DNA of 64,000 nt from Chrysophaeum taylorii (lineage: Eukaryota > Sar > Pelagophyceae > Pelagomonadales > Pelagomonadaceae). The stretch's first letter is position 1. Every line of letters starts with the position of its first letter. The stretch is taken from the NCBI GenBank assembly GCA_029834535.1, contig JAQMWT010000584.1:37575-101574 (forward strand), written 5' to 3'. A program made the translations under genes and the position numbers. Below, one piece after another: positions 1-64,000 of this stretch. The notes beneath the pieces are model-generated. The model was not told the origin of the DNA. It searched no databases and was given only the letters and a program-made list of their open reading frames with translations.

Positions 1-1101
1 AAGATGCACGGCGTTGCCAAGTTCGACGTCGCCACCGGCAAGCAGTTCAAGGGCCCGCCCGTCGTGCCCGGGGCACCCCCCAAACCCCCCTCCTTCACCT
101 CGGTCTTCGCGAACGAACTCTGCCGCGTCGCCGAGGACGACCGCGACGTCGTCGGCATCACCGCGGCCATGCCGGGCGGCACGGGCATGGACGTCTTCGG
201 GAAACGGTTCCCCAAGCGCACCTACGACGTCGGGATCGCCGAACAGCACGCGGTTACCTTCGCGGCTGGACTCGCCGTCGAAGGCCTCAAGCCCTTCTGC
301 TGCATCTACTCGACCTTCCTCCAGCGCGGCTACGACCAGCTCGTCCACGACGTCGTCATCCAAAAGCTTCCCGTCCGCTTCATGATCGACCGCGCCGGCC
401 TCGTTGGCAACGACGGCCCCACCCACCACGGCTCCTTCGACCTCTCTTATCTCGGCTGCATGCCGGGTCTCGTCGTCATGGCTCCCTCGGACGAAATCGA
501 GCTCATGAACATGGTCGCGACGGCTCACGCGATCGACGATTCTCCCAGCGCCGTCAGGTATCCCCGCGGCGCGGGCTACGGCCTCGACAAACTCAACGAC
601 CTCTTCGGCTACGACATCGACGAAATTCCCTCGAGGGGGAAAGTCCTCCCGATCGGCAAGGGCCGCGTGGTCAAGCGACACCGCGCCGGTGGCGCTCGCA
701 AGGTTGCCCTCCTCGCCCTCGGCACCCGCCTCGCCGCCGCCCTCGAAGCTGCCAAGGACCTCGAGGACCGCCACGCCGATCTCAGCGTCACGGTCGCGGA
801 CGCTCGCTTCATGAAGCCCCTCGATCTCGACCTCGTGCGCGCCCTCGCCGCCGAGAACGACGTCCTCGTCACCATCGAAGAAAATTCTGTTCTCGGCTTT
901 GGCGACTACGTCCTCCACTTCCTCGCCCTCGAGGGCTTCCTCGATTCGGGCGACCTCAAGGTCCGCCCGATGGTTCTCCCCGACACCTTTATCGAGGCGG
1001 CCACCCAGTTCCAGCAATACGACCAAGCCGGCCTCAACGCCAAGCACGTCGTCGGTACCGTCAACAAACTCATTGACCGCGCCAAAGTCCCTGCCATATG
1101 A
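1..1101 (+). CDS. dxs: 1-deoxy-D-xylulose-5-phosphate synthase, C-terminal part (5' end outside window)
   Basis: The open frame enters from the left edge and stops at TGA 1099-1101; the ATG at 4 is internal. The 366 visible residues cover the transketolase pyrimidine-binding domain and the C-terminal transketolase domain of [21 protein letters not shown] (about residues 77-94) carries the conserved Glu that activates thiamine diphosphate, followed by [13 protein letters not shown] and RYPRGAGYG. The family condenses pyruvate and glyceraldehyde-3-phosphate to DXP, the first step of the MEP isoprenoid pathway, which in algae is in the plastid. The N-terminal thiamine-binding half and any transit peptide lie outside the window. 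GC-rich third positions match the other host genes. There are no frame breaks. Family assignment is near certain. Confidence 0.95.
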
Positions 1102-4100
1102 TCTCCGCCTTGCCTTTCTCCTCCTGCTTGGTGAGCGAGTGCACCTCTTTTGCCTGCGCGGTCACCTCGGTTGAAATTTATTTCTTCTTTTGCCAGCGTG
1201 GCTTTCGCACCACCACCAATATCTCGTCGTATTAACGACGCGGCGAGCGCGTGTTTCTTTCCTCTCGCCGCCGCTCCTCCTCGCGTGCCGTCGACCTCGC
1301 GCAGCCAACCGAAAACTCAAACTCCTCGGGTTCTTTCTTTCGTTTTTCGACACGCGTCGGGGGAACGGACATAACGACGACGACCTGCTGCAGGACCTTG
1401 GCGTTCGTACTATAGATAATAATAATTCGCGACGCGCGCGCGGAGGAATTCGTGCCCGAGTCAACCACTCTCGGCTAGTCGGCTCGCGCACCGATACTTT
1501 CGTTTCCCTTTTTGGTGCTGGAGTTTTTTTGGAGCCGGTTTTTTTTTTTTTTTGCCGCACGCCTCCTTACGTGTACGTTTTCCCATCATCAGTCAGGCTG
1601 CGTTCGAGACAGATTGGTGGTGCGCGCAAATGAGGAGGACGTGAATGTGTCCGTGCGAGCTCTCTTTGTCTTGAAAGGAGGAAGCACCTCTTCTTCTTTG
1701 TAACTAATCTCATCATAGTGCCGTGATGATGATGATGATGGCACGCGCGGCCTTCTTTTTTCTTCTTCCATATGTTATGCTGCACAGTTATTAGAAAAAA
1801 ACTTTCTAATATCCGCTTAAGTTGTATGCTGCTCACCACCCCGGCAGACTGCGGCATGGCGGTCCATTATTCCCCCCTGCATGATCAAACTCAAACGCCC
1901 GCGTCCGAGTTGACGACGCCGCTCATGCATATACTAAAAAACGGTACATATGAGGCAGGCCCATTATGGTCTGTCTCCGCGCTCTCACCGATCCTCTACA
2001 TTCCTGCATTTCCCCTTGTCAGTGGCCTAGCTTAACAAAGCGCACCCCTTCTGCCTAAATTTACCCTCCGCTGCTTATGTTGATGATGATGCGGTCCTCC
2101 GTCGTACCGACAATGTCTCGGACTTGCAGGAACTACTTCACTACCATGCGGGGGAGCTTCGCTATCCACCAGAACGAAAACCGGTTTTTGTTGAAAAAAG
2201 TGGGTATCACGACGTACTTGGGGATGATATCTGCGATCATGCTTTTACACCAGCTTCCTGTGGCACGCGACAGCGGCGGGACGGTGCTCGTTGTCAAAAA
2301 AAATTCGGGTCAATCGGCCTTTTTCGAACTCCACTAGCGCCTTCTCTCCTGCCGAGTGGCACGCTGCGCTCTCAACTCGAAAGCAAAACTCCTCGGCAGG
2401 CGAATAAAATGACGAACGTGACACGCGCGTGCTCGCGTCCATTGTCTGCTTACGAGCAGATAGGCACCTGCCGTGATATGCGGCAGAAAGAGATCCCTGT
2501 TGACCTGCTTCGTCTGCGCACGATACGAAATTTCTTTGAAGCCAACAACAAAAGCTCAAAGGAGCAAACTGACCAGATCGCAGTTATTAACCAAACCTAC
2601 TCGGACTCTGGACTAACCAAACTTCTCTTACGACGCTTTCACGTTCAGCGATTCCAGATCGAAAGTCCGACAGCTCTTATTGTCGCGCAAGCCCTCGAGA
2701 ATTCTCTCCTCAAACGAGGCTCCAAAACTATGACTTGTCGTGTTTGATTCCACCGCGATGCACTGAACACGCATGTCCTCAGCATCCGGCGCCGCCCTGT
2801 TCTTGGCGTTAATCCCTAATCTTGTTTTGGTCGAGCTTATTAATTATTTATTTATTTATCCGAGTGATCCGGGAGGGAGGCCCCTGTTGTCCCGCCAGCA
2901 GATATTACGCTCCTGCAATTACTACTCTCCACGCACCAACAACCGGGCCCGAAAACAGCCACGAGTGAAGTGCCGATGCTCTCCAGTTCGCTGCGGATAT
3001 CGGCTGCTGGCCTGGGTTGAATTGACATTAAGGGGAAAATATCTCTCACCAAAACAAACGGTGTCCGTGTTGTCAAGTCAAATGTCGTGCATATTCTATT
3101 ATGTCAGGACCGACCTCGAGCGCAACACTGTGTCCTCGAGTCGAAAGTTCAACGCACGCCGAACGACTCTATTCTCCTTCATGGCCCCAAACGGATCTCC
3201 TCGCCGCTGTCCGACTGCTCGCGGTCAGGCATAACTTTCAGCCGCCTCTCATGCCTGCGGGGCCTTCAGAAAGCCCGCGATGGATTAACTCGGCTTCTCC
3301 TCGCGTGTGCGGTTCTTTTAAGACACGTTCGTTCGACCATTGGCCTTTCTTTGCCCACTTATCTTTGTCGCCACACGATGTGCTTTCGTCACGCATACTT
3401 CCCTCCAGATTTATTTTCCTAACTGGATGCGACTCGTCGGACAAATGCCATCTTCGATGCAGACCTTGTTAGTCGAGCTCGTGTTGCCACCTACCAATTC
3501 ATCCTCGGTGTACGGCCTCGGAGCATCGTCGTGACTTTATCTGTTTCCTCGTGCGTCTCTTCTGCTTTCGCCATAGCGCTCGTGTAGCGCATTAATTAAC
3601 CATATCGGGGCAATAATATCCTCATCCCTCAACACTAGCGCGGCCGCCTGCTTCGTCGGATGGGGTCTAATTATCCTTTCGATCGCGATGATGATCAAGA
3701 GGGTCTGCACTACAAGCCCGATGCCTTCGTTTTTTTGAGACAAAGTGGCGCTCTCCGCATGCCTCCAGTTTACTACGTCTTTTCTTTCACAAGAGGAGGC
3801 CATACGAACGAAACTATTTCCGCGAGCTCTGTCTCTGCGAGCCGCAGCTTTCTGGCTCGCATCCTCCCCCCTTCCGCCCTCCGCGCCTGCCGCTACCTCG
3901 GCCAACTCCCCCCTTGGGAGACGACGTCGTCCGTCGTCAACGCAGCGACGATTTTGCTTCACCTCGCACGAATCGCCTTCCTTAACCCTCTCGCAGAAAC
4001 GCCAACGGCCCCTACGTCTCTCGGCCGCCGGGTCCCTGGCGGCGCCCAGACGGTTAGGCTAGCGCCTTGCCGTCCCCCCTATCATCGGTTTACACCCACT

Positions 4101-4240
4101 CGTCGTGCTTACACCCACTCTCCTTTTAGCTCGACGCTCTCACCCCCCCAACCTAAGCTGCTTTGATCACCGCACGCTCGCTAACCTTTGAGCTTACTCC
4201 TTAACCCTCTCGCAGTTTCTGCAACTTCAAAAAAATCCGC
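1102..4240. other. 3.1 kb with no confidently recognised gene
   Basis: Several open frames exist but none can be assigned. Around 1190-1800 the sequence is low complexity, including a T-tract near 1541-1555. One frame across about 2050-2340 (+) contains AAYVDDDAVL followed by a Leu-rich segment. This loosely recalls the catalytic box of a reverse transcriptase, but no flanking RT motifs follow, so it may be a decayed retroelement or chance. The last 150 bp, before the gene at 4241, contain a short repeat also found at 14.8 kb and probably include its promoter or 5' UTR. Confidence 0.5.
4111..4207 (+). repeat. Short dispersed repeat upstream of the DUF4126 gene
   Basis: About 95 bp resembling 14836-14930: both run from ACACCCACTC through a CT-rich stretch and CTAAG..GCTTTGAT to CGCTAACCTTTGAG and a TTACTC end. 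Here it ends 34 bp before the ATG at 4241, so it may be promoter or 5' UTR sequence. In the other location it lies inside an insertion in a retrotransposon, which suggests a mobilised fragment. Confidence 0.6.
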
Positions 4241-5410
4241 ATGGACCCCTACAAGACATTGACGAACTACGCCTTGAGCCTCGTCATGTCAGGGCATTCC
4301 GGCGTCCGCGCATTCCTGCCAACATTCCTGTTGTCGTTGCTGAGCCTGGTCCGGCCTGACCTCGTCGAGCTGTCGGGATCAATGTCGTGGCTCAAACATC
4401 CCGCGAGCGCGAGCGTTTCTGGTGTCCTCGCGGCCGCCGAGATGGCGGCCTCGATGATTCCGGCCATCGAGAATATCGTCCAGACGGTGATGACCTTCGT
4501 TCACCCGATTATGGGCGTCGTGAACGCGATCGCGCCTAACCTCGGCGACCAGACGGCGTATACCCAGGGCCCGATGGCAGTGTTTGGGGGCAGCCAGGCG
4601 CTGATTTTCCACCTCATCAAACTGCTGATGCGCGCCCTGGGGCTCGGGTTCTTGGGACCGTGCTTGGCATGTCTCGAGCACTGCGGCGTGCTCGTACTCG
4701 TCCCTCTCGCTATTTTGTTCGGCAGCTTTGCCATCGCCGTCGCGGCGCTCTTGCTCTTCGCCGTCGCGCGCTGGATCTACCGGGTCGTCGCGACCAACGC
4801 GCCGTTGCTGGGGACGGACGCCGACGGCAAGGACAGGAGGTTGCTGCCCAAGGCCTCCAAGCTCGAGTCTTACGTCCGGCGCGAGCACTCGGTCCTTTCG
4901 ATATATTATCTCCGCGAGGATGACGGGTTGCCGCGACCGCACCGCGCCGCCCTACTGTGCGCGATGCTCTTCGCCCAGCTCTATTTCGTGGCGGAGTTGC
5001 TCCAGACAACCATCTCGCCCATCGGCCAGGATATCCTCGTCGCGCTCGCCCTCGTGCCCGTTCGCGCCGTTTCCAAGGCCCTCCTGCGCGCCGCCGCCAA
5101 GGCCGACGCGGACGCGATGCCCGCGAGGGCCGCCGTCGTCGGGGCGGCTCTTCTGGTGCTCTGGCTCTACGCCGCCGTCGTGACGCTCGTGGAGCTCCAG
5201 CCGCACGCGGCCGGCCTCGTCGTCGTCAACTTTGCCACGTCGCTCTTCATCTCCTGGGTCGTCTTCGAGCCCTTAGAGCTCGTCTTCCTATTCAAGTTCT
5301 GCAAGACCTGCTGCCCCTGCTGCGCCTTTTGCTTCATCGACGACTCGGCGATCGAGGAGGAGGGGGAAGAGGACGACGACGGCGGAACCGCTAAGGGCGC
5401 CGTCGTCTGA
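4241..5410 (+). CDS. Multi-pass membrane protein with N-terminal DUF4126 domain
   Basis: 389 residues. The N-terminal about 140 residues match the DUF4126 pattern: SGHSGVRAFLPTFLLSLL, then SWLKHPASASVSGVLAAAEM, a MIPAIENI segment, a VHPIMGVV segment and a GGSQALIFHLIKLLMR segment. Two further helices follow (about residues 143-180). The C-terminal half has a soluble linker (LLPKASKLESYVRREHS), then three or more helices ending in SWVVFEPLELVFLF, a Cys cluster (CKTCCPCCAFC) and an acidic tail. Its spacing recalls the region before the last helices of polycystin-type proteins (HS..Y, then ...QPL/FEPL..), but that is inference. The function of DUF4126 is unknown. The ATG follows an A-rich leader and is the first in frame. 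Single exon. It probably acts in a membrane; the compartment is not evident. Confidence 0.75.
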   Translation: MDPYKTLTNYALSLVMSGHSGVRAFLPTFLLSLLSLVRPDLVELSGSMSWLKHPASASVSGVLAAAEMAASMIPAIENIVQTVMTFVHPIMGVVNAIAPNLGDQTAYTQGPMAVFGGSQALIFHLIKLLMRALGLGFLGPCLACLEHCGVLVLVPLAILFGSFAIAVAALLLFAVARWIYRVVATNAPLLGTDADGKDRRLLPKASKLESYVRREHSVLSIYYLREDDGLPRPHRAALLCAMLFAQLYFVAELLQTTISPIGQDILVALALVPVRAVSKALLRAAAKADADAMPARAAVVGAALLVLWLYAAVVTLVELQPHAAGLVVVNFATSLFISWVVFEPLELVFLFKFCKTCCPCCAFCFIDDSAIEEEGEEDDDGGTAKGAVV

Positions 5411-5433
5411 CGAGAAGCGAGCGAGCGAGCAGC

Positions 5434-5991
5434 CTAGGAGATCCAAGTGAACTTAGTTGTTGTTGTTGTTGTTGTTGTTCGTGGGACCGGGTGGTGTTTT
5501 GGGAAGAACGTGAATTCGCCGTCGGCGTAGGAAAGGGTCTCGAGGAGGGACGCGGCGAGGCTAGGGCCGGGCGCGGTGGCGTGGGTGACAAAGGCGCTGA
5601 TGTAGGCGTCCCTCAGCTCCGGCGCCAGGAGGTTGATGACGTCGATCTGGTCGAGGGTCTGGCTAAAGCAGGCGCCGGTACCCGCGGCGACCGCGTTTAT
5701 CTTGACGGCGCCCACGGCGTTTGCCCTTACCGTCACGAGGACCTTGACGGCGTCTCGTCGCAGGACCCCGCGCCACGCGAGCCGCCACCGCGTCTGTGAC
5801 CCGAGCGGATCGAGTCGTCGTCGTCTGGTGGTGCGCGCCGCCGCCAAGAGCGGCCGGGGGCCTCGCTCGAGGGTCGGCAGCACAACCACCTCTCGCGTCG
5901 GCGGCGGCTTCCTTCTCCTTCGGCGACGAGAAGCAGGGGTGTAGGCGCGCTCGAGGGCCCGCAGCGCTTTGTCCCGGTCATCGCCACCCAT
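5434..5991 (-). CDS. Hypothetical protein (185 aa)
   Basis: Minus-strand frame from ATG 5991 (MGGDDRDKALRALERAY) to a stop at 5434, convergent with the DUF4126 gene and only 23 bp from its stop codon. It has a basic low-complexity segment (ASRRRRRRKPPPT), then an ordered-looking core (VKVLVTVRANAVGAVKINAV, then QTLDQIDVINLLAPELRDAY). The C-terminus runs into eight threonines encoded by a GTT/AAC microsatellite at 5456-5480. No family is recognised. Codon bias resembles the neighbours, which supports a real gene, but the opposite strand is also partly open. The function is unknown. An unspliced intron or a different C-terminus is possible. Confidence 0.45.
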   Translation of the reverse strand: MGGDDRDKALRALERAYTPASRRRRRRKPPPTREVVVLPTLERGPRPLLAAARTTRRRRLDPLGSQTRWRLAWRGVLRRDAVKVLVTVRANAVGAVKINAVAAGTGACFSQTLDQIDVINLLAPELRDAYISAFVTHATAPGPSLAASLLETLSYADGEFTFFPKHHPVPRTTTTTTTTKFTWIS

Positions 5992-6093
5992 GGGATACGT
6001 ATCTTTCACGGGATACGTACGTATCTTTGTGAAATTGTTGTTCCGGGGCAAAAATCATCATCATCGCAAAAAGCGTCCTACGACGTACATACG

Positions 6094-6693
6094 TCATAAA
6101 TGGATTTCGTCTTCGCCCTCCTCGCAGCAGTGGGCCTTGAGGGCGTCGAGGAGCTTGGGAAGGACCGCCGCCGCCGCCGCCGCCGCCTTCTTCTTCTTCT
6201 TCTTCTCGGGGCGGCGGAGGCGGGCGTGGTGATCCAGGAGGAGGGAACTAGTGTGCTGTACCCATCTCGCTGGGTCCTTGAAGACGTCAATGACGTCAAA
6301 GGCGAGCCAGGTGGTCGCACCGCTCCCCTCATCCTGGAGCCCGAGGAGCGCGGCGCGATCGCCGGTTTTCGTGTTGCGAAGGTGCAGGACGACGGTGCCG
6401 GCGGTGAGCATGTCGTAAGCGCGGGTGTCGAGGCTCGGCGCGCCGCGGCGGAGGTCGAACTGACCGCGAGAGACCGAACCGTCGGCGGCGACGCGAAAGT
6501 AATTGACACAGAGCTGCGTCTTGCCGCCGGTCGCGTCGCGAATAGCGACGTCGCGTGTTCGTCGCCACACGCACAACTCGTTATGCGAGCCATACGCCGC
6601 GCGCTGGCAGTCGGCGGAGCAATAGTACGACGCGAGACACTTGGCGCACCGCTTCCGCGCGGGCGTACCGCACGCTTCGCAGGGCCGGTCCAT
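6094..6693 (-). CDS. MYND-type zinc-finger protein
   Basis: 199 residues from ATG 6693 (MDRPCEACG). The N-terminal 40 residues form a MYND zinc finger: CEAC, CAKC, YYCSADC and H..LC, with the eight Cys/His ligands in the usual order. MYND fingers bind proline-rich partner peptides. The following domain (residues 45-150) has alternating beta-like segments (QLCVNYFRVAADG, GTVVLHLRNTKTG, TTWLAFDVIDVF) and is not assigned; it is not a SET domain. A Lys run then an Ala run (about 160-175) come from CTT and GCC triplet repeats near 6166-6206. The frame stays open upstream of 6693 but would overlap the divergent SURF6 gene, so the first Met of the zinc finger is taken as the start. Confidence 0.85.
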   Translation of the reverse strand: MDRPCEACGTPARKRCAKCLASYYCSADCQRAAYGSHNELCVWRRTRDVAIRDATGGKTQLCVNYFRVAADGSVSRGQFDLRRGAPSLDTRAYDMLTAGTVVLHLRNTKTGDRAALLGLQDEGSGATTWLAFDVIDVFKDPARWVQHTSSLLLDHHARLRRPEKKKKKKAAAAAAAVLPKLLDALKAHCCEEGEDEIHL

Positions 6694-6822
6694 CCTTGCG
6701 TCCTTTTTCGGCTCCAAAAACGCGCGGAATCGGGGTATTCTGATGCGGGTAAGGGAGGAGCAAACTCCTCTAAGGGTAAGAAAGAAAGAAGAAGGGCGTC
6801 CGTCTCGCGGGAGTAAACACCG
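6694..6822. promoter_or_regulatory. Divergent promoter region between MYND and SURF6 genes
   Basis: Only 129 bp separate the two divergent start codons. It is purine-rich on the plus strand (GAAAGAAAGAAGAAGG just before 6800) and contains no clear TATA box. A bidirectional promoter is inferred from the gene arrangement only. Confidence 0.5.
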
Positions 6823-7797
6823 ATGCGGGTTAGGAGTGTCATCAGTATGGATCTCGACGACATCGCGAAGCGATACGACAGCGAGATCGCGAGCGTCCTG
6901 GCGGCGCTGCCCGCCAAGCTCGTCAATCCCGACGAGGAGCCCGAGGTCCCCGCACGCGCGCTCAAGTTCTTCAAGAACGCCTCGGGTGCCGCGCCCGCGC
7001 AAGCGCGGAAAGAAGCGTCGAAGCGCGGGAAGCGCCTCAAATTCGACCTCGATGCGCGCGAGGCGGCGCCCTCTGCGACCGAAGTCGTGCCGCCCAAGGC
7101 CGGCCTATCGCTCGATGATCTCCATTTCCGCCTCCGCGACAAGCTCGAGGCGTGCCGCACCGAACGGACCTCGACCAAGCCCAACAAGCGGGCGGCCCCC
7201 AAGCCGCCGCGCGACACGAACAAAAAAAATAAGGCGCGTCCGCCGAAGCGCGAGAAGCCCCCCCCCGTAGAAGAAAAAAAGCAAGAAGAAGAAGAAGAAG
7301 AAGAAAAGCCAAAGCCAAAGCCCGCGGTAGACCTCAAGTTTGCGATGCTGCGGCCGCCGTCAAAGCGGGCCAAGATGGTCGGCAAGGTAGGCGCGCCGGG
7401 AAGCAAGACCAAGAAGCTCAAGGCGCTTATTGCCGAGGCCGAGTCGAAGCGCGACGAGCTCGCACGACTCAAGGAGGCGGGGGACGACCGCGCGGAGAAG
7501 ATAGAGTGGCGCGAGGCGATGCAACTCGCGAGCGGGGACGTAAGGGCGCCCGTCGATCCTGCGAAAATCAAGAAAGCCCTAAAGAATCGCGACAAAAAGA
7601 AAGCCAAGTCGGCGGAGGCCTGGCAGGCTCGTTTGGAAAGCCAGAAAGCAGCGACCAAGGATGCCAAGAAGACGAAGAGCCGCAACGCGACCGGAGAGAC
7701 ACCATCTCGGAATGAAGACAAAAAGCGACGACGGCAACAACAAAAAGGCGAAGAAGCTCCCTCGAAGAAGGGGACGTCGAAAAAAACACTGGCGTAG
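6823..7797 (+). CDS. SURF6/Rrp14-family ribosome biogenesis protein
   Basis: 324 residues, or 316 if translation starts at ATG 6847 (MDLDDIAKRY), which is equally plausible. An N-terminal helix (YDSEIASVLAALPAKLV) fits the Rrp14 N-terminal region. The middle is Lys/Pro/Glu-rich and disordered, with an EEEEEEE run near residue 155. The C-terminal region is the SURF6 domain: KKLKALIAEAESKRDELARL, KIEWREAMQLASGD, then the very basic IKKALKNRDKKKAKSAEAW with the conserved Trp and KS..W pattern. The family acts in the nucleolus in 60S (and 40S) pre-rRNA processing and binds nucleic acid. The basic tail (KKRRRQQQK) is likely a nuclear or nucleolar signal. It shares a short divergent promoter with the MYND gene. 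Confidence 0.88.
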   Translation: MRVRSVISMDLDDIAKRYDSEIASVLAALPAKLVNPDEEPEVPARALKFFKNASGAAPAQARKEASKRGKRLKFDLDAREAAPSATEVVPPKAGLSLDDLHFRLRDKLEACRTERTSTKPNKRAAPKPPRDTNKKNKARPPKREKPPPVEEKKQEEEEEEEKPKPKPAVDLKFAMLRPPSKRAKMVGKVGAPGSKTKKLKALIAEAESKRDELARLKEAGDDRAEKIEWREAMQLASGDVRAPVDPAKIKKALKNRDKKKAKSAEAWQARLESQKAATKDAKKTKSRNATGETPSRNEDKKRRRQQQKGEEAPSKKGTSKKTLA

Positions 7798-8043
7798 TAA
7801 TTAACGTGCGCATAGTTATTTACGTTTACAAGTTACCCTGTTTTCTTAACTTCGAGCTCGGTTCCGGCGGAAACGTGAGCACTACTTGTCATGATTCGTC
7901 TGTTGTGGTATTGCCAACGGCCACCGTTGATTGATTCCTCCTGGATAATCGGGTGGTGCCTACAGTAGTACCACCTCGCGTCTTTGGGCCAGCGACCTGC
8001 AGACTATATATCGCCGCGTTTTTAGCGCATCTGTGGATAAATT

Positions 8044-8442
8044 TGGAGCGATTTGACCCTCTCCGGGTACATGGTAGAGACTGCGTGCAGTCTTAGGCGT
8101 GTACAGACCATTCCGCTTGTCACATGCTACTACACAAGGTAGGGATTTCGGCCCTAACTCCTTAAGGACATTAGGTCCCATAGAAGCTTTTACACTGACA
8201 ACGGGGAACGAAGTCTCTGTTAATTAAACAGAAAACCCCGTACCCGACGGTACGCACCTGGAGGCCTACTCCATGTTTGAAAGGAGCTTCAGACTGGGTT
8301 CTTCATAGTCATGAAAGATAAAAGGGCGGAAGGGTAAGGGAAGAAGGAGAGAGGGAAAGCCCTATTACGGAGAGAAAACCCTCGTGTAAAGATAGGTGTG
8401 AAATGTTCCAGTGTCGCACACATAATAGTGTAGCTCTCTGGA
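8044..8442 (-). repeat. 3' LTR of copia-1
   Basis: 399 bp, direct repeat of 21336-21732. The left flank AAATT (8039-8043) is the target duplication. The ends read TGGAG...CTGGA on the plus strand, so the canonical TG...CA is imperfect; a solo relative at 22290 does end in CA. ORF Y runs into this LTR and stops at 8309. Confidence 0.95.
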
Positions 8443-9268
8443 CCCCCTCAACGTATGGAAACGGTTTATGCATTTCAGACGTTCTTGAGGCGGAACTTGT
8501 GCAATATACATGAGAACAGTGAACAATGGAACAAACAACAACAGAACAGGACAATTTAATTATGACGTCGAGCGTGTTGTGATGTTGCGTAATCATTGCA
8601 TCACTCAAGTTGACCAAGGGTAATATAACAGAAGAAAGGAAGGACATAGCAGTATCCGGTGTAAGAGCGTGTAGGTCCAATGCAGGAATAACACGATCAT
8701 GTGCATCAGACAAAGCTGTGTGGGTGTCGTGAGCTGCTGCGTCGATTAAAACTCGCTGTGCCTCATTATAGGTGTCTGGGGGAAGCTGTCCAATAGACGA
8801 GATAAGTGACCGAGAAATGATATGGACAAATACAGCAGAAGACGGGATTATGGTGTCCTGATGCATTTGAAGACTTGACAAGATGTTGTCTAATAGAGAT
8901 ACATGTTTGATGTTCTCGATCACTTGAGTGTTTAAGTTTTCGTAAGTCTCTTGCATCTGTGTGAGAGACGTTAGTGCAAGCGATAGTTGTTGATCTCGTG
9001 CCATCAATTGCTGTTCGGTATTAGTGAGACGTAGGGATAAGGACCGAACCTCTTCTATTAATTGGTGTAAAGATTCGGCCATATTGTTGTCAGCTTTATC
9101 TGACGTGGGTTCAGCGGTTGGATTATCGATCGGCGTTGGTGAAGCATCTTCAGAAGAAGTATCATCTGAAAAGACATCAATTATGTCCGAAGGGTAGCTA
9201 ACCTGGATTAGCACATTTTTAAAGGCAGCTTGCTGGTCAAGTGATAGTTGACGAAAATAATTAAGCAT
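8309..9268 (-). CDS. copia-1 ORF Y, coiled-coil protein of unknown function
   Basis: The frame is open from about 9301; the first ATG is at 9268 (MLNYFRQLSL), giving 319 residues. An acidic Ser/Thr/Pro-rich stretch (about residues 35-65) is followed by a coiled coil (SLHQLIEEVRSLSLRLTNTE and QMQETYENLNTQVIENI) and Leu/Ile-rich helices with a hydrophobic Cys-containing segment. It is the last ORF before the 3' LTR; the final 45 residues are read from the LTR itself, so the native C-terminus may differ. No homologue is recognised, and neither truncated copia copy at 53-60 kb keeps it. It could be an accessory or envelope-like protein, but there is no signal peptide or clear fusion or glycoprotein feature, so no function is assigned. 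Confidence 0.6.
   Translation of the reverse strand: MLNYFRQLSLDQQAAFKNVLIQVSYPSDIIDVFSDDTSSEDASPTPIDNPTAEPTSDKADNNMAESLHQLIEEVRSLSLRLTNTEQQLMARDQQLSLALTSLTQMQETYENLNTQVIENIKHVSLLDNILSSLQMHQDTIIPSSAVFVHIISRSLISSIGQLPPDTYNEAQRVLIDAAAHDTHTALSDAHDRVIPALDLHALTPDTAMSFLSSVILPLVNLSDAMITQHHNTLDVIIKLSCSVVVCSIVHCSHVYCTSSASRTSEMHKPFPYVEGVQRATLLCVRHWNISHLSLHEGFLSVIGLSLSPSSLTLPPFYLS
8443..8449 (-). other. Polypurine tract of copia-1
   Basis: On the element's sense strand the LTR is directly preceded by GAGGGGG. The position, immediately 5' of the 3' LTR, fits the plus-strand DNA primer site. Confidence 0.7.
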
Positions 9269-9383
9269 TAGCGGTAACGTCTCGGGAGAGATTGTGTCCA
9301 ATTAGTGGGAAACGTCGTTAACGAAGCGTTCGACAAGCATATTAAGCAGCTCGTCCGGGTTGGTTACTATGCATACTTTATCT

Positions 9384-10406
9384 TCAACAGAATGTAACAG
9401 CTGCTACAAGAATCTCAAGATTTACACTCGAGATAAAGGGCAACCGAAGTAAAATCATGCTGCTTTCGTCAGGGTTAACAATGATTTTGGAGACATCAAC
9501 TTTAAGGGATGTTGCAGTTTGCATGATTGCCTCTTCAAGCTGCTTATTAATAGCGATAGACTTTCCAAGGCGGAGGATTATAGCCCTGATGTGGGCCGCT
9601 GGATCGTTAAAACAAGAAAGTTGGAAGGGCTGCTGACTGTTGCGAATTAAAGCTATCCCATGATGTGGCCGATCGCACAGCGCACAAATCAACAAGAAGA
9701 AAGGGCGCGGCACATCGAAACAGTGAGATGCATGTTGCGAAGACGCGAGATGATCCTCAATAATTTGGCGAATCGCGTCAGTTTTAAGTTCGTCTTCATT
9801 ACAAATGGTGAGCACGACTGGTGTGCCTGGCGTTTTTACTTTATTGTAGCACTTTGTACACGTCACATGAACTTTGACAACCCCTTTAATGGGTGGGAAG
9901 CGATGAAGACGAATTCCCTCATTAGGAGATATAGCGGGGGCGTTTCGGATACGCCTAGTCTTGACACACAACAAAGAGCTTAGATATTGGACATTGTCTA
10001 CAAACTCTGTCTGTTGTGCTTCCGTAAGCAGCTGCTGCAAAGACTTAAACCAGCACTGGGGTTCCTTGTGTTGCGGAATAAGGAAGTTGGGTGGTGATGA
10101 GCCAAGGGCAGTAACGTTCCCGGACATCATCGCTAATACGTCAAATTTACAATGTTTGAGCAGGAAATACTCAGACTTTGTTGCTTGCGATTTAGACTGT
10201 TGTTGGGTAGCTGCTTTGGGCGTCGATTGCTGTCCTTGTGCCACCGACAAATAGGTTTGATATTTTCGATTAGGGGAACTATTCGGTGCAACGCTTGGAG
10301 TTGGAGCATTAAAAGGTGGAGACAGTGACAGTATACCACCACCACGACCCCGGTTCATGGTAGAGTGGCGTCCGCTCGCAGCATCTTTGTTTTTAGTGGG
10401 ATTCAT
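9384..10406 (-). CDS. copia-1 ORF X, conserved Cys/His-rich accessory protein
   Basis: 340 residues from ATG 10406 (MNPTKNKDAASGRHS); the same Met starts both other copies (53935 and 56885), which fixes the start. A basic Gly/Ser/Asn/Pro-rich N-terminus (MNRGRGGG, then FNAPTPSVAPNSSPN) precedes a conserved segment (LLKHCKFDVLAMMSGNV) and a putative metal-binding domain with CTKC, HASHCFDVPRPF, LLICALC and DRPHH (about residues 165-250). The C-terminus is a helical and beta tail. It lies immediately 3' of RNase H, an unusual place for a copia gene. Conservation in three independently decayed copies argues that it is functional in the family. Nucleic-acid binding is a guess from the basic N-terminus and Cys/His pairs. 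No known family is recognised. Confidence 0.75.
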   Translation of the reverse strand: MNPTKNKDAASGRHSTMNRGRGGGILSLSPPFNAPTPSVAPNSSPNRKYQTYLSVAQGQQSTPKAATQQQSKSQATKSEYFLLKHCKFDVLAMMSGNVTALGSSPPNFLIPQHKEPQCWFKSLQQLLTEAQQTEFVDNVQYLSSLLCVKTRRIRNAPAISPNEGIRLHRFPPIKGVVKVHVTCTKCYNKVKTPGTPVVLTICNEDELKTDAIRQIIEDHLASSQHASHCFDVPRPFFLLICALCDRPHHGIALIRNSQQPFQLSCFNDPAAHIRAIILRLGKSIAINKQLEEAIMQTATSLKVDVSKIIVNPDESSMILLRLPFISSVNLEILVAAVTFC

Positions 10407-10521
10407 CATGAGAGGAATCTCCACATCACATTTTATGTGGCATTTCACATTTTAGCAAGCCAGTATCCTGTGCATGGCAGGGTTAGTTTAAAGTCATTTC
10501 GGACATAATGGAGGGTAATGA

Positions 10522-13500
10522 TTAACCATCTTGTTGAGCTATGGGTTGTTGTAAGCCGAGTAACGTGCGAAATCTGCTGAAGAGTGGAGCTCCAAAGGTT
10601 TTGGTAAATCCATCGGCGATATTATGGGAGCCGGAAACATGATGTAGACGGATGCGTTTTAACTGTACGTAGTCGCGTATACGGAACCAACGTGTGCTGA
10701 TAGCTTTAGCCTTAGTCGCACTGTCGGGATTATTAGATAGATGAATAGCAGAAGCAGAATCTCCAAGTATAGGAGTGTTACGTATGAACGACATGTCCGA
10801 CGGGAGGGGATTGTCGTGAGCATCATAATCTAGTAACAAATCTTTCCCTGAAGGTTGGCGAAGATAGAAGTGAGGGTTTATAACGATTGCCATTTCAGTT
10901 AGCAATTTGCGTAACCAAACCACATCATCGGCACACATATTGAGGGCGATAAGTTCACTCTCATGCGTAGAAGTAGCTGTTATAGGCTGTAGCTTAGACT
11001 TCCAAGTGATGAGAGAACCAAACAAAAAGATGGCGTAGCCTGTTGTGGATTTGCGGTCTTGTTCATAAGAAGGTGCATTATCGGCATCAACGAATGCGAC
11101 CAATGGATCAAAATTACCTGAATTAACTTGTTCTTTAGTGTAGTCCAACATGGTGGCCATGTCAGTACGATTACCAATAAGAAGACGAAGATGATCCATT
11201 GGAGCGGAAGGACCAGAGTAGTACCAGAGGCGAAGATTACGATTTTCGGGCTTACGCAAGTAGCGGAGCGTTCCTGTTAGTACTTGAACATGCAGAAATG
11301 CTGGATTGTGCATTCCTCGAGAGCAACGACTAAGGCTTTGGGATAAATCAGGGCGACAAGCTAATTGGACAAAAGTAAGTTTGCCAAGTAAGGTAGAGAA
11401 AGTCTGAAGAATAAACTTGTCCATATCAGAAGATGGCTCTCCAGTTTTATACGTGGCTGATGGTGACATCGGTGTAGAAGTGGGACGTAATTGCATTAAG
11501 ATGGGGTACTCTTCGAACAATGCGTCCAGTTTAGCCTGACAGTCCAGTGATATAGAGCCATCTGTTGTACGCGTTATGTGCATGCCTAGGAGAGTATGGA
11601 CTTCCTCGAAGGTGTCGACGGAGTATTCCTTTTTCAGGGCTTGCTGGAACTCACGACGTAGAGTTTCCGAAGTACAAGTAATGACGACGTCGTCTACTGA
11701 GAGCGTACAAATTTAAAATGTAGCTTCAGTTTGGACTTTAGCGTAAATGCATGTGTCTGTTCGAAATCGTGTATAGCCTAATGAATCAAAGAAGCTGTTT
11801 ATGGTTTGATTCCAAAGGGCAGAGCTCTGACGTAATCCATAGAGAGATTTAAGTAGCTTTGGGAGACGGCGGCATTGGCATTTAGTATCTTCGGGATCCA
11901 GAAGGTAAATGCCTTGTGGCAGTTTGACATAGACATGAGAATCGATGGGAGCTTGAACAAAAGCGTTAGGGACGTCGACATGATAGACGGGAAGTCGCAG
12001 ATGAGCTGCTAGCGCCAAAACACAACGGATGCCGGTAAGCTGTGCCATAGGGCTGAATGTGTTGAAGAAATCGGTGCCCAGAGAGGCTAAGAATCCTCGT
12101 AGTACCAGGCGTGCTTTATGTTTAATGTACTGACCAGCAGCGTTGGTTTTTATACGTAGGACGAGACGGGTGTCAATAGGCTTTGAGTTGACCATTGGCA
12201 GCGCTAGTTTAAAGCAGCCAAACTTAACAATGTCAAAAATCTCTTTGGAGATGGCAGCAACATAAGCTTTGCGATCAGCGTCTGAGAGACCTTTGAGGCA
12301 GTTCAATTCATATTCATCAATTTTGATATCTTTGGCTTGAATCTTGTATTCGTCCGAACCAACCGTGCTGGGATCATGAGTCGTCGTCAGATGAGTAATT
12401 GCGTAAGAAGCGACATTATCGGGCAGATGAGCGTGATCGGGATCTTCGATGAGTTGAACGACTAGTAGAGGAGCATCACCAAGGTGGGCTTCAATGTAAT
12501 GCGATTGCACGGTGATATAGTCTTCGATGGCGGAGAGATGAGGCTCGGAAGCACCATAAGAAGCGTCATTATGATCCAAAATGGAGTGGGGCGTGAACAA
12601 AGCATAAACATATTGAGCGGGAGGAACTTGAAGGGCGTGAGCATGTTCAGAGGTTAAATGAACGAGAGCTTGAGGAAGGTGAAAGTCTGCAAGGTTGATG
12701 TTGTCGCAGAAGTGAACATGAGGAGTATCAGGCGATGGGTGGCTATGGCTCCTATGACACGTAACTGAAGAGGACTGTGAAATCGCTTGGTGCACATGGT
12801 GATAAAGGGATGGTGTAAATTCCCCCTCTGGAGGTATAGCCGTCCAGTGGATGCCATGAGCGATATGAAGGGAGTGGAGGGTGGGGTCGCAGAATGTTAT
12901 GTACTGCTTGGAGAGGTCGTACTTGAAGTCGGCAAGCGTACCACCGGCTTGTTTATAAGCGGCAACAGTAGGCGAAGCAATACGAGTAAGAACATCCTTG
13001 AGATTGGTTTTGCGACGAGGCTGAGGGTGATGAGGACCACGGGTGAGACAGAGGACATCCTGGGAATAGAGAGACCGATAAGATGGTAAAAGTGGCAGAG
13101 TGTCGGGAGACACTTCAGATGTAGGTGTGGTGGCGGAAGTAGCGGGTGCAGGAGCAGCTGGAGCACATGCGGGAGCGGGAGAGGGAGCATGGAGATGAGA
13201 AGAAGGAGTCCCCCTCTCATGGTCAGTGTCGGTAGGCATAGCATTCCCCCTCTGCGCCGCATCATTGGGGGTGCTGTGAACAGAGAAGGGAATGTCGGGT
13301 GAAGGTGCGGGAGGTGGATGTTGTTCATAATCAGGAGGAGATTTAGAAATAAGATGGGGAAAAGTCAGTTTAGAGGAAACACGGACTTGACCGTTTTCAG
13401 GATTAAGGACAACATCGGCTAAATGATTAACATGGGGTGTTATTAAAGGGTTTATAACGTTAGCACCGCATAGGTAGATGTAGGGACGGCATCGGGGTTC

Positions 13501-14416
13501 ATATTTATGAAATTCATTAGGTTCCAAATGCAAATAACAAACAGAACCAAAAGGTTTGAGGTAGTCTTGTTGGGGAACATTACATTGGTCTAACAAAACT
13601 TGTTGGGGACTTAGGACTTTATTATAAATACGTTCGAGGGAAACGTTAGGGAGGAGATTATATGATTGGATAGCATGTATAACAGCCCACGGGTAGTGTG
13701 GTGCCGGATCTATTAGGGGGTGACCTTTATAGGATACATTAAGCATATGCCTGAGTCGTGTAGACGCGGCAGTGGCTATGTGACCAACAGCGGCTTCGAC
13801 TTCATGATTAAAGACATGTAAGTAAGGGGGGAACGCGGACATATTAATACCATGTTCCACACGGAAGGGGGTTGTAACATGCTGGGATAAATAGGGTTTA
13901 AAGGAATCACAATAAATTTGTTTTAGTTGTACATGAACATAAGTAGAGCAAAAATTGCGGACAAACTCAAGGGCGTTACAAAATTCGCTGGAGTTAGTGC
14001 TACGACAAAAGTACACTAACAGAAATTTAGAAATGAGACACTTGAAGACAATAATATGTCGAAAGGATCCCCATTCCGAGAGCACAGAGACGTAACCACC
14101 GTCACATGCCCAAGCTTCACCAGGTTGAAAAATTTTTTCGAATGATGGTTGCTTGATAAGGTGGTGTGGGTGAGGAAAGCTTTTTTTATGAATTGTACAA
14201 TCCACACAGAACTTACGGTAGGGTACGTCAGATGGGTGGTGTCCAGGACTGGCAATAACCTGAACAGCTTTTATGGCTTGAGAATCACTGGAATGGTGAA
14301 TGTTGTGAAAGTTAGTAGCTCGTTGTTGCGCATCTCGAAATGCAAGGGTGCCCCTGGCATGGACTTTCTTATCGAAGGGCGCATGCTTCTCATGGAGCTG
14401 TCTTGGCGTTATAAGT
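10522..14416 (-). pseudogene. copia-1 pol: integrase, reverse transcriptase, RNase H (one nonsense codon)
   Basis: One frame runs from the insertion junction at 14416 to 10522, broken only by TAA at 11715-11713. The related copy at 58.1 kb has TTA (Leu) there, so this is a one-base nonsense change. Order: integrase HHCC remnant (FHNIHH ... FCVDCTIHKKSF), DDE core (WACDGGYVSVL, YCDSFKPYL, FNHEVEAAVGHI), a long Pro/His-rich linker, RT (KARLVLRGF, YHVDVPNAFVQAP, VKLPQGI, LKSLYGLRQS, then SVDD just after the stop), and RNase H (VAFVDADN, RKSTTGYAIF, WKSKLQP, HESELIAL, GDSASAIHL, HHVSGSHNIADGFTK). The RT catalytic box is SVDD instead of YVDD, and this is conserved in the other copies. Integrase before RT defines copia. 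The N-terminus of the integrase is separated from the MTase ORF by a 1.5 kb insertion. Confidence 0.93.
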
Positions 14417-14600
14417 GACGAGTTGGTTGTCAGTCACATCGCGGTCTCCTCGTCGCATGGCGACAAGCTTGATGGTCACTCTCCGCCGACCGACCTTTCG
14501 GCGCTCCTCGTCTACAGGCCCGTGATTCCGGACTGGCACCTGTCGGTCCGGCCTGGCTCCCATGCTCGGGAGAGGTCTGAAGTTAGTTAGTTAGTTAGTT
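14417..14600 (+). mobile_element. 5'-truncated SINE-like copy with (TTAG)n tail
   Basis: 184 bp matching the inner and 3' parts of the copy at 49821-50083 (inverted), from GACGAGTTGGTTGTCAGTC to CATGCTCGGGAGAGGTCTGA and a (AGTT)n tail at 14582-14600. The head is missing. It forms the left edge of the block inserted into the copia integrase region. No clear target duplication is seen. Confidence 0.75.
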
Positions 14601-14655
14601 TTTCTTTAGTAGGAGATAATATATCTGCGGATAGGATGTTAGAGAGGAACAAGTG

Positions 14656-15035
14656 CAGGCCAGTAAGTTCACCTACTCCCAATCTCTAACCCCAGTAAGT
14701 TCACCTAATCCCAGTAAGTTTCATATAAGTTCACCTGGTCAGTAAGTTCACCTAGTCCAAATCATTAACCCCAGTAAGTTCACATGGTCCAGTAAGTTTC
14801 ATATTAGTTCACCTGGTCAGTAAGTTCACCTAGCTCACACCCACTCCTTCGAGCTCGTCGCTCTCGCCTCCGCCAATCTAAGGCGCTTTGATCCGCACAC
14901 GCCGCTAACCTTTGAGTTTACTCTAAAACCCCCAGTAAGTTCACCTGGTCCCAGTAAGCTCACCTGGTCACTCAGTTCACCTTGTCACAATCTCCAACCC
15001 CAGTAAGTTCACCTGGTCCCAGTAAGTTCACCTAC
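14656..15035. repeat. Degenerate minisatellite, unit near CAGTAAGTTCACCTGGTC
   Basis: At least ten imperfect copies of a CAGTAAGTTCACCT core with variable tails (GGTC, AATCC, AGTCC), some as CAGTAAGTTTCATATAAG. The array is interrupted at 14836-14930 by a fragment that also occurs near 4.1 kb. It lies inside the insertion in copia-1. Confidence 0.8.
14836..14930 (+). repeat. Second copy of the 4.1 kb dispersed repeat
   Basis: Similar over about 95 bp to 4111-4207, which sits just upstream of the DUF4126 gene. Host-like base composition inside a transposon insert suggests a captured or repeated host fragment. Confidence 0.6.
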
Positions 15036-15049
15036 AGTGCGCGTGTAGA

Positions 15050-15645
15050 CGCCGTGAGGGGGCTTATCGGTATTGCGCAGCACGTGTGGGGTAGGGTGGA
15101 GTCGTCGACCCAGATGAGTATATCCTCGGGGATGCCGATCGACAGAGAGCCACGTAGAGCTGGACGTGGCAGAAGACGGGCTTGGGAAAGAGGACGCCGA
15201 CCTCGCGGGGCGTCTGACCCTGGCTCTTGTTGATCGTTTGGCGTCAGCGGAGCTTAAGGGATACTGGTTGGAGTAGCCTCGGTGACAACGACACGATCGA
15301 TCATATATCTGGTACCGTTGCAGTGGCCGTGCGACGGGTCGAGGTTGCGAAGACATTAAGCTCGCGATCAAAGTCAGCATGCCGTTGGTTGTCAGGGAGT
15401 TGAAAACTCTACTGTAAAGAGCGAGGCGTCGTCTTCCGACCCAGCCTAGTCAGCCGAAAAGAACTCCGACGCCTCGTCTCCGGGAAAAAAAGGCCGCGGT
15501 CATGCGCGCGTTGTCAGCATCGACAACATCGTTTCGACGGGGCGTGAGAATAGCGCGCTGAAAGAGCCGCCGCGGGTCGTGGAAATAGTCTGCGAGGTCG
15601 CCGTAGACGGCTTGGAGGATCACTGTCTGGCTCTCGCGACTACCT
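15050..15645 (-). pseudogene. Degraded PIF1-like (Helitron-type) helicase fragment
   Basis: Reading the minus strand from 15645 in shifting frames gives the C-terminal helicase signature in order: ILQAVYGDLADYF, then RAILTPRRNDVVDADNARM, PGDEASEFFSAD (then a stop), EDDASLFTVEF, FNSLTTNGM, NLDPSHGHCNGTRYMIDRV, TINKSQGQTPREVGVLF and VFCHVQLYVALCRSASP. NKSQGQT and QLYVALCR correspond to helicase motifs V and VI of PIF1 and Helitron helicases. At least three frame changes and two stops make it a pseudogene. The Helitron origin is inferred from the sequence style and the mobile context; a captured host PIF1 is the alternative. No Rep domain is visible here. Confidence 0.8.
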
Positions 15646-15669
15646 GATCCTTACCCTAAATCGAGGGAC

Positions 15670-15950
15670 AGGCAGCATGCGTACGACCTACGGGCGGGGC
15701 CCGTCCTCTCTTCGCCTGCCCCACGCCTCGGCGATGACCCCGACTAGGTCCCGCGTACTTATCTCCTCCCGTCAGGCACATCCCTCATACCCCACAAACC
15801 CACCCACATCCTTCATGCTCCCCACACACACCCCCCTCTTAGCAGTCGACATTTAAAGACAGACAGACAGACTCCTCTTAGCAGTCGACATTTAAAGACA
15901 GACAGACGGACAGACAAACAAACAAACAAACAAACATCTGTCTATTAGTA
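15670..15950 (-). repeat. Mobile-element end, near-identical inverted copy at 61945-62172
   Basis: From GGCAGCATGCGTACGACC to GCAGTCGACATTTAAAGAC the sequence matches the reverse complement of about 61977-62172 with only two or three differences in some 200 bp. It includes two tandem copies of the AAATGTCGACTGCTAAGAGG box (inverted here) and GACA/AACA microsatellite, and ends at CTATTAGTAGTTAG against the copia sequence. It probably is the terminal region of the element that brought in the helicase remnant. Confidence 0.8.
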
Positions 15951-15951
15951 G

Positions 15952-17934
15952 TTAGGAAGCATGAGCTACTGAATCAGTATGAAAAGAGGTAAGTTCGTGG
16001 TTAGAAGTGATAGTATCACAACATAAGATTTTTTTATTGGAAATATAGAACATAGTAATAGAACTCTGGTGTAATGTTGAAGATGTATCTGTTGGGAATA
16101 TATTTGTGAAGAATGTTGACCTATAGTTTTTGGTTAGAGGAGCGTGATCAGGGTCAAACGATGGTAATAGCGTTAATGTACGCAAGTCGTAAACAAGCTG
16201 ACACAAGTGTTTATAAATTGTATGATATGTTCCAGCTGGAATAGCATTTGCGATGATATCACAGCATAGGTCGGGGGACAAAGACAAAAGAAAATTGATT
16301 TGGTACGCTGTGAAGTTATTGGCGCGTGCCAATTCGCGAGTTGAGTAGTGTCGGATGCGATCGAGTCGTGGATCGTACACGAGCATATTAGCAAATCCAC
16401 GAATGGTAGGAGTGGGAGTATATATAGAGTGAACTTTGGCCCCCATCTTCCTGTCGCTTGATGTTATAAAGCCCAAATATCTGCTTTGGGACAAATGCAT
16501 GTCACTTAAAGCAAATATTTTGTCGATAAATTCGAGACGATTTTCCTGAGGGTAGAAGACAAAAGAATCATGAAATACAGGAGAGGTATAGGAAACCAGT
16601 GCTTGTACTAGACGACGTGTGTCTTGATTTTCATTATTATTATGGTATGCTTGGCAAAGCCAAAGAAAACCGGTGACTGGTTCGAGAGAAGCAGTCTTGT
16701 CGATTCCGGCATCGTGTGTTAAAAGGGTGTAGGTTTCGCCAAAAGCATTTATGTGTACCTGGTATTTAGAGGAAGAGTTAGAAACTGTTATGTCTCCGCC
16801 TGTGTGTCTTCCACCAGTGATGTAAATGATAGGTGAAGTAGAGGATTTATTTAGGAATAACCTGTGAGATGGTTGGTTAGATTCGATAGTTGTAATACGA
16901 AAGGACACAGGTAATGTGATGGATTTAGGGAATAATCGTCCCATGATATTATAGAGGAGCACAAAAGCTTTGAGTTCAATAGGGGATCTCATGCAAGCTA
17001 GTGGTTTTCTTGAATTAGTCAAGAATCCCAGGCGAAAATTAGAAATGCCTTCCATTTCATCTTGACTGGGATGTTCGACTGTTTTATTAGAGTGCAGACG
17101 AAGGAACATCATAGTTAAGGTTTTGAGCTCAGTCACATTTAAGCGCACGGATCCGGTACGACTAAAAATGTTATAGGTTTTAGGTGTGGACACAAATGGT
17201 AAGTCAGGAAAGACTTGTGTCCAATGTTCGTCAACTATTAACTTGCGACTGATGGAGTTAGCGTGGTCTGCAATATCCAGAAAGGAGGTGACTCGTTTAT
17301 TAGGCCATGAAAGCAGATCGAGAGGGCCGGTGTTATATTTGCGTGCAACGAGGATCCATCTTCCTCTAGCTTGATAATCTCCACATAGATAGCATGGAAA
17401 TCGGTCACATATGTCCACCGTGTAGTGCATCGTTGAGAAGATGAGATTAGCGACTCGTATATGGTCTTCGTACGATGCGGAGTGTGGTGGTGTCATTTCC
17501 ATGAAAAGAACAAGCGGCTTTAAAAGCTCAAGTACACTTAGAGCACTTGGAAACAAGGAATCATCCATATCGCGTTCGAAGGTGGAAATGGATCTCCCAT
17601 TGATTATGTTGCGATTTGTGCATGGTGATGTCAATTCCACTATGTCAGTGTAATATCGTGCACGTTCAACGTCCGATGCTCGATGGAGATATGTCAAAAA
17701 CTTAGGTAAGGATGGGAAAACTTCGATGGAATTACCACAACGTCTTCGTAGCATGTGCGTGATATTGTCGTCGCTCTCAACAAGAACTTTAACGTTGATG
17801 TTGATTTGCAAGTCATTAGAAGCGCAAGCCAAGAATGCAGGAGTGGACATCCCAGAGCAAAGTAAAGTTACTGTAGGTATTCGTGGGCTAGTAGATGAAG
17901 TTACTGTATGGAGCAAACGTGTTGTAACCTTGCG
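15952..17934 (-). CDS. Cytosine-5 DNA methyltransferase-like ORF of copia-1
   Basis: About 660 codons in the same frame as the protease ORF, separated only by TGA 17937-17935; no upstream ATG is needed if it was part of a polyprotein. The first 190 residues after codon 17916 follow the C5-MTase motif order: VTLLCSGMSTPAFLACA (motif I region), KVLVESDD (II), VELTSPCTNRN (IV, catalytic Cys about 17620), LFMEMTPP (VI, Glu) and DYQARGRWILVARK (VIII, exact QxRxR). The following about 470 residues hold no clear target-recognition domain; RLNVTELKTL may be motif IX, and motif X is not evident. The family transfers a methyl group from S-adenosylmethionine to cytosine C5. It lies between protease and integrase, as in the gypsy element at 45-53 kb. 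Assignment rests on motif order, so moderately strong; activity is unknown. Confidence 0.72.
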   Translation of the reverse strand, partial: RKVTTRLLHTVTSSTSPRIPTVTLLCSGMSTPAFLACASNDLQININVKVLVESDDNITHMLRRRCGNSIEVFPSLPKFLTYLHRASDVERARYYTDIVELTSPCTNRNIINGRSISTFERDMDDSLFPSALSVLELLKPLVLFMEMTPPHSASYEDHIRVANLIFSTMHYTVDICDRFPCYLCGDYQARGRWILVARKYNTGPLDLLSWPNKRVTSFLDIADHANSISRKLIVDEHWTQVFPDLPFVSTPKTYNIFSRTGSVRLNVTELKTLTMMFLRLHSNKTVEHPSQDEMEGISNFRLGFLTNSRKPLACMRSPIELKAFVLLYNIMGRLFPKSITLPVSFRITTIESNQPSHRLFLNKSSTSPIIYITGGRHTGGDITVSNSSSKYQVHINAFGETYTLLTHDAGIDKTASLEPVTGFLWLCQAYHNNNENQDTRRLVQALVSYTSPVFHDSFVFYPQENRLEFIDKIFALSDMHLSQSRYLGFITSSDRKMGAKVHSIYTPTPTIRGFANMLVYDPRLDRIRHYSTRELARANNFTAYQINFLLSLSPDLCCDIIANAIPAGTYHTIYKHLCQLVYDLRTLTLLPSFDPDHAPLTKNYRSTFFTNIFPTDTSSTLHQSSITMFYISNKKILCCDTITSNHELTSFHTDSVAHAS

Positions 17935-18717
17935 TCATACTGGAGGTGGGAAATGCTTGCGTATATAAGGCAGCTGCGAATGCATTGACTCCAAAATGGT
18001 TTTAAGCCATGGGACATAAATTACTCGTTCCATGAGGGTGGAGTATAGTTTGAGCATTTCGCGTTGTTCATTAAAAGCACATAGTCTGAACTGTAGTGAG
18101 CGAAGTTCCATTTTACGCGCTTTTGCTTGTTGTAGCGAGTAAATTGGTAGAGTTGGCAACAGGTTACTGAGTCTAAACAAAGTAATCTTGACATTATCAT
18201 CAATTTTACTCTGGATAGATGATTGTCCTTTAAATTCAACTCCATAAAGGTGTATACCAAGTTTATCTTCTCCCCATTGAGTCATACTGATGATGTGCAG
18301 ATCGGGATCGTTGTGGTCGTTTTGCTTGGGTAGGAAAAGCGCAACGTCTAGCTTTACATATCCCACATTTGGATGCTTTGGCAGAGCGGGAATGACGGTC
18401 CTTATAATCATAGCATGTGTGATTCTCTGCGTATCCGTAGCAGTCTGGATAGCAGGTGATAAAGACTCGGGTAGCTTTACGATGTGGATAGGATCAGCAT
18501 AACGTTTAAAGTTAATTACATGTTGAGAAGCACATGTGTCAGCATATCCTGGCGTAGTCATTAGCGGCAAATTGTACTCGTTGTACAGTTTAAGCATTGT
18601 TGCATAACAGGCATGTGTTGAGCTTTGACCAAACACGTACTGTGTCATGAAACTTTGCGTTTGTTCGGAAGGCACAACGACGAGTGTAAAACCAGTATTT
18701 AGTTTTGGTAGCAACAC
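17935..18717 (-). CDS. copia-1 protease region
   Basis: 260-residue frame between gag and the methyltransferase ORF, -1 relative to the preceding gag frame, with an overlap at 18699-18717. PGYADTCASQHVINF (about residues 56-70) occupies the position of the copia retropepsin active site, normally LDSGASRHM; here the conserved Gly of D-S/T-G is Cys (codon TGT). Downstream HPNVGYVKLDVALFLP and KLGIHLYGVEFKG form beta-like segments. The frame ends at TGA 17937-17935 and continues in phase into the methyltransferase, so one stop separates them; an original CGA codon is possible. Assignment is from position plus the D-T-x-A-S-x-H pattern. Confidence 0.65.
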   Translation of the reverse strand: MLLPKLNTGFTLVVVPSEQTQSFMTQYVFGQSSTHACYATMLKLYNEYNLPLMTTPGYADTCASQHVINFKRYADPIHIVKLPESLSPAIQTATDTQRITHAMIIRTVIPALPKHPNVGYVKLDVALFLPKQNDHNDPDLHIISMTQWGEDKLGIHLYGVEFKGQSSIQSKIDDNVKITLFRLSNLLPTLPIYSLQQAKARKMELRSLQFRLCAFNEQREMLKLYSTLMERVIYVPWLKTILESMHSQLPYIRKHFPPPV

Positions 18718-19578
18718 AGGGGATCTGTACCATCTTTGTTGGTTAAATTACTGGGGAGCTCAGAGTGCAAAGAAGTTTCCCGAGCTTGACGACGAACAAT
18801 AGCATTCTGAGCTTTAGCATTTTGTGGAGCTCGTGGCAGTTGCAAAGTCCGCGCGATGTTCGCTAGAACGACGGACAGTGATTGTTCGTGGACCAAGTAG
18901 CTTTGACGACCAGAAGTGGCGGTATAACAAGTTTTGTCTGCGTGATTCTTCGATTGCACTGTGTCTGAGCTAGGTCTGAAGTTAGTTAGTTAGTTAGCTA
19001 GCATTTATGTGCTGCAGTAGCGGCTGAGGGATGTTATCGATTTCATCATCTTTAATTGACAGGAAAGTGTGGAACATTTTCTCTGTATCAGCAGTCCCCC
19101 TCTGCTCCGCATCACTGGGGGACGCTTCAGGAGCAGATGTTTCAGTTTGATACTTTTCTTCTGAAACAAGAGATTCCTTATCGGCTTCCAAGAGGTTCGA
19201 TATGGTATTGGACATAATATCAACTCGAGATAAGTAGAGATGAACTTGGGTGGCTTCATCAGGATCTAAGGACTGTGTCGAAGCTTGAGAAGCGGTTGTC
19301 CAGAGGGTACTCAATAAGCTTTTCATTTCCTCCTGTACCATTTTAGAGTCGGTGGAAGGATTGGGATTCGCTTCCTGCAATTTACCAAACAGGTGGCGAA
19401 GACGATCAACTTGATAAGTAGCCCGGTCCATAAGAGACATATTAGAGCGTGCATTACGGTTAGAGGAAGATGAGTAGACAGGACGATCGAAGCTGGTACC
19501 TTTGACGTTATAATTTGAAGGTGGACGATAGTACGACGTGTCACGGGGTGAAGATTGTCGATGCTTTATCTTTTGCAT
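18699..19578 (-). pseudogene. copia-1 gag, C-terminal part (broken by a micro-insertion)
   Basis: Two frames, 19578-18994 and 18959-18699, become one if the 28 bp of micro-insertion plus duplicated target at 18973-19000 are ignored. The first starts in a 38-bp overlap with gag part 1 and is +1 relative to it. The content is hydrophilic, with Ser/Asn-rich and helical segments (ATYQVDRLRHLFGKLQEAN, DSKMVQEEMKSLLSTLW) and an acidic C-terminus. No CCHC zinc knuckle is visible. Gag assignment is by position and composition. Confidence 0.65.
18973..18995 (+). mobile_element. 23-bp SINE-tail micro-insertion in gag
   Basis: GGTCTGAAG followed by (TTAG)n equals the very 3' end of the SINE-like family. 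It is flanked by AGCTA (18968-18972 and 18996-19000), a short target duplication. Insert plus duplication is 28 bp, which accounts exactly for the frame change in gag. Confidence 0.75.
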
Positions 19579-20851
19579 TACGAAGCTTACGAGCGTTGAA
19601 GCCAGACTGTCCAGCTACAGTAGCTAACAACGAGTAAGCGTTGTTTAGAGAATCGTGGGATTGATGAATAGTGTCCATCAATAATACCTTAGGTGGCTTG
19701 GTAGCGGTAGTACCAGGGATGTAAGGGATCCAAGAAGCGGGTTTATCCAAGCGTCGGTTAGAAGAAAACTTTGTCTCATTATATATCTTTAACAAGAATT
19801 CCAATAGTGGACGAACGTCGTTAGGATCAACTAGCTTTAACAATTCGGGATCGTGACTCGAGTTGTTACTAGAGCGTGTCTCGTAGAGTTTACACCATTC
19901 CAATAAAGATTGAGAATAGCGCTCGTGATCCGATGGATTAGCATATAGACGGTAGATCTCCTCGTGAGCTTTAAGAGTGATTATGGAGTTATTAAATTGG
20001 ATTGATGCTTCATCATTATTTAATTGCTTTGCCTGAGATTGAAAGGAAAGGAGTTGTTCGACAAATACATGGGCATACCAATTAACATTTAGAGACATTC
20101 GATTAAACTGAGATTTAAGCTCAGTTACATCTGTACAAGACACTGTCTCATAGTAATGATAGGCTAAAAGCATTACAGCACGTAATTTATTGGGATGTGC
20201 AGTAATTGCATAAATTTTCTTTAGTTGAGGCCACATAGCGAGAGCGGGCTTTTCCTGGGACTCGAGGTTAAAGAATATGTACAAAAAACCAGCATAAGTT
20301 TCGCAGTGTTTGATCCAATCGGCATTAGAAAGACCTGTAAAGGATATGTTAGTTAAAGATGAATCATACACAATTGATTTAGGAAATCGGGTATCTAATA
20401 AAGTAAGGACATTTTTAACATCCTCATTTAATTCAGGACGGACAAGGTTGTACGACTCTTGGTAGTAAAGTCGTTCAAGGCTATTACGGGCATCAACCGT
20501 TAGTTGATGAGAAGAGTTGACGTGCCAAGTCTTTAAATGTTCGGGCAGGGCATCTTCATCAGGTAAGTTTAAATCGTTAACTTGTTCAGCTTTCCATTGA
20601 GCGAAGATGATATCAACTTCTTGTTCAAGGATTTGATTATATTCCGGAGCATTCCGGGTGTAAGCTTCATATGAATCAAAGCAGAATAACGCGTCCACAT
20701 ATGGACTTGTCATATGCCTGCGAAGCGTTTCAATTTGCAAGCTCACCTTAGTTGAATTATCTTGGAAACGCAATCCTGCGTTAATCTTATCAACGAGGAT
20801 TTGTTCTTGTTTGTAGATATCCGTGGTAGATATTGTTTTTTGTTTTGACAT
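19541..20851 (-). CDS. copia-1 gag, N-terminal part
   Basis: 436 residues from ATG 20851 (MSKQKTISTTDIYKQEQ), the first ORF after the PBS, so the capsid precursor is expected here. Predominantly helical and hydrophilic, with Trp/Tyr/Phe-rich helices (HCETYAGFLYIFFNLES, KLRAVMLLAYHYYETV, NVNWYAHVFVEQLLSFQSQ). No zinc knuckle. It ends at 19541 after switching frame: the C-terminal gag continues in the +1 frame from about 19578, so either a real frameshift signal or a 1-bp indel lies in the 38-bp overlap. Gag would form the virus-like particle that packages the RNA. The sequence has no close similarity I recognise; assignment is by position. Confidence 0.75.
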   Translation of the reverse strand: MSKQKTISTTDIYKQEQILVDKINAGLRFQDNSTKVSLQIETLRRHMTSPYVDALFCFDSYEAYTRNAPEYNQILEQEVDIIFAQWKAEQVNDLNLPDEDALPEHLKTWHVNSSHQLTVDARNSLERLYYQESYNLVRPELNEDVKNVLTLLDTRFPKSIVYDSSLTNISFTGLSNADWIKHCETYAGFLYIFFNLESQEKPALAMWPQLKKIYAITAHPNKLRAVMLLAYHYYETVSCTDVTELKSQFNRMSLNVNWYAHVFVEQLLSFQSQAKQLNNDEASIQFNNSIITLKAHEEIYRLYANPSDHERYSQSLLEWCKLYETRSSNNSSHDPELLKLVDPNDVRPLLEFLLKIYNETKFSSNRRLDKPASWIPYIPGTTATKPPKVLLMDTIHQSHDSLNNAYSLLATVAGQSGFNARKLRNAKDKASTIFTP

Positions 20852-21320
20852 GATTGTGACCTATTAAGGGATAGGTTAGAGGATTGATAGACAGATTCGA
20901 CACATAAGAATGAAGGGTTTCTCAAGTGCGGGTTCTATGTACAGTACGCGATTTTAAACGTGGGCTTATTGACAAGACCAAACAAATCAACATGCTATTT
21001 AAAACAGGGTGACTTGAGACTGAAGAATGGATTAGTTCTCGAGCAGTCAGTCTTTTGTTGGGGAATGGAAGGAAAAACCCGTACAAGTTTCCGCGGCTTG
21101 TATAGGAAAAATTTTAATTTTATTGGTTATGCGAGTGCATGTGACCAGTGACCGACCCAACTCGGTCACAAACCAATTTAACTGGTGGGCACATACCGTC
21201 ACACAACAAATATGTACAGTAGACCACCGCCAAACACATTGTCGCATTGTACTCGTGATCAGGCGTAAATTGATCATTCGATTTAGACGTACAACACAGT
21301 TGGGCTGACACACCTACGCA
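20852..21320 (-). other. copia-1 untranslated leader
   Basis: About 470 bp between PBS and gag start with no open frame of note; expected to be the 5' leader with packaging signals. Nothing specific is recognised in it. Confidence 0.6.
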
Positions 21321-21335
21321 TCTGGGCCCATAACC
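21321..21335 (-). other. Primer-binding site matching tRNA-iMet anticodon arm
   Basis: Directly inside the 5' LTR the sense strand reads GGTTATGGGCCCAG. Its complement CTGGGCCCATAACC is the anticodon stem-loop of eukaryotic initiator tRNA-Met, not its 3' CCA end. This is the half-tRNA priming mode known from Drosophila copia and some other Ty1/copia elements. Confidence 0.88.
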
Positions 21336-21732
21336 TGGAGAGATTTGACCCTCTCCGGGTACATGGTAGAGACTGCGTGCAGTCTTAGGCGTGTACAGAC
21401 CATTCCGCTTGTCACATGCTACTACACAAGGTAGGGATTTAGGCCCTAACTCCTTAAGGACATTAGGTCCCATAGAAGCGTTTACACTGACAACGGGGAA
21501 CGAAGTCTCTGTTAATTAAACAGAAAACCCCGTACCCGACGGTACGCACCTGGAGGCCTACTCCATGTTGGAAAAGAGCTTCAGACTGGTTTCTTCATAG
21601 TCGTGAAAGAAAAAGGGCGGAAGGGTAAGGGAAGAAGGAGAGAGGGAAAGCCGTATTACGGAGAGAAACCCTCGTGTAGAGATAGGTGTGAAATGTTCCA
21701 GTGTCGCACACATAATAGTGTAGCTCTCTGGA
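21336..21732 (-). repeat. 5' LTR of copia-1
   Basis: 397 bp, about 97% identical to 8044-8442. Followed on the right by the AAATT target duplication (21733-21737). Confidence 0.95.
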
Positions 21733-21737
21733 AAATT

Positions 21738-22289
21738 ATCGACCGTCCCAATCTATATATGGGCGCATTCATTCAATTGTGTGCTTTCTTGGTTGCTACT
21801 TTCAGAGGATCGTTGATGTGGTTTAAAGAGAAGGTGACAAGAAGGGCCATCCATTGAAGCTGGCTCGGGTGAAGCTCGGCCGACACCCGCAATCGCGTCA
21901 GACTTGCTTTCCGACACCCATTGATGATGGGATCCATGGTTGTTTTCTGCAGCTCAGGCATGTTTGTTTTAAGTTTTGAAGACAGTGAAATAAAAAAACT
22001 TTCATTTCGTACGCCGCCAGTGTCTTGAATTTTCGAGAAGGTTGGTGTGAGACGCGACGTACTCGCCACGTCTGCCACATTTTTTAGTGCAATCCTATAC
22101 TTCGCAATGTGTAGATAACTGGAACAGGCCTGAAGAAAATGTCCGACCGATAGAAGAAAGCATCGAGAGCCATCCGTGGTTATTAGCTCAAGTACGCGGG
22201 CAATTGGCTCCTTCATTGGAACGCGTGGACACAAACACTAAAGAATTCATGAACGTAGGTGCGTGCGCCTCGAAAGAACTTGGTCGGTC
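21738..22289. other. Flank of copia-1, no gene recognised
   Basis: A minus-strand frame (about 22234-21773, FLQACSSYLHIAKYRIAL and SSKLKTNMPELQK) reads like a protein fragment but matches no family I know. It is cut by the retrotransposon insertion on one side and by the solo LTR on the other, so it may be a disrupted host exon. Confidence 0.35.
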
Positions 22290-22872
22290 TGGAGAGATTT
22301 GACCCTCTCCGGGTACATGGTAGAGACTGCGTGCAGTCTTAGGCGTGTACAGACCATTCTGCTTGTCACATGCTACTACACAAGGTAGGGATTTAGGCCC
22401 TAACTCCTTAAGGACATTAGGTCCCATAGAAGCGTTCGCACTGACAATGAGGAATGAAGCCCCCATTAATTAAACAGAAAACCCCATACCGTCAGAAAAC
22501 CCCATACGTAGGGGTTTAGGCCCTAACTCCTTAAGGACATTAGGTCCCATAGAAGCGTTCACACTGACAATGAGGAATGAAACCCCCATTAACTAAACAG
22601 AAAACCCCATACCGTCGGAATTAAGCCCCCATTAATTAAACAGAAAACCCCATACCTGACGGTACGCACCTGGAGGTCTAGTCTACTCCTTGTTGGAAGC
22701 AGCGAACTGCAGATCTAATTCTTCATAATCTGAGATAATAATGGCGGAGGGGTAAGGAAAGAAAGAGGAAAAGCCGTATTACGGAGAGAAAACCCTCTTG
22801 TGGAGATAGGTGTGAAAGGAGTGAGATGTTCCAGTCGCTCATACACCTCATACACATAATAGTGTAGCTCTC
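22290..22872 (-). repeat. Diverged solo LTR related to copia-1, with internal duplications
   Basis: 583 bp with the same ends as the copia-1 LTRs (TGGAGAGATTTG... to ...TAGCTCTCTGCA), here with TG...CA termini. It is longer because an internal block (TTTAGGCCCTAACTCC... to AACAGAAAACCCCATACC) is repeated, plus a third partial copy of the AAACAGAAAACCCC part. No internal coding region is attached and no matching target duplication is seen. Confidence 0.88.
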
Positions 22873-22875
22873 TGC

Positions 22876-22936
22876 AAAAGGTGAGGGTAGGAATGCCGGT
22901 CCTGGTGTGTGCGAGTGCCCGGGGTTATATATACCC
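22876..22936 (+). repeat. Repeat pair member 1, ending in a TATA-containing near-palindrome
   Basis: Similar to 23287-23345: both run GGTCCTGG..CGTGCGAGTG (first copy GTGTGCGAGTG) into CGGGG, TATATATA, CCCC. The end forms CCGGGGTTATATATACCCCG, nearly self-complementary. The role is unknown; it could be a core promoter with a TATA box. Confidence 0.6.
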
Positions 22937-23146
22937 CGGAGCTTCCCCATCATAGTGAAACGTGAACATCTGGGGCGAGTCAAGCATGTATGAAGCATGT
23001 ATGCGAGACAGTGGGGACCCGGACCCAGCAGACGACGACGCCATCTGCTTAAGATGAACATTTGCGTTGAACATCGGGTCCTGGTAAGTGAAAGCGCCCA
23101 GATGAGGGGGGTCTAGTGTGTGTGCTAGACGATGGGGCTCCAGCAG

Positions 23147-23206
23147 TTGGCGATGGCAACTGCTTCGAAGGCACTCTTGGCGATGGCAACTGCTTCGAAG
23201 GCACTC
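23147..23206 (+). repeat. Exact 30-bp tandem duplication
   Basis: Two adjacent identical 30-bp copies beginning TTGGCGATGGCAACTGCTTC (23147-23176 and 23177-23206). Non-coding as far as can be seen. Confidence 0.9.
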
Positions 23207-23286
23207 ACACACTCCTTGCGGCGCAGCGGTGGGGCGGATTCGAACGCGCGAACCACCTCGAGCGCTTTAAGGGCCTATAACCAGAA

Positions 23287-23345
23287 GGTGTGGGTTGCAA
23301 TGTCGGTCCTGGCGCGTGCGAGTGCTCGGGGCTATATATACCCCT
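23287..23345 (+). repeat. Repeat pair member 2
   Basis: Diverged copy of 22876-22936, with GGGGCTATATATACCCC at its end. The two copies are 410 bp apart in direct orientation. Confidence 0.6.
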
Positions 23346-23870
23346 GTGCTCTGGACGGTCGCGATAGGAGTATCAAGACTGAGGTTAAAATAAAATCGAT
23401 GTAAGCGAAGCTCCGTGGTCGCCCCACGAGACGAGAGAAGCTCGCGGGTGGCGGTGTGGGCTTGCAGTAGCGCTGGAGCTCGATGGCGCGACAAACTTGG
23501 AGAAGCGCGACTGACGAGTAGTTTTTGACGACGAGAACGCGACAGCGGGTCGGTGGGAGATTTGGGGCGAGGGTCAACTGACTCCAAAAGTCCGCGACAC
23601 GACGTGTTACTGCAGTGTTGGCGTCGCACGTAGCACTTTGGGACCTTTTTTGTTCGGCTAGTCGGACTTAATGGGAAGCCTCAACGTTGAATCGCGCTTC
23701 ATCAAAATGCGGCTCAAGTTCTTCTTAAAAAGTTCTTACTTTGAGAAGAGAGAAGACCAGACCCATCTCGGGGGGCTTTCTTTTTTTCTCGACCTCACGA
23801 GGATCACCTTTGTCACCTCGCTCTCTAGTCACGACTTCATTGCCAAGTTTGTTTCTTTCTTCTATTTCGA
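23346..23870. other. Intergenic, no gene recognised
   Basis: An 81-codon minus-strand frame (23577-23332) has host-like codon use but no recognisable domain. Otherwise nothing is seen except probable 3' flanking sequence of the methylesterase gene. Confidence 0.4.
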
Positions 23871-25019
23871 CTAGAAGGGCATGCAGGCCCTGCCGATGTC
23901 GAGGAGGAACTGGGGGGCGAGACGGCGGCAATCGGGCGAGGTGATGTCGAAGGCGGGACGTTCCGTCGTGTTTTGCCAAGTATAGATGAGATCAAAGATG
24001 TCGGCGTGCACGGCGTGGTCGCCGGCGAAGGGCTTCTCGAGGATGGGGTCGGTGTGCGTCCAGTCCCGATAGGTGATGGTCGGGAGAACGTCCGCGCCGA
24101 GGAGGCGGAGGCGGGCCTCGAGGAGCTCGGAGGTGACGTAGGGTGCAGAGAGGTCGGCCGTGCCGTGGATGAGGCAGATCCGCGGGAGCAAAGTTGTAGC
24201 GAATTTGTCGTCGACGAGCTCACGGATTCTGGAGCATTCGTCCGCCGGGGAGTGTCGGTGGAGATCGTTTCCGAAAACCCAGGCGAATATGTTCCGGTTA
24301 AGCCCCCGCGCCATCCACTGGACGGCGGTCGCCTCGAGGTGGTAGGGCCCGGAGACGCCGACAAAGCCGAGAACGTCAGACGCGCGCCAGCCGTAGGTCG
24401 GGGACCCTCCGAAATACTCGCTCTCGGCCTTGCGGAGCAGCAACAAGGAAACGAGGTGGGCGCCTGCGCTCTGGCCGGCGAGCAATATTTTGCGGGGGTC
24501 GGCGCCAAAGGCTCGAGCGTTCCGGAACGTCCACCCTACGGCGCGGTCGACGTCATCGAGCATGCCGTCGATCCGTGCCTGGGGGCAGTTTCTGTAGTCG
24601 GGGGCGAAGACCACGACGCCGTTTGCAGAGAGAGCACGGCCCAACGGAACGGCCCACGCCTTGTAGCCTATGATCCACGCGCCGCCAGTGACGAAGACGA
24701 CGACGGGCTTGTTCTCTAGGTGCTTCCCCCCGGGTTCGTAGACGTCGAGGAGATGCCGCAGGCCGGGCCCGTACGCGACGTTCTTGCGCACGCGACCGCA
24801 CCAATAATGCACCGAGGACGCGAGCGCGGGCGCGAGCGCGAGTGCGAACAGGATCAACTTGATGACCATCACGATCCACAGGGGCGAGCCCTGCATCACG
24901 AGCCAGCACAGTTTCGTCCCGAGCTTCCCGACGGTCACACATTGCCGCCCCAAGTCGCCCAACCCGCCGCCGAGGGACTTTGACTTCCCTGGTATGGCAA
25001 CTTGCGGCCGCCGGCACAT
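23871..25019 (-). CDS. Isoprenylcysteine methylesterase-like alpha/beta hydrolase
   Basis: 382 residues from ATG 25019; a later Met (24896, MQGSPLWIVMVIKL) would leave room for a 5' UTR and start right at the membrane helix, so it may be the true start. The helix (about residues 45-65) is followed by YGPGLRHLLDVYEP, the oxyanion segment FVTGGAWIIGYKAW, the nucleophile elbow GQSAGAHLVS, the acid HGTADLSAPY and the catalytic His DWTHTDPI. This order and wording match plant isoprenylcysteine alpha-carbonyl methylesterase (ICME), which removes the methyl ester from prenylated protein C-termini at the endoplasmic reticulum. It lies 23 bp downstream of the dehydrogenase gene in the same direction. 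Intronless. Family assignment is firm; substrate is inferred. Confidence 0.88.
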   Translation of the reverse strand: MCRRPQVAIPGKSKSLGGGLGDLGRQCVTVGKLGTKLCWLVMQGSPLWIVMVIKLILFALALAPALASSVHYWCGRVRKNVAYGPGLRHLLDVYEPGGKHLENKPVVVFVTGGAWIIGYKAWAVPLGRALSANGVVVFAPDYRNCPQARIDGMLDDVDRAVGWTFRNARAFGADPRKILLAGQSAGAHLVSLLLLRKAESEYFGGSPTYGWRASDVLGFVGVSGPYHLEATAVQWMARGLNRNIFAWVFGNDLHRHSPADECSRIRELVDDKFATTLLPRICLIHGTADLSAPYVTSELLEARLRLLGADVLPTITYRDWTHTDPILEKPFAGDHAVHADIFDLIYTWQNTTERPAFDITSPDCRRLAPQFLLDIGRACMPF

Positions 25020-25042
25020 AACGAATGGGGTGTCTTTCTTTG

Positions 25043-25945
25043 TCACGGGGGGGAATTCGACGGGGGCTTCTGGGTCTCGTAAACGGCAGAAAAGTCGTCG
25101 TCGCCGTGGTCCTTGCGGGCGGCGAGGAAGGCGGCGTTGGCCGCGGCCGTCAGGGGGAGCGCGACGTCGAGGTCGTCGCCGAGCTGGAGCGCGAAGCGAA
25201 GGTCCTTCTGGGCGTGCTTGAGGGGAAAGTTGGGGGCGTGGTTCCCCTCGAGCATCTTGGGCCCCTTGAGCTTGAACATGGGGTTAGACACGACGCCGAG
25301 CTCGAGGACCTTAAGGAGGCCGCTCTCGTTGTCGCAGGGCAACCCTGCCGCCTGCGCGAGCGCGAGGCCCTCGCCCAGGGCACACATCATGTCGCCCATC
25401 ACCTGGTTCACCACGAGCTTCATCTTGCTGCCCGCGCCGATTTCCCCAAAGTAAAAGTTCGCCTTGCCCATGATCCCGAGCTCGGGCCGCACGACCTCGT
25501 AGAGAGCGCGGTCTCCCCCGCACAGAAAGATCAGGTTTCCGGTTTCGGCGGGTCCCTTGGACCCCGACACCGGTGCCTCGAGGAAGGCGCCCTGCCTGGC
25601 CGCGACGGCGTCGCGCATCTCGATCATGCGTTGCGGCGTAAGCGTCGCGCAGTCCACGATCGATTTTCCCTCGCACACGGCCTCGAGGACGCTCGGGAAC
25701 ACGGCTTCGGACGCCTCGAGCGTCGACAGCATGCAGAATGTCACATCGCACGCGGCCACCACCTCGCCCGGCGATTCGGCGACGCTGCACAAATCGGGAT
25801 ACATGGCGGCGAGCTCCGCGGCCTTGGCGACGTCGCGGTTCCACACCACCAAGCTTCGACCCTCTTTGAGCAGGCACTGCGCCATCCCACGCCCCATAAT
25901 CCCAATGCCGCAAAACCCAAACTTGCTTGGCGCGCTCGCCTTCAT
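25043..25945 (-). CDS. Glyoxylate/succinic semialdehyde reductase-type dehydrogenase
   Basis: 300 residues from ATG 25945 (MKASAPSKFGFCG), the usual length of cytosolic GLYR. The frame remains open to ATG 26152, which would add about 70 residues that could be an organelle presequence, but that part is AT-richer and overlaps a repeat, so it is more likely 5' UTR. GFCGIGIMGRGMA is the Rossmann NAD(P) loop; EAPVSGSKGPAETG is the substrate-binding loop; GSKMKLVVNQVMG carries the catalytic Lys; KHAQKDLRFAL is the C-terminal substrate motif. The family (beta-hydroxyacid dehydrogenase, 6PGDH fold) reduces glyoxylate and succinic semialdehyde with NADPH. The closest resemblance is plant GLYR. Same direction as the methylesterase gene. 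Confidence 0.88.
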   Translation of the reverse strand: MKASAPSKFGFCGIGIMGRGMAQCLLKEGRSLVVWNRDVAKAAELAAMYPDLCSVAESPGEVVAACDVTFCMLSTLEASEAVFPSVLEAVCEGKSIVDCATLTPQRMIEMRDAVAARQGAFLEAPVSGSKGPAETGNLIFLCGGDRALYEVVRPELGIMGKANFYFGEIGAGSKMKLVVNQVMGDMMCALGEGLALAQAAGLPCDNESGLLKVLELGVVSNPMFKLKGPKMLEGNHAPNFPLKHAQKDLRFALQLGDDLDVALPLTAAANAAFLAARKDHGDDDFSAVYETQKPPSNSPP

Positions 25946-27210
25946 CTTCTTCCCTTCGAGCTTTTGTTGAGGTTGTGTTTTCTTCGGGGAGACGACTTCG
26001 GCTGATGAATTCCGTTGGTACGGTATAGGACTACAATGCTTAACCCGAACAAAAAAAACCGTTCGTACGACGAACAAACTGAACGGGATACACTTCCGAG
26101 TCATGTTGTCCCCACACAACGCACCAAAAACCCTCAAGCCTCCTCTTAGCATCGACCTTCAAAAACCCCGTGCGCAATACACAAGTCCAGGAAGAACGAC
26201 GTGCTCTTCGTGATTGATTGGGCCCTCTCGATTCACGACGAAGATCAAAGCAACAGGACACAGAAAGGCGCTAAGGTCGATCGATGTGAACTTCCCGCAA
26301 ATAAAAAGCGTACGTTGACTTGGAAGGGCGCGTCGAAGGTATTCGCAAAGATTAGGCCAGGAGTGCAGAACGGCATTTTACCGCAAAGAATGGGAAGTCG
26401 TCGAGCGCCTCGGTCAGCTGACACTATCCTAACTTCTAAGCGGAGCCGTCTATTATTGCGCGTCTGCGAAGCCTTCTTCAACCACCGGATGCTGGACGGA
26501 CGCAAGATTAAAAGGTTTGCGTTCAGGAACAAACACATTCCCGACAATCCCACCGTCCTCGAGGAAGGAAGATTCCCAGCGCGCGGGCGGGACCCGGCGT
26601 CGCAGAAAGGTTGCACGAAGTCGACCCTGACAAGGACCGTGACGAGGCCACGAAACGAACGACACACACCTCTTCTTCGCGACCATCGTCGCTCGCCCTC
26701 CTTGCGTAACTCTTAATACGCTCAAGAAGTAGTCGTTTCCACAAAAAAAAAATACAACACCTTCTATCTTCGCGGCATCCTTCGCTCAACCCCCCTTCCT
26801 GTCCTTCTTCCAGAACGTTGTTTACTTTGCGGCTGTTTCATTTCGCACCAATCAAAAAATGATGGCGGAGGCGGAGGGAGCCTCTCTCGAGAGGGGAAGG
26901 GGACGAGGGGGAACTCAGTCTTGAAGCACGGTCCTCTCGATCGATCGATCGATCGAGACCCGTCTCTCTGATATTAAGGATTACAAGCTTCGCGCATACA
27001 GCAGGCCTGGCGAGGACTCCTTCTTAGGTCGCCGGCGCTCGGGGCCAGCCGCCAAGCGACCCGTAGGCCCGATTCGGTATATACATCCCTTGCCGTGGCT
27101 TCAGAGGAGACAGGCTTCGTGCGCAGAAGCGTTGTCGTCGTCGTCGTCGAAGGTGTGGTCGTCGCGGTAAGGGTGGTGGTGGCATTGAGGTTGGAGTGTC
27201 CACCTTCCTC
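25946..27210. other. Intergenic 1.26 kb, no gene recognised
   Basis: Contains the possible 5' extension of the dehydrogenase, a diverged copy of the AAATGTCGACTGCTAAGAGG box (26090-26170, minus orientation), a plus-strand frame at 26201-26716 without recognisable domains, and a (GATC)n run near 26938-26958. No conserved product could be assigned. Confidence 0.45.
26090..26170 (-). repeat. Diverged copy of the GTCGACTGCTAAGAG repeat
   Basis: On the minus strand TTTTTGAAGGTCGATGCTAA continues with GAGGAGG, a TTTTTGGTGCG stretch and GGGGACAACATGA. This parallels 45115-45195 (TTTTTTAAGGTCGACTGCTA, then TTTTGGTGCG and GGGGACATGA), so the two loci share a longer unit than the box alone. Confidence 0.6.
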
Positions 27211-28215
27211 TCACGAAGGAAAACCGGCGAGCTGGCAGTTGGCGTAGAAGGTAGACGTGGCGGGCCAGTCAGAGAAGACGCTGCGGACGCCGACGTCCTG
27301 GGCGAGGGCGTGGAGAATCTCGAAGACAACAACAGATTCTTTGTCGTCGCGGGAGCTTTCGATGGTCCAGGCGATGATCTCGAGGCCAGCTCGCTTCGCG
27401 GCAATCGCTAGGTCGGAGGGTCGATTGTCGTGCCCGAGGAGACTCCGGTAAGAGGGGGCGTAGTAGTTGATGCCCGAGGCCTTCCAGGCCGAAAAGTTAG
27501 AAATCTGCGGGCAGCCAGCCATCGATCCGTCGCACTTACTAGAATCGAGGAGCACGGCGCGCGAGCCAAACTGCGGATACTCGCGTATCCAGAAGTCGAC
27601 ATCGTTGCGGTCGAACGACTGGAGCTGGACGAGGGACGAATCGACTCCCGCAGCGACGTACTCGTCGACGAGTTTCCTGCGGAGGTGGTCGTAGTCGAGG
27701 GGACCTCGGTACTTCTTAAGCTCGGGGGCGAAGCTTCGTCCGGCGCTCTTGATGAGTTCGATTGATTCGCGGTGGGAGAGGAGCGTGCCGCAGGAGCGGT
27801 CGTTCGTTCCGCTCAAGGACTTGAACTCCTCGAGGGTGATGTCGGTGGTGCAGCAGGTTCCGTCGCACTTGCCGGCGAGGGGCGTCGCGAGGATATTCGT
27901 CGTTTCGTCGAGGTCACACCGAGAGTGCCGACACACGAACTCTCCGTCGGCCGTGACGGCAACATCGCATTCGACGGTCCCTGCCCCTTGAGAAATCGCT
28001 GCCTCGTAGGATTCTTTCGTGTGTTCTGGGAATTCCAGGCACGCCCCGCGGTGCCCGATCGAGAACTCGTGGGCTGCCGGCCGCGCCTCGGCCAAACACG
28101 TTTCGAGGTCGCGCTTGAGGGGGCTCGGATTCATGCGCCCGACGAGGTACGGCACGCGCTCGCCCCATTCGACGCCCGCGGCGCCCAAGATGCAAAATAA
28201 TCGGAGAATGATCAT
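27211..28215 (-). CDS. Secreted glycerophosphodiester phosphodiesterase family protein
   Basis: 334 residues from ATG 28215. An N-terminal hydrophobic stretch (MIILRLFCILGAAGVEWG) looks like a signal peptide. SIGHRGACLEFPEHTKESYE (about residues 52-71) holds the catalytic His-Arg and Glu, and GTVECDVAVTADGEFVCRHS supplies the metal-binding Glu/Asp and the second His; these are the hallmarks of GDPD TIM barrels. Later blocks (QSFDRNDVDFWIREYP, GLEIIAWTIESS) fit the C-terminal strands. The family hydrolyses glycerophosphodiesters to glycerol-3-phosphate and an alcohol, often for phosphate scavenging; a secreted form would act outside the cell or in a vacuole. Paired Cys (CDGTCC, KCDGSMAGC) support an extracytosolic location. 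Divergent from the ArfGAP gene. Confidence 0.9.
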   Translation of the reverse strand: MIILRLFCILGAAGVEWGERVPYLVGRMNPSPLKRDLETCLAEARPAAHEFSIGHRGACLEFPEHTKESYEAAISQGAGTVECDVAVTADGEFVCRHSRCDLDETTNILATPLAGKCDGTCCTTDITLEEFKSLSGTNDRSCGTLLSHRESIELIKSAGRSFAPELKKYRGPLDYDHLRRKLVDEYVAAGVDSSLVQLQSFDRNDVDFWIREYPQFGSRAVLLDSSKCDGSMAGCPQISNFSAWKASGINYYAPSYRSLLGHDNRPSDLAIAAKRAGLEIIAWTIESSRDDKESVVVFEILHALAQDVGVRSVFSDWPATSTFYANCQLAGFPS

Positions 28216-28444
28216 TCGAGATTCGAGGGCCGGGGCAACTGACGTAACGTAACGCTCAACATTTTTAAAGAAGAAAATTTAATCGCGCCGCCATGCATGA
28301 GTTGTTTACTCGTCCTAAACCCTGCGCTTGTAGTCAGTCAGTCAGTCGACAAGGTCCGCTTTCTAAATAATAATAACCCCTGGCTGGCTGGCTGGCTTCT
28401 GAGTTTGTTCTGAGAACGAGACAGACAACGTCCGTCCCAGGTCG
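28216..28444. promoter_or_regulatory. Divergent promoter region between GDPD and ArfGAP genes
   Basis: 229 bp between two divergent ATGs. It contains AT-rich TTTTTAAAGAAGAAAATTTA near 28262-28281, a (GTCA)n run near 28331-28348 and a (GGCT)n run near 28382-28395. Promoter role inferred from arrangement. Confidence 0.45.
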
Positions 28445-29896
28445 ATGAACTCGAGCTCAGTCCAAGCCCAGTCGCTGCCGGCGGCGGCGATCGACCGCGT
28501 GCGCGGCATCGCCGGGAACGAGGCATGCATCGACTGCGGGTGCTCCGAGCCGGACTGGGGGGACGTGTTGCACGGGAGCCTCCATTGCATCCAGTGCGCG
28601 GGGCAGCACAGGAGCCTTGGTGTCTCGACAAGCTTCTGCCGAAGCCTGACGATGGACAACTGGACCGAGGCGAACTTGCTGGCCATGCTCCTCGGCGGGA
28701 ACAAGCAGCTGAAGCTATTCTTTCGCCGGCAGAGGATCGAGAACTCGAGCATCGAGGTGTTGTACAAGACCAAGCAGGCGGCGTACTACCGCGACCAGCT
28801 GGCATTGCAGGTCGAGCAGACTCTTGCCAAGCGCCGCGCCGAGACAAGCAAGCCCCCTCCCCCGCTGAAACGGTCGTCCTCCTCCTCGAGAACGTTGCGC
28901 GCGGAGGACTTCGACGTGGAGGTGACGACGGCGTCGCTCGGCGCGTCGCTCACGCGCGCGCTTCCGCCCCCCGGCGTCGCGCCCCTCGCCCCCCATGGGA
29001 ACGGCTCGATGGCGCTCGTGACGCGCGTCAAGTCCGACGGCCTCGCCGCGCGCGCGGGCGTAAAAATCGGAGACTACGTCGTGGCGATGAACGGCCGCAG
29101 CGTCGCCGACTACGACGAGTTCGTCTCACTCTTCCCGCGCTGCCCTCGACCCCTCCGCCTCACCGTGCGCCGGTTCCGGGGTGACGAGCCCGAGAAGGCC
29201 CCCGAGCCCACCGACGAGGCCGAGTTCGACGAGGGCCCGTTGGGGTTCTCGATCGAACGCGACGGCCTCGCGCGCGAAGCGCGGGTCTCGAAGGTCGCGC
29301 CGGGCGGCCAGGCCGCCGCGGCGGGCGTTGCCGTCGGCGACGTCGTCGTCGCTTTGGGTTCGCGCGAGACCCCGACCTACGATGTCGTCGTTGCCACGCT
29401 TCCCCTCCTCCCGAGGCCCCTCGTTATAAAGTTCAAGAAACGGGACGGCCCGCCGGCCGCTCGCTCGGCGCCGTCGCGCGCCGCGTTCCCTCTTCGTAAC
29501 ACCAAGAAAAATCCCCCGCTCGCCGCCACCCCGCCCGTCGCGGCGGCCGCAGGGGGATTCGGCGCGAGCTTCCGCGAGTCCATCACCGTGCCCGACGTCC
29601 CCCGCGACCCGACCTCCACCAAGCACAGCCTCGGCGAATTTCAGGACGACTGCGAGTTCGACGCTACCTTCGACGACGGCCCCCTCGGCATGCGCATCGA
29701 AGAGCGCTCCGGCCTCGTCCCCATCACCGTCGTTACCCACGTCGACGACACGGGCCAAGCTTACGAGGCGGGCGTCCGCGTCGGCTGCGTCGTCATCGGT
29801 CTCAACGGCGAGAGATACCTCTCCCACGCCCACACCACAGCCACCCTTCGCCATGCCAAGCGCCCTGTGCACGTCCGCCTCCGGCACTCGGATTAA
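28445..29896 (+). CDS. ArfGAP protein with three PDZ-like domains
   Basis: 483 residues. Residues 20-130 form an ArfGAP domain: zinc finger C-x2-C-x16-C-x2-C (CIDC ... CIQC), followed by GQHRSLGVSTSFCRSLTMD with the catalytic arginine finger and W at the expected spacing. Three PDZ-like domains follow: about 153-245 (VTRVKSDGLAARAGVKIGDYVVAMNG), about 255-335 (GPLGFSIERDG ... AAAGVAVGDVVVALG) and about 400-480 (GPLGMRIEERSG ... YEAGVRVGCVVIGLNG). ArfGAPs stimulate GTP hydrolysis on Arf GTPases in vesicle budding and actin regulation. A C-terminal triple PDZ array is an unusual partner. The linker at about 340-390 is Pro/Ala-rich. The start is the first ATG of the open frame. Single exon. Confidence 0.88.
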   Translation: MNSSSVQAQSLPAAAIDRVRGIAGNEACIDCGCSEPDWGDVLHGSLHCIQCAGQHRSLGVSTSFCRSLTMDNWTEANLLAMLLGGNKQLKLFFRRQRIENSSIEVLYKTKQAAYYRDQLALQVEQTLAKRRAETSKPPPPLKRSSSSSRTLRAEDFDVEVTTASLGASLTRALPPPGVAPLAPHGNGSMALVTRVKSDGLAARAGVKIGDYVVAMNGRSVADYDEFVSLFPRCPRPLRLTVRRFRGDEPEKAPEPTDEAEFDEGPLGFSIERDGLAREARVSKVAPGGQAAAAGVAVGDVVVALGSRETPTYDVVVATLPLLPRPLVIKFKKRDGPPAARSAPSRAAFPLRNTKKNPPLAATPPVAAAAGGFGASFRESITVPDVPRDPTSTKHSLGEFQDDCEFDATFDDGPLGMRIEERSGLVPITVVTHVDDTGQAYEAGVRVGCVVIGLNGERYLSHAHTTATLRHAKRPVHVRLRHSD

Positions 29897-30237
29897 TTTA
29901 ATTAATATAAGGTGTGGTGGTGTCTTCGAGCTCTGAATTATTGCTTCCGAGGATGTATGCCGACCTCCCGACCGAGACGACGCGTCCTAAGCATACATAC
30001 ATACATTCCCCCGGACACTCCTCACATCAAGATCCGGCACTCGGATTACGTACGCATAAGGTGCGGTTTGGATCCGAGCTGATTTTACGGCTCGGAACAC
30101 TGGTTGTGGTGGTGGTGGTGGTGGTGGTGGTGGAAATCATGAGAGACGCGACCGACCGTCGGCGCGAACAATCACGTCGCGTCGTCCGATGGCGCCACAC
30201 AGCAACAGCAGGGGAGGGATTTCTCGCGCCGCCTTGC
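29897..30237. other. Convergent intergenic spacer with microsatellite
   Basis: 341 bp between the ArfGAP stop and the next gene's stop. It holds a partial repeat of the gene end (CCGGCACTCGGATTA at about 29880 recurs near 30032) and a (GGT)n tract at about 30098-30132. Nothing else is seen. Confidence 0.5.
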
Positions 30238-30639
30238 CTATTTCTTCCCCTTGGAGGCGTCGTATTCCTCCTTGGAGGAGAACTTGTTCTTAGCGTACGT
30301 GTGGCCAGACCCCGAGAACTTCTCGCCCTTAAACGACTGCTTGCCCTCGAGCGTCTCGAGCCACTTGCCCATCGAGATGAACGCCTTTCCCTTGGGAAAC
30401 TTCTTCTTGTTGGCGTCCTGTTTTGCCTTCTCGTCCGCCTGCTTCTTCGCCCATTCGCTTGCGGACAGACCGTCGGGGACATAAGCGTTCAGAGCGGTTG
30501 TCGTCGTCGATACCTGGGACGACAGTACGTCTCGAATGCACCCGTAATCCCCACGTACCTGGCGCGAGCTCATGGTGTTCGCCTGGGGCGCGAACGCGTT
30601 GACGGTGGCGACCGCGAGGAGCGCGACGAGAACCCGCAT
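30238..30639 (-). CDS. Small plastid-targeted protein (AFAP motif), function unknown
   Basis: 133 residues from ATG 30639. MRVLVALLAVATVNAFAPQ is a signal peptide ending in AFAP, the cleavage motif with the essential Phe that directs proteins across the four membranes of heterokont plastids; the following Ser/Arg/Thr-rich stretch (ANTMSSRQVRG) suits the transit peptide. The predicted mature part is short and Lys-rich (GLSASEWAKKQADEKAKQD, KKKFPKGKAFISMGKW, KGEKFSGSGHTYAKNKFSS). No enzyme motif is present. It is probably a small stromal or thylakoid-associated protein, role unknown. The targeting signal is the best evidence in the window that the host is an ochrophyte alga. Confidence 0.8.
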   Translation of the reverse strand: MRVLVALLAVATVNAFAPQANTMSSRQVRGDYGCIRDVLSSQVSTTTTALNAYVPDGLSASEWAKKQADEKAKQDANKKKFPKGKAFISMGKWLETLEGKQSFKGEKFSGSGHTYAKNKFSSKEEYDASKGKK

Positions 30640-31181
30640 CGTTGTCTCGGCAAATCCGCTTCTTCAATGATCCCGCTTTTGGTATGACGCAGCCACACTC
30701 ACTGACGTCTTCTTTGACATTTGTTGAACACAACAACAACCCTTACCCCTCCCTCTCTTCTGGCCTCGAAGAAGAAGAAGGACGCCTACTAGTGGTCCGT
30801 AGAAACGGTGTCCTGCTCGTCACCACCCGCCGTGACCCTGGCGCCCGAGGATCTCGAATGCGGCGACCGTCTCTAGCCGAGGAGCTTACTTATTACACGA
30901 GAACTACTTTCGTCAGTCAGCAAAAGCGAGCTTAAAACATGCTAGGCAGGCAGGCGGGCGAGTACGCAGGCAGGGACTTATCGGTGGGGAGCCGCCTCAC
31001 GACGACGCGGCGATGACATCGAAGTCAACTTGAGGGCACATCAAGGTGTGCACCAAGGAGAGAGAGAGAGAGAGAGAGAGAGTGTGTGTGTGGCAGCAGA
31101 CAAAAAATAGAGAGAGGGCGACCGAAAATTTCTGGCAGGAAAAAAGCAGCGGCGGCAGGAGGTAGGTAGTAAAGACACGGT
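30640..31181. other. Intergenic with (GA)n microsatellite
   Basis: 542 bp without a recognisable gene. It includes a perfect (GA)n tract followed by (GT)n at about 31060-31091 and a (GCAG)n stretch near 30945-30975. Promoter of the plastid protein and 3' region of the secreted protein are expected here. Confidence 0.5.
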
Positions 31182-32541
31182 TTACATCATGGCCGTCGTC
31201 GCGTAGGCGTTGTCCTTGTGGGTCCAAGCATCAGCTGCCGAGGAGATATTGTAATGGTCGCGGTACATGAGCTCGGCGAGCGGTCCGGTAAGCGCGTCGA
31301 AGTTTTCGATCTTCCCCACGTGGAAGTCGATGTGCGTGAGGGATAACTGGTCTTCGAGGGACGTGTACATGCCCCGATTCGTCTCGCGGGCATTGTTGAG
31401 CGAAAACGAAAAGTCGGACGTCGTAACGCGCAGCTTGTCGTTGAAGATGGGCTTGTGGCCGCCGCGGATAGCCTCGTTCAACTTGGCCGCCTTGATCTCG
31501 ACGCCGCCGTCGCGAGAGACGTAGTTCTTGTTCGTGTCAACGATACGCGCGCCGTCGAGCTCGGCGCGCACGTAGGAGATAGCATCGCGGGCCCCGACCT
31601 CGCCGACGGGCACATCGTGCGGGAGAGTCACGTTGAAGATGGTCTCGCCGTTGTTTTCTACGCCGACGACCGCGACGCCGTCGAACCATTGGAGCGTCTT
31701 GTCGTCAGCCTTGCTGAAGACGTGGCCCATGATCGCGTACTTCTCGCCCGTCATCATGGGCACCCACTTCCCGACGGGCAAGTAAATGTTCACGAGGTGG
31801 CCGTCTTCGGTGTGGACGTGGGGGTCGCCGTCGACCTCTCTTTCCTGTCCGGCGTGAGCCACGCAGAGCGTGATCGAACCAATTGCTCCAGACTCGGCGA
31901 AGATGACCGACATCTCTTCGACTTGGTCAACCTCGATGTCGCCAGACACCTTGCCGCCGTCTTCAACCGGACCCAAGTCGATTTGGGCGATGCCAGTCCC
32001 TGACGGACCCTCGGCTGAGACCGTCGCAACTTTCTCGACGTCGAGAACCGTAACGCCGCGCAGCGACAGCGTCGTCCCTTCTTCCGTCTCAAAGCTCACG
32101 AGCAGGATGCCGCCGTTCGCCTCGTCGTCCGGCGTGCTCATGTCGACGCCCTCCTCCTGGACGATGATCACGTTGCCCTCCTCGGGGCTGGTGTCGAGGT
32201 CCGGGTCGACTCCTGTCGCCGCGGCAGCGTCGTAAATGTTCGCCAACGCCGGCTTCTCGAACAAGTCCGTCGCGACAACGGTGATGTTGACGCTTGACTG
32301 CGTCGTTTCGATCGTATCAGTCACGACGCCGTCAGCCGACACCTGGGGTCGACCTCAATAGCTACTCAACACAACGTTCCAAGATGACTCGGGGTGGGAC
32401 CATTGCCGTCGCAAAGTCGAACGTAAAAAGCGTTCCGTCGGGTTCGGGAGTGATCACGTTGTTAATGGTGCACGACTGCGCCGCAGCAGGCGTCGCCAAC
32501 GCAACCAACGCAAGCTTTATCATCATCGTCATCATCATCAT
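31182..32541 (-). CDS. Secreted protein with VWD-like segment (one short intron)
   Basis: Exon 1 starts at ATG 32541: a Met run and signal peptide (MMIKLALVALATPAAAQ), then SCTINNVITPEPDG. A TAG at about 32364 ends that frame, and the downstream frame (from 32342, VSADGVVTDTIETTQ) is +1 and blocked upstream by a TGA, so a spliced intron ending in CCCAG at 32343 is needed. Possible in-phase GT donors give 28, 46 or 58 nt. Exon 2 adds 386 residues rich in beta-type sequence (SLRGVTVLDVEKVATV). DGDPHVHTEDGHLVNIYLPV followed by a YAIMGHVF block resembles the start of a von Willebrand factor D domain (GDPH..T..G). A role in the cell wall or matrix is a guess. Confidence 0.65.
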
Positions 32542-32862
32542 CTTACGGTACGGACACCTTCTTCTTTCTGGTGGATTATTGTTTCGCTTTTGTTTAGACC
32601 ACACAATTTCTTCTTAGTGATTCGACGGCCGCGATTACTCACGCATTTTCTGTGGCTGTGAGACACTGTAGCAACTGGAGGTTTGGGCCACGTCAGTTTG
32701 TCGTCTTGGTGCGACCTCTCCATTTACAAAAAACCAAGCATGTACAAGTTGTACAACGTAACGAGTTTCGTTTTCCTTCCAGTTTAGGTGAGTCACTGAC
32801 TTCAACCGTAAACTCCCCCTTTATTCGTTTCACGAACACCCTCCACTAAATCAATAAAATTA

Positions 32863-35340
32863 GGGATCCGTCAAGTTTGGTCAAAAAGTTTGGTGAATTT
32901 CTTTCATGTTTGCTCGATTTTGATGTATGAATAAGGAAAAACTCACATGTGTGGTCACTTTCCATAGAAGTTAGGTCAGTTAAGTTTGGTCACTCCAAAG
33001 TTGCATTAAGTTTGATCAATCAACACTTCAAGTTTGATTATTTTCCTTGTAAGTTTGGTCAACAAGTTTGATCACTACTCCTCAAACTTCCACAGTATTG
33101 ACAAAACTTCGGCTTTTTAAATCAAACTTAAGGAGGCTTTTTTAAGGTGGCGCGTGAGCGCTTTTGGTGCGAAAATGCTTTAAAAACGAGAGATAGGTGC
33201 TGCAGCTACGCAGAAACTACCGCGGCGTTACACGCGCGGCATGGACACCCCCCATGACTGCCTTAGAAGGAGGTCCGTCCTAAGACAGCACGGCGATACG
33301 CAAGGAGAGCGGGCAGCGACACGCGGCCCCGAGAGCAGATTCCCACGGCTTGGCGTACTTAAGCTTGGCCCATTCTCGTACCTTCCATCGTTCGTAGAAG
33401 CCACCCAAACCGCGACTCACCACGGAGGTGTTGCCGTGGTCGTGCGTCATTCTTCAACAACAAGCGGACATAGGACACCAGACTTACACGGTCTGCGTGA
33501 GACGGATCACCCCATTCTGCATCCCAAAACTCGAGAGGGAGCGCGTCTTTGATAATCGACTCGGGGTTGAGAACGCGAAACTCGACGACCTCGAGAAACT
33601 GCGCGAGTAACGCCCCTCGAGCACCCAAAGATTGTAGTCCCACACTTGTGCGGGACCGTACAGGACCACGTTCAGGAGTTCCTCACCGTCGCGTACCCGA
33701 TCCGGAGTTAGCTGTCCAGCTTGATCATGGGACGGCAACGCGAGCACGTGCCGTTACGCCAGCATAAACAACTCGCACGACCGTAAGAGAACACCTCCTT
33801 ATCCTCCTCCTCCTCGCGCATCTCGACAACCCCGCCCTGCCGCAAGATCTCCCCGGGAGCTGCTGCTGCACCGTCGAGCACTGTACGAGAAAGTCGGCAA
33901 ATACAAGCTGCGGCGCGAAGGGATGTCAAGACGTCGACAGCCTCGTTCCGGAAGATCGCCGACACCACCCCTGTAATTCTAACCCAGTCATCAGTACGAG
34001 TCTAAAATATGACAAGTTTGATGTGATTGTTCGAAATTTGATCACACCAAATTGAATGCCTCCAAGTTTGACCATACAAACGCATCAACATGCGAACACT
34101 CGCAGAACAACATATACAAACATGGCCTGCGCAAGACAACGCTGATACCACGCTGTTTCGTCGCCCGAGATTATTCGGATGCGCCTTATTAGTTCGATGT
34201 TTATGACAGACTACAGCGAACGATCCCGGTTCGTCATCTCGTGCCTTTAGCGGATGACACTGTTGCAGATGTCTATCAAACGCATATGCCGAGAAGAGCC
34301 GCCTGACAGACTGAATAACTAACTAACTAACTTCAGACCTCTCCCGAGCATGGGAGCCAGGCCGGACCGGCAGGAGCCGGTGCGGAATCACAGAGGCAAA
34401 TCACGCAGTTGTGGGGCAGAGGCGAGGGACGAGGACGGACTCGTTGATGGTGGACCGCCACTGCGCGGTCTTGTGCGAGGTCGTGCAAAAGCGTCGTAGG
34501 CCGCGGACGTGTTGGTCCACGAACAATCGACCTGTCCGTCGCGCTCTGCCCAACCGAGCGAACCCCATCCCAACACGGACTTCCCGGGTGCTAACCGGCC
34601 AGCGAGCCGCCTGACTTGCCCTCCATAAAGCCCTTGATGAGGACCCACACGGCCTCGCAGAAGTGCTTCGCGCGATAGCTGGATCTTTGTCGGCAAGAAG
34701 GTTCGGAGCAGGTGTGCCTTTTAGCACACGTGACGGTATTTTCTACTTGCACATCACAACGAGCAGCACGCACATAAACGCTGCATCTTGCATATAGCAC
34801 TTGAACGACAGCGCTGTCGCGCTGTAGACCATGTTGTACACACCGTCAACTTGCTGCCCGTGTCGAACATCATCTGCTGCAAGTCGGCCTCGAGAACACA
34901 CCTGCTGAACTTGGCATCTTGGTCAGATCGAGTAAAGTGGAGCCTCGTATTTGCGCGCTCTGAGCTGCGACAGCGTACTCGGCGATCTCTCATAGTCGTT
35001 TACCTTCGCCTGGGCACGCGACTTCTTGTTTTCTTTCTCGGCGTCGTGGTCAACCGACGTCGGCGTGTTACCACCACGCTCCCGCTCGACCTGAGCGAAG
35101 CCCGCATCGATACCGTGTTCGTTTCGAAGTCGAAGGACGATCCGGAGTCACAGCGCGACGTGCAGAACCGCTGAAAGCTTGATCACGGCGGGCCTTGTTT
35201 TGTCATCGAACCGTATGTTTGCTCTCTAAGAGTACAAGTTTAGTCAACCAAGAGACGGATTGACCAAACTTAAGTGACCAAACTTGTTGAAGGTTTACGG
35301 TGACCAAACTTATATGGTGGTTGGAAACTTGACTTTTCCC
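32863..35340. mobile_element. MULE-like non-autonomous DNA transposon with 9-bp target duplication
   Basis: 2,478 bp. The ends are inverted repeats (left GGGATCCGTCAAGTTT, right complement GGGAAAAGTCAAGTTT) and are flanked by an exact 9-bp direct repeat ATAAAATTA (32854-32862 and 35341-35349). The first 200 bp contain about six direct AAGTTTGGTCA-like motifs, and the last 110 bp contain the same motif inverted (TGACCAAACTT), a subterminal array of probable transposase sites. A 9-bp duplication with GGG-type ends is characteristic of Mutator-like elements. The interior (33.2-34.0 and 34.6-35.2 kb) is GC-richer with broken frames and no recognisable transposase, so it is probably non-autonomous and may hold captured host sequence. 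A SINE-like copy is inserted at 34308. Confidence 0.85.
34308..34604 (-). mobile_element. SINE-like element with (TTAG)n tail inside the MULE
   Basis: 297 bp flanked by an 11-bp direct repeat AGCCGCCTGAC (34297-34307 and 34605-34615). In the sense (minus) direction it ends with CGGGAGAGGTCTGAAG and (TTAG)n. It shares its whole length with the copy at 44313. The long target duplication plus simple repeat tail indicate LINE-assisted retroposition. Confidence 0.82.
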
Positions 35341-35718
35341 ATAAAATTATTAATAAAAGTCCATTCACAACAACTTGCCGTCAGAACCCTAAACCCCTCA
35401 AAGCCCATCGATTTTTAAAAACCCTAATCCTCACGCTTCGAGCTGTGCGTCCATATCGTATGCGCACTTTCCCCACAAAGAAACTTTGCCTCAAGGGCCG
35501 CCGCTCCCGCGTGGAGCCGAACTAACTAAAATTACACGAGATTATGGAGGTAGAAAATAATTGTTGTGAAATGGAGAGCCACGAGATTAAATTAGGACTC
35601 AACAACGAAACAGGACGCTGACGATGGAAGACACTGAGGCAAAATCGAGAAAGGCGAGGGCATCATCGTGTGCGCACGTGGTAACATTTTCCTTGTTGCG
35701 ACGGGAGCATCACCTTGT

Positions 35719-38700
35719 CTACGAGATTGGCGTGGTGAAATTCTCCTTGTCGACGGGGAGCCGGACGCGCGACTTGTGCTTGTTGCCACGTTCTTGTGCC
35801 CGCTCGCGCCTGCACAAAGACAACAACAAGTGGGTGCCCCGGGACACATGCTGTCGCACCTCATTTGTTCGAGCTGGGCAGTGACGCTATTTTGCTTGTT
35901 CGTCCGGTCTTCGGGCGGCGGTCCAGCAGCCGCGGCGCGGCGGCGCGCCGCTGCGCGCGTTACGCGACGGTTCGAATCGGGTGGCGCCACATTTTCATTC
36001 TCGTTGATGTCGTTGCTGAGGATGACGTGTCGCGATGGTTGCTGCCGTTGTCTTTTTTGTTGTTGCCGCTGCTGGTTGTGGTCGAGATTGTGAGCTGGGT
36101 CTCGGCGTTGCTGGTCGCGGTCGTGCGATGGGTCATAACGTTGTTGGTCTTGATCGCGATGGCGCGATGGGTCGTGCGGTTGGTCGCCGTGGCGCGATGG
36201 GTCTTGTTGTTGGTCCTGGTCGCGGTGGCGCGGAAGCTCTTGTCGTTGTTGGTCTTGGGGGCGCGAGGCCGGCGTGAAAGCCTGACGACCGAGATCGCGC
36301 CTTGCGGAGTCGCCACGGAGTTGAATATTCTCATCGGTGACCTTGGAGAGACGAACTCGGAGATCTTCGGCGGAACGCTTGGCTTCGTACGCTTCGCGAA
36401 CAGCGGCGGCAGCGCGCAGCGATCGTTCCTGGAGCTGATCCTCCAGCCTCTTGACGCGCACCACGAGGACTCCGACGTGGTCGTCGTCGTCGTCGTCGGT
36501 ACTGAGCTGGTGCTGCTGCGAGTCGGCGAGTGCGGCTTGGAGCTGCTTGCACACGCTTTCGTAATCGCGCTCTAGTCGCTGAAGTGCCGTTACGACCTTG
36601 GCGACGTCCTGAGGCCCGGTCACCGTCGTCTTGGTGGCCGAGCCACACTCTCCGCGCGTCGACCGCAGGAACTGGCGCTCGCGCTCCATGGTGTGGACCT
36701 TGGCCTGGGAATCGGCGAGCTCTGCCTGTAGCTTTTTGACGTAGTTCTTGCCATAGGTGATCTGCGATTGTAGGTTCTCCACTTCCGCCTTGGCCCGACG
36801 CTTCTCGGCATCGAGCCTGGCGTCCAAATCGGCGCGCAGAGCTTCGCGGTCGCGCTGCGCGTCGAGGCCTTGGTGCCGCAGCTCGGTCTTCTTGGTGTCG
36901 AGCGCCTGCCTGAGCTCTGTCAACTCTGCCGCAGCTCGAGCAGCAGCGCCAGCGTCGCGCTCTTTGGCAAATTTTTCGAGCGACTCGCTATGAGCATCAT
37001 CGCGTTCGGCGAGAGCGACGCGGAGAGCATCCTCGTAGTCTGCCCGCGCCTCCTGCAGCACGCCCGAAACATGGCGCTCAAACTTTTCCTCAAGGTCGGC
37101 CGCCTGCTGCAGTAGCGCTGTCTCGCGTGACGTTGCCTCGAGCGCGCGAAGCTCATCGAGGTCGCGCGCGTGAGCGGCATTGCGCGCGCCGATCGCCGCG
37201 TCGACGGCGTCGTCCAGCTCGCGGTCCTTGGCGAGCTGAGCCTCGGCGACTGCGACCTCGACGCGCTCTGCGTGTGCTGCCTCGAGCTCGGCCAACACGC
37301 GTCGGTGCTGCTCGGCCTCGTCGGCCCGCGCTTTATCAACTGCCTCGAGTCTCTCGACGACGGTACGATGCGCTTCGTCGAGCTGCTCGATCTCGCGCGA
37401 CGCAGCCCAAAGCTCAGATTCCTTGCTCGCGAGCTTGGCCTCGACCTTTGCACTCACTCGCGCCTCAGCCGCCTCTACAGCAGCGCGCCGCTCGTCGTCT
37501 TTTGTGCGAGCGAGTGTCGCCAGCTCACGCGCGTGCGAGGTGGTCGCCTCGTCGAGTCGCACCGCCCACTCAGACAACGCCTCATCCAGCTCGACCGTCT
37601 GCTCGCGAGTGCGCTGTGTGGCCCGAGCTTCGAGCGCACGTGTCGCCGCTCGGTGTGACGCCTCGGTGCGCTCGAGAGCAGCTTCGTGCTCACGTTCCGC
37701 GGCTTCGAGCGCCGCCTTGTTTTCACGCTCAGCCTCTTCGAGTGCCGTGCGCTGCTCGCGCTCGGCTGCCTTGACCGCCGCACATTTTTCGTCGTCCTTC
37801 CGCGCGAGCTCGCTCGCATGCGCCTTTCTTGCCTCCTCGAGCGCGTCGTGCGCCTCGATCGTCAGCGCCTGTACTCGAGCGCTATGTTCTGACTCAATGC
37901 GCTCGATATCAGCCTCGTGCTCGCGCAAGGTGGCTTCCATTGCTGCGTGGCGCTCCTCGTCCTTGCGGTGCGCAATGCACGCAAGCTCACGTGCGTGCTC
38001 TTGTTTGGCTTCTTCGATGGCGCCGGCCAGCGCAGCTTTGCGCTCGTCGCTCGCCTCAAGCGTAAGCGCCTGCGTGAGGGCGTGATGCTCGGCCTCAATG
38101 CGCTCGATCTCGGCCGCGTTCTTACGCTCGATGGTTTCTTTCGTCACTTGCCAGTCCTGTTCCTTGCGCGCAAGCTCGCGGGAATGCACCTCCTTGGCCT
38201 CTTTGATTGCATCTTGTGCCTCGAGCATGAGCGATTGCACGTTAGCCTGATGCTCGTTCTCTACGCGTTCGATTTCAACTGCGTGCTCACGTTTGGCGGT
38301 TTCGACCACTAGCCGCCACTCATCATCCTTGGTCGTGAGCTCGAGTGCATGCAACTGCTTGACCTCCTCGATTGCTCCTACTAGTGCCGCCTGACGCTCG
38401 TCGCACGCCTCGAGTGTGAGCGCTTCCACTTGGGCCCGATGTTCGGTCGCCGTGCGCTCGAGCTCTGCCAAGTGTTGACGCTTGACGCTTTCAATCACCG
38501 CCTTCCACTCGTTTTCCTTATGAGAAATATCACGCGCATGTGCCCTCTTGGCCTCCTCAGCTGAGGAGTCAGCCTTGAGCATGAGCAATTCCAGTTGTGC
38601 GTTATTATCAGTCTCAATGCGCTCAATCTTCGCCGCGAGCTCACACTTGACGGCTTCTTGTGCAGCGCGCCACTCCTCTTCCTTGCGCTCAAGCTCGAGC

Positions 38701-41700
38701 GCATGCGCATGCTTTGCCTCATCAACAGCTTCTTGGGCCTCGAGCATGAGTGCTTTTGCGCGGGCTTTAAACTCTGTCTCGATCCGCTCGAGCTCTGAAT
38801 TGTGCTCACTCTCAACGGCTGCGGCCGCTACCCGCCACTCATCATCCTTGGTAACAAGCTCGCGCGCATGTGCTTCTTTCGCCTCCTCGAGCGCGCCGGT
38901 CAGTGCTGCCTCGCGTTCGCGCCTCGCCTCAAGCGCGAGCGTCTCCACGTAGGCTTGGTGCTCTGTTTTCATACGCTCGATCTCGGCCGCGTGCTCAAGC
39001 TCTGCAGTTTCGACCGCCGCTCGCCACTCATCTTCCCTGCTCGCAAGGTCGTGTTTGTGCGCATCTTTGGCTTTCTCAAGTGCGCTGACCAGCGCCGCCT
39101 CACGCTCATCTCCCGCCTCGAGCACGAGCGTTTCCACGTGGGCGCGATGCTCGCTTTCCATGTGCTTCATCTCGGACATGTGCTCAAGCTTCGCAGTTTC
39201 GAGGGTCGCGCGCCACTCATCTACCGTGGTCGCGAGCTCCGTTTCATGTGCCTCTTTGGCCTCCTTGATTACGCTAGCCAGTGCTTCCTCGCGCTCATCG
39301 TGCGCCTCAAGCCTGAGCGCTTCCATGCGGGCACGGTGTTCGGTCTCCTTGCGTTCGATCTCTGCCGCGTGCTCACGCTCTGCAGTTTCCACCGCAGTTC
39401 GCCACTCATTTTCCCTGCTCGCAAGGTCGCGGGTGTGTAAATCTTTGGCCTGCTCAAGTGCGCTGACCAGCGCAGCCTCGCGCTCATCGCCCGCCTCGAG
39501 TGCGAGTGCTTCCATGCGGGTGCGATGCTCGGTCTCCATGCGGTTGATCTCGGACATGTGCTCAAGCTTCGCAGTTTCAAAGGTTGCGCGCCACTCATCT
39601 ACCGTGCTCGTGAGCTCCCGATTATGTGATTCATTGGCCTCCTTGATTGCGCTGGCCAATGCAGTCTCGCGCTCATCGTGCGCATCAAGCTTGAGCGCGT
39701 CCATGCGGTCTCGGTGTTCAGTCTCCGTGCGCTCGATCTCAGCCGCGTGCTCACGCTCTGCAGATTCGACCGCCGCTCGCCACTCATCTTCCCTGCTCGC
39801 AAGGTCGCGGGTGTGTGCATCTTTCGCCTGCTCAAGTGCGCTGACCAGCGCTGCCTTGTGCTTGTCATCTGCCTCGAGCACAAGCGCTTCCATGCGGGCG
39901 CGATGCTCGGTTTCCATGCGGTTAATCTCGGCCGTGTGCTCACGCTCCGCAGTTTCGAGGGTCGCGCGCCACTCATCTACCTTGTTCGCGAGCTCCCGTT
40001 TATGTGCCTTTTCGGCCTCCTTGATTGTGCTGGTCAGTGCTGCCTCACGTTCGTCACGCGCCTCGAGCTTGAGAGCTTCCATGCGGTCTCGGTGTTCGGT
40101 CTCCAGGCGCTCGATCTCGGCCGCGTGCTCATGTTTGGTGGCTTCCTGTTCGATACGCCACTCATTTACCTTGCGCGCAAGCTCGAGCGCGTGCGTATGC
40201 TTGGTCTCCTGGATAGCGTCACGTGCGATGCGCGTGAGTCCCTGCACACTATTTTGATGCTCAGTCTCAATTCGGTCGATCTCGGCCGCGTGGTCGCGCT
40301 TGGTAGCTTGTTGCGCGGCACGCCAAGCATCGTCCTTGGTTGCAAGCTCGCGCGCGTGTGCGTGTTTGGCCTCCTCGTTTTTGCTGCGCGCCTCGAGCGC
40401 GAGCGCCTGCACTCGGGCTTGATGCTCGGCCTCAACACGCTCAATCTCGGCCAGATGCTCGCGCTGGGTGTTTTGGAGCGCCGCCCGAAACTCGTCTTCC
40501 TTGGCCTCGAGGTGACGCGCGTGTGCCCTCGCAGCCTCATCACACTCGTTGCGTGCCTCGCGCGCGAGCACCTCCACGCGGACTTGATGCTCGGTCTCGA
40601 GTCTGTCGAGCTTCGCGGCATGGTCACGATCCCTCGTCTCGAGAGCCGCCCTCCACTCATCATCTTTGCGCGCGAGGTCGCGCAAGTGAGCCCTCGCTGC
40701 ATCTTGGACAGCATCGCGTGCCTCGAGCTTGATCGCCTGGACACGAGCTTGATGGTCGGCCGCTAGGCGGTCGAGCTCGGCCTTGCGCTTGCGCTCAAGC
40801 TCACGATCCCTCGCCTCCAACGCGGCACGCGCGTCGGCATCCTTCATGCCCACGACCAATGCCTTTTCGTGGTCGTGTGCAGCTTGCGCGTCGTCGAGGC
40901 GCGCTGACCACTCGGCTATGGCGGCCTCGTGCTCGGTCGCGAGCGCCTTGAGGCGATTGGCGTTGGCGGCGTCGCGTTCCTCGAGCGCCTCAGCGAGCGC
41001 CGCGTCGAAGTCGCGACCAGCCTCGACGCGCGCGGCGCGCGCCGCAGCGGCGACGTCCGCGTCCCGTCGTGTACGCTCTGCATTGACGGCCGCATCTCGA
41101 CGGGCCTCGGCCTCTGCGAGCTTCACGTCAGCCTGCGCCTTCAGACGCGTCTCGCAGTCCACCACGTCCGCAGCCATCTGCTTCTGCGCGGCCCGAAGTT
41201 TTGCGCGGTGGTTGTCGAGCATCGCCGCCGACGCTGCGCGCTCAGCCTCGAGGGAGCTCGTGACCTTGTTCAGCTCAGTTGCGACCGCCTTGGCGTCGCC
41301 GTCGCACGCGGCCACGCGCCGCATCGCCTCCTCGCGTGCCTCGTCGCGTTCGAGGCGCGCCACCTCGAGAGCGTCGTCGAGCTTTTTCGACCACGCACAC
41401 TCGATCCGCTCTCGCTCGAGCGCCTCCCGCGCTTCTAGCGCCACGAGTGCCGCGTCGCGTTCGTCGACGAGGCGTGCCTCGACGACGTCGCACGCCTGTG
41501 CCCTCTCCAGGTCTGCGGCCCTTCGCGCCGCGGCGAGGTCGGCTTCGTACTGAAGCTCGAGCGCCCGGAGCGCCCTCTTCTTGGCTTCGTCGGCATCGCC
41601 GAGCGCTTTGTCGAGTGCGGCCGCGTGGTCGAGGCGCGCGGCCTCAAGCTTGGCGGCAGCGTCGCGCGCCGTATCGGCCTTGGCAGCGCGCAGGCGTTTG

Positions 41701-43838
41701 TGCGTCTCGTCCAGCGTCGCCTCGGTCGTCGCGCGCTCGGCGGCGAGGTCGGCGACGGCTCGGTCGCGCTCGGCCGCCATCTTGCCCGCGGCATCCCTGA
41801 GCTCGTCGGCTTCGCGAGCTCGCGCCCTCGCGGCCGCCTCGGCCTCGGCGCGCGCTGCCCTCAGCTCGTCCAGCCGGTCCTCGCGCAGCTCGATTTCTTG
41901 CGCGGCCGCGTCGAGTTCGCGTCCGTGCGAGGCGCGGAGTGCGGCGCGACACGCGTCCATCTCGTCGGCGTGGTGTTCGGCAGCCTCGAGCTTTGCGGCG
42001 ACTGCATCGCGCCGCGCAGCCTCGCTCGCTTTGAGGCGCTCGACGGCAGCCGCGTGCCGCGCCTCGGCTGCGGCCTTTCCCTCTTTCTCGAGCGCCGCGT
42101 TCGCGGCGAGGGCCTCCCGCTGCGCCGCGAGTTCGGCCTTGTGTTTGGCCCCCGCACGCTTTGCGGCACGCTCGAGCTCGGCAACTCGCTGGGCCGCAGC
42201 GGCCGCGAGGTCGTCGCGCTGGCGCGCCGCTTCGGCCTCCTCCAGCTCGCGCCGCGCCGCGAGCTCGCGGCAACCGCGTTCGGCCTCGGCCGCGCGCGAC
42301 CGCGCCGCGCCCACGGCGGCTGCAGCTGCGCGTCCGGCGAGCCACTGCCGCGCGGCACCCCTTTCGGCATCGACCGCGCTCGCCCGCCGATGCTGGGCCG
42401 CCTCCTCGCGTGCCATCGCTGCCCCCTCAGATTGCTGCCGCGCGAGCTCGGTCTTGGCCGCTCCCGTCGCGCGCTCGTAGGCCGCCTGGAGGCGCCGCGC
42501 CTCGTCGCGCTCTCGTTCCAGCGCGGCAACGGCCTCGGGCCGCGCCGCCTCGAGCGCCTTCTTCATCTCGGCTGCCTCGTGCCGTAGCCTCGCGACCTCC
42601 TGAGACGCGGACACGTCGGCGAGCGACGACGATACCTCCTCGACGACGAAGGCCTGCCTCTTGTGCTTCTCGGCCTCGTGCCGCGCGCGCTCGGCCTCGG
42701 CGCGCGCCTCGGCCACGGCGGCCCGCGCCCGCTCCTCGAGAGCTTGCGCCTCGCGCAGTCCCGCCTCGAGCTCCGCCGACCGGTCGAGCGCAGCGTCGAG
42801 ACGGGTTTGGAGTGCCGCGCGGTCGCGCGCCTGCGCCTCGGCGACGAGCTGCGCCTTGGTCGCCTCCGCGACGGCCGCCTCGGCACGTCGCAGCTGTTGG
42901 CGCTCGTCAGCCGCCTCGGCCAATTTCTCGCGCAGCCGCGAGACCTGGAGCTCGCTCGCGTCTAGCTGGTCGCGGCACGGCCGGAGCACGTCCAACTCGT
43001 CGCTAAGCGCGCGAGCCCGCGCCTCGGCCGCCTCGGCGCGAGCCTCAAAACGCTGCGCGCGCTGTGCTGCGGCGTGCGCCGCTTTGTGCGCCTTACTCGT
43101 CGAGTCCTCCACCAGCGTCCGGTGCTTCTGCTCGGTCTCGAGCGCCGATAGCTCGGCTGTGATCGCCCGCTCGCGCTCGGCCTTGCGCGCCTCCTCGTGC
43201 TCGGCGAGCCGCGCCCGCGCCTCGGCCGCCTCCTCGCGGCACGCTGCCGCCTCGCGCTCTGCCGTCTCGAGCGCACGCCGCAGCCCCGCAATCTCCTCCT
43301 CCTCCCCGTCACCTCCTCGCGGCGACGTCCGCGGCGTCTGCGTTCGCACGGAAGACGCGTCGCTCCGACGTTTGGGCGAACGCCGCGCCGGGCTCGGCGG
43401 CTTCAGCGACGACTCCTTATCGGCCGCCATCTGCACCTTCATGGCCGCCATCAATGCCTGCTGCTCGGCGGCGTCCAGCCGCAAAATCCGCTGGATGTAC
43501 GCGCCGCGCTCCTTGGACTGCGCGCAGCACGCTGCGCAGAACAGCAAAATCTCTATCGCAGCCATGCATGCCTCGCTCGACGGCTCATCCGACGCGGCCG
43601 GCCACCGCGCGCACGCCGACGCGCTGAATTTGGACGCGAGCCACCGCGCCTCTTCCCACGCCGACGACACGTGCCTCGGCTTACCGACCGCGTCCTCGCC
43701 GATGATCGACCGAGCAACACGCAGCACGAGATGCGCGCCCCGCCGACCCCCCGCCTCTACCGCACCCTCCACATCCTCCGCCGAGATGCCGCGTAGCGTC
43801 CGCACCCACGCCGACAGCGCCGACGCACGCCCCTCCAT
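35719..43838 (-). CDS. Giant HOOK-domain coiled-coil protein (about 2,690 aa)
   Basis: One exon from ATG 43838 to 35860, a 50-nt intron (35810-35859) and a final 30-codon exon ending at TAG 35719, giving about 2,689 residues. If unspliced the frame would run to 35592 with an implausible Cys-rich tail. The N-terminal 140 residues resemble the HOOK domain of Hook/CCDC88 dynein adaptors: SALSAWVRTLRGI, then LFCAACCAQSKERGAYIQRI and LDAAEQQALMAAM. A Ser/Pro/Arg linker (about 145-180) precedes nearly 2,300 residues of coiled coil. Residues about 1070-1960 are tandem repeats of 63 or 56 residues, nine or eight heptads, with consensus DEWRA..E.A.REHAAEIER.E. The tail has RDQDQQ-type repeats. Hook proteins link cargo to dynein and microtubules. 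The length far exceeds usual Hooks (about 700), closer to girdin-like proteins. Confidence 0.85.
35810..35859 (-). other. 50-nt intron of the HOOK gene
   Basis: Starts GTGCGA and ends TTGTTGTTGTCTTTGTGCAG, a good polypyrimidine tract and acceptor. Removing it replaces a Cys-rich read-through by a hydrophilic C-terminus ending DKENFTTPIS. Short introns of this size are consistent with the one inferred at 32343. Confidence 0.7.
37950..40620 (-). repeat. Coding tandem repeats of 189 and 168 bp in the HOOK gene
   Basis: About 14 to 16 imperfect units, each encoding 63 or 56 residues, beginning with a DEWRA-like box and an EHAAEIER core. Unit lengths are multiples of seven residues, so heptad phase is kept when units are gained or lost. 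Confidence 0.85.
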
Positions 43839-43935
43839 GCTGGACTCGTTTTAACGACCCAAGCCCCTTGCCATTCTGCCTCCTCAACAGCCGACCTTTT
43901 TCAAACGGTTCAACGGATATCGAAACGGCTTTCAA

Positions 43936-44301
43936 TCAATATCTCGAGGATCCGATGCGTGTGAAAATGACGCTGGAAAAACACGCGTGAGAGTCGATGT
44001 CCCCCTGGTGTCGCGGAGCGAGGAACATGTCGGACACGGTGCCCCAGTGGCGTTCGATGGCCACGTCGACGGCGTACTGCTCGGACGGCGTGAACGCGTA
44101 AGTTGTGGCGCCGGAGGCGTCGAAGTACGTCATTGTCTTGCGACCGTAAACGTCGGTCACGGACTTGTGCTTGAACAGCTGGTGCGGAAAGCTATTGTTG
44201 TTGAGGGAGGTGATGACGTTCTCGGCCTCGTCCACGAAGAACCACCACTCAAAGGGACAAGACCTGATGCATGTAGGACCGAAGTCGAAACGACGTTGCA
44301 T
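43936..44301 (-). CDS. Hypothetical protein or gene fragment (121 aa)
   Basis: ATG 44301 to a stop at 43936. The sequence reads like an ordered protein (CPFEWWFFVDEAENVITSL, KHKSVTDVYGRKTMTYFD, EQYAVDVAIERHWGTVSDMF) but belongs to no family I recognise. A SINE-like element begins 12 bp upstream of the ATG, so the real 5' part of the gene may have been displaced or lost. Same direction as the HOOK gene, whose start is 98 bp downstream. Confidence 0.4.
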   Translation of the reverse strand: MQRRFDFGPTCIRSCPFEWWFFVDEAENVITSLNNNSFPHQLFKHKSVTDVYGRKTMTYFDASGATTYAFTPSEQYAVDVAIERHWGTVSDMFLAPRHQGDIDSHACFSSVIFTRIGSSRY

Positions 44302-44312
44302 CGTCGAAGACT

Positions 44313-44619
44313 AAACTAACTAACTTCAGACCTCTCCCGAGGCATGGGAGCCAGAGCATGGGAGCCAGGCCGGACAGGCAGGAGCCGATCCGGAATCACA
44401 GAGGAAAGTCACGCAGTTGGGGCAGAGGCGAGGGACGAGGACTCATTGATGACGGACCGCCAATGCGCGCGGTCTTGTGCGAAGTCGTGCAAAAGCGTCG
44501 CAGGACACGAACGTGTTGGTCCACGAACAATCGACCTGTCCGTCGCGTTCTGCCCAACCGAGCGAACCCTATCCCACCGCGAACTTTCCGGGTGCTAACC
44601 GGCCAGCCCGGGAGGCGAG
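44313..44619 (-). mobile_element. SINE-like element with (TTAG)n tail
   Basis: About 305 bp, homologous along its length to 34308-34604, with GCATGGGAGCCAG partly duplicated near 44342-44370. The tail in sense direction is GGTCTGAAG plus (TTAG)n. No clear target duplication was found. Confidence 0.75.
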
Positions 44620-45239
44620 CAGGCACCGTCTCACTCCGGGACGGCCGGGGCCGCCGCAGGGAGCAAGCGTGTTACGCGCCGTCCTCCATCGCAACCATAC
44701 GGTTAGCGATCACAGGGTTAGGGTCGTCGAAGGACGACAAGGAAAGGACATCCACGAGGCCTCGGCCACCTCGGCGAACCCCTCGACTAAGCCGTGCTCC
44801 CGGGGCCGAGGCCGCTCACGAAAACTTGTTATCAACGGCTTCAACAACGCGCATCGACACAATGACCGCGCTTGTGGCTCAAGAACATCGTTCTATCGAG
44901 ACCCTGAGCCGGCACAACGGATTAGGATCAGCACCGACACGACCTAGGTCGACAAACAGAAAGCGTGCGCACCAAGCACGTTGCGCCGGGTCCTGAAACA
45001 AGTTGCGGAGGTAGGTCGGGTCGTCGACGGACGCGTCGTCACTTGCTGCGGCCTCGTGGGTCCCGCCCGGTCTCGAGGGCGTTCTGCAGGTCTCATTTTC
45101 GTCTTCAGTCCGCTCGAGGGTTTTTTAAGGTCGACTGCTAAGAGGGGGGGGGTGTATGAAAATTTTGGTGCGAGGGGACATGAGGGTTGTGTGTAGTGGT
45201 TTTCTCAGATACCCGCCCCTCCTGGCCGGACCAGGGGCC
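44620..45239. other. Intergenic with mobile-element debris
   Basis: No gene recognised. 45115-45195 holds another copy of the GTCGACTGCTAAGAG box followed by a G-tract and TTTTGGTGCGAGGGGACATGA, shared in part with 26090-26170. The left part is GC-rich with stops in all frames. Confidence 0.45.
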
Positions 45240-45521
45240 TCAACAACCCTTTCTCCCAATCCGAACCGCGGGTGAAACCACCACACGCCCGATCTCAGCG
45301 CAATACCTCACGCCATCACGAAATCGGACAATCAAATGAGGGTAATATCGAGAAGACAGCAAGAAAGCAATACAAATGCCCGGTACGTTGGGTTCAGCGG
45401 AAGCGCAGGTGAGGGTGTCAAGATGACACCCCCCCATAAGTGCAAGGTCAATACCAGGGCAACAATCAGGGTAAGTCAGGTGGCAGGCAGGCAAGTGGGG
45501 GGAATGGGCGTTACTGCCACA
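45240..45521 (-). repeat. gypsy-1 3' LTR (far end approximate)
   Basis: In sense direction the LTR starts TGTGGCAGTAACGCC directly after a purine-rich stretch; the related element has TGTGGCGGCAACTCC at 63367, which supports the boundary. The inner end near 45240 is estimated because no second LTR is in the window. Confidence 0.6.
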
Positions 45522-45537
45522 GGAGCCCCCTACTTGA
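45522..45537 (-). other. Polypurine tract of gypsy-1
   Basis: Sense strand CAAGTAGGGGGCTCC immediately before the TGTGGC start of the LTR; position fits the plus-strand primer. Confidence 0.5.
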
Positions 45538-45556
45538 GATGAAGTCGTCCTCGACT

Positions 45557-48219
45557 TCAAGGGCGACGAATGTCACGCTCACGAATGGTACGATAAGCTC
45601 GTTCAGCTACATCAGCAGGAACTTTGTTGCTGTGGAGACCGAAGTTTGTGACGAGGACATCGATTTCATCCGGGCGAAAATCAGTCACACAGGGTTCACA
45701 GCCCTCCATGTTTGGTCGTAAACGTGTGAAGCTACCTCCGTCCGCATCTTTGTATTCTGGTCTTAAGCGTCGTTCAGCCAGAGGCATAGTAGGATCAAAG
45801 ACGCGAGGATCATCGCGCGGTCCCAAATCGGTATAGTAATGAAGCGCAACTGTATCATTGTCGTGGTCATATTCTTCGTAGACTTCGGCAACATAGAGAC
45901 GCTTCTTCCACGCGTTGGATCGTCCTTTCACCCTGAAAATCACGAACTTACCATGTTTGAACCGGTCGCGGTCCGAAGGTAAATGCAGAGGGGCGGAAGA
46001 AGTGTCGATGGTTGGCACTTTCAAAGGCTCAATCTGTTGTACAGATACTACAACCGATTCAGCATCATCGTCGTTGACGTCTTGAATTTCATAAACGACG
46101 GGAGAGATCTTTCTAGTAACCATGTAAGGTCCGCGCCGAATGGGCCGTAGCTTGTGGCGTGTCTTAGGCACGAAACGCAGAACATAATCACCTGGGGAAA
46201 ACTGGATGTCAATTTGGTGGGCATCATAGTTGAGTTTTTTGCTCTCCTGTGCTTTCTGGTGAGCTCGTGTAACGAGTCGACTATAAAATTCAAACTTGTT
46301 CTTAAAGTCCACCAAAATCTGATAACGTGATTGCGGTAGATCACGCTGTTCACTCAAAAGATTGTAATCGGGTGGTAACAGGGGTTGCTTGCCAGTACGC
46401 ATCATGAAAGGTGAAATCTTCGTTCCCGGAATGTACAACCTATTGTACATGAATGACACATATGGGAGGAAAGTCGACCAATCTGGCTGACGCTGTTCAT
46501 CGATCGCAGCTCGCAAGAAGGCTTTGATGAATCGATTGACACGCTCAGTATGATTACTCTGAGGGTGATACGGAAGGGTAGTACGATAACGTGCGTTGAA
46601 TTGACGAACAAACGTGCGAAATAACCTGTTCGCGAACTCATTTCCATTATCCGTGACTATGCACCGTGGGAGACATCCCTCAAGTAAAATCTTGTCCACA
46701 AACGCGTTCAAAATTGAATAATCATGCTTGGTGTTGAACAGAGCTAATTTCAAGAAATGCGATGCTGCATCGTACATTGCGAGTATGTACGTGTACAGGT
46801 CAGCGCCTCGCAGAGGTCCAATCAAATCCATACCTAGGACATAGCAATCTCCGACGCGATTCGGTTGACAGAGCAAGCCATGGCGTCTACGCATGGTGGA
46901 TCGAATCTTCTGGCAAATAACGCAAGCATTGACGAACTCATTAACTGATGATGAGACGTTTGGACACCAATACCGTTCCAAAATTTGAGTCGCCGTGGAG
47001 TCTCGTCCTACATGGCCTCCGAAGAATCCTCGGTGATGCATGGCGATCACACGCTTTCGCATAGACTGAGGGACCACAATAAGACGTTGAGAATCTGAAT
47101 CATCGACCTTATACAACACGTTGTCATCAACCTCATATGGTACGGATGACTGCTCGTCTTGATCTTTCTGTTCAGAGTCGAGCTTTCGTCTGATGCGCTT
47201 GCATGTTTCATCCTCAGCTTGTTCTTTCGCTATCTCATCGAGAGTAATCTCATCCTCCGCTTGATCTGCAAAAGGGAGACGTTCGACGGAGTCAACTGGC
47301 TCAGACTCGTACGAGAATTGAGGCGGTTGTACGTTCTGTCGCGTACTAACTGCTACCATAGCTGCGGTGGGTCCGCTGTCCTTGAGCATAGGCATCGTCA
47401 CCGAAGAGAAGGTGAAGCAAGCTGTGCCAGGGACATCGGTGGGGATTTCTTGGAAAATCAAAAAAGCTTCATTGATCGGTTCCCCGTCTTCATCTTTCTC
47501 GATCAATTTGTCGATAGGGTTGCGCGACAGACAATCCGGAATACGCATGCCAGGGGAGCTTCCAGGCTTGCATCCGAGCTCCCGGTCGAACGTAGCAAGC
47601 CGCATAGCCCATCGTGCTAACTGTCCCGACGTATGATTCGAATCCCGCAGAAACATTAAATTACGATGATCCGTCTCTAACTTCGTCTGATGACCTTCGA
47701 TATAAAGTCGGAAATTTTCGAGAGCAGAGAGTACTGCGAGGAGTTCCAAGCGCCGAGGATCGTATTTCCTCATCGACTTAGGCACGGTTCGACTCCAGTA
47801 CTCGATAACTCCCTCTTCGATTCTTTCTCTTCCATCGTCGTCAACGACTGGTACTTTTTGAAATAAGTAAGCACCCAGCCCATGCGCGGAAGCATCAGTT
47901 CGAATGTAGAAAGGTAACGAGTAATCAGGATGATAGACGCCCTTCGAAGTGACAATAGCCTCGATGATGGCATCCCAAGCTTCCTGACACTCTTTCGTCC
48001 ACTTGAATTTCACGTCCGGCAACGTCAGTTGTCTTAATGGCTCTGCAACTTTCGCAAAATTCCTTACATAATGCCGGCAAAAACCCCCCATTCCAAGGAA
48101 AGATCGCACTTGCCTCTTAGGGTCAGCATCCGACAAAGTGCCAGGAATTGGCATGTGTCTGATGGCTTCTAAAGACCTTGGTGATGGAAGAAGTCCGTTC
48201 GGGGCAGATAAATGACCCA
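45557..48219 (-). CDS. gypsy-1 pol: RT C-terminus, RNase H, integrase and C-terminal module
   Basis: About 887 codons continuing the RT in the +1 frame. FLGHLSAPNGLLPSP is the RT thumb; FYIRTDASAHGLGAYLF and RRLELLAVLSALENF belong to RNase H; the integrase zinc finger is HHRGFFGGH ... CVICQK; the DDE core is GMDLIGPLRG, IVTDNGNEF and HPQSNHTERVNRF. The C-terminal 150 residues hold an unassigned module (HGKFVIFRVKGRSNAWKKRL, YVAEVYEEYDHDNDTVALHY, ERRLRPEYKDADG) conserved in the second element at 63.4-64 kb; it could be a chromatin-targeting domain replacing the chromodomain of other gypsy elements. Complete after the frameshift at 48220-48233. Confidence 0.93.
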
Positions 48220-51180
48220 AAAACTCAAAACTCAATGACTTCTTGCATAAAATGAATCTTCTTGATCTTGACGCTGTACCCCTTCAAGGCGAGATGGGGA
48301 ATAACTTGCACAAGGCACTGCAAGTGATTCTTTGTATCTGCGTGACCGGCGAGAATATCGTCGATATATGCCACGAGATCACGATGTAGCCATTTCGACA
48401 AGTCAGTGTTCAACTGCGTGCAAAACAACCTTCCGGCTGGTTTGACTCCCAAAGGTAGACGCATGTAGCTGTACGCTCCCAGAGGACTAGTGAAGGTGAC
48501 CACATCCTGTGCATCTAGCGACAATCGTAAATTGTGATAGCCCCAACGAATATCCAAACTGGAACGACAAAACTTGCCGATGAGAAACATTAACGCGTCA
48601 GCTATGCTGACACTCGGCCAGCTATCATCCTTGAGCAATGCATTGAGGCGCCGTAGGTCGACAGCTGCTCTGTAAGCATTGGAAGTGCCAGGCCCAGCAC
48701 CTTTCTTAGGCAACATCAAAATAGGGAAACCCCATGGAGAATTCGCGGGACGAATAACTCCGTCTCGGGTCCATGCTTCAATCTGCATCCGCAAACATTC
48801 AATTTTTTCTTTCGACAACCGATATGGCGAGAGTTTGACGGGAGTCGGGTTCTCTTCTTTGAACCGGAGCGTCACTTCAGGTGAATCAACAGGTCTCATC
48901 ACATCATCGGAAAATGCCCACGAATACGAGATTAAATGCTTCATCATCAGCTTCTCGTCATCATCTAAAGCAGGATGCTCTGTAATACCCAATTCAGTCA
49001 TCACCTCTTCGACCTGCGCGACGGTCGGAGGGATGACCTGCATGCTCTCCTGACCCGCTAAATGAGGAGGCATCACCAGTAAAGGTTGACCATGTTCGTC
49101 GTGAGGCGCGTGCGCCCACGGAACGTCGTACTTATTAAAATACGCTGGTCGCTCTTTCGCGGTGCCTTCTTCTTCAGCAGTTGCGGAGGGCTTTTTGTCG
49201 ACTTGGTTGCTCTGCATAACAGCAGTGGCGACGGTGCCCCCTGCAAAAGATGAAGCCGTCCCAGGCGATGTAAGTGAAGGTGGTGGCGGGGTGGTGGGGG
49301 CAGCAGCTGATGGTGCAGGACTCGCAGGAGAATAGAGTTCATCGGGCGCAATCCATGATACGCTTCGAGTGGCAGGGTCGAGCGTTGGAATGCGCGACTC
49401 TACAGCAAAAGGTGAAAACCGTAGAATATGGTGATCAGGTTGGGCTAGCGTAGTCGTCGCAATATTCCGCAACTTACCCAAATTTCGAAGTGAAGGGCCA
49501 AACGAATTGTGCACTGCTAGCGCAATCCGCGTCATAGTCGCGGGTGGCACCATACTGCCAAGCATCTTCATAGCTGCTGTCTCTGAAAATGTCGCACCCC
49601 ATTGCCACGTAGCAGGAACGGTCATAATTTCCTGGTGCATCTGCAACGTGAGTGGACGGGTGTTCGAGAAATGAGGTCCTAGGTGGAGCTTATTGCGCGT
49701 CACTGTGAAGGCAGGGCCGATAGCCGGGCGCGTAGAGGAGAAATTGTTCACCATAATGAGCGGGTGACCACCTGTAAATCCCAACGTCGGCCCAAAACGG
49801 TCCCTTAAATTCGATGGTACTAACTAACTAACTAACTTCAGACCTCTCCCGGGCATGGGAGCCAGGCCGGACCGACAGGCGCCAGTCCGGAATCACGGGC
49901 CTGTAGACGAGGAGCGCCGAAAGGTCGGTCGGCGGAGAGTGACCATCAAGCTTGTTGCCATGCGACGAGGAGACCGCGATGTGACTGACAACCAACTCGT
50001 CGATAACCTTCCGTCTTCGCCCCCCGACCATACCCCGTCCCACTGCGAACGTTCCGGCTGCCAACCGGCCCGCCCGGGAGGCGAATTCGATGGTACACGC
50101 GATAATAAAGGCAGGTTCAAGCGAACATTGCACGCAAGTAGGCGTGTGCGCGAGCACAGCAATTCTGGTGTGTTACTATAGAAATCGACAATACGCGGCA
50201 CATAAAATTGGTGATGCACAAAAGGGATCACTGATGGTTCCTGCTCGAGCGTCCATCGTCCAATCACACAAGGTGCGTTGCGGAAGTGACGCAGGACCCA
50301 AGAAGTAATAGTAGCGCCCTTGCGTGCGTCCCTGTAGTGCAAATTGGCAGTCGACCCATAGATACACGGCGGACTGGCATGAAAATAAGAATGCTTCCAA
50401 AAATCTGAATGTAAATACGACAACACCAAGTCGTATGTACGACGATGAGATTTCCCCAACTCATGCAAAACATAGGGAATCTTCGGAAAATTGAGCTCAA
50501 AGGTGGCTCGGGCTTGAGGACAAGCATCCAAAGCCAGGACAATGCGAAATGAACTGCCATATAGCTCATTGCATCGCCGGATACCCAACGTTGATCCTCC
50601 AGCGCCAGCAAAGTAGACGACGACAAAGGTGTAGGTGATGGGTATCCAAACCAAGGAGGCGTGCTTAGATAGCAGCTCCTTAGCGGTCGCCTCCATCTCC
50701 ATTTCTGGTGTTTTTTTCACTTCTTCATCTGGAGGTGGCTGAGGAGGAGGTCTGTCACTCAAGACATCCTCCTCGACTTCATCGTCGTCAACAGCAGCCG
50801 TAAGAGTGGCATGACACACGTCATCAGTGGCATCTAGCTGCATGTTGACACATCCTTCATGCGGCATGATCTCGCCTTCGACCACCGGGACTTCGGGGTC
50901 GATGCCGATGTGTTCGTCACCAATGTGCTCCACAGCCACATGAACTTCGTTGGGCTCGTCAGCGCAATACGATGAATAGGAACCAGGTACTAGGCGGAGA
51001 TCTTGGAGGAGTGACCGATAAGGTCGGAATACATGACCCTTTTCCAGCGGCACATCGCACTCCATCTCCAAGAAGTACGGTTGGCTTGGAAGAAGAAATC
51101 GAGTACTCGTCACGTACGCGAAATGAGGGATGATATCTTCCTCGTCTGCAGGGCATTTAAGTTGGTCTTCCGCTCTTCAG
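48220..51180 (-). pseudogene. gypsy-1 C5 DNA methyltransferase fused to reverse transcriptase (split by SINE)
   Basis: One frame from about 51180 to 48225, interrupted by a SINE plus target duplication (276 bp, a multiple of three but with stops). After a 160-residue acidic/Pro linker come C5-MTase motifs: VVVYFAGAGGSTLGIRR (I, about 50620), VLALDACPQARATFELNFP (II), YFHASPPCIYGS (IV, catalytic Cys at 50366), RWTLEQEP (VI), LLCSRTRLLAC (VIII, Gln replaced by Cys), and beyond the SINE RPLTLQMHQEIMTVP (IX) and MLGSMVPPATMTRIA (X, about 49560). RT follows: ITEHPALDDD, LSPYRLSKEKIECL, WGFPILMLPKK, LDIRWGYHNLRL, PLGVKPAG and YIDD. RT ends where a 7-bp tandem duplication (AAAACTC twice, 48220-48233) shifts the frame. 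The MTase family methylates cytosine C5. Confidence 0.9.
49821..50083 (-). mobile_element. SINE-like element inserted in the gypsy methyltransferase
   Basis: 263 bp flanked by an exact 13-bp target duplication AATTCGATGGTAC (49808-49820 and 50084-50096). Sense (minus) head CGCCTCCCGGGCGGGCCGG, tail GGTCTGAAG plus (TTAG)n. Head and tail match the copies at 34.3 and 44.3 kb but the body differs and instead matches 14417-14600, so two subfamilies exist. Confidence 0.9.
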
Positions 51181-52315
51181 CAGTCTGATCACCGGGAGGA
51201 ACGTGATGGTGACTCGCTCTGATACGAATAGAGCGCAGTAGACTGTCATAACTCCACGGTTTACCAACTGGCGTCCAAGTTTGGATATTTCCGTATTGCA
51301 CAGCAAGCTTAGCTGTCGGGAACATCTGCACTACCTGCGGAGTCGCATCGAATGCATCATTGTAAAGGACAATTCCATGCTGGTCTTGTGGCGAGGCGGA
51401 AGTCCGATTCTTAAGAACTCCAATGGTCACTTCAGAACGCCGAAAAATAGCTCTCTCTGTCGCATAATCCAAAATCGTACCCAAGAGTCGTAATTCTCGT
51501 GCTCCTAATAGTAACTGCCCATTCGTTTGACCAACGAAGAACATGAGCAGCATGGATGTCGTCGGCACCAAGGAGATCCGGAGGATGACCCATTCTCGAA
51601 TAGCAGCCCCCGAACCTCCTGACCCATTTAGAGTACGAATCGTAGGGAGTGGCTGACGATAGATGATTTTGCCGTCACGATCAAGTTTGCGATACAAGCG
51701 GTGATCGATGTATGGGGAATCAGCCATGCCATCCAAACCGGCAGCGATGATGGAATATTTCGAACCATCTAGCGAAGAGATAGCCATAGGCACATACGTC
51801 AAAGAGGCGGATCTTGTGCCATCGTACCTTACGGCTTTATTTTCACGATGGTCGTGATCCTGAGTGGTATTCAACGCAGTCTGAGGGCAGAAACTCTCGA
51901 AATCCGAAGAGATGGAACGGTGAGCGGCATAACGCTCGGCACAGTCGTCCCTCGGTGGCACTATATCCATGGCAACCAAGGTATCTTGTCCCACACGAAC
52001 AATCGTATACCCCAATTCGTCACGATTATCTTCGTCTTCCGAGAGAACTCGAGGTGCAACTCCAGTCACTTCGGTACTTCGCTCCTGCTCCTCCACCCAT
52101 GCATCTTCAGTGATGACCAAAAAGGAAGGAGGTTCATTGGTCACCAGGGGAATAGCCTTCTGCAGAGAAGCTATCATCATCGCCCCCAACCTCGTCATCG
52201 TCATACACGTTGCCCTCCATGAGCTCAGAATACTGCACAGTGCAGTAGTCCGCTCGCTTAGTGTCATCCTGATCTTCGCCAAGCACTTCAAGCCACTGAG
52301 CGGCGACACCATCAT
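51110..52315 (-). CDS. gypsy-1 protease region
   Basis: Frame +1 relative to gag, overlapping its last 180 bp; about 400 codons. The first 60 codons are antisense-like noise and the real entry probably lies inside the overlap. SIIAAGLDGMADSPYIDHRL followed by KLDRDGKII is the aspartic protease active site region, but the usual D-S/T-G reads D-G-M, one residue short. Downstream FVGQTNGQLLLGARELRLLG fits the second half of retropepsins (hydrophobic-hydrophobic-Gly). The C-terminus overlaps the methyltransferase frame, which is -1 relative, over about 70 bp. Whether the frame changes are programmed or decay cannot be told from one copy. Confidence 0.7.
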   Translation of the reverse strand: MMVSPLSGLKCLAKIRMTLSERTTALCSILSSWRATCMTMTRLGAMMIASLQKAIPLVTNEPPSFLVITEDAWVEEQERSTEVTGVAPRVLSEDEDNRDELGYTIVRVGQDTLVAMDIVPPRDDCAERYAAHRSISSDFESFCPQTALNTTQDHDHRENKAVRYDGTRSASLTYVPMAISSLDGSKYSIIAAGLDGMADSPYIDHRLYRKLDRDGKIIYRQPLPTIRTLNGSGGSGAAIREWVILRISLVPTTSMLLMFFVGQTNGQLLLGARELRLLGTILDYATERAIFRRSEVTIGVLKNRTSASPQDQHGIVLYNDAFDATPQVVQMFPTAKLAVQYGNIQTWTPVGKPWSYDSLLRSIRIRASHHHVPPGDQTAEERKTNLNALQTRKISSLISRT

Positions 52316-53105
52316 TGCGCTGGCTAGGGTTCGCTCTCTGAGACTGTTGCCCTCTACCCGGCGGAGCCGTCTGCTGTGCTTGACGAAGCAAGCTCATCGT
52401 GTTGAGAGCCGTAGTCAGATCCTCTAGGCGCACCGAGGTCTGAGCGGTCCGCTGTACTGCGGGCTGCCTTCGGACCACCTGCTGTTGAGTGCCTGCAACC
52501 AAACGCTGTTGACTGCCTGCAACCAGCTGCGGTTGACCTGCATCTGGAACCTGTGCTGCTGTGTAGACCACCTGCGGCTGTTGCACAACGCGCGGCGCTA
52601 GCTGAGTCACTGAAGCGTGTCCTGCTGCAGCTAAAAGCGCCCGTCGGTATTGCTCCTGTCCCTCTGGCGTCGCTGGAAAACCCGCATTCGTCAACGTCTG
52701 AGCAGCACGTCTCTTCCTCGAGGGATTGTCCGGCGCAGGACACACACCGTTGTCGTGGTAAAAACTACCATGCCGGCCGCAACTAAGGCACGTCGTAATT
52801 GCTTGACGCGTATTGGTATCTATCCCTTGTGGTAGCCAGGTTCCAAATCCCGAGTCAGCAACATAACCAACCCGCTGTACTGGCTGCAACTGCTGCATCT
52901 CCTGCTCTCTCCTCATCCGTGGTGCGCGCTCCTTTCCCTTCTCCTTAATCGCATCTTCGATGTTGGCAGTAGGGTTGGCTTCCAGAATCTTGGAAATCGG
53001 GATGGTCAATTGAATGACATCGTTGAGGGTGAGAGTAGATGCTTTCATATGCGGTGAGTTCTGAGCAAGTTCGACGCTCGTCCGCAAGCGCTCAGACTTG
53101 AGACT
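52134..53105 (-). CDS. gypsy-1 gag C-terminal part with variant zinc knuckle
   Basis: About 320 codons; no ATG near the left junction, as the 5' half of gag is deleted at 53105. A Cys/His cluster CLSCGRHGSFYHDNGVC (C-x2-C-x7-H-x4-C) resembles a nucleocapsid knuckle with a longer middle spacing. The remainder is Gln/Ala/Val/Pro-rich with QQ-QQLVAG-like short repeats and an acidic C-terminus (YDDDEVGGDDDS). Gag would bind genomic RNA and form particles. Confidence 0.75.
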   Translation of the reverse strand, partial: SLKSERLRTSVELAQNSPHMKASTLTLNDVIQLTIPISKILEANPTANIEDAIKEKGKERAPRMRREQEMQQLQPVQRVGYVADSGFGTWLPQGIDTNTRQAITTCLSCGRHGSFYHDNGVCPAPDNPSRKRRAAQTLTNAGFPATPEGQEQYRRALLAAAGHASVTQLAPRVVQQPQVVYTAAQVPDAGQPQLVAGSQQRLVAGTQQQVVRRQPAVQRTAQTSVRLEDLTTALNTMSLLRQAQQTAPPGRGQQSQRANPSQRNDGVAAQWLEVLGEDQDDTKRADYCTVQYSELMEGNVYDDDEVGGDDDSFSAEGYSPGDQ

Positions 53106-53935
53106 CTCATGTGTGCAGCTGGATCATTATAGCACGAAAGATGAAAGGACTGTCGACTATTCCGAATTAACGCTGCCACGTGCAACGACAAATTACACAT
53201 GACACAGATCAACAGAAAGAATGGGCGCGGTACGTCAAAACAATGTGAAGCATGTTGATCTGACGCAAGGTGGTCCTCGATGATTTTAATGATTTTGTCC
53301 GTTTTAAGCTCATCTTCGGTGCAAATGGCGAGTACAAGGGGCGTACCCGGCGCATTGGTTTTGTTAATACATTTGGTACACGCCACGTGTACTTTGACAA
53401 CGCCTTTAATGGGTGGGTATCGATGAAATCGAATACCCTCGTTTGTCGGTATGTTAGGCGCGTTCCGGATGCGCTTCGCCTTTAGACACAACAGTGAGCT
53501 CAAGAATTGGAGGTTGTCAACGCAGTTAGTTTGTTGTGCCTCCGTAAGCAGTTGTTGGATGGATTGATGCCAACATTGAGGATCCTTAGGTGGTGGTAGC
53601 AAAAAATTCGGTGGCTGGGTGCCAAGCGAAAGAACGTTCCCTGACATCATCGCCATAGCATCAAATTTACAATGCTTGAGCAAGAAGTACTCAGTGTTTG
53701 CTACGTGCGATTTAGTATGATGTTGGACTTTTTGCGATTTGGGAGTCACTGGCGAGGACTGATTTCCTTGAGCAATCGAAAGGTAAGTTTGATGCTTCCG
53801 ATTAGGAGAACTGGTTGGAGCAACGCCTGGATTTAGTGCATTAAAAGGAGAGGATAATGATGACATGCCACCACGTCCACGGTTCAGTACAGAATAACGT
53901 CGGCTCGCAGCATCCTTGTTCTTGGCAGGGTTCAT
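53106..53935 (-). pseudogene. ORF X of copia copy 2, C-terminally truncated
   Basis: Starts MNPAKNKDAASRR at ATG 53935 and parallels copia-1 ORF X through CTKC, HASHCFDVPRPF and LLICVMC to NDPAAHM, where homology stops and gypsy sequence takes over. It lacks the last about 65 residues of the intact protein. Confidence 0.85.
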
Positions 53936-53967
53936 TTTATAGAGGTCCCCACATTGCGTATTTCATT

Positions 53968-56520
53968 TCATTTCACATTTTGGCGAGCCACGATGCCGTT
54001 GTATATGAGGGTTAGTTTAACGTCATTTCGGACATAGTGAAGGGTAAGTGTTAAGCGTCGTGCTGAGCTATGGGTTTGTTGTAAGCCAAGTAACGTGCGG
54101 AATCTGGTGAAGAGCGGAGCACCAAAGGGTTTAGTGAATCCGTCAGCGATGTTCTGAGTACCGGAAACATGATGTAAGCGAATACGTTTTAGATGTACGT
54201 AATCGCGAATACGAAACCAGCGTGTGCTGATAGCTTTGGCCTTAGTCGCACTGTCAGGATTATTTGATAGATGGATAGCAGAAGCAGAATCCCCAAGTAT
54301 AGGGCTGTTACGTATGAACGACATGTCTGATGGGAGAGGGTTGTCATGATCTAATAACAAATCTTTCCCTGGAGGTTGGCGAAGATAGTAGTATGGGTTT
54401 ATAGCGAGTGCCATTTCCGTTAACAATTTGCGTAACCAGACCACATCATCGGCACACATATTAAGGGCGATGAGTTCACTCTCATGCGTAGAAGTAGTTG
54501 TGATAGGCTGTAGTTTGGACTTCCAAGTGATGAGAGAACCGAACAAAAAGATGGCGTAGCCAGTTGTAGACTTGCGGTCTTGTTCATAAGAGGGTGCGTT
54601 ATCGGCATCAACGAACGCGACCAATGGATCAAAGTTACCTGAATTGACTTGTTCTTTAGTGCAATCCAACATGGTTGCCATATCAGTACGATTGCCGATG
54701 AGAAGTCTAAGGTGGTCCATTAGAGCGGAAGAGCCAGAGTAGTACCATAGTCGAAGATTGCGATTTTCGGGCTTGCGCAAATAGCGGAGAGTTAGTTAGT
54801 TAGTTACTGTAAGTACTTGAACACGCAGAAATGCTGGATTATGCACTCCTCGGGAACAACGAATAAGGCTTTGGGATAGATCAGGGCGACAGGCCAACTG
54901 TACAAAAGTGAGCTTGCCAAGTAAGGTGGAGATTGTGTGAAGAACAAACTTGTCCATATCAGAAGATGGTTCTCCAGTTTTATAAGTGGTTGATGGTGAC
55001 ATCGGTGTAGAGGTAGGACGTAACTGTATTAGAATGGGGTACTCTTCGAACAATGCATCAAGTTTAACTTGACAGTCACGTGAGATGTAACCATCAGTAG
55101 TACGCGTTATGCGCATGCCTAAGAGAGTATAAACTCCTTTAAAGGTGTTGGCTCAGTATTCCTTTTTCGTGCCTTGCTGGAATTCACGACGTAGAGATTC
55201 CGAGATGCACGTGATAACAACATCATCCACTGAGAGCGTGCAAAGTAAAAACGTAGCGTCAGCTTGAACTTTAGCGTAGATGCATGTATCTGTTCGAAAC
55301 GCGTATAGCCCAATGAGTCAAAGAAGCCATTTATGGTTTGATTCCAAAGGGCAGGACTCTGTCATAATCCATAAAGGGATTTAAGTAGTTTTGGGAGACG
55401 ACGTCCTTGATATTTTGCATCTTCAGGATCGAGAAGGTAAATACCCTGTGGCAATGTAACATAGACATGAGAATCTATGGGAGCTTGAACAAAAGCGTTG
55501 GGTACATCGACGTGGTAGACTCGAAGTCGCAGGTGAGCTGCTAGCGCCAGAACACAACGGATGCCAGAAAGCTGCGCCATAGGACTAAATGTGTTAAAAA
55601 AGTCAGTGCCCAGAGAAGCTAAGAATCCTCGTAGGACCAGGCGCGCTTTGTGCTTGAATTTTATATTCGTCCGGACCAACAGTGCTGGGGTCTTGGGCCT
55701 TGGTAAGATGGGTGATTGCGTAAGAAGCGACCTTATCGCTAGTGTGAGCGTGATCGGGGTCTTCGACAAGTTGAACAACTAGTGGAGGATCATCTCCAAA
55801 GTGGGCCTCAATGTAATGAGATTGCTCGGTGGTGCAGTCTTCGATGGCGGAGAGGTGAGGCTCGGAGTCACCATAAGAAGCGTCATTATGATCCAAAATG
55901 GAATGGGGTGTGAGCAAAGCATAAGCATATTGAGCGGGAGGGACTTGGAAAGCGTTAGAGTGTTCAGAAATAAGATGAACGAGAGCACGAGGAAGGTGAA
56001 AGTCAGCAAGGCTGAAGTCGTCGAAGAGATGAACAGGAGTGGCATCCGTCGATGGACGGCTAAGGCTCCTATGACACATAGCGGAAGAAGAGTGGGAAAG
56101 CACTTGGTGAACATGATGATGAAGGGATGGTGTAAATTCCCCTCTGGAGGTATAGCCGTCCAGTGGATGCCATGAGCAACATGAAGGGAGTGGAGGGTGG
56201 GGTCGCAGAAAGTGATATACTGCTTGGAGAGGTCATACTTGAAGTCAGCAAGCGTACCACCAGCTTGTTTATAAGCGGCAACAGTTGGCGAAGCAATACG
56301 AGTAAGAACATCCTTGAGATTAGTCTTGCGACGAGGTTGAGGGTGATGAGGACCACGGGTGAGACGAAGGCCATCCTGGGAATAGAGAGACCGGTAAGAC
56401 GGTAAAATGGGTAAAGTGTGGGAGGACACTTCAGATGTGGGAGGTGTGGTGACAGAAGCAGCGGGTGCAGTAGCAGCTGGAGCACATGCGGGAACGGAAG
56501 AAGGAGCACGGGCGAGAGAC
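53968..56520 (-). pseudogene. pol of copia copy 2 (integrase linker, RT, RNase H)
   Basis: Follows copia-1 pol but with several lesions: about 210 bp of RT deleted near 55655 (GPDEYKI joined to KHKARLVL), a TGA at 55364-55362 where copy 3 has CGA (LKSLYGL then Arg), a frame change near 55150, and a (TTAG)n insertion at about 54787-54805 that splits RT from RNase H. RNase H is otherwise complete (VAFVDADN, RKSTTGYAIF, HESELIAL, GDSASAIHL). Confidence 0.88.
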
Positions 56521-56885
56521 CAACATTGAGGATCCTTAGGTGACGGTAACAAAAAGTTTGGTGGTTGAGTACCAAGCGAAAGAACGTTCCCAGACATCAT
56601 CGCCATAACGTCGAATTTGCAGTGTTTCAGCAGATAGTACTCTGTGCTTTTAACATGTGTGTTAGTATTATGTTGAGTTGATCTTGACGTGGGAGTCACC
56701 GGTGTTTTATTTCCTTGAGCAACAGAAAGATATGTCTGTTGTTTACGGCTATTGGGAGAGCCAGTAGGGGCAAGTCCCGGGTTCAGAGCATTAAAAGGTG
56801 AGGACAGTGCAGATATGCCACCACGTCCACGATTCAATACTGAGTATCGTCGGCTCGCGGCGTCCTTGGTCTTGGCAGGATTCAT
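56521..56885 (-). pseudogene. ORF X of copia copy 3, N-terminal fragment fused to integrase linker of copy 2
   Basis: ATG 56885 (MNPAKTKDAASRRYS) to PKDPQCW, then the frame continues directly into the copy 2 integrase linker (PACAPAATAPAAS...), creating a chimeric open frame to 55779. Confidence 0.85.
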
Positions 56886-56918
56886 TTTATGGAGATCACA
56901 TTTTTTTTTTTAATGTTT

Positions 56919-59900
56919 TCAGCGAGCCGCAATTGCCGTTTTCCATGAGGGATAGTTTAATGTCATTGCGGACATAGTAAAGGGTAATGATAAAGTATCT
57001 TGCTGGGCTATGGGCTGTTGTAGACCAAGTAACGTGCGAAATCTAGTGAAAAGAGGAGCACCAAAGGGTTTAGTGAAGCCATCAGCGATATTTTTGGTGC
57101 CAGAAACATGGTGCAAGCGAATACGCCTTAGGTGCACATAGTCACGAATACGAAACCAGCGTGTGCTAATGGCTTTGGCTTTGGTCGCACTGTCAGGATT
57201 ATTTGACAGATGGATAGCAGAAGCAGAGTCTCCAAGTATAGGACTGTTGCGCATAAATGACATGTCCGATGGGAGAGGGTTGTCGTGAGCATCATAATCT
57301 AATAGCAATTCTGTCCCTGGAGGTTGGCGAAGATAGTATTGCGGGTTTATAGCAAAAGCCATTTCCGTTAACAGTTTACGTAACCAGACCACATCATCAG
57401 CACACATATTATGGGCAATAAGTTCACTCTCATGCGTGGAAGTAGCTGTGATAGGCTGTAGTTAGGACTTCCAAGTGATGAGGGAACCAAATTTTGTGGA
57501 TTTGCGATCTTGTTCATAAGATGGTTCATTATCAGCATCGACGAACGCGACCAGTGGATCAAAATTACCTGAATCCACTTGTTCTTTAGTGTAATCCAAC
57601 ATGGTTGCCATATCGGTACGATTGCCGATGAGAAATCTAAGATGGTCCATTAGAGCGGAAGAACCAGAGTAGTACCATAGTCGAAGATTGCGATTTTCAG
57701 GTTTGCGCAAAAAGCGAAGAGTTCCTGTTAATACTTGGACGTGCAAGTATGCTGGATTATGCATTCCTCGGGAACAGCGACTGAGGCTTTGTGATAAATC
57801 AGGGCGACAGGCCAACTGTACAAAGGCGAGCTTGCCAAGTAAGATGGAGAAGGTGTGTTGGATGAACTTGTCCATATCAGAGGATGGCTATCCAGTTTTA
57901 TATGTAGTTGAAGGGGACATAGGAGTTGATGTGGGACGTAACTGCGTTAAGATGGGATACTCTTCAAACAATGCATCAATCTTTGCTTGGCAATCAAGTG
58001 AGATGGAGCCATCGGTAGTGCGAGTTATGCGCATACCTAAGAGAGTATGAACTTCATCAAAGTTTTCAACAGAGTATTCTTCTTCATGGCTTGTTGGAAT
58101 TCACGACGTAGACTTTCCGATGTACAGATGATAGCAACATCATCCACTGATAAAGTACAAAGTAAAAACGTAGCATCGGATTGGACTTTGGCATAGATGC
58201 AGGTATCTGTTCGAAAGCGTTTATAGCCTAGCGTGTCGAAGAAGCTATTTATGGTTTGGTTCCAAAGTGCAGGACTCTGTCGTAATCCATAAAGAGATTT
58301 GAGTAGTTTTTGGAGACGTCGTCCTTGGTATTTGGCATCTTCAGGATCCAGTAGGTGAATACCTTGTGGCAATTTAACGTGGACATGAGAGTCTACAGGG
58401 GCTTGAACGAAAGAATTAGGTACGTCTATGTGGCAGACGGGAAGTCGGAGGTGGGCTGCGAGCGCCAGAACACAACGGATACCAGTGAGCTGCGCCATTG
58501 GACTAAATGTGTTAAAAAAGTCGGTGCCCAGGGAAGCTAAGAATCCTCGTAGAACCAGTCTCGCTTTATGTTTGGCGCCATTGGACTAAATGTGTTAAAA
58601 AAGTCGGTGCCCAGGGAAGCTAAGAATCCTCGTAGAACCAGTCTCGCTTTATGTTTGATGTATTCGCCGGCAGCGTTGGTTTTTATACGTAATACCAGTC
58701 GGGTATCAATAGGCTTGGAGTTGACCATAGGCAACGAGAGTTTAAAACAGCCAAAGTTGACAATGCCAAAAATCTCCTTGGAAATCGCGGAGATATAAGT
58801 CTTACGATCAGCGTCAGAAAGACCTTTGAGGCAGGTCAACTCATATTCATCATTCTTGACATCCTCGGCTTGAATTTTATATTCGTCCGGACCAACAGTG
58901 CAGGGATCTTGAGCATGAGTAAGGTGGATGATGGTGTAAGAATCAACAATAGCGTTAGTATGATCGGGATCGGGATCTTCGACAAGCTGAATAACTAGTA
59001 AAGGGTCATCTCCAAGGTGTGCATCAATGTAATGAGACTGCACAGTGATGTAGTCTTCAATGGCGGAGAGGTGAGGCTCGGAGGCACCATAAGAAGCATC
59101 GTCATGATCCAAAATGGAATGGGGCGTGAGCAAAGCATAAGCATATTGAGCGGGAGGAACTCGAAAAGCTTGAGCGTGTTCAGAAATTAGATGAACAAGA
59201 GCGCGAGGAAGGTGAAGGTCCGAGAAGCTAGAGTCGTCGATGAGATGAACAAGAGTGGCATCCGCCGACGGGTGGTTAAGGCTACTATGACACATACCAG
59301 AAGAAGACTGGAATAGCGCTTGGTGAACATGATGATGAAGAGGCTATGTAAATTCCCCCTCTGGAGGCATAGCCATCCAGTGGGTGCCATGAGCAATATG
59401 AAGGGAGTGGAGGGTGGGGTCGCAAAAAGTTATATACTGCTTGGAGAGGCCATACTTGAAGTCAGCAAGCGCACCACCAGCTTGTTTATAAGCGGCAACG
59501 GCTGGCGAAGCAATACGAGTGAGGACAGCCTTGAGATTAGTCTTGCGACGAGGCTGAGGGTGATTAGGACCGCGGGTAGACGAAGGACATCTTGGGAGTA
59601 TAGGGACCGATAGGATTGTAAAATGGGTAAAGTGGTGGATGACACTTCAGATGCCGGAGGTGTGGCGACAGAAGCAGCGGGTGCAGAAGCAGCGGGAGCA
59701 CATGCGGGAACGGGAGTAGGAGCGTGTGCGAGGGGTGAAGGAGTCCCCCTCTTGTGTTCAATGTCGTTGGACATATCATTCCCCCTCTGCTCCGCATCAC
59801 TGGGGGTGCTGTGAACAGAAAAGGGTATTTCGGGTGAAGGTGCAGGTTGGGGATGTTCTTCGTAATCGGGAGGAGAATTAGGATGAGGAAAGGTAAGTTT

Positions 59901-59968
59901 AGAAGAGACACGGACTTGGCCATTCTCAAGATTGAGGACAACATCAGCTAAGTGGTTAACATGGGGTG
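56919..59968 (-). pseudogene. pol of copia copy 3
   Basis: Integrase linker, RT and RNase H in several frames. RT is more complete than in copy 2 (FGCFKLSLPMVNSKPIDT, YVKLPQG-like VHVKLPQGI, LKSLYGLRQSPALW, CTLSVDDVAIICTS). Lesions include an exact 82-bp tandem duplication at 58497-58660, a frame change near 58080, a nonsense TAG near 57888 and a small deletion in RNase H near 57490. Confidence 0.88.
58497..58660. repeat. Exact 82-bp tandem duplication in RT of copia copy 3
   Basis: CATTGGACTAAATGTG...CTTTATGTTTG occurs twice in succession (starting at 58497 and 58579) without differences, so it is recent. The second copy is joined through GCGC. Confidence 0.9.
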
Positions 59969-60487
59969 TGACTAGCCCTGGGCTCTACTAACCAACAAGA
60001 GGCGAGCCCAGTAAATGGGCTAATGACACGTGGCTCTACGGCAACGAATAAGACCTGCCTCAGCCTTACGGCGTGGGTGTCGGAGCCGCGACCAATGCGA
60101 TCGCCTCGCTTTGTTGCCAAGGTTACGAGCGCAGCCCACCCCGACACAGGCGACGTTGCTCGCAGGGCGTCTTTGAGTGGTGTGGCAATGGTAGTAAGCA
60201 CACCCTCATTCTTTTCTACCGCTTTGGCTGCGACAGCGCAGCTCGCCTGTTCACGAGTCCCCAAATGGCGTGAGCGATCTGGGAGAAACGACCCTTTCCC
60301 CACTAGGCGGGCCGTCGCGACCGCAACCCCGGACTGGAGTAGTGCGGCGCGTGTGCAAGGAGAACGGGTGTCTCCTCTCTTCTTCAGGCCAAAGACTGGC
60401 TCCAGTTACACGGGGTTGGTTGGTTGCACCAGCAATGCAAAGCTCAACACGAAAGAAGGACCATCGTCGTCGTCGTCGTGACTACAT
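59969..60487. other. Spacer, no gene recognised
   Basis: GC-rich, with several short open frames (for example 60303-59956 minus) but no recognisable domain. It starts with GGGCTCTACTAACCAACAAG at the copia breakpoint and ends with a (CGT)n run before the stop of the leucine-rich-repeat gene. Confidence 0.45.
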
Positions 60488-61816
60488 TTAGGTATAGAAG
60501 AGGCGGAGTTCGACGTTGGGTCTATGGCGTCTGAAATGATCGATTGTGTCCTCGGGTATCTGATCGTCGACGATGACGACCTTGAGGTGGGACATGGCGT
60601 AGACGACTGGCGGAATAGTGGGGACGTTTGAAGCGGCCATGTCGAAGAAGGTGATGGGGAGGTCATCAAGCCAGTCGGGGATGTTGGAAATTGTCGAGTT
60701 GCCGACGTTGAGAGCGGTTAGGCTGCTACAGTGGCGGATCGCGGTTGGGAAGGTGTAGAGAGCATCCCACCACCAACACAAATTGAGTTCGGCGAGACTT
60801 CGGGCGCAGGTGGAGGAGTTGGCGAGGAGGGTGTCGAGGGAACCATCGAGGCGGCCGTAATCCGCGGGTTGGACGGCGTAGTCGGTAAGGTCGACGGAAA
60901 GCGCGGTGAGCTTCATATCGCGGAAGACAGGAGCAAAGACGTCTATCGCGACGCCGATCGAGACGCGCTCGAGGTTTGTGAGCTCGCGGAGCCAGTCGGG
61001 GGCCTTTCGGATCGCGTTGAACGCGTGGCCGAGCCAAAGTTCTTTCAATCGCGAGAGGCGCCTTAAGCACGCGGGGGTTGTGGAAAACCGGAGCTGCTTG
61101 GGCGCGAAGCTTCTCAAGTCGAGTTCGCGGAGGGTGTCCGGAAGGACGCCGGCTTTGGAGGCCAGCCAATTCTTGAACGCGATCTCGGTGCCGGGTCGAG
61201 GTTGCGATCGGCACCATCGTCCGCCGGTCTGCGCGACCTCAAAACCCAGATCGTCGACTTTCAGGTCTTGGATCCATGAGGGCAGGGCCTCGATCGTCAT
61301 GCAGTGGAACGTGAGCGACCTGAGCGCGGGGAGCCAGCGTAAGAAAGACGGGATAATCTCGGCCGAGCCCAGCATGCCCGTCACGACGATCTTGCCGCAC
61401 GCCGAGAACCGCTGCGCCACCTCCGGCGAGGCCTTTGCCGCCCACCGCGCGTGGAGGCAGAGACGGTCGACCATCCCGTAATCGACGGCGTAAAGCCAGC
61501 TCTTGCACGTGGCGCGTATTCGCTCGATCGCCAGAAGACTAGACCTCGTCCGGTCGCAACGCCGGTCGATCCCCGACGAGTAGGCGAGATCGCTCACGTA
61601 CTCGTCGGCGAGGGCCTGGTTGTGCACTCGCAACCGCCCGCGGACGGCGCTCGAGAGCTGGCTGTCGTCCTTCGCAAATACCACAGGCGGCACGCACTCC
61701 ATCTCGGCCTCGAGCCAGCTCCGGTTCTCCGAGGAAAACGAGGAGGCGTCGTCTTCCGGGGACGCTTCCGTCACGAGCCCTGCGACCTCGCGCACCACAT
61801 CCGTGCCGACGAGCAT
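60488..61816 (-). CDS. Leucine-rich repeat protein
   Basis: 442 residues from ATG 61816 (MLVGTDVVREVAGLV), the first ATG of the frame. The N-terminal 130 residues are helical (LLAIERIRATCKSWLYAVD), similar in style to F-box/LRR proteins, but no clear F-box is seen. From about residue 170 there are irregular leucine-rich repeats: LPALRSLTFHCMTIEALPSW, LPDTLRELDLRSF, LSRLKELWLGHAF, LTNLERVSIGV, SLAELNLCW, CSSLTALNVGNSTISNIPDW and LPITFFDMAASNVPTIPP. The combination of short LRRs with IP/LP endings suggests a protein-binding scaffold. The substrate is unknown. No signal peptide or transmembrane segment, so probably cytosolic. Single exon; 3' end 520 bp from the copia remnant. Confidence 0.8.
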   Translation of the reverse strand: MLVGTDVVREVAGLVTEASPEDDASSFSSENRSWLEAEMECVPPVVFAKDDSQLSSAVRGRLRVHNQALADEYVSDLAYSSGIDRRCDRTRSSLLAIERIRATCKSWLYAVDYGMVDRLCLHARWAAKASPEVAQRFSACGKIVVTGMLGSAEIIPSFLRWLPALRSLTFHCMTIEALPSWIQDLKVDDLGFEVAQTGGRWCRSQPRPGTEIAFKNWLASKAGVLPDTLRELDLRSFAPKQLRFSTTPACLRRLSRLKELWLGHAFNAIRKAPDWLRELTNLERVSIGVAIDVFAPVFRDMKLTALSVDLTDYAVQPADYGRLDGSLDTLLANSSTCARSLAELNLCWWWDALYTFPTAIRHCSSLTALNVGNSTISNIPDWLDDLPITFFDMAASNVPTIPPVVYAMSHLKVVIVDDQIPEDTIDHFRRHRPNVELRLFYT

Positions 61817-61944
61817 TGGGCCCAATCGCGCACTTGGCGTTATTTGCGTTGGCCGTTTCAGAAGAATGAAAGCACTAAAAGGCCCCACGCTCGTGACGTC
61901 ATCCCATCTCAAACACCACCAAAAAATCTCTTCCGCCTTACCCT

Positions 61945-62172
61945 TACCTTACTACTAATCGACAGATGTTTGTGTGTCTGTCTTTAAATGTCGACTGCTA
62001 AGAGGGGGGGGGTGTGTGTGGGGAGCATGAAGGATGTGGGTGGGTTTGTGGGGTATGAGGGATGTGCCGGACGGGCGGAGATAAGTACGCGGGACCTAGT
62101 CGGGGTCATCGCCGAGGCGTGGGGCAGGCGAAGAGAGGACGGGCCCCGCCCGTAGGTCGTACGCATGCTGCC
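61945..62172 (+). repeat. Near-identical inverted copy of 15670-15950
   Basis: Starts ACTACTAATCGACAGATG and contains the AAATGTCGACTGCTAAGAGG box, a G-tract, GGGGAGCATGAAGGATGTGG and the CGTACGCATGCTGCC end. It differs from the copia-1 insert at only two or three positions in about 200 bp. Beyond 62172 the two loci diverge. Confidence 0.85.
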
Positions 62173-62277
62173 GCGGACGCGTGCGACGAAGGGTGACGTC
62201 CTGCTGGGATCGGGCGGCCTGGGGGGGTTCCCGAGGCGGCGACATGGGTGAGGCGGTGAGGGCACAGCAAGCCCGGC

Positions 62278-62808
62278 CTAATGCGTTGGCGATCCCCACT
62301 CACGGTAGATGCGGCGAGTTTGGGCCGCCTTTGCTTCTGAGAATTTGGCGCAGCCGCTTGTCACCCAGGTTCGCGCAGCGATGCGCTCTGCGCATGTTTG
62401 GGCGAGCGTGGCACGCCGCGCCTCACCGAAGGCACCAAAGACGAGGCCGGCGACGGTGCCGTAGCTACGTAGCCGCTGTTCGACAGGGCCCAAGAAGCCA
62501 GGCGGTGGTGCTGTGCCCGGGTGGGGGATGATGGCGTCGATGCCGCGGGCGTGAGCGAGGTATTCGGAGTGGACTTGCGCTGCGCGCCGATCGACAGGCG
62601 ACGGGTGGGAGGGATGGAGGGCGTGGGCGGTGTACAACGAACCCCAAGCGAGGGTTTTGATGTCGTAGAGTTGCTCCTTGTTGTCGAGCGTGGTGAGGAT
62701 GTCTGGGACGACTTGACGTCGGGCGAGATTGCCTCGGTACCGGCCGTAGAGGCGCGTGCGAATGGTAGGGGCGACGACGTCAGCAAAGATGCCGAGAACC
62801 TCGGACAT
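62278..62808 (-). pseudogene. LINE-like retroelement ORF fragment (C-terminal part)
   Basis: 176 residues. The pattern KTLAWGSLYTAHALHPSHP, VDRRAAQVHSEYLAHAR, DAIIPHP, GFLGPVEQRLRSYGTVAGLV and FGAFGEA recalls the region after the endonuclease of LINE-type elements from marine algae, in which a VHREYL..AR motif precedes GPVE..LRSYG. RT itself is absent. It is flanked on both sides by copies of the GTCGACTGCTAAGAG box (61987 and 62830). The identification is from memory of such elements, so moderate. Confidence 0.5.
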
Positions 62809-62810
62809 GT

Positions 62811-62852
62811 TTGTCTGTCTGTCTTTAAATGTCGACTGCTAAGAGGGGGGTA

Positions 62853-62894
<42 letters not shown>

Positions 62895-63030
62895 AAATAT
62901 CGACTGCTAAGAGGGGGGTGTGTGTGGGGAGCATAAAGGATGTGGGTGGGTTTGTGGGGCATGAGGGATGTGCCTGTCTGTCTGTTTGTCTTTAAATGTC
63001 GACTGCTAAGAGGGGAGGGGTGGGTGTGGG
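62811..63030 (+). repeat. Array of GTCGACTGCTAAGAG boxes and (GTCT)n microsatellite
   Basis: Three copies of TTTAAATGTCGACTGCTAAG (the second reads TAAATATCGACTGC) at about 62824, 62893 and 62993, each followed by a G-tract and preceded by (GTCT)n. After the second and third, GTGTGTGGGGAGCAT-type sequence follows as at 61981, so whole terminal units are repeated. Confidence 0.8.
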
Positions 63031-63366
63031 GGGTGTGGCGTAAGGAGAATTTTAGGGGCTACCTGGCGTGCCTTCGAATCCTGGCTCGCCGATCGCGTCC
63101 GTGCCCTTGGTGGGATCACTGGACGAGGATGGCCGTTCTCCCGCCACGCGACCACAAACAACTCCTGCGCCTGGTCCTCTCAACTTGAGGATCGGCTGTT
63201 GCTTTATGATCAAGGATAATCGAAATCAGAAATCAGGGTGACACATGTCACGGAAAAGGAAGATGATGTCAGAGAAAACTCTGACATCATCAGAACGGAG
63301 TAGGGTGCCCCTGATAAGGGGGCCCTAGAAGAGGGGTAAGCCTTAGGAGGCGGGAGTTGCCGCCAC

Positions 63367-64000
63367 AGGACTCCCTGGTAAGAACGAGCTGCCCCAGCGA
63401 GGTGCTAGCGCGAGGAGCGCGGCTTCGCCTTACGAGCATCTCGTGAACGAATCTTCTGGTAAACGCGGGTGATGATCGGTTCAGGAACTCGACCACTGCA
63501 AAATAAACTTGGGGACCAACACGTCAATCTCGTGCGGAGCGAAATCCGTGACACAAGGAGTTGTGTTGAGGAAATTGGACTTGTCGGTGAAACTCGACCT
63601 TCAACGTCCTTGAATTCGGGCTTGAGCTTGCGGTGCGAAAGGTGAGAGGTCGGCTTGAAATAAGCGACATCATCGTTCGGACCCAAATCGGAATAGAAAT
63701 GTAGAGCGATCACGATCATTTTGGTAATCGTAAGGCTCGTAAACTTCAGCAACATAAATCTTCTTGCGCCAATCAGAGCGCTTCCGGTCAGAATCCGGAA
63801 AACAACAAACTTACCGTGCTGATAATCATCACGGAAGGTTTCTTCGGGTTTGTGGATGGTTTGATCAACGATCGGAGGTACCATCACCGGCGTGATCTGA
63901 CTTACATGAACACGTCGTTCTTCGGGCGGAGAGTCGAGAGACTCAATCCGGAGAGGCGTTCCTTGATAATAAACGGCCCTCGCCACTCCGGTCGAAGTTT
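63367..64000 (-). mobile_element. Second gypsy element (gypsy-2), 3' part at window edge
   Basis: Related to gypsy-1: the polyprotein C-terminal module reads GKFVVFRILTGSA, then in shifted frames an ALHFYSDLGPNDDVAYFKP block and HRKLKPEFKDVEG, parallel to GKFVIFRVKG, ALHYYTDLGPRDDPRVFDP and ERRLRPEYKDADG. At least two frame changes make it a pseudogene. The LTR start TGTGGCGGCAAC is at 63367 in sense direction, and LTR-like sequence continues to about 63200. The rest lies beyond 64000. Confidence 0.8.

What the first reader, a model, noticed from the sequence alone, without database searches (positions are those of the whole stretch)
48220..51180. C5 DNA methyltransferase embedded in a Ty3/gypsy pol, between protease and RT
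The frame preceding RT carries, in order, FAGAGG (I), ALDACPQA (II), SPPC (IV), a Glu block (VI), CSRTR (VIII), RPLTLQMHQE (IX) and GSMVPP (X). These are the canonical motifs of cytosine-5 DNA methyltransferases, here fused in phase to an RT with YIDD. Retrotransposon-borne DNMTs are known from a dinoflagellate and a charophyte (de Mendoza et al. 2018); I know of none described for this kind of stramenopile element. The enzyme could methylate the element's own DNA copies, either to pass silently through the host or to avoid restriction-like defence.
Basis: partly seen in the sequence, partly recalled or inferred. Interest (0 to 1): 0.93.

Follow-up and report, generated by a model that had tools for sequence, protein, structure and literature searches.

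The report
Retrotransposons carrying DNA methyltransferases in alga
In a marine alga, many jumping genes carry a bacterial-looking DNA-methylating enzyme next to their reverse transcriptase; evolution has guarded it about as strictly as the reverse transcriptase itself, so it probably helps the jumping gene, perhaps by marking its own new DNA copies.

Summary
On the minus strand the window holds a broken Ty3/gypsy copy with a C5-methyltransferase (MTase) domain between the presumed protease and RT, split by a 263-bp insert with a 13-bp target-site duplication. All seven cited motifs are present in order. In uninterrupted genomic copies the domain passes Pfam's PF00145 cut-off and shares one open frame with RT. 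The host is the pelagophyte Chrysophaeum taylorii.

Three retroelement lineages there carry MTases: gypsy families F1 (the window's) and F3 (135 matches), and a copia family (F2) with a dissimilar MTase. F1's MTase is as constrained as RT (dN/dS about 0.055 each; linker about 0.4). Its nearest detectable relatives are phage/bacterial C5-MTases, not DNMT5; no tree with DNMT3 was made. At least six F1 copies lost the MTase by in-frame deletion, one deletion being at four places, which argues against strict need in cis. No CpG-decay footprint was seen.

Precedent: KnitGypsy-Dnmt3 (de Mendoza 2018). Apparently new: stramenopile host, prokaryote-type enzyme, parallel capture by gypsy and copia. Activity is untested.

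The parts
52134..53123 (-). gag-like frame, with a CLSCGRHGSFYH knuckle-like motif at 52755-52790
   Evidence: no Pfam match
51110..52393 (-). presumed protease segment (LDGMADSPYID 51704-51736, LLGARELRLLG 51479-51511)
   Evidence: position and motif only, no Pfam match
50085..50660 (-). MTase domain, first part: motifs I, II, IV, VI, VIII
   Evidence: PF00145 profile 7-75, E 0.0023; motif places
49821..50083 (.). SINE-like insert with tetranucleotide (GTTA/AGTT) tail; 13-bp target-site duplication at 49808-49820 and 50084-50096
   Evidence: absent at this point in L002, L003, L004, L012, L017, L022
49500..49808 (-). MTase domain, second part: motifs IX and X
   Evidence: PF00145 profile 261-321, E 0.0036
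49131..49499 (-). Pro/Ala/Ser-rich linker between MTase and RT
   Evidence: sequence; relaxed selection, dN/dS 0.36-0.42 between F1a and F1b
48231..48710 (-). reverse transcriptase, YIDD at 48357-48368
   Evidence: RVT_1 E 2e-12
47588..48001 (-). RNase H
   Evidence: RT_RNaseH E 1.9e-24
46898..47074 (-). integrase zinc-binding domain
   Evidence: Integrase_H2C2 E 9.2e-16
46562..46831 (-). integrase core
   Evidence: rve E 4.9e-6, below Pfam cut-off
46052..46168 (-). integrase C-terminal region (p58/SH3-like)
   Evidence: Integrase_p58_C E 2.7e-6
45204..45466 (.). part of the 3' LTR of the window copy (matches the LTR of the F1b copy L043/L050)

Best explanation
SHOWN: the window holds a broken copy of a Ty3/gypsy LTR retrotransposon family (F1) of Chrysophaeum taylorii, whose gag-pol frame carries a prokaryote-type C5-cytosine MTase domain between the presumed protease and RT. 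The domain has been kept by purifying selection about as strong as that on RT between F1 subfamilies, and strong also within a sister gypsy family (F3). INFERRED: it is made as part of Pol, released or kept as an MTase-RT protein, packaged with the RNA, and methylates the freshly made cDNA in the particle or at integration. The new copy then arrives already marked, which would lower host recognition or degradation and/or set its chromatin state; the host's DNMT5 could maintain the mark. As a trans-acting product it could also serve MTase-less deletion derivatives.
For: PF00145 above cut-off in natural copies (E 1.1e-9, 5.4e-9, 2.6e-6). S-P-P-C, the Glu of motif VI, R-x-R of motif VIII and three motif-I glycines invariant in 9 of 9 natural sequences from four subfamilies. 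One open frame with RT in L003 and L043. F3 MTase and RNaseH/integrase matches lie in the same 3067-aa and 3063-aa open frames on contig C5 (RT lies between them by position). dN/dS F1b (L043) v F1a: MTase 0.054-0.064 in 5 of 5 comparisons; RT 0.055 (L003) and 0.051 (L017), the two whose RT reading runs clean to the locus end, but 0.095, 0.135 and 0.209 in L002, L004 and L010, whose reading ends early (137 and 45 aa) or runs into an insert (L004); linker 0.36-0.42; F3a v F3b MTase 0.056-0.095 in 9 of 9, some including linker residues. In capped lists 68 of 103 RT matches (by my count 65 of 99 loci) have an MTase match within 3 kb upstream; of 14 of the other 34 loci that I fetched, 8 also carry whole or partial MTase sequence. 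MTase-RT fusion seen from motif X onward in a transcript of another pelagophyte order, Chrysoreinhardia.
Against: No activity, methylation or expression data for this species. Motif VI reads E-Q-E in 7 of 9 sequences (canonical E-N-V, recalled), and motif VIII lacks the usual first Gln. Deletion derivatives without MTase exist at several places (4 with one junction; 2 with another that keeps only motif I). CpG transitions are only 1.2-1.3 times those at CHH cytosines, with transversions at 1.07 and 1.6 times, and CpG is near its expected frequency in the elements (1.03-1.20), so no sign of lasting CpG methylation. F1a-F1b dS is near saturation (MTase 1.5-1.7), so dN/dS values are approximate. 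AlphaFold models failed (pLDDT 33.1 and 36.8).
Confidence: 0.55

Rival explanations
1. The MTase is an RNA m5C methyltransferase that acts on the element's genomic RNA or its tRNA primer, in the way de Mendoza et al. suggest for SymbioLINE DNMTs that failed on DNA.
For: C5-MTase folds can act on RNA (DNMT2); it would leave no CpG footprint, as seen; profile A3 weakly rings DNMT2 chains in the PDB (E 0.57-0.87); RNA is packaged with Pol (general knowledge).
Against: Detectable relatives are DNA-MTase types by family or annotation (P0018 is over the TIGR00675 dcm cut-off; cyanophage record); the DNMT2 scores are not significant.
Confidence: 0.15
2. The MTase acts against others: it methylates invading DNA-virus or competitor DNA, as suggested in general for retroelement methylases (PMC6338049, passages read).
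For: Bacterial/phage-type enzyme; selection could act through host benefit.
Against: The domain is inside the replication polyprotein and its constraint is like that of RT, which fits a role in the element's own cycle.
Confidence: 0.08
3. The domain is catalytically weak or dead and serves as a structural or nucleic-acid-binding part of Pol.
For: E-Q-E for E-N-V in motif VI; no first Gln in motif VIII.
Against: Catalytic Cys, Glu and R-x-R invariant in 9 of 9; a purely structural role would hardly keep them.
Confidence: 0.12
4. A dead passenger or assembly artefact: host or bacterial gene sequence that happens to sit in the element.
For: The window copy itself is broken.
Against: 103 F1 and 135 F3 matches, on many contigs, with purifying selection.
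Confidence: 0.01

Closest known systems
KnitGypsy-Dnmt3 of Klebsormidium nitens (de Mendoza et al. 2018, PMC5890265; charophyte section read)
   Same: LTR Gypsy element with a C5-MTase domain inside the Pol frame; several copies; purifying selection on the MTase (paper: Ka/Ks < 0.2)
   Different: Its MTase is Dnmt3-type and thought host-derived; its repeats are described as arranged like DIRS; host is a streptophyte. Here the MTase is prokaryote/phage-type, the host a stramenopile.
SymbioDIRS-Dnmt3 and SymbioLINE-Dnmt of Symbiodinium (same paper, results part 1 of 3 and discussion read)
   Same: High-copy retroelements with C5-MTases; the DIRS type shares a frame with RT
   Different: DIRS/LINE, not Ty3 or Ty1; Dnmt3 or an orphan class
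Phage/bacterial Dcm-like C5-MTases (P0018, P0019, IMG/VR L046 and L047, Aphanizomenon phage vB_AphaS-CL131)
   Same: FAGxGGSS-LG motif I, LNFP after motif II, SPPC, end-to-end profile match (hhalign probability 97.9)
   Different: Stand-alone enzymes with ENV and QxRxR; 24-28% identity to the window's first MTase part
Host DNMT5 (C621, CTAYLR_010750) and DNMT2 (C634)
   Same: PF00145
   Different: DNMT5 is an SNF2 fusion of about 2080 aa with no profile match to the retro-MTase; C634 is a 360-aa DNMT2-type protein

Membership tests
C5-cytosine MTase (PF00145) | significant match to the family profile | tested here: met
   uninterrupted copies E 1.1e-9, 5.4e-9, 2.6e-6, all over the cut-off; the window's two halves are each below it
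C5-cytosine MTase (PF00145) | catalytic Cys (IV), Glu (VI), R-x-R (VIII) conserved | tested here: met
   invariant in 9 of 9 sequences; but N and V of ENV and the first Q of VIII are replaced
C5-cytosine MTase (PF00145) | methyl transfer to C5 of cytosine | not testable with these tools
   needs enzyme or methylome data
Ty3/gypsy LTR retrotransposon | order RT - RNase H - integrase, RVT_1-type RT | tested here: met
Ty3/gypsy LTR retrotransposon | long terminal repeats | tested here: met
   F1b copy on C225: a repeat of 340-357 nt seen at both ends, 90% alike; the 3' one runs off the contig. Window copy: only part of the 3' LTR found
Ty3/gypsy LTR retrotransposon | aspartic protease | tested here: inconclusive
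   D-G-x-A motif at the right place, no Pfam match
Dnmt3-type retrotransposon DNMT (KnitGypsy, SymbioDIRS) | MTase belongs to Dnmt3 | tested here: inconclusive
   profile A3 lists no Dnmt3 chain of the PDB at E up to 10, while bacterial 3g7u and three DNMT2-type chains appear, none significant; no tree with Dnmt3 was made
prokaryote/phage C5-MTase | end-to-end profile similarity | tested here: met
   hhalign probability 97.9, E 4.2e-13, columns 13-289 of 293; the same comparison fails with DNMT5 and with the copia MTase. The partners had been found with this family's own profile
DNMT5 | profile similarity to the MTase-SNF2 family | tested here: not met

The most novel reading that the evidence does not exclude
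In this alga the retroelements are the genome's main de novo cytosine methyltransferases: in a capped scan the only C5-MTase genes found outside the elements are DNMT2 and the maintenance enzyme DNMT5. Gypsy and copia elements, each with its own prokaryote-type MTase captured after the protease, seed methylation on their own cDNA, and host DNMT5 then propagates it: parasites supply the de novo half of the host's methylation system.
Probability: 0.17. Interest if true: 0.92.

Novelty: new variant of a known kind. Interest (0 to 1): 0.7.

Why it matters
Retroelement-borne DNMTs were reported as Dnmt3-like (or orphan) captures in dinoflagellates and a charophyte. Here gypsy and copia elements of one small, long-read-sequenced algal genome carry two dissimilar C5-MTases in corresponding slots, the gypsy one under selection about as strong as on RT, with natural MTase-deleted derivatives beside it. 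That makes the open question, what a DNMT does for a retrotransposon, directly testable, in a host in which I found only DNMT5 and DNMT2 outside the elements. Native and whole-genome-amplified nanopore libraries were made for this species (PMC10366177, passages read), which would give an unmethylated control; whether their raw signal is public I do not know.

Tried and rejected
Chance or artefact: rejected (103 F1 and 135 F3 matches). Origin from host DNMT5: not supported by profile comparison. Common recent origin with the copia MTase: no similarity seen, but the profiles were shallow. Structure prediction: two models of the window's first MTase part failed (pLDDT 33.1 and 36.8), so no fold search was run. 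CpG decay as a trace of methylation: not found. Singletons gave C>T 0.165 at CG, 0.142 at CHG, 0.137 at CHH, with A>G at 0.165 (its filter on flanks may hide hypermutable sites); pairwise transitions gave 0.046 at CG v 0.039 at CHH (includes noisy flanks) and, in the MTase-side region only, 0.032 v 0.024 with transversions 0.017 v 0.010. L029 and L030 were dropped. Splicing as the source of the MTase deletions: their breakpoints lack GT...AG. Prokaryote genome collection: 124 pattern matches, no relative. A tree with Dnmt3/Dnmt1 was not made because no such sequences were in hand.

Full report
WHAT IS IN THE WINDOW. The element lies on the minus strand. Frames run gag-like 53123-52134, presumed protease 52393-51110, MTase first part 51176-49893 (with read-through into the insert), MTase second part plus RT 49823-48225, RNase H and integrase 48283-45557. 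Pfam finds RVT_1, RT_RNaseH, Integrase_H2C2, the p58 C-terminus and a sub-threshold rve, and PF00145 in both MTase parts, collinear (profile 7-75 and 261-321), each sub-threshold. The window copy aligns in pieces to the F1b copy L043 from 52334 to 45466, with the insert between, and parts of its 3' LTR reach 45204. The insert 49821-50083 has a 13-bp target duplication and a tetranucleotide tail; related pieces lie at 14417-14595, 34318-34391, 44314-44399 and 44558-44618, and inside other element copies. I did not remove it; natural uninterrupted copies were used instead.

HOST. The genome paper (PMC10366177, passages found by term search) reports 71 Mbp on 702 contigs; the held assembly has 70.8 Mb in 697. 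In that paper's main text 'transpos' and 'repeat' do not occur at a word start. Taxonomy: Pelagophyceae, Pelagomonadales.

COPIES. The MTase first-part query gave 103 matches in the genome, 98 of 2876 candidates scored; frames without internal stop in the match reach 2129 aa (C225), 2115 (C311), 1815 (C421) and 1812 (C345). In L003 and L043 MTase and RT share one frame. A second gypsy family, F3 (L045), has the same order, although in L045 itself the RT frame is out of phase with the MTase frame; its MTase is 42% identical to F1's and its RT 60%. The F3 search gave 135 matches, 135 of 1003 candidates scored, 14 of the 135 (the query's own place included) at 99-100% identity, so it seems to have moved recently. 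On contig C5 the F3 MTase match and the RNaseH/integrase match lie in the same open frames of 3067 and 3063 aa. A third lineage, F2, is Ty1/copia (RVT_2 E 6.9e-39; rve 0.0039, sub-threshold) with a PF00145 domain (E 1.3e-8) between a DGGAS protease-like segment and the integrase; 95 matches, 89 of 704 candidates scored. F2's MTase dN/dS is 0.11-0.12 in two comparisons, not lower than its neighbours in the same frame (0.10-0.18).

THE MTASE. Uninterrupted domains pass the Pfam cut-off. In 9 of 9 natural F1/F3 sequences S-P-P-C, the Glu of motif VI and R-x-R are invariant; motif VI is E-Q-E in 7 of 9 (E-R-E in L056, E-Q-G in L057) and motif X's first Pro is Ser in one. The protein search with profile A1 (candidates of 0.55-1.75 times its length only) found two relatives, P0018 (E 2e-3) and P0019 (E 0.01), both unnamed C5-MTases, and no annotated algal protein. 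IMG/VR gave three loci at 31-35%, the phage collection one cyanophage MTase (E 7e-4), the prokaryote genome collection none. Profile-profile comparison with P0018, P0019, L046 and L047 gives probability 97.9, E 4.2e-13 over nearly the whole domain, against 0.3 for DNMT5 and 0.2 for the copia MTase; the partners were found with this family's own profile, so the choice is not blind. The copia MTase against the same partners gives probability 68. Against the PDB, which holds DNMT3 chains (recalled), nothing was significant; the best were bacterial 8yf3 and 3g7u and DNMT2-type chains. I conclude prokaryote/phage-type, but a tree is lacking.

SELECTION. NG86 on natural frames, F1b (L043) against five F1a copies: MTase dN/dS 0.054-0.064; linker 0.36-0.42; protease-MTase segment 0.23-0.25; RT 0.055 and 0.051 in L003 and L017, and 0.095, 0.135 and 0.209 in L002, L004 and L010, whose RT reading ends early (137 and 45 aa) or runs into an insert (L004). 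F3a against F3b MTase: 0.056-0.095 in nine comparisons. Recent F1a copies: 0.24 over 55 pairs (11 copies), mixing decayed ones. dS between subfamilies is near saturation. The domain has thus been needed by the replicating lineages about as much as RT.

NATURAL DELETIONS. Of 103 RT matches, 68 have an MTase match within 3 kb upstream in the capped lists; several are pieces of one locus, and by my count that is 65 of 99 loci. I fetched 14 of the other 34 loci: six carry MTase sequence (L065-L070), two carry it in part (L074, L076), three have lost all of it (L062, L063, L064), two all but motif I (L071, L072), and L073 is rearranged there. L062, L063, L064 and the further locus L075 share one deletion (L043 coordinates 5087 to 6196, net 1107 nt, a multiple of three); the first three are about 98-99% alike. 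A pattern for that junction finds 4 places; the intact left boundary 18, of which two (C51, C311:80163) carry the second deletion (5213 to 6196, net 981 nt). L064 keeps an 1102-aa frame running from within gag into RT. So MTase-less forms arose from MTase-bearing parents and now sit at several places; whether by retrotransposition I did not test. If so, either other copies supply the enzyme in trans, or it is not needed for each round.

HOST REPERTOIRE. A PF00145 scan gave 121 matches (123 of 474 candidates scored): 2 host genes, DNMT2 and DNMT5; 107 assigned to F1/F2/F3 (87, 20); 12 not checked one by one. Weak, intron-split or unscored genes could be missed. Hoguin et al. (PMC9998398, passages) report DNMT3 absent from most stramenopiles except diatoms, and DNMT6 present in Pelagophyceae; I did not find a DNMT6 in this scan. 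DNMT5 is described as a maintenance enzyme (PMC10538959, passages). Hence the bold reading in the section on the most novel reading.

METHYLATION TRACE. CpG observed/expected is 1.03-1.20 in the elements against 1.26 and 1.47 in the two host-gene loci, and CpG transitions are barely raised. This argues against long-lasting heavy CpG methylation with deamination; it does not exclude cDNA-stage, non-CpG or well-repaired methylation.

DISTRIBUTION. A Chrysoreinhardia transcript product (P0003, Sarcinochrysidales) aligns from motif X through the linker into RT (35% over 379 columns with gaps), and P0004 from just after motif X. The fusion therefore seems older than these pelagophyte orders, or has moved between them.

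LITERATURE. Eight searches in open PMC papers, seen as capped listings with passages or sections of six papers, showed me no report of retroelement C5-MTases in pelagophytes, and for stramenopiles only a general remark: PMC6338049 (passages) speaks of DAM/DCM-bearing elements in 'Stramenopiles' without detail. PMC12344493 (one section and passages read) mentions DNMT3 in LTR Copia and DIRS elements. Subscription papers and preprints were mostly not searched.

Noticed in passing
L044 (G000:C96:60500-69499), ORF 2597-8452: A Ty1/copia family (F2) with a dissimilar C5-MTase between a protease-like segment and integrase; 95 matches, 89 of 704 candidates scored.
   Followed up: partly
L062, L071, L072, L075: Besides the MTase, these F1b derivatives share a second deletion (L043 coordinates 2911-4693) in the gag-protease part, suggesting a ladder of non-autonomous forms.
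   Followed up: partly
window 53045-59732: Two similar partial copia-type copies about 2.9-3.2 kb apart, with gag-like and RT/RNase H pieces but no MTase, protease or integrase that I recognised by eye; one holds an 83-bp tandem duplication (58492-58657).
   Followed up: no
window 14417-14595, 34318-34391, 44314-44618, 49821-50083: Pieces of one SINE-like repeat with tetranucleotide tail, also 98% alike inside element copies L004 and L045, so probably recently active.
   Followed up: partly
window 45560-46051 (-): A C-terminal extension of about 160 aa after the last integrase match (p58/SH3-like) without Pfam match; function not examined.
   Followed up: no
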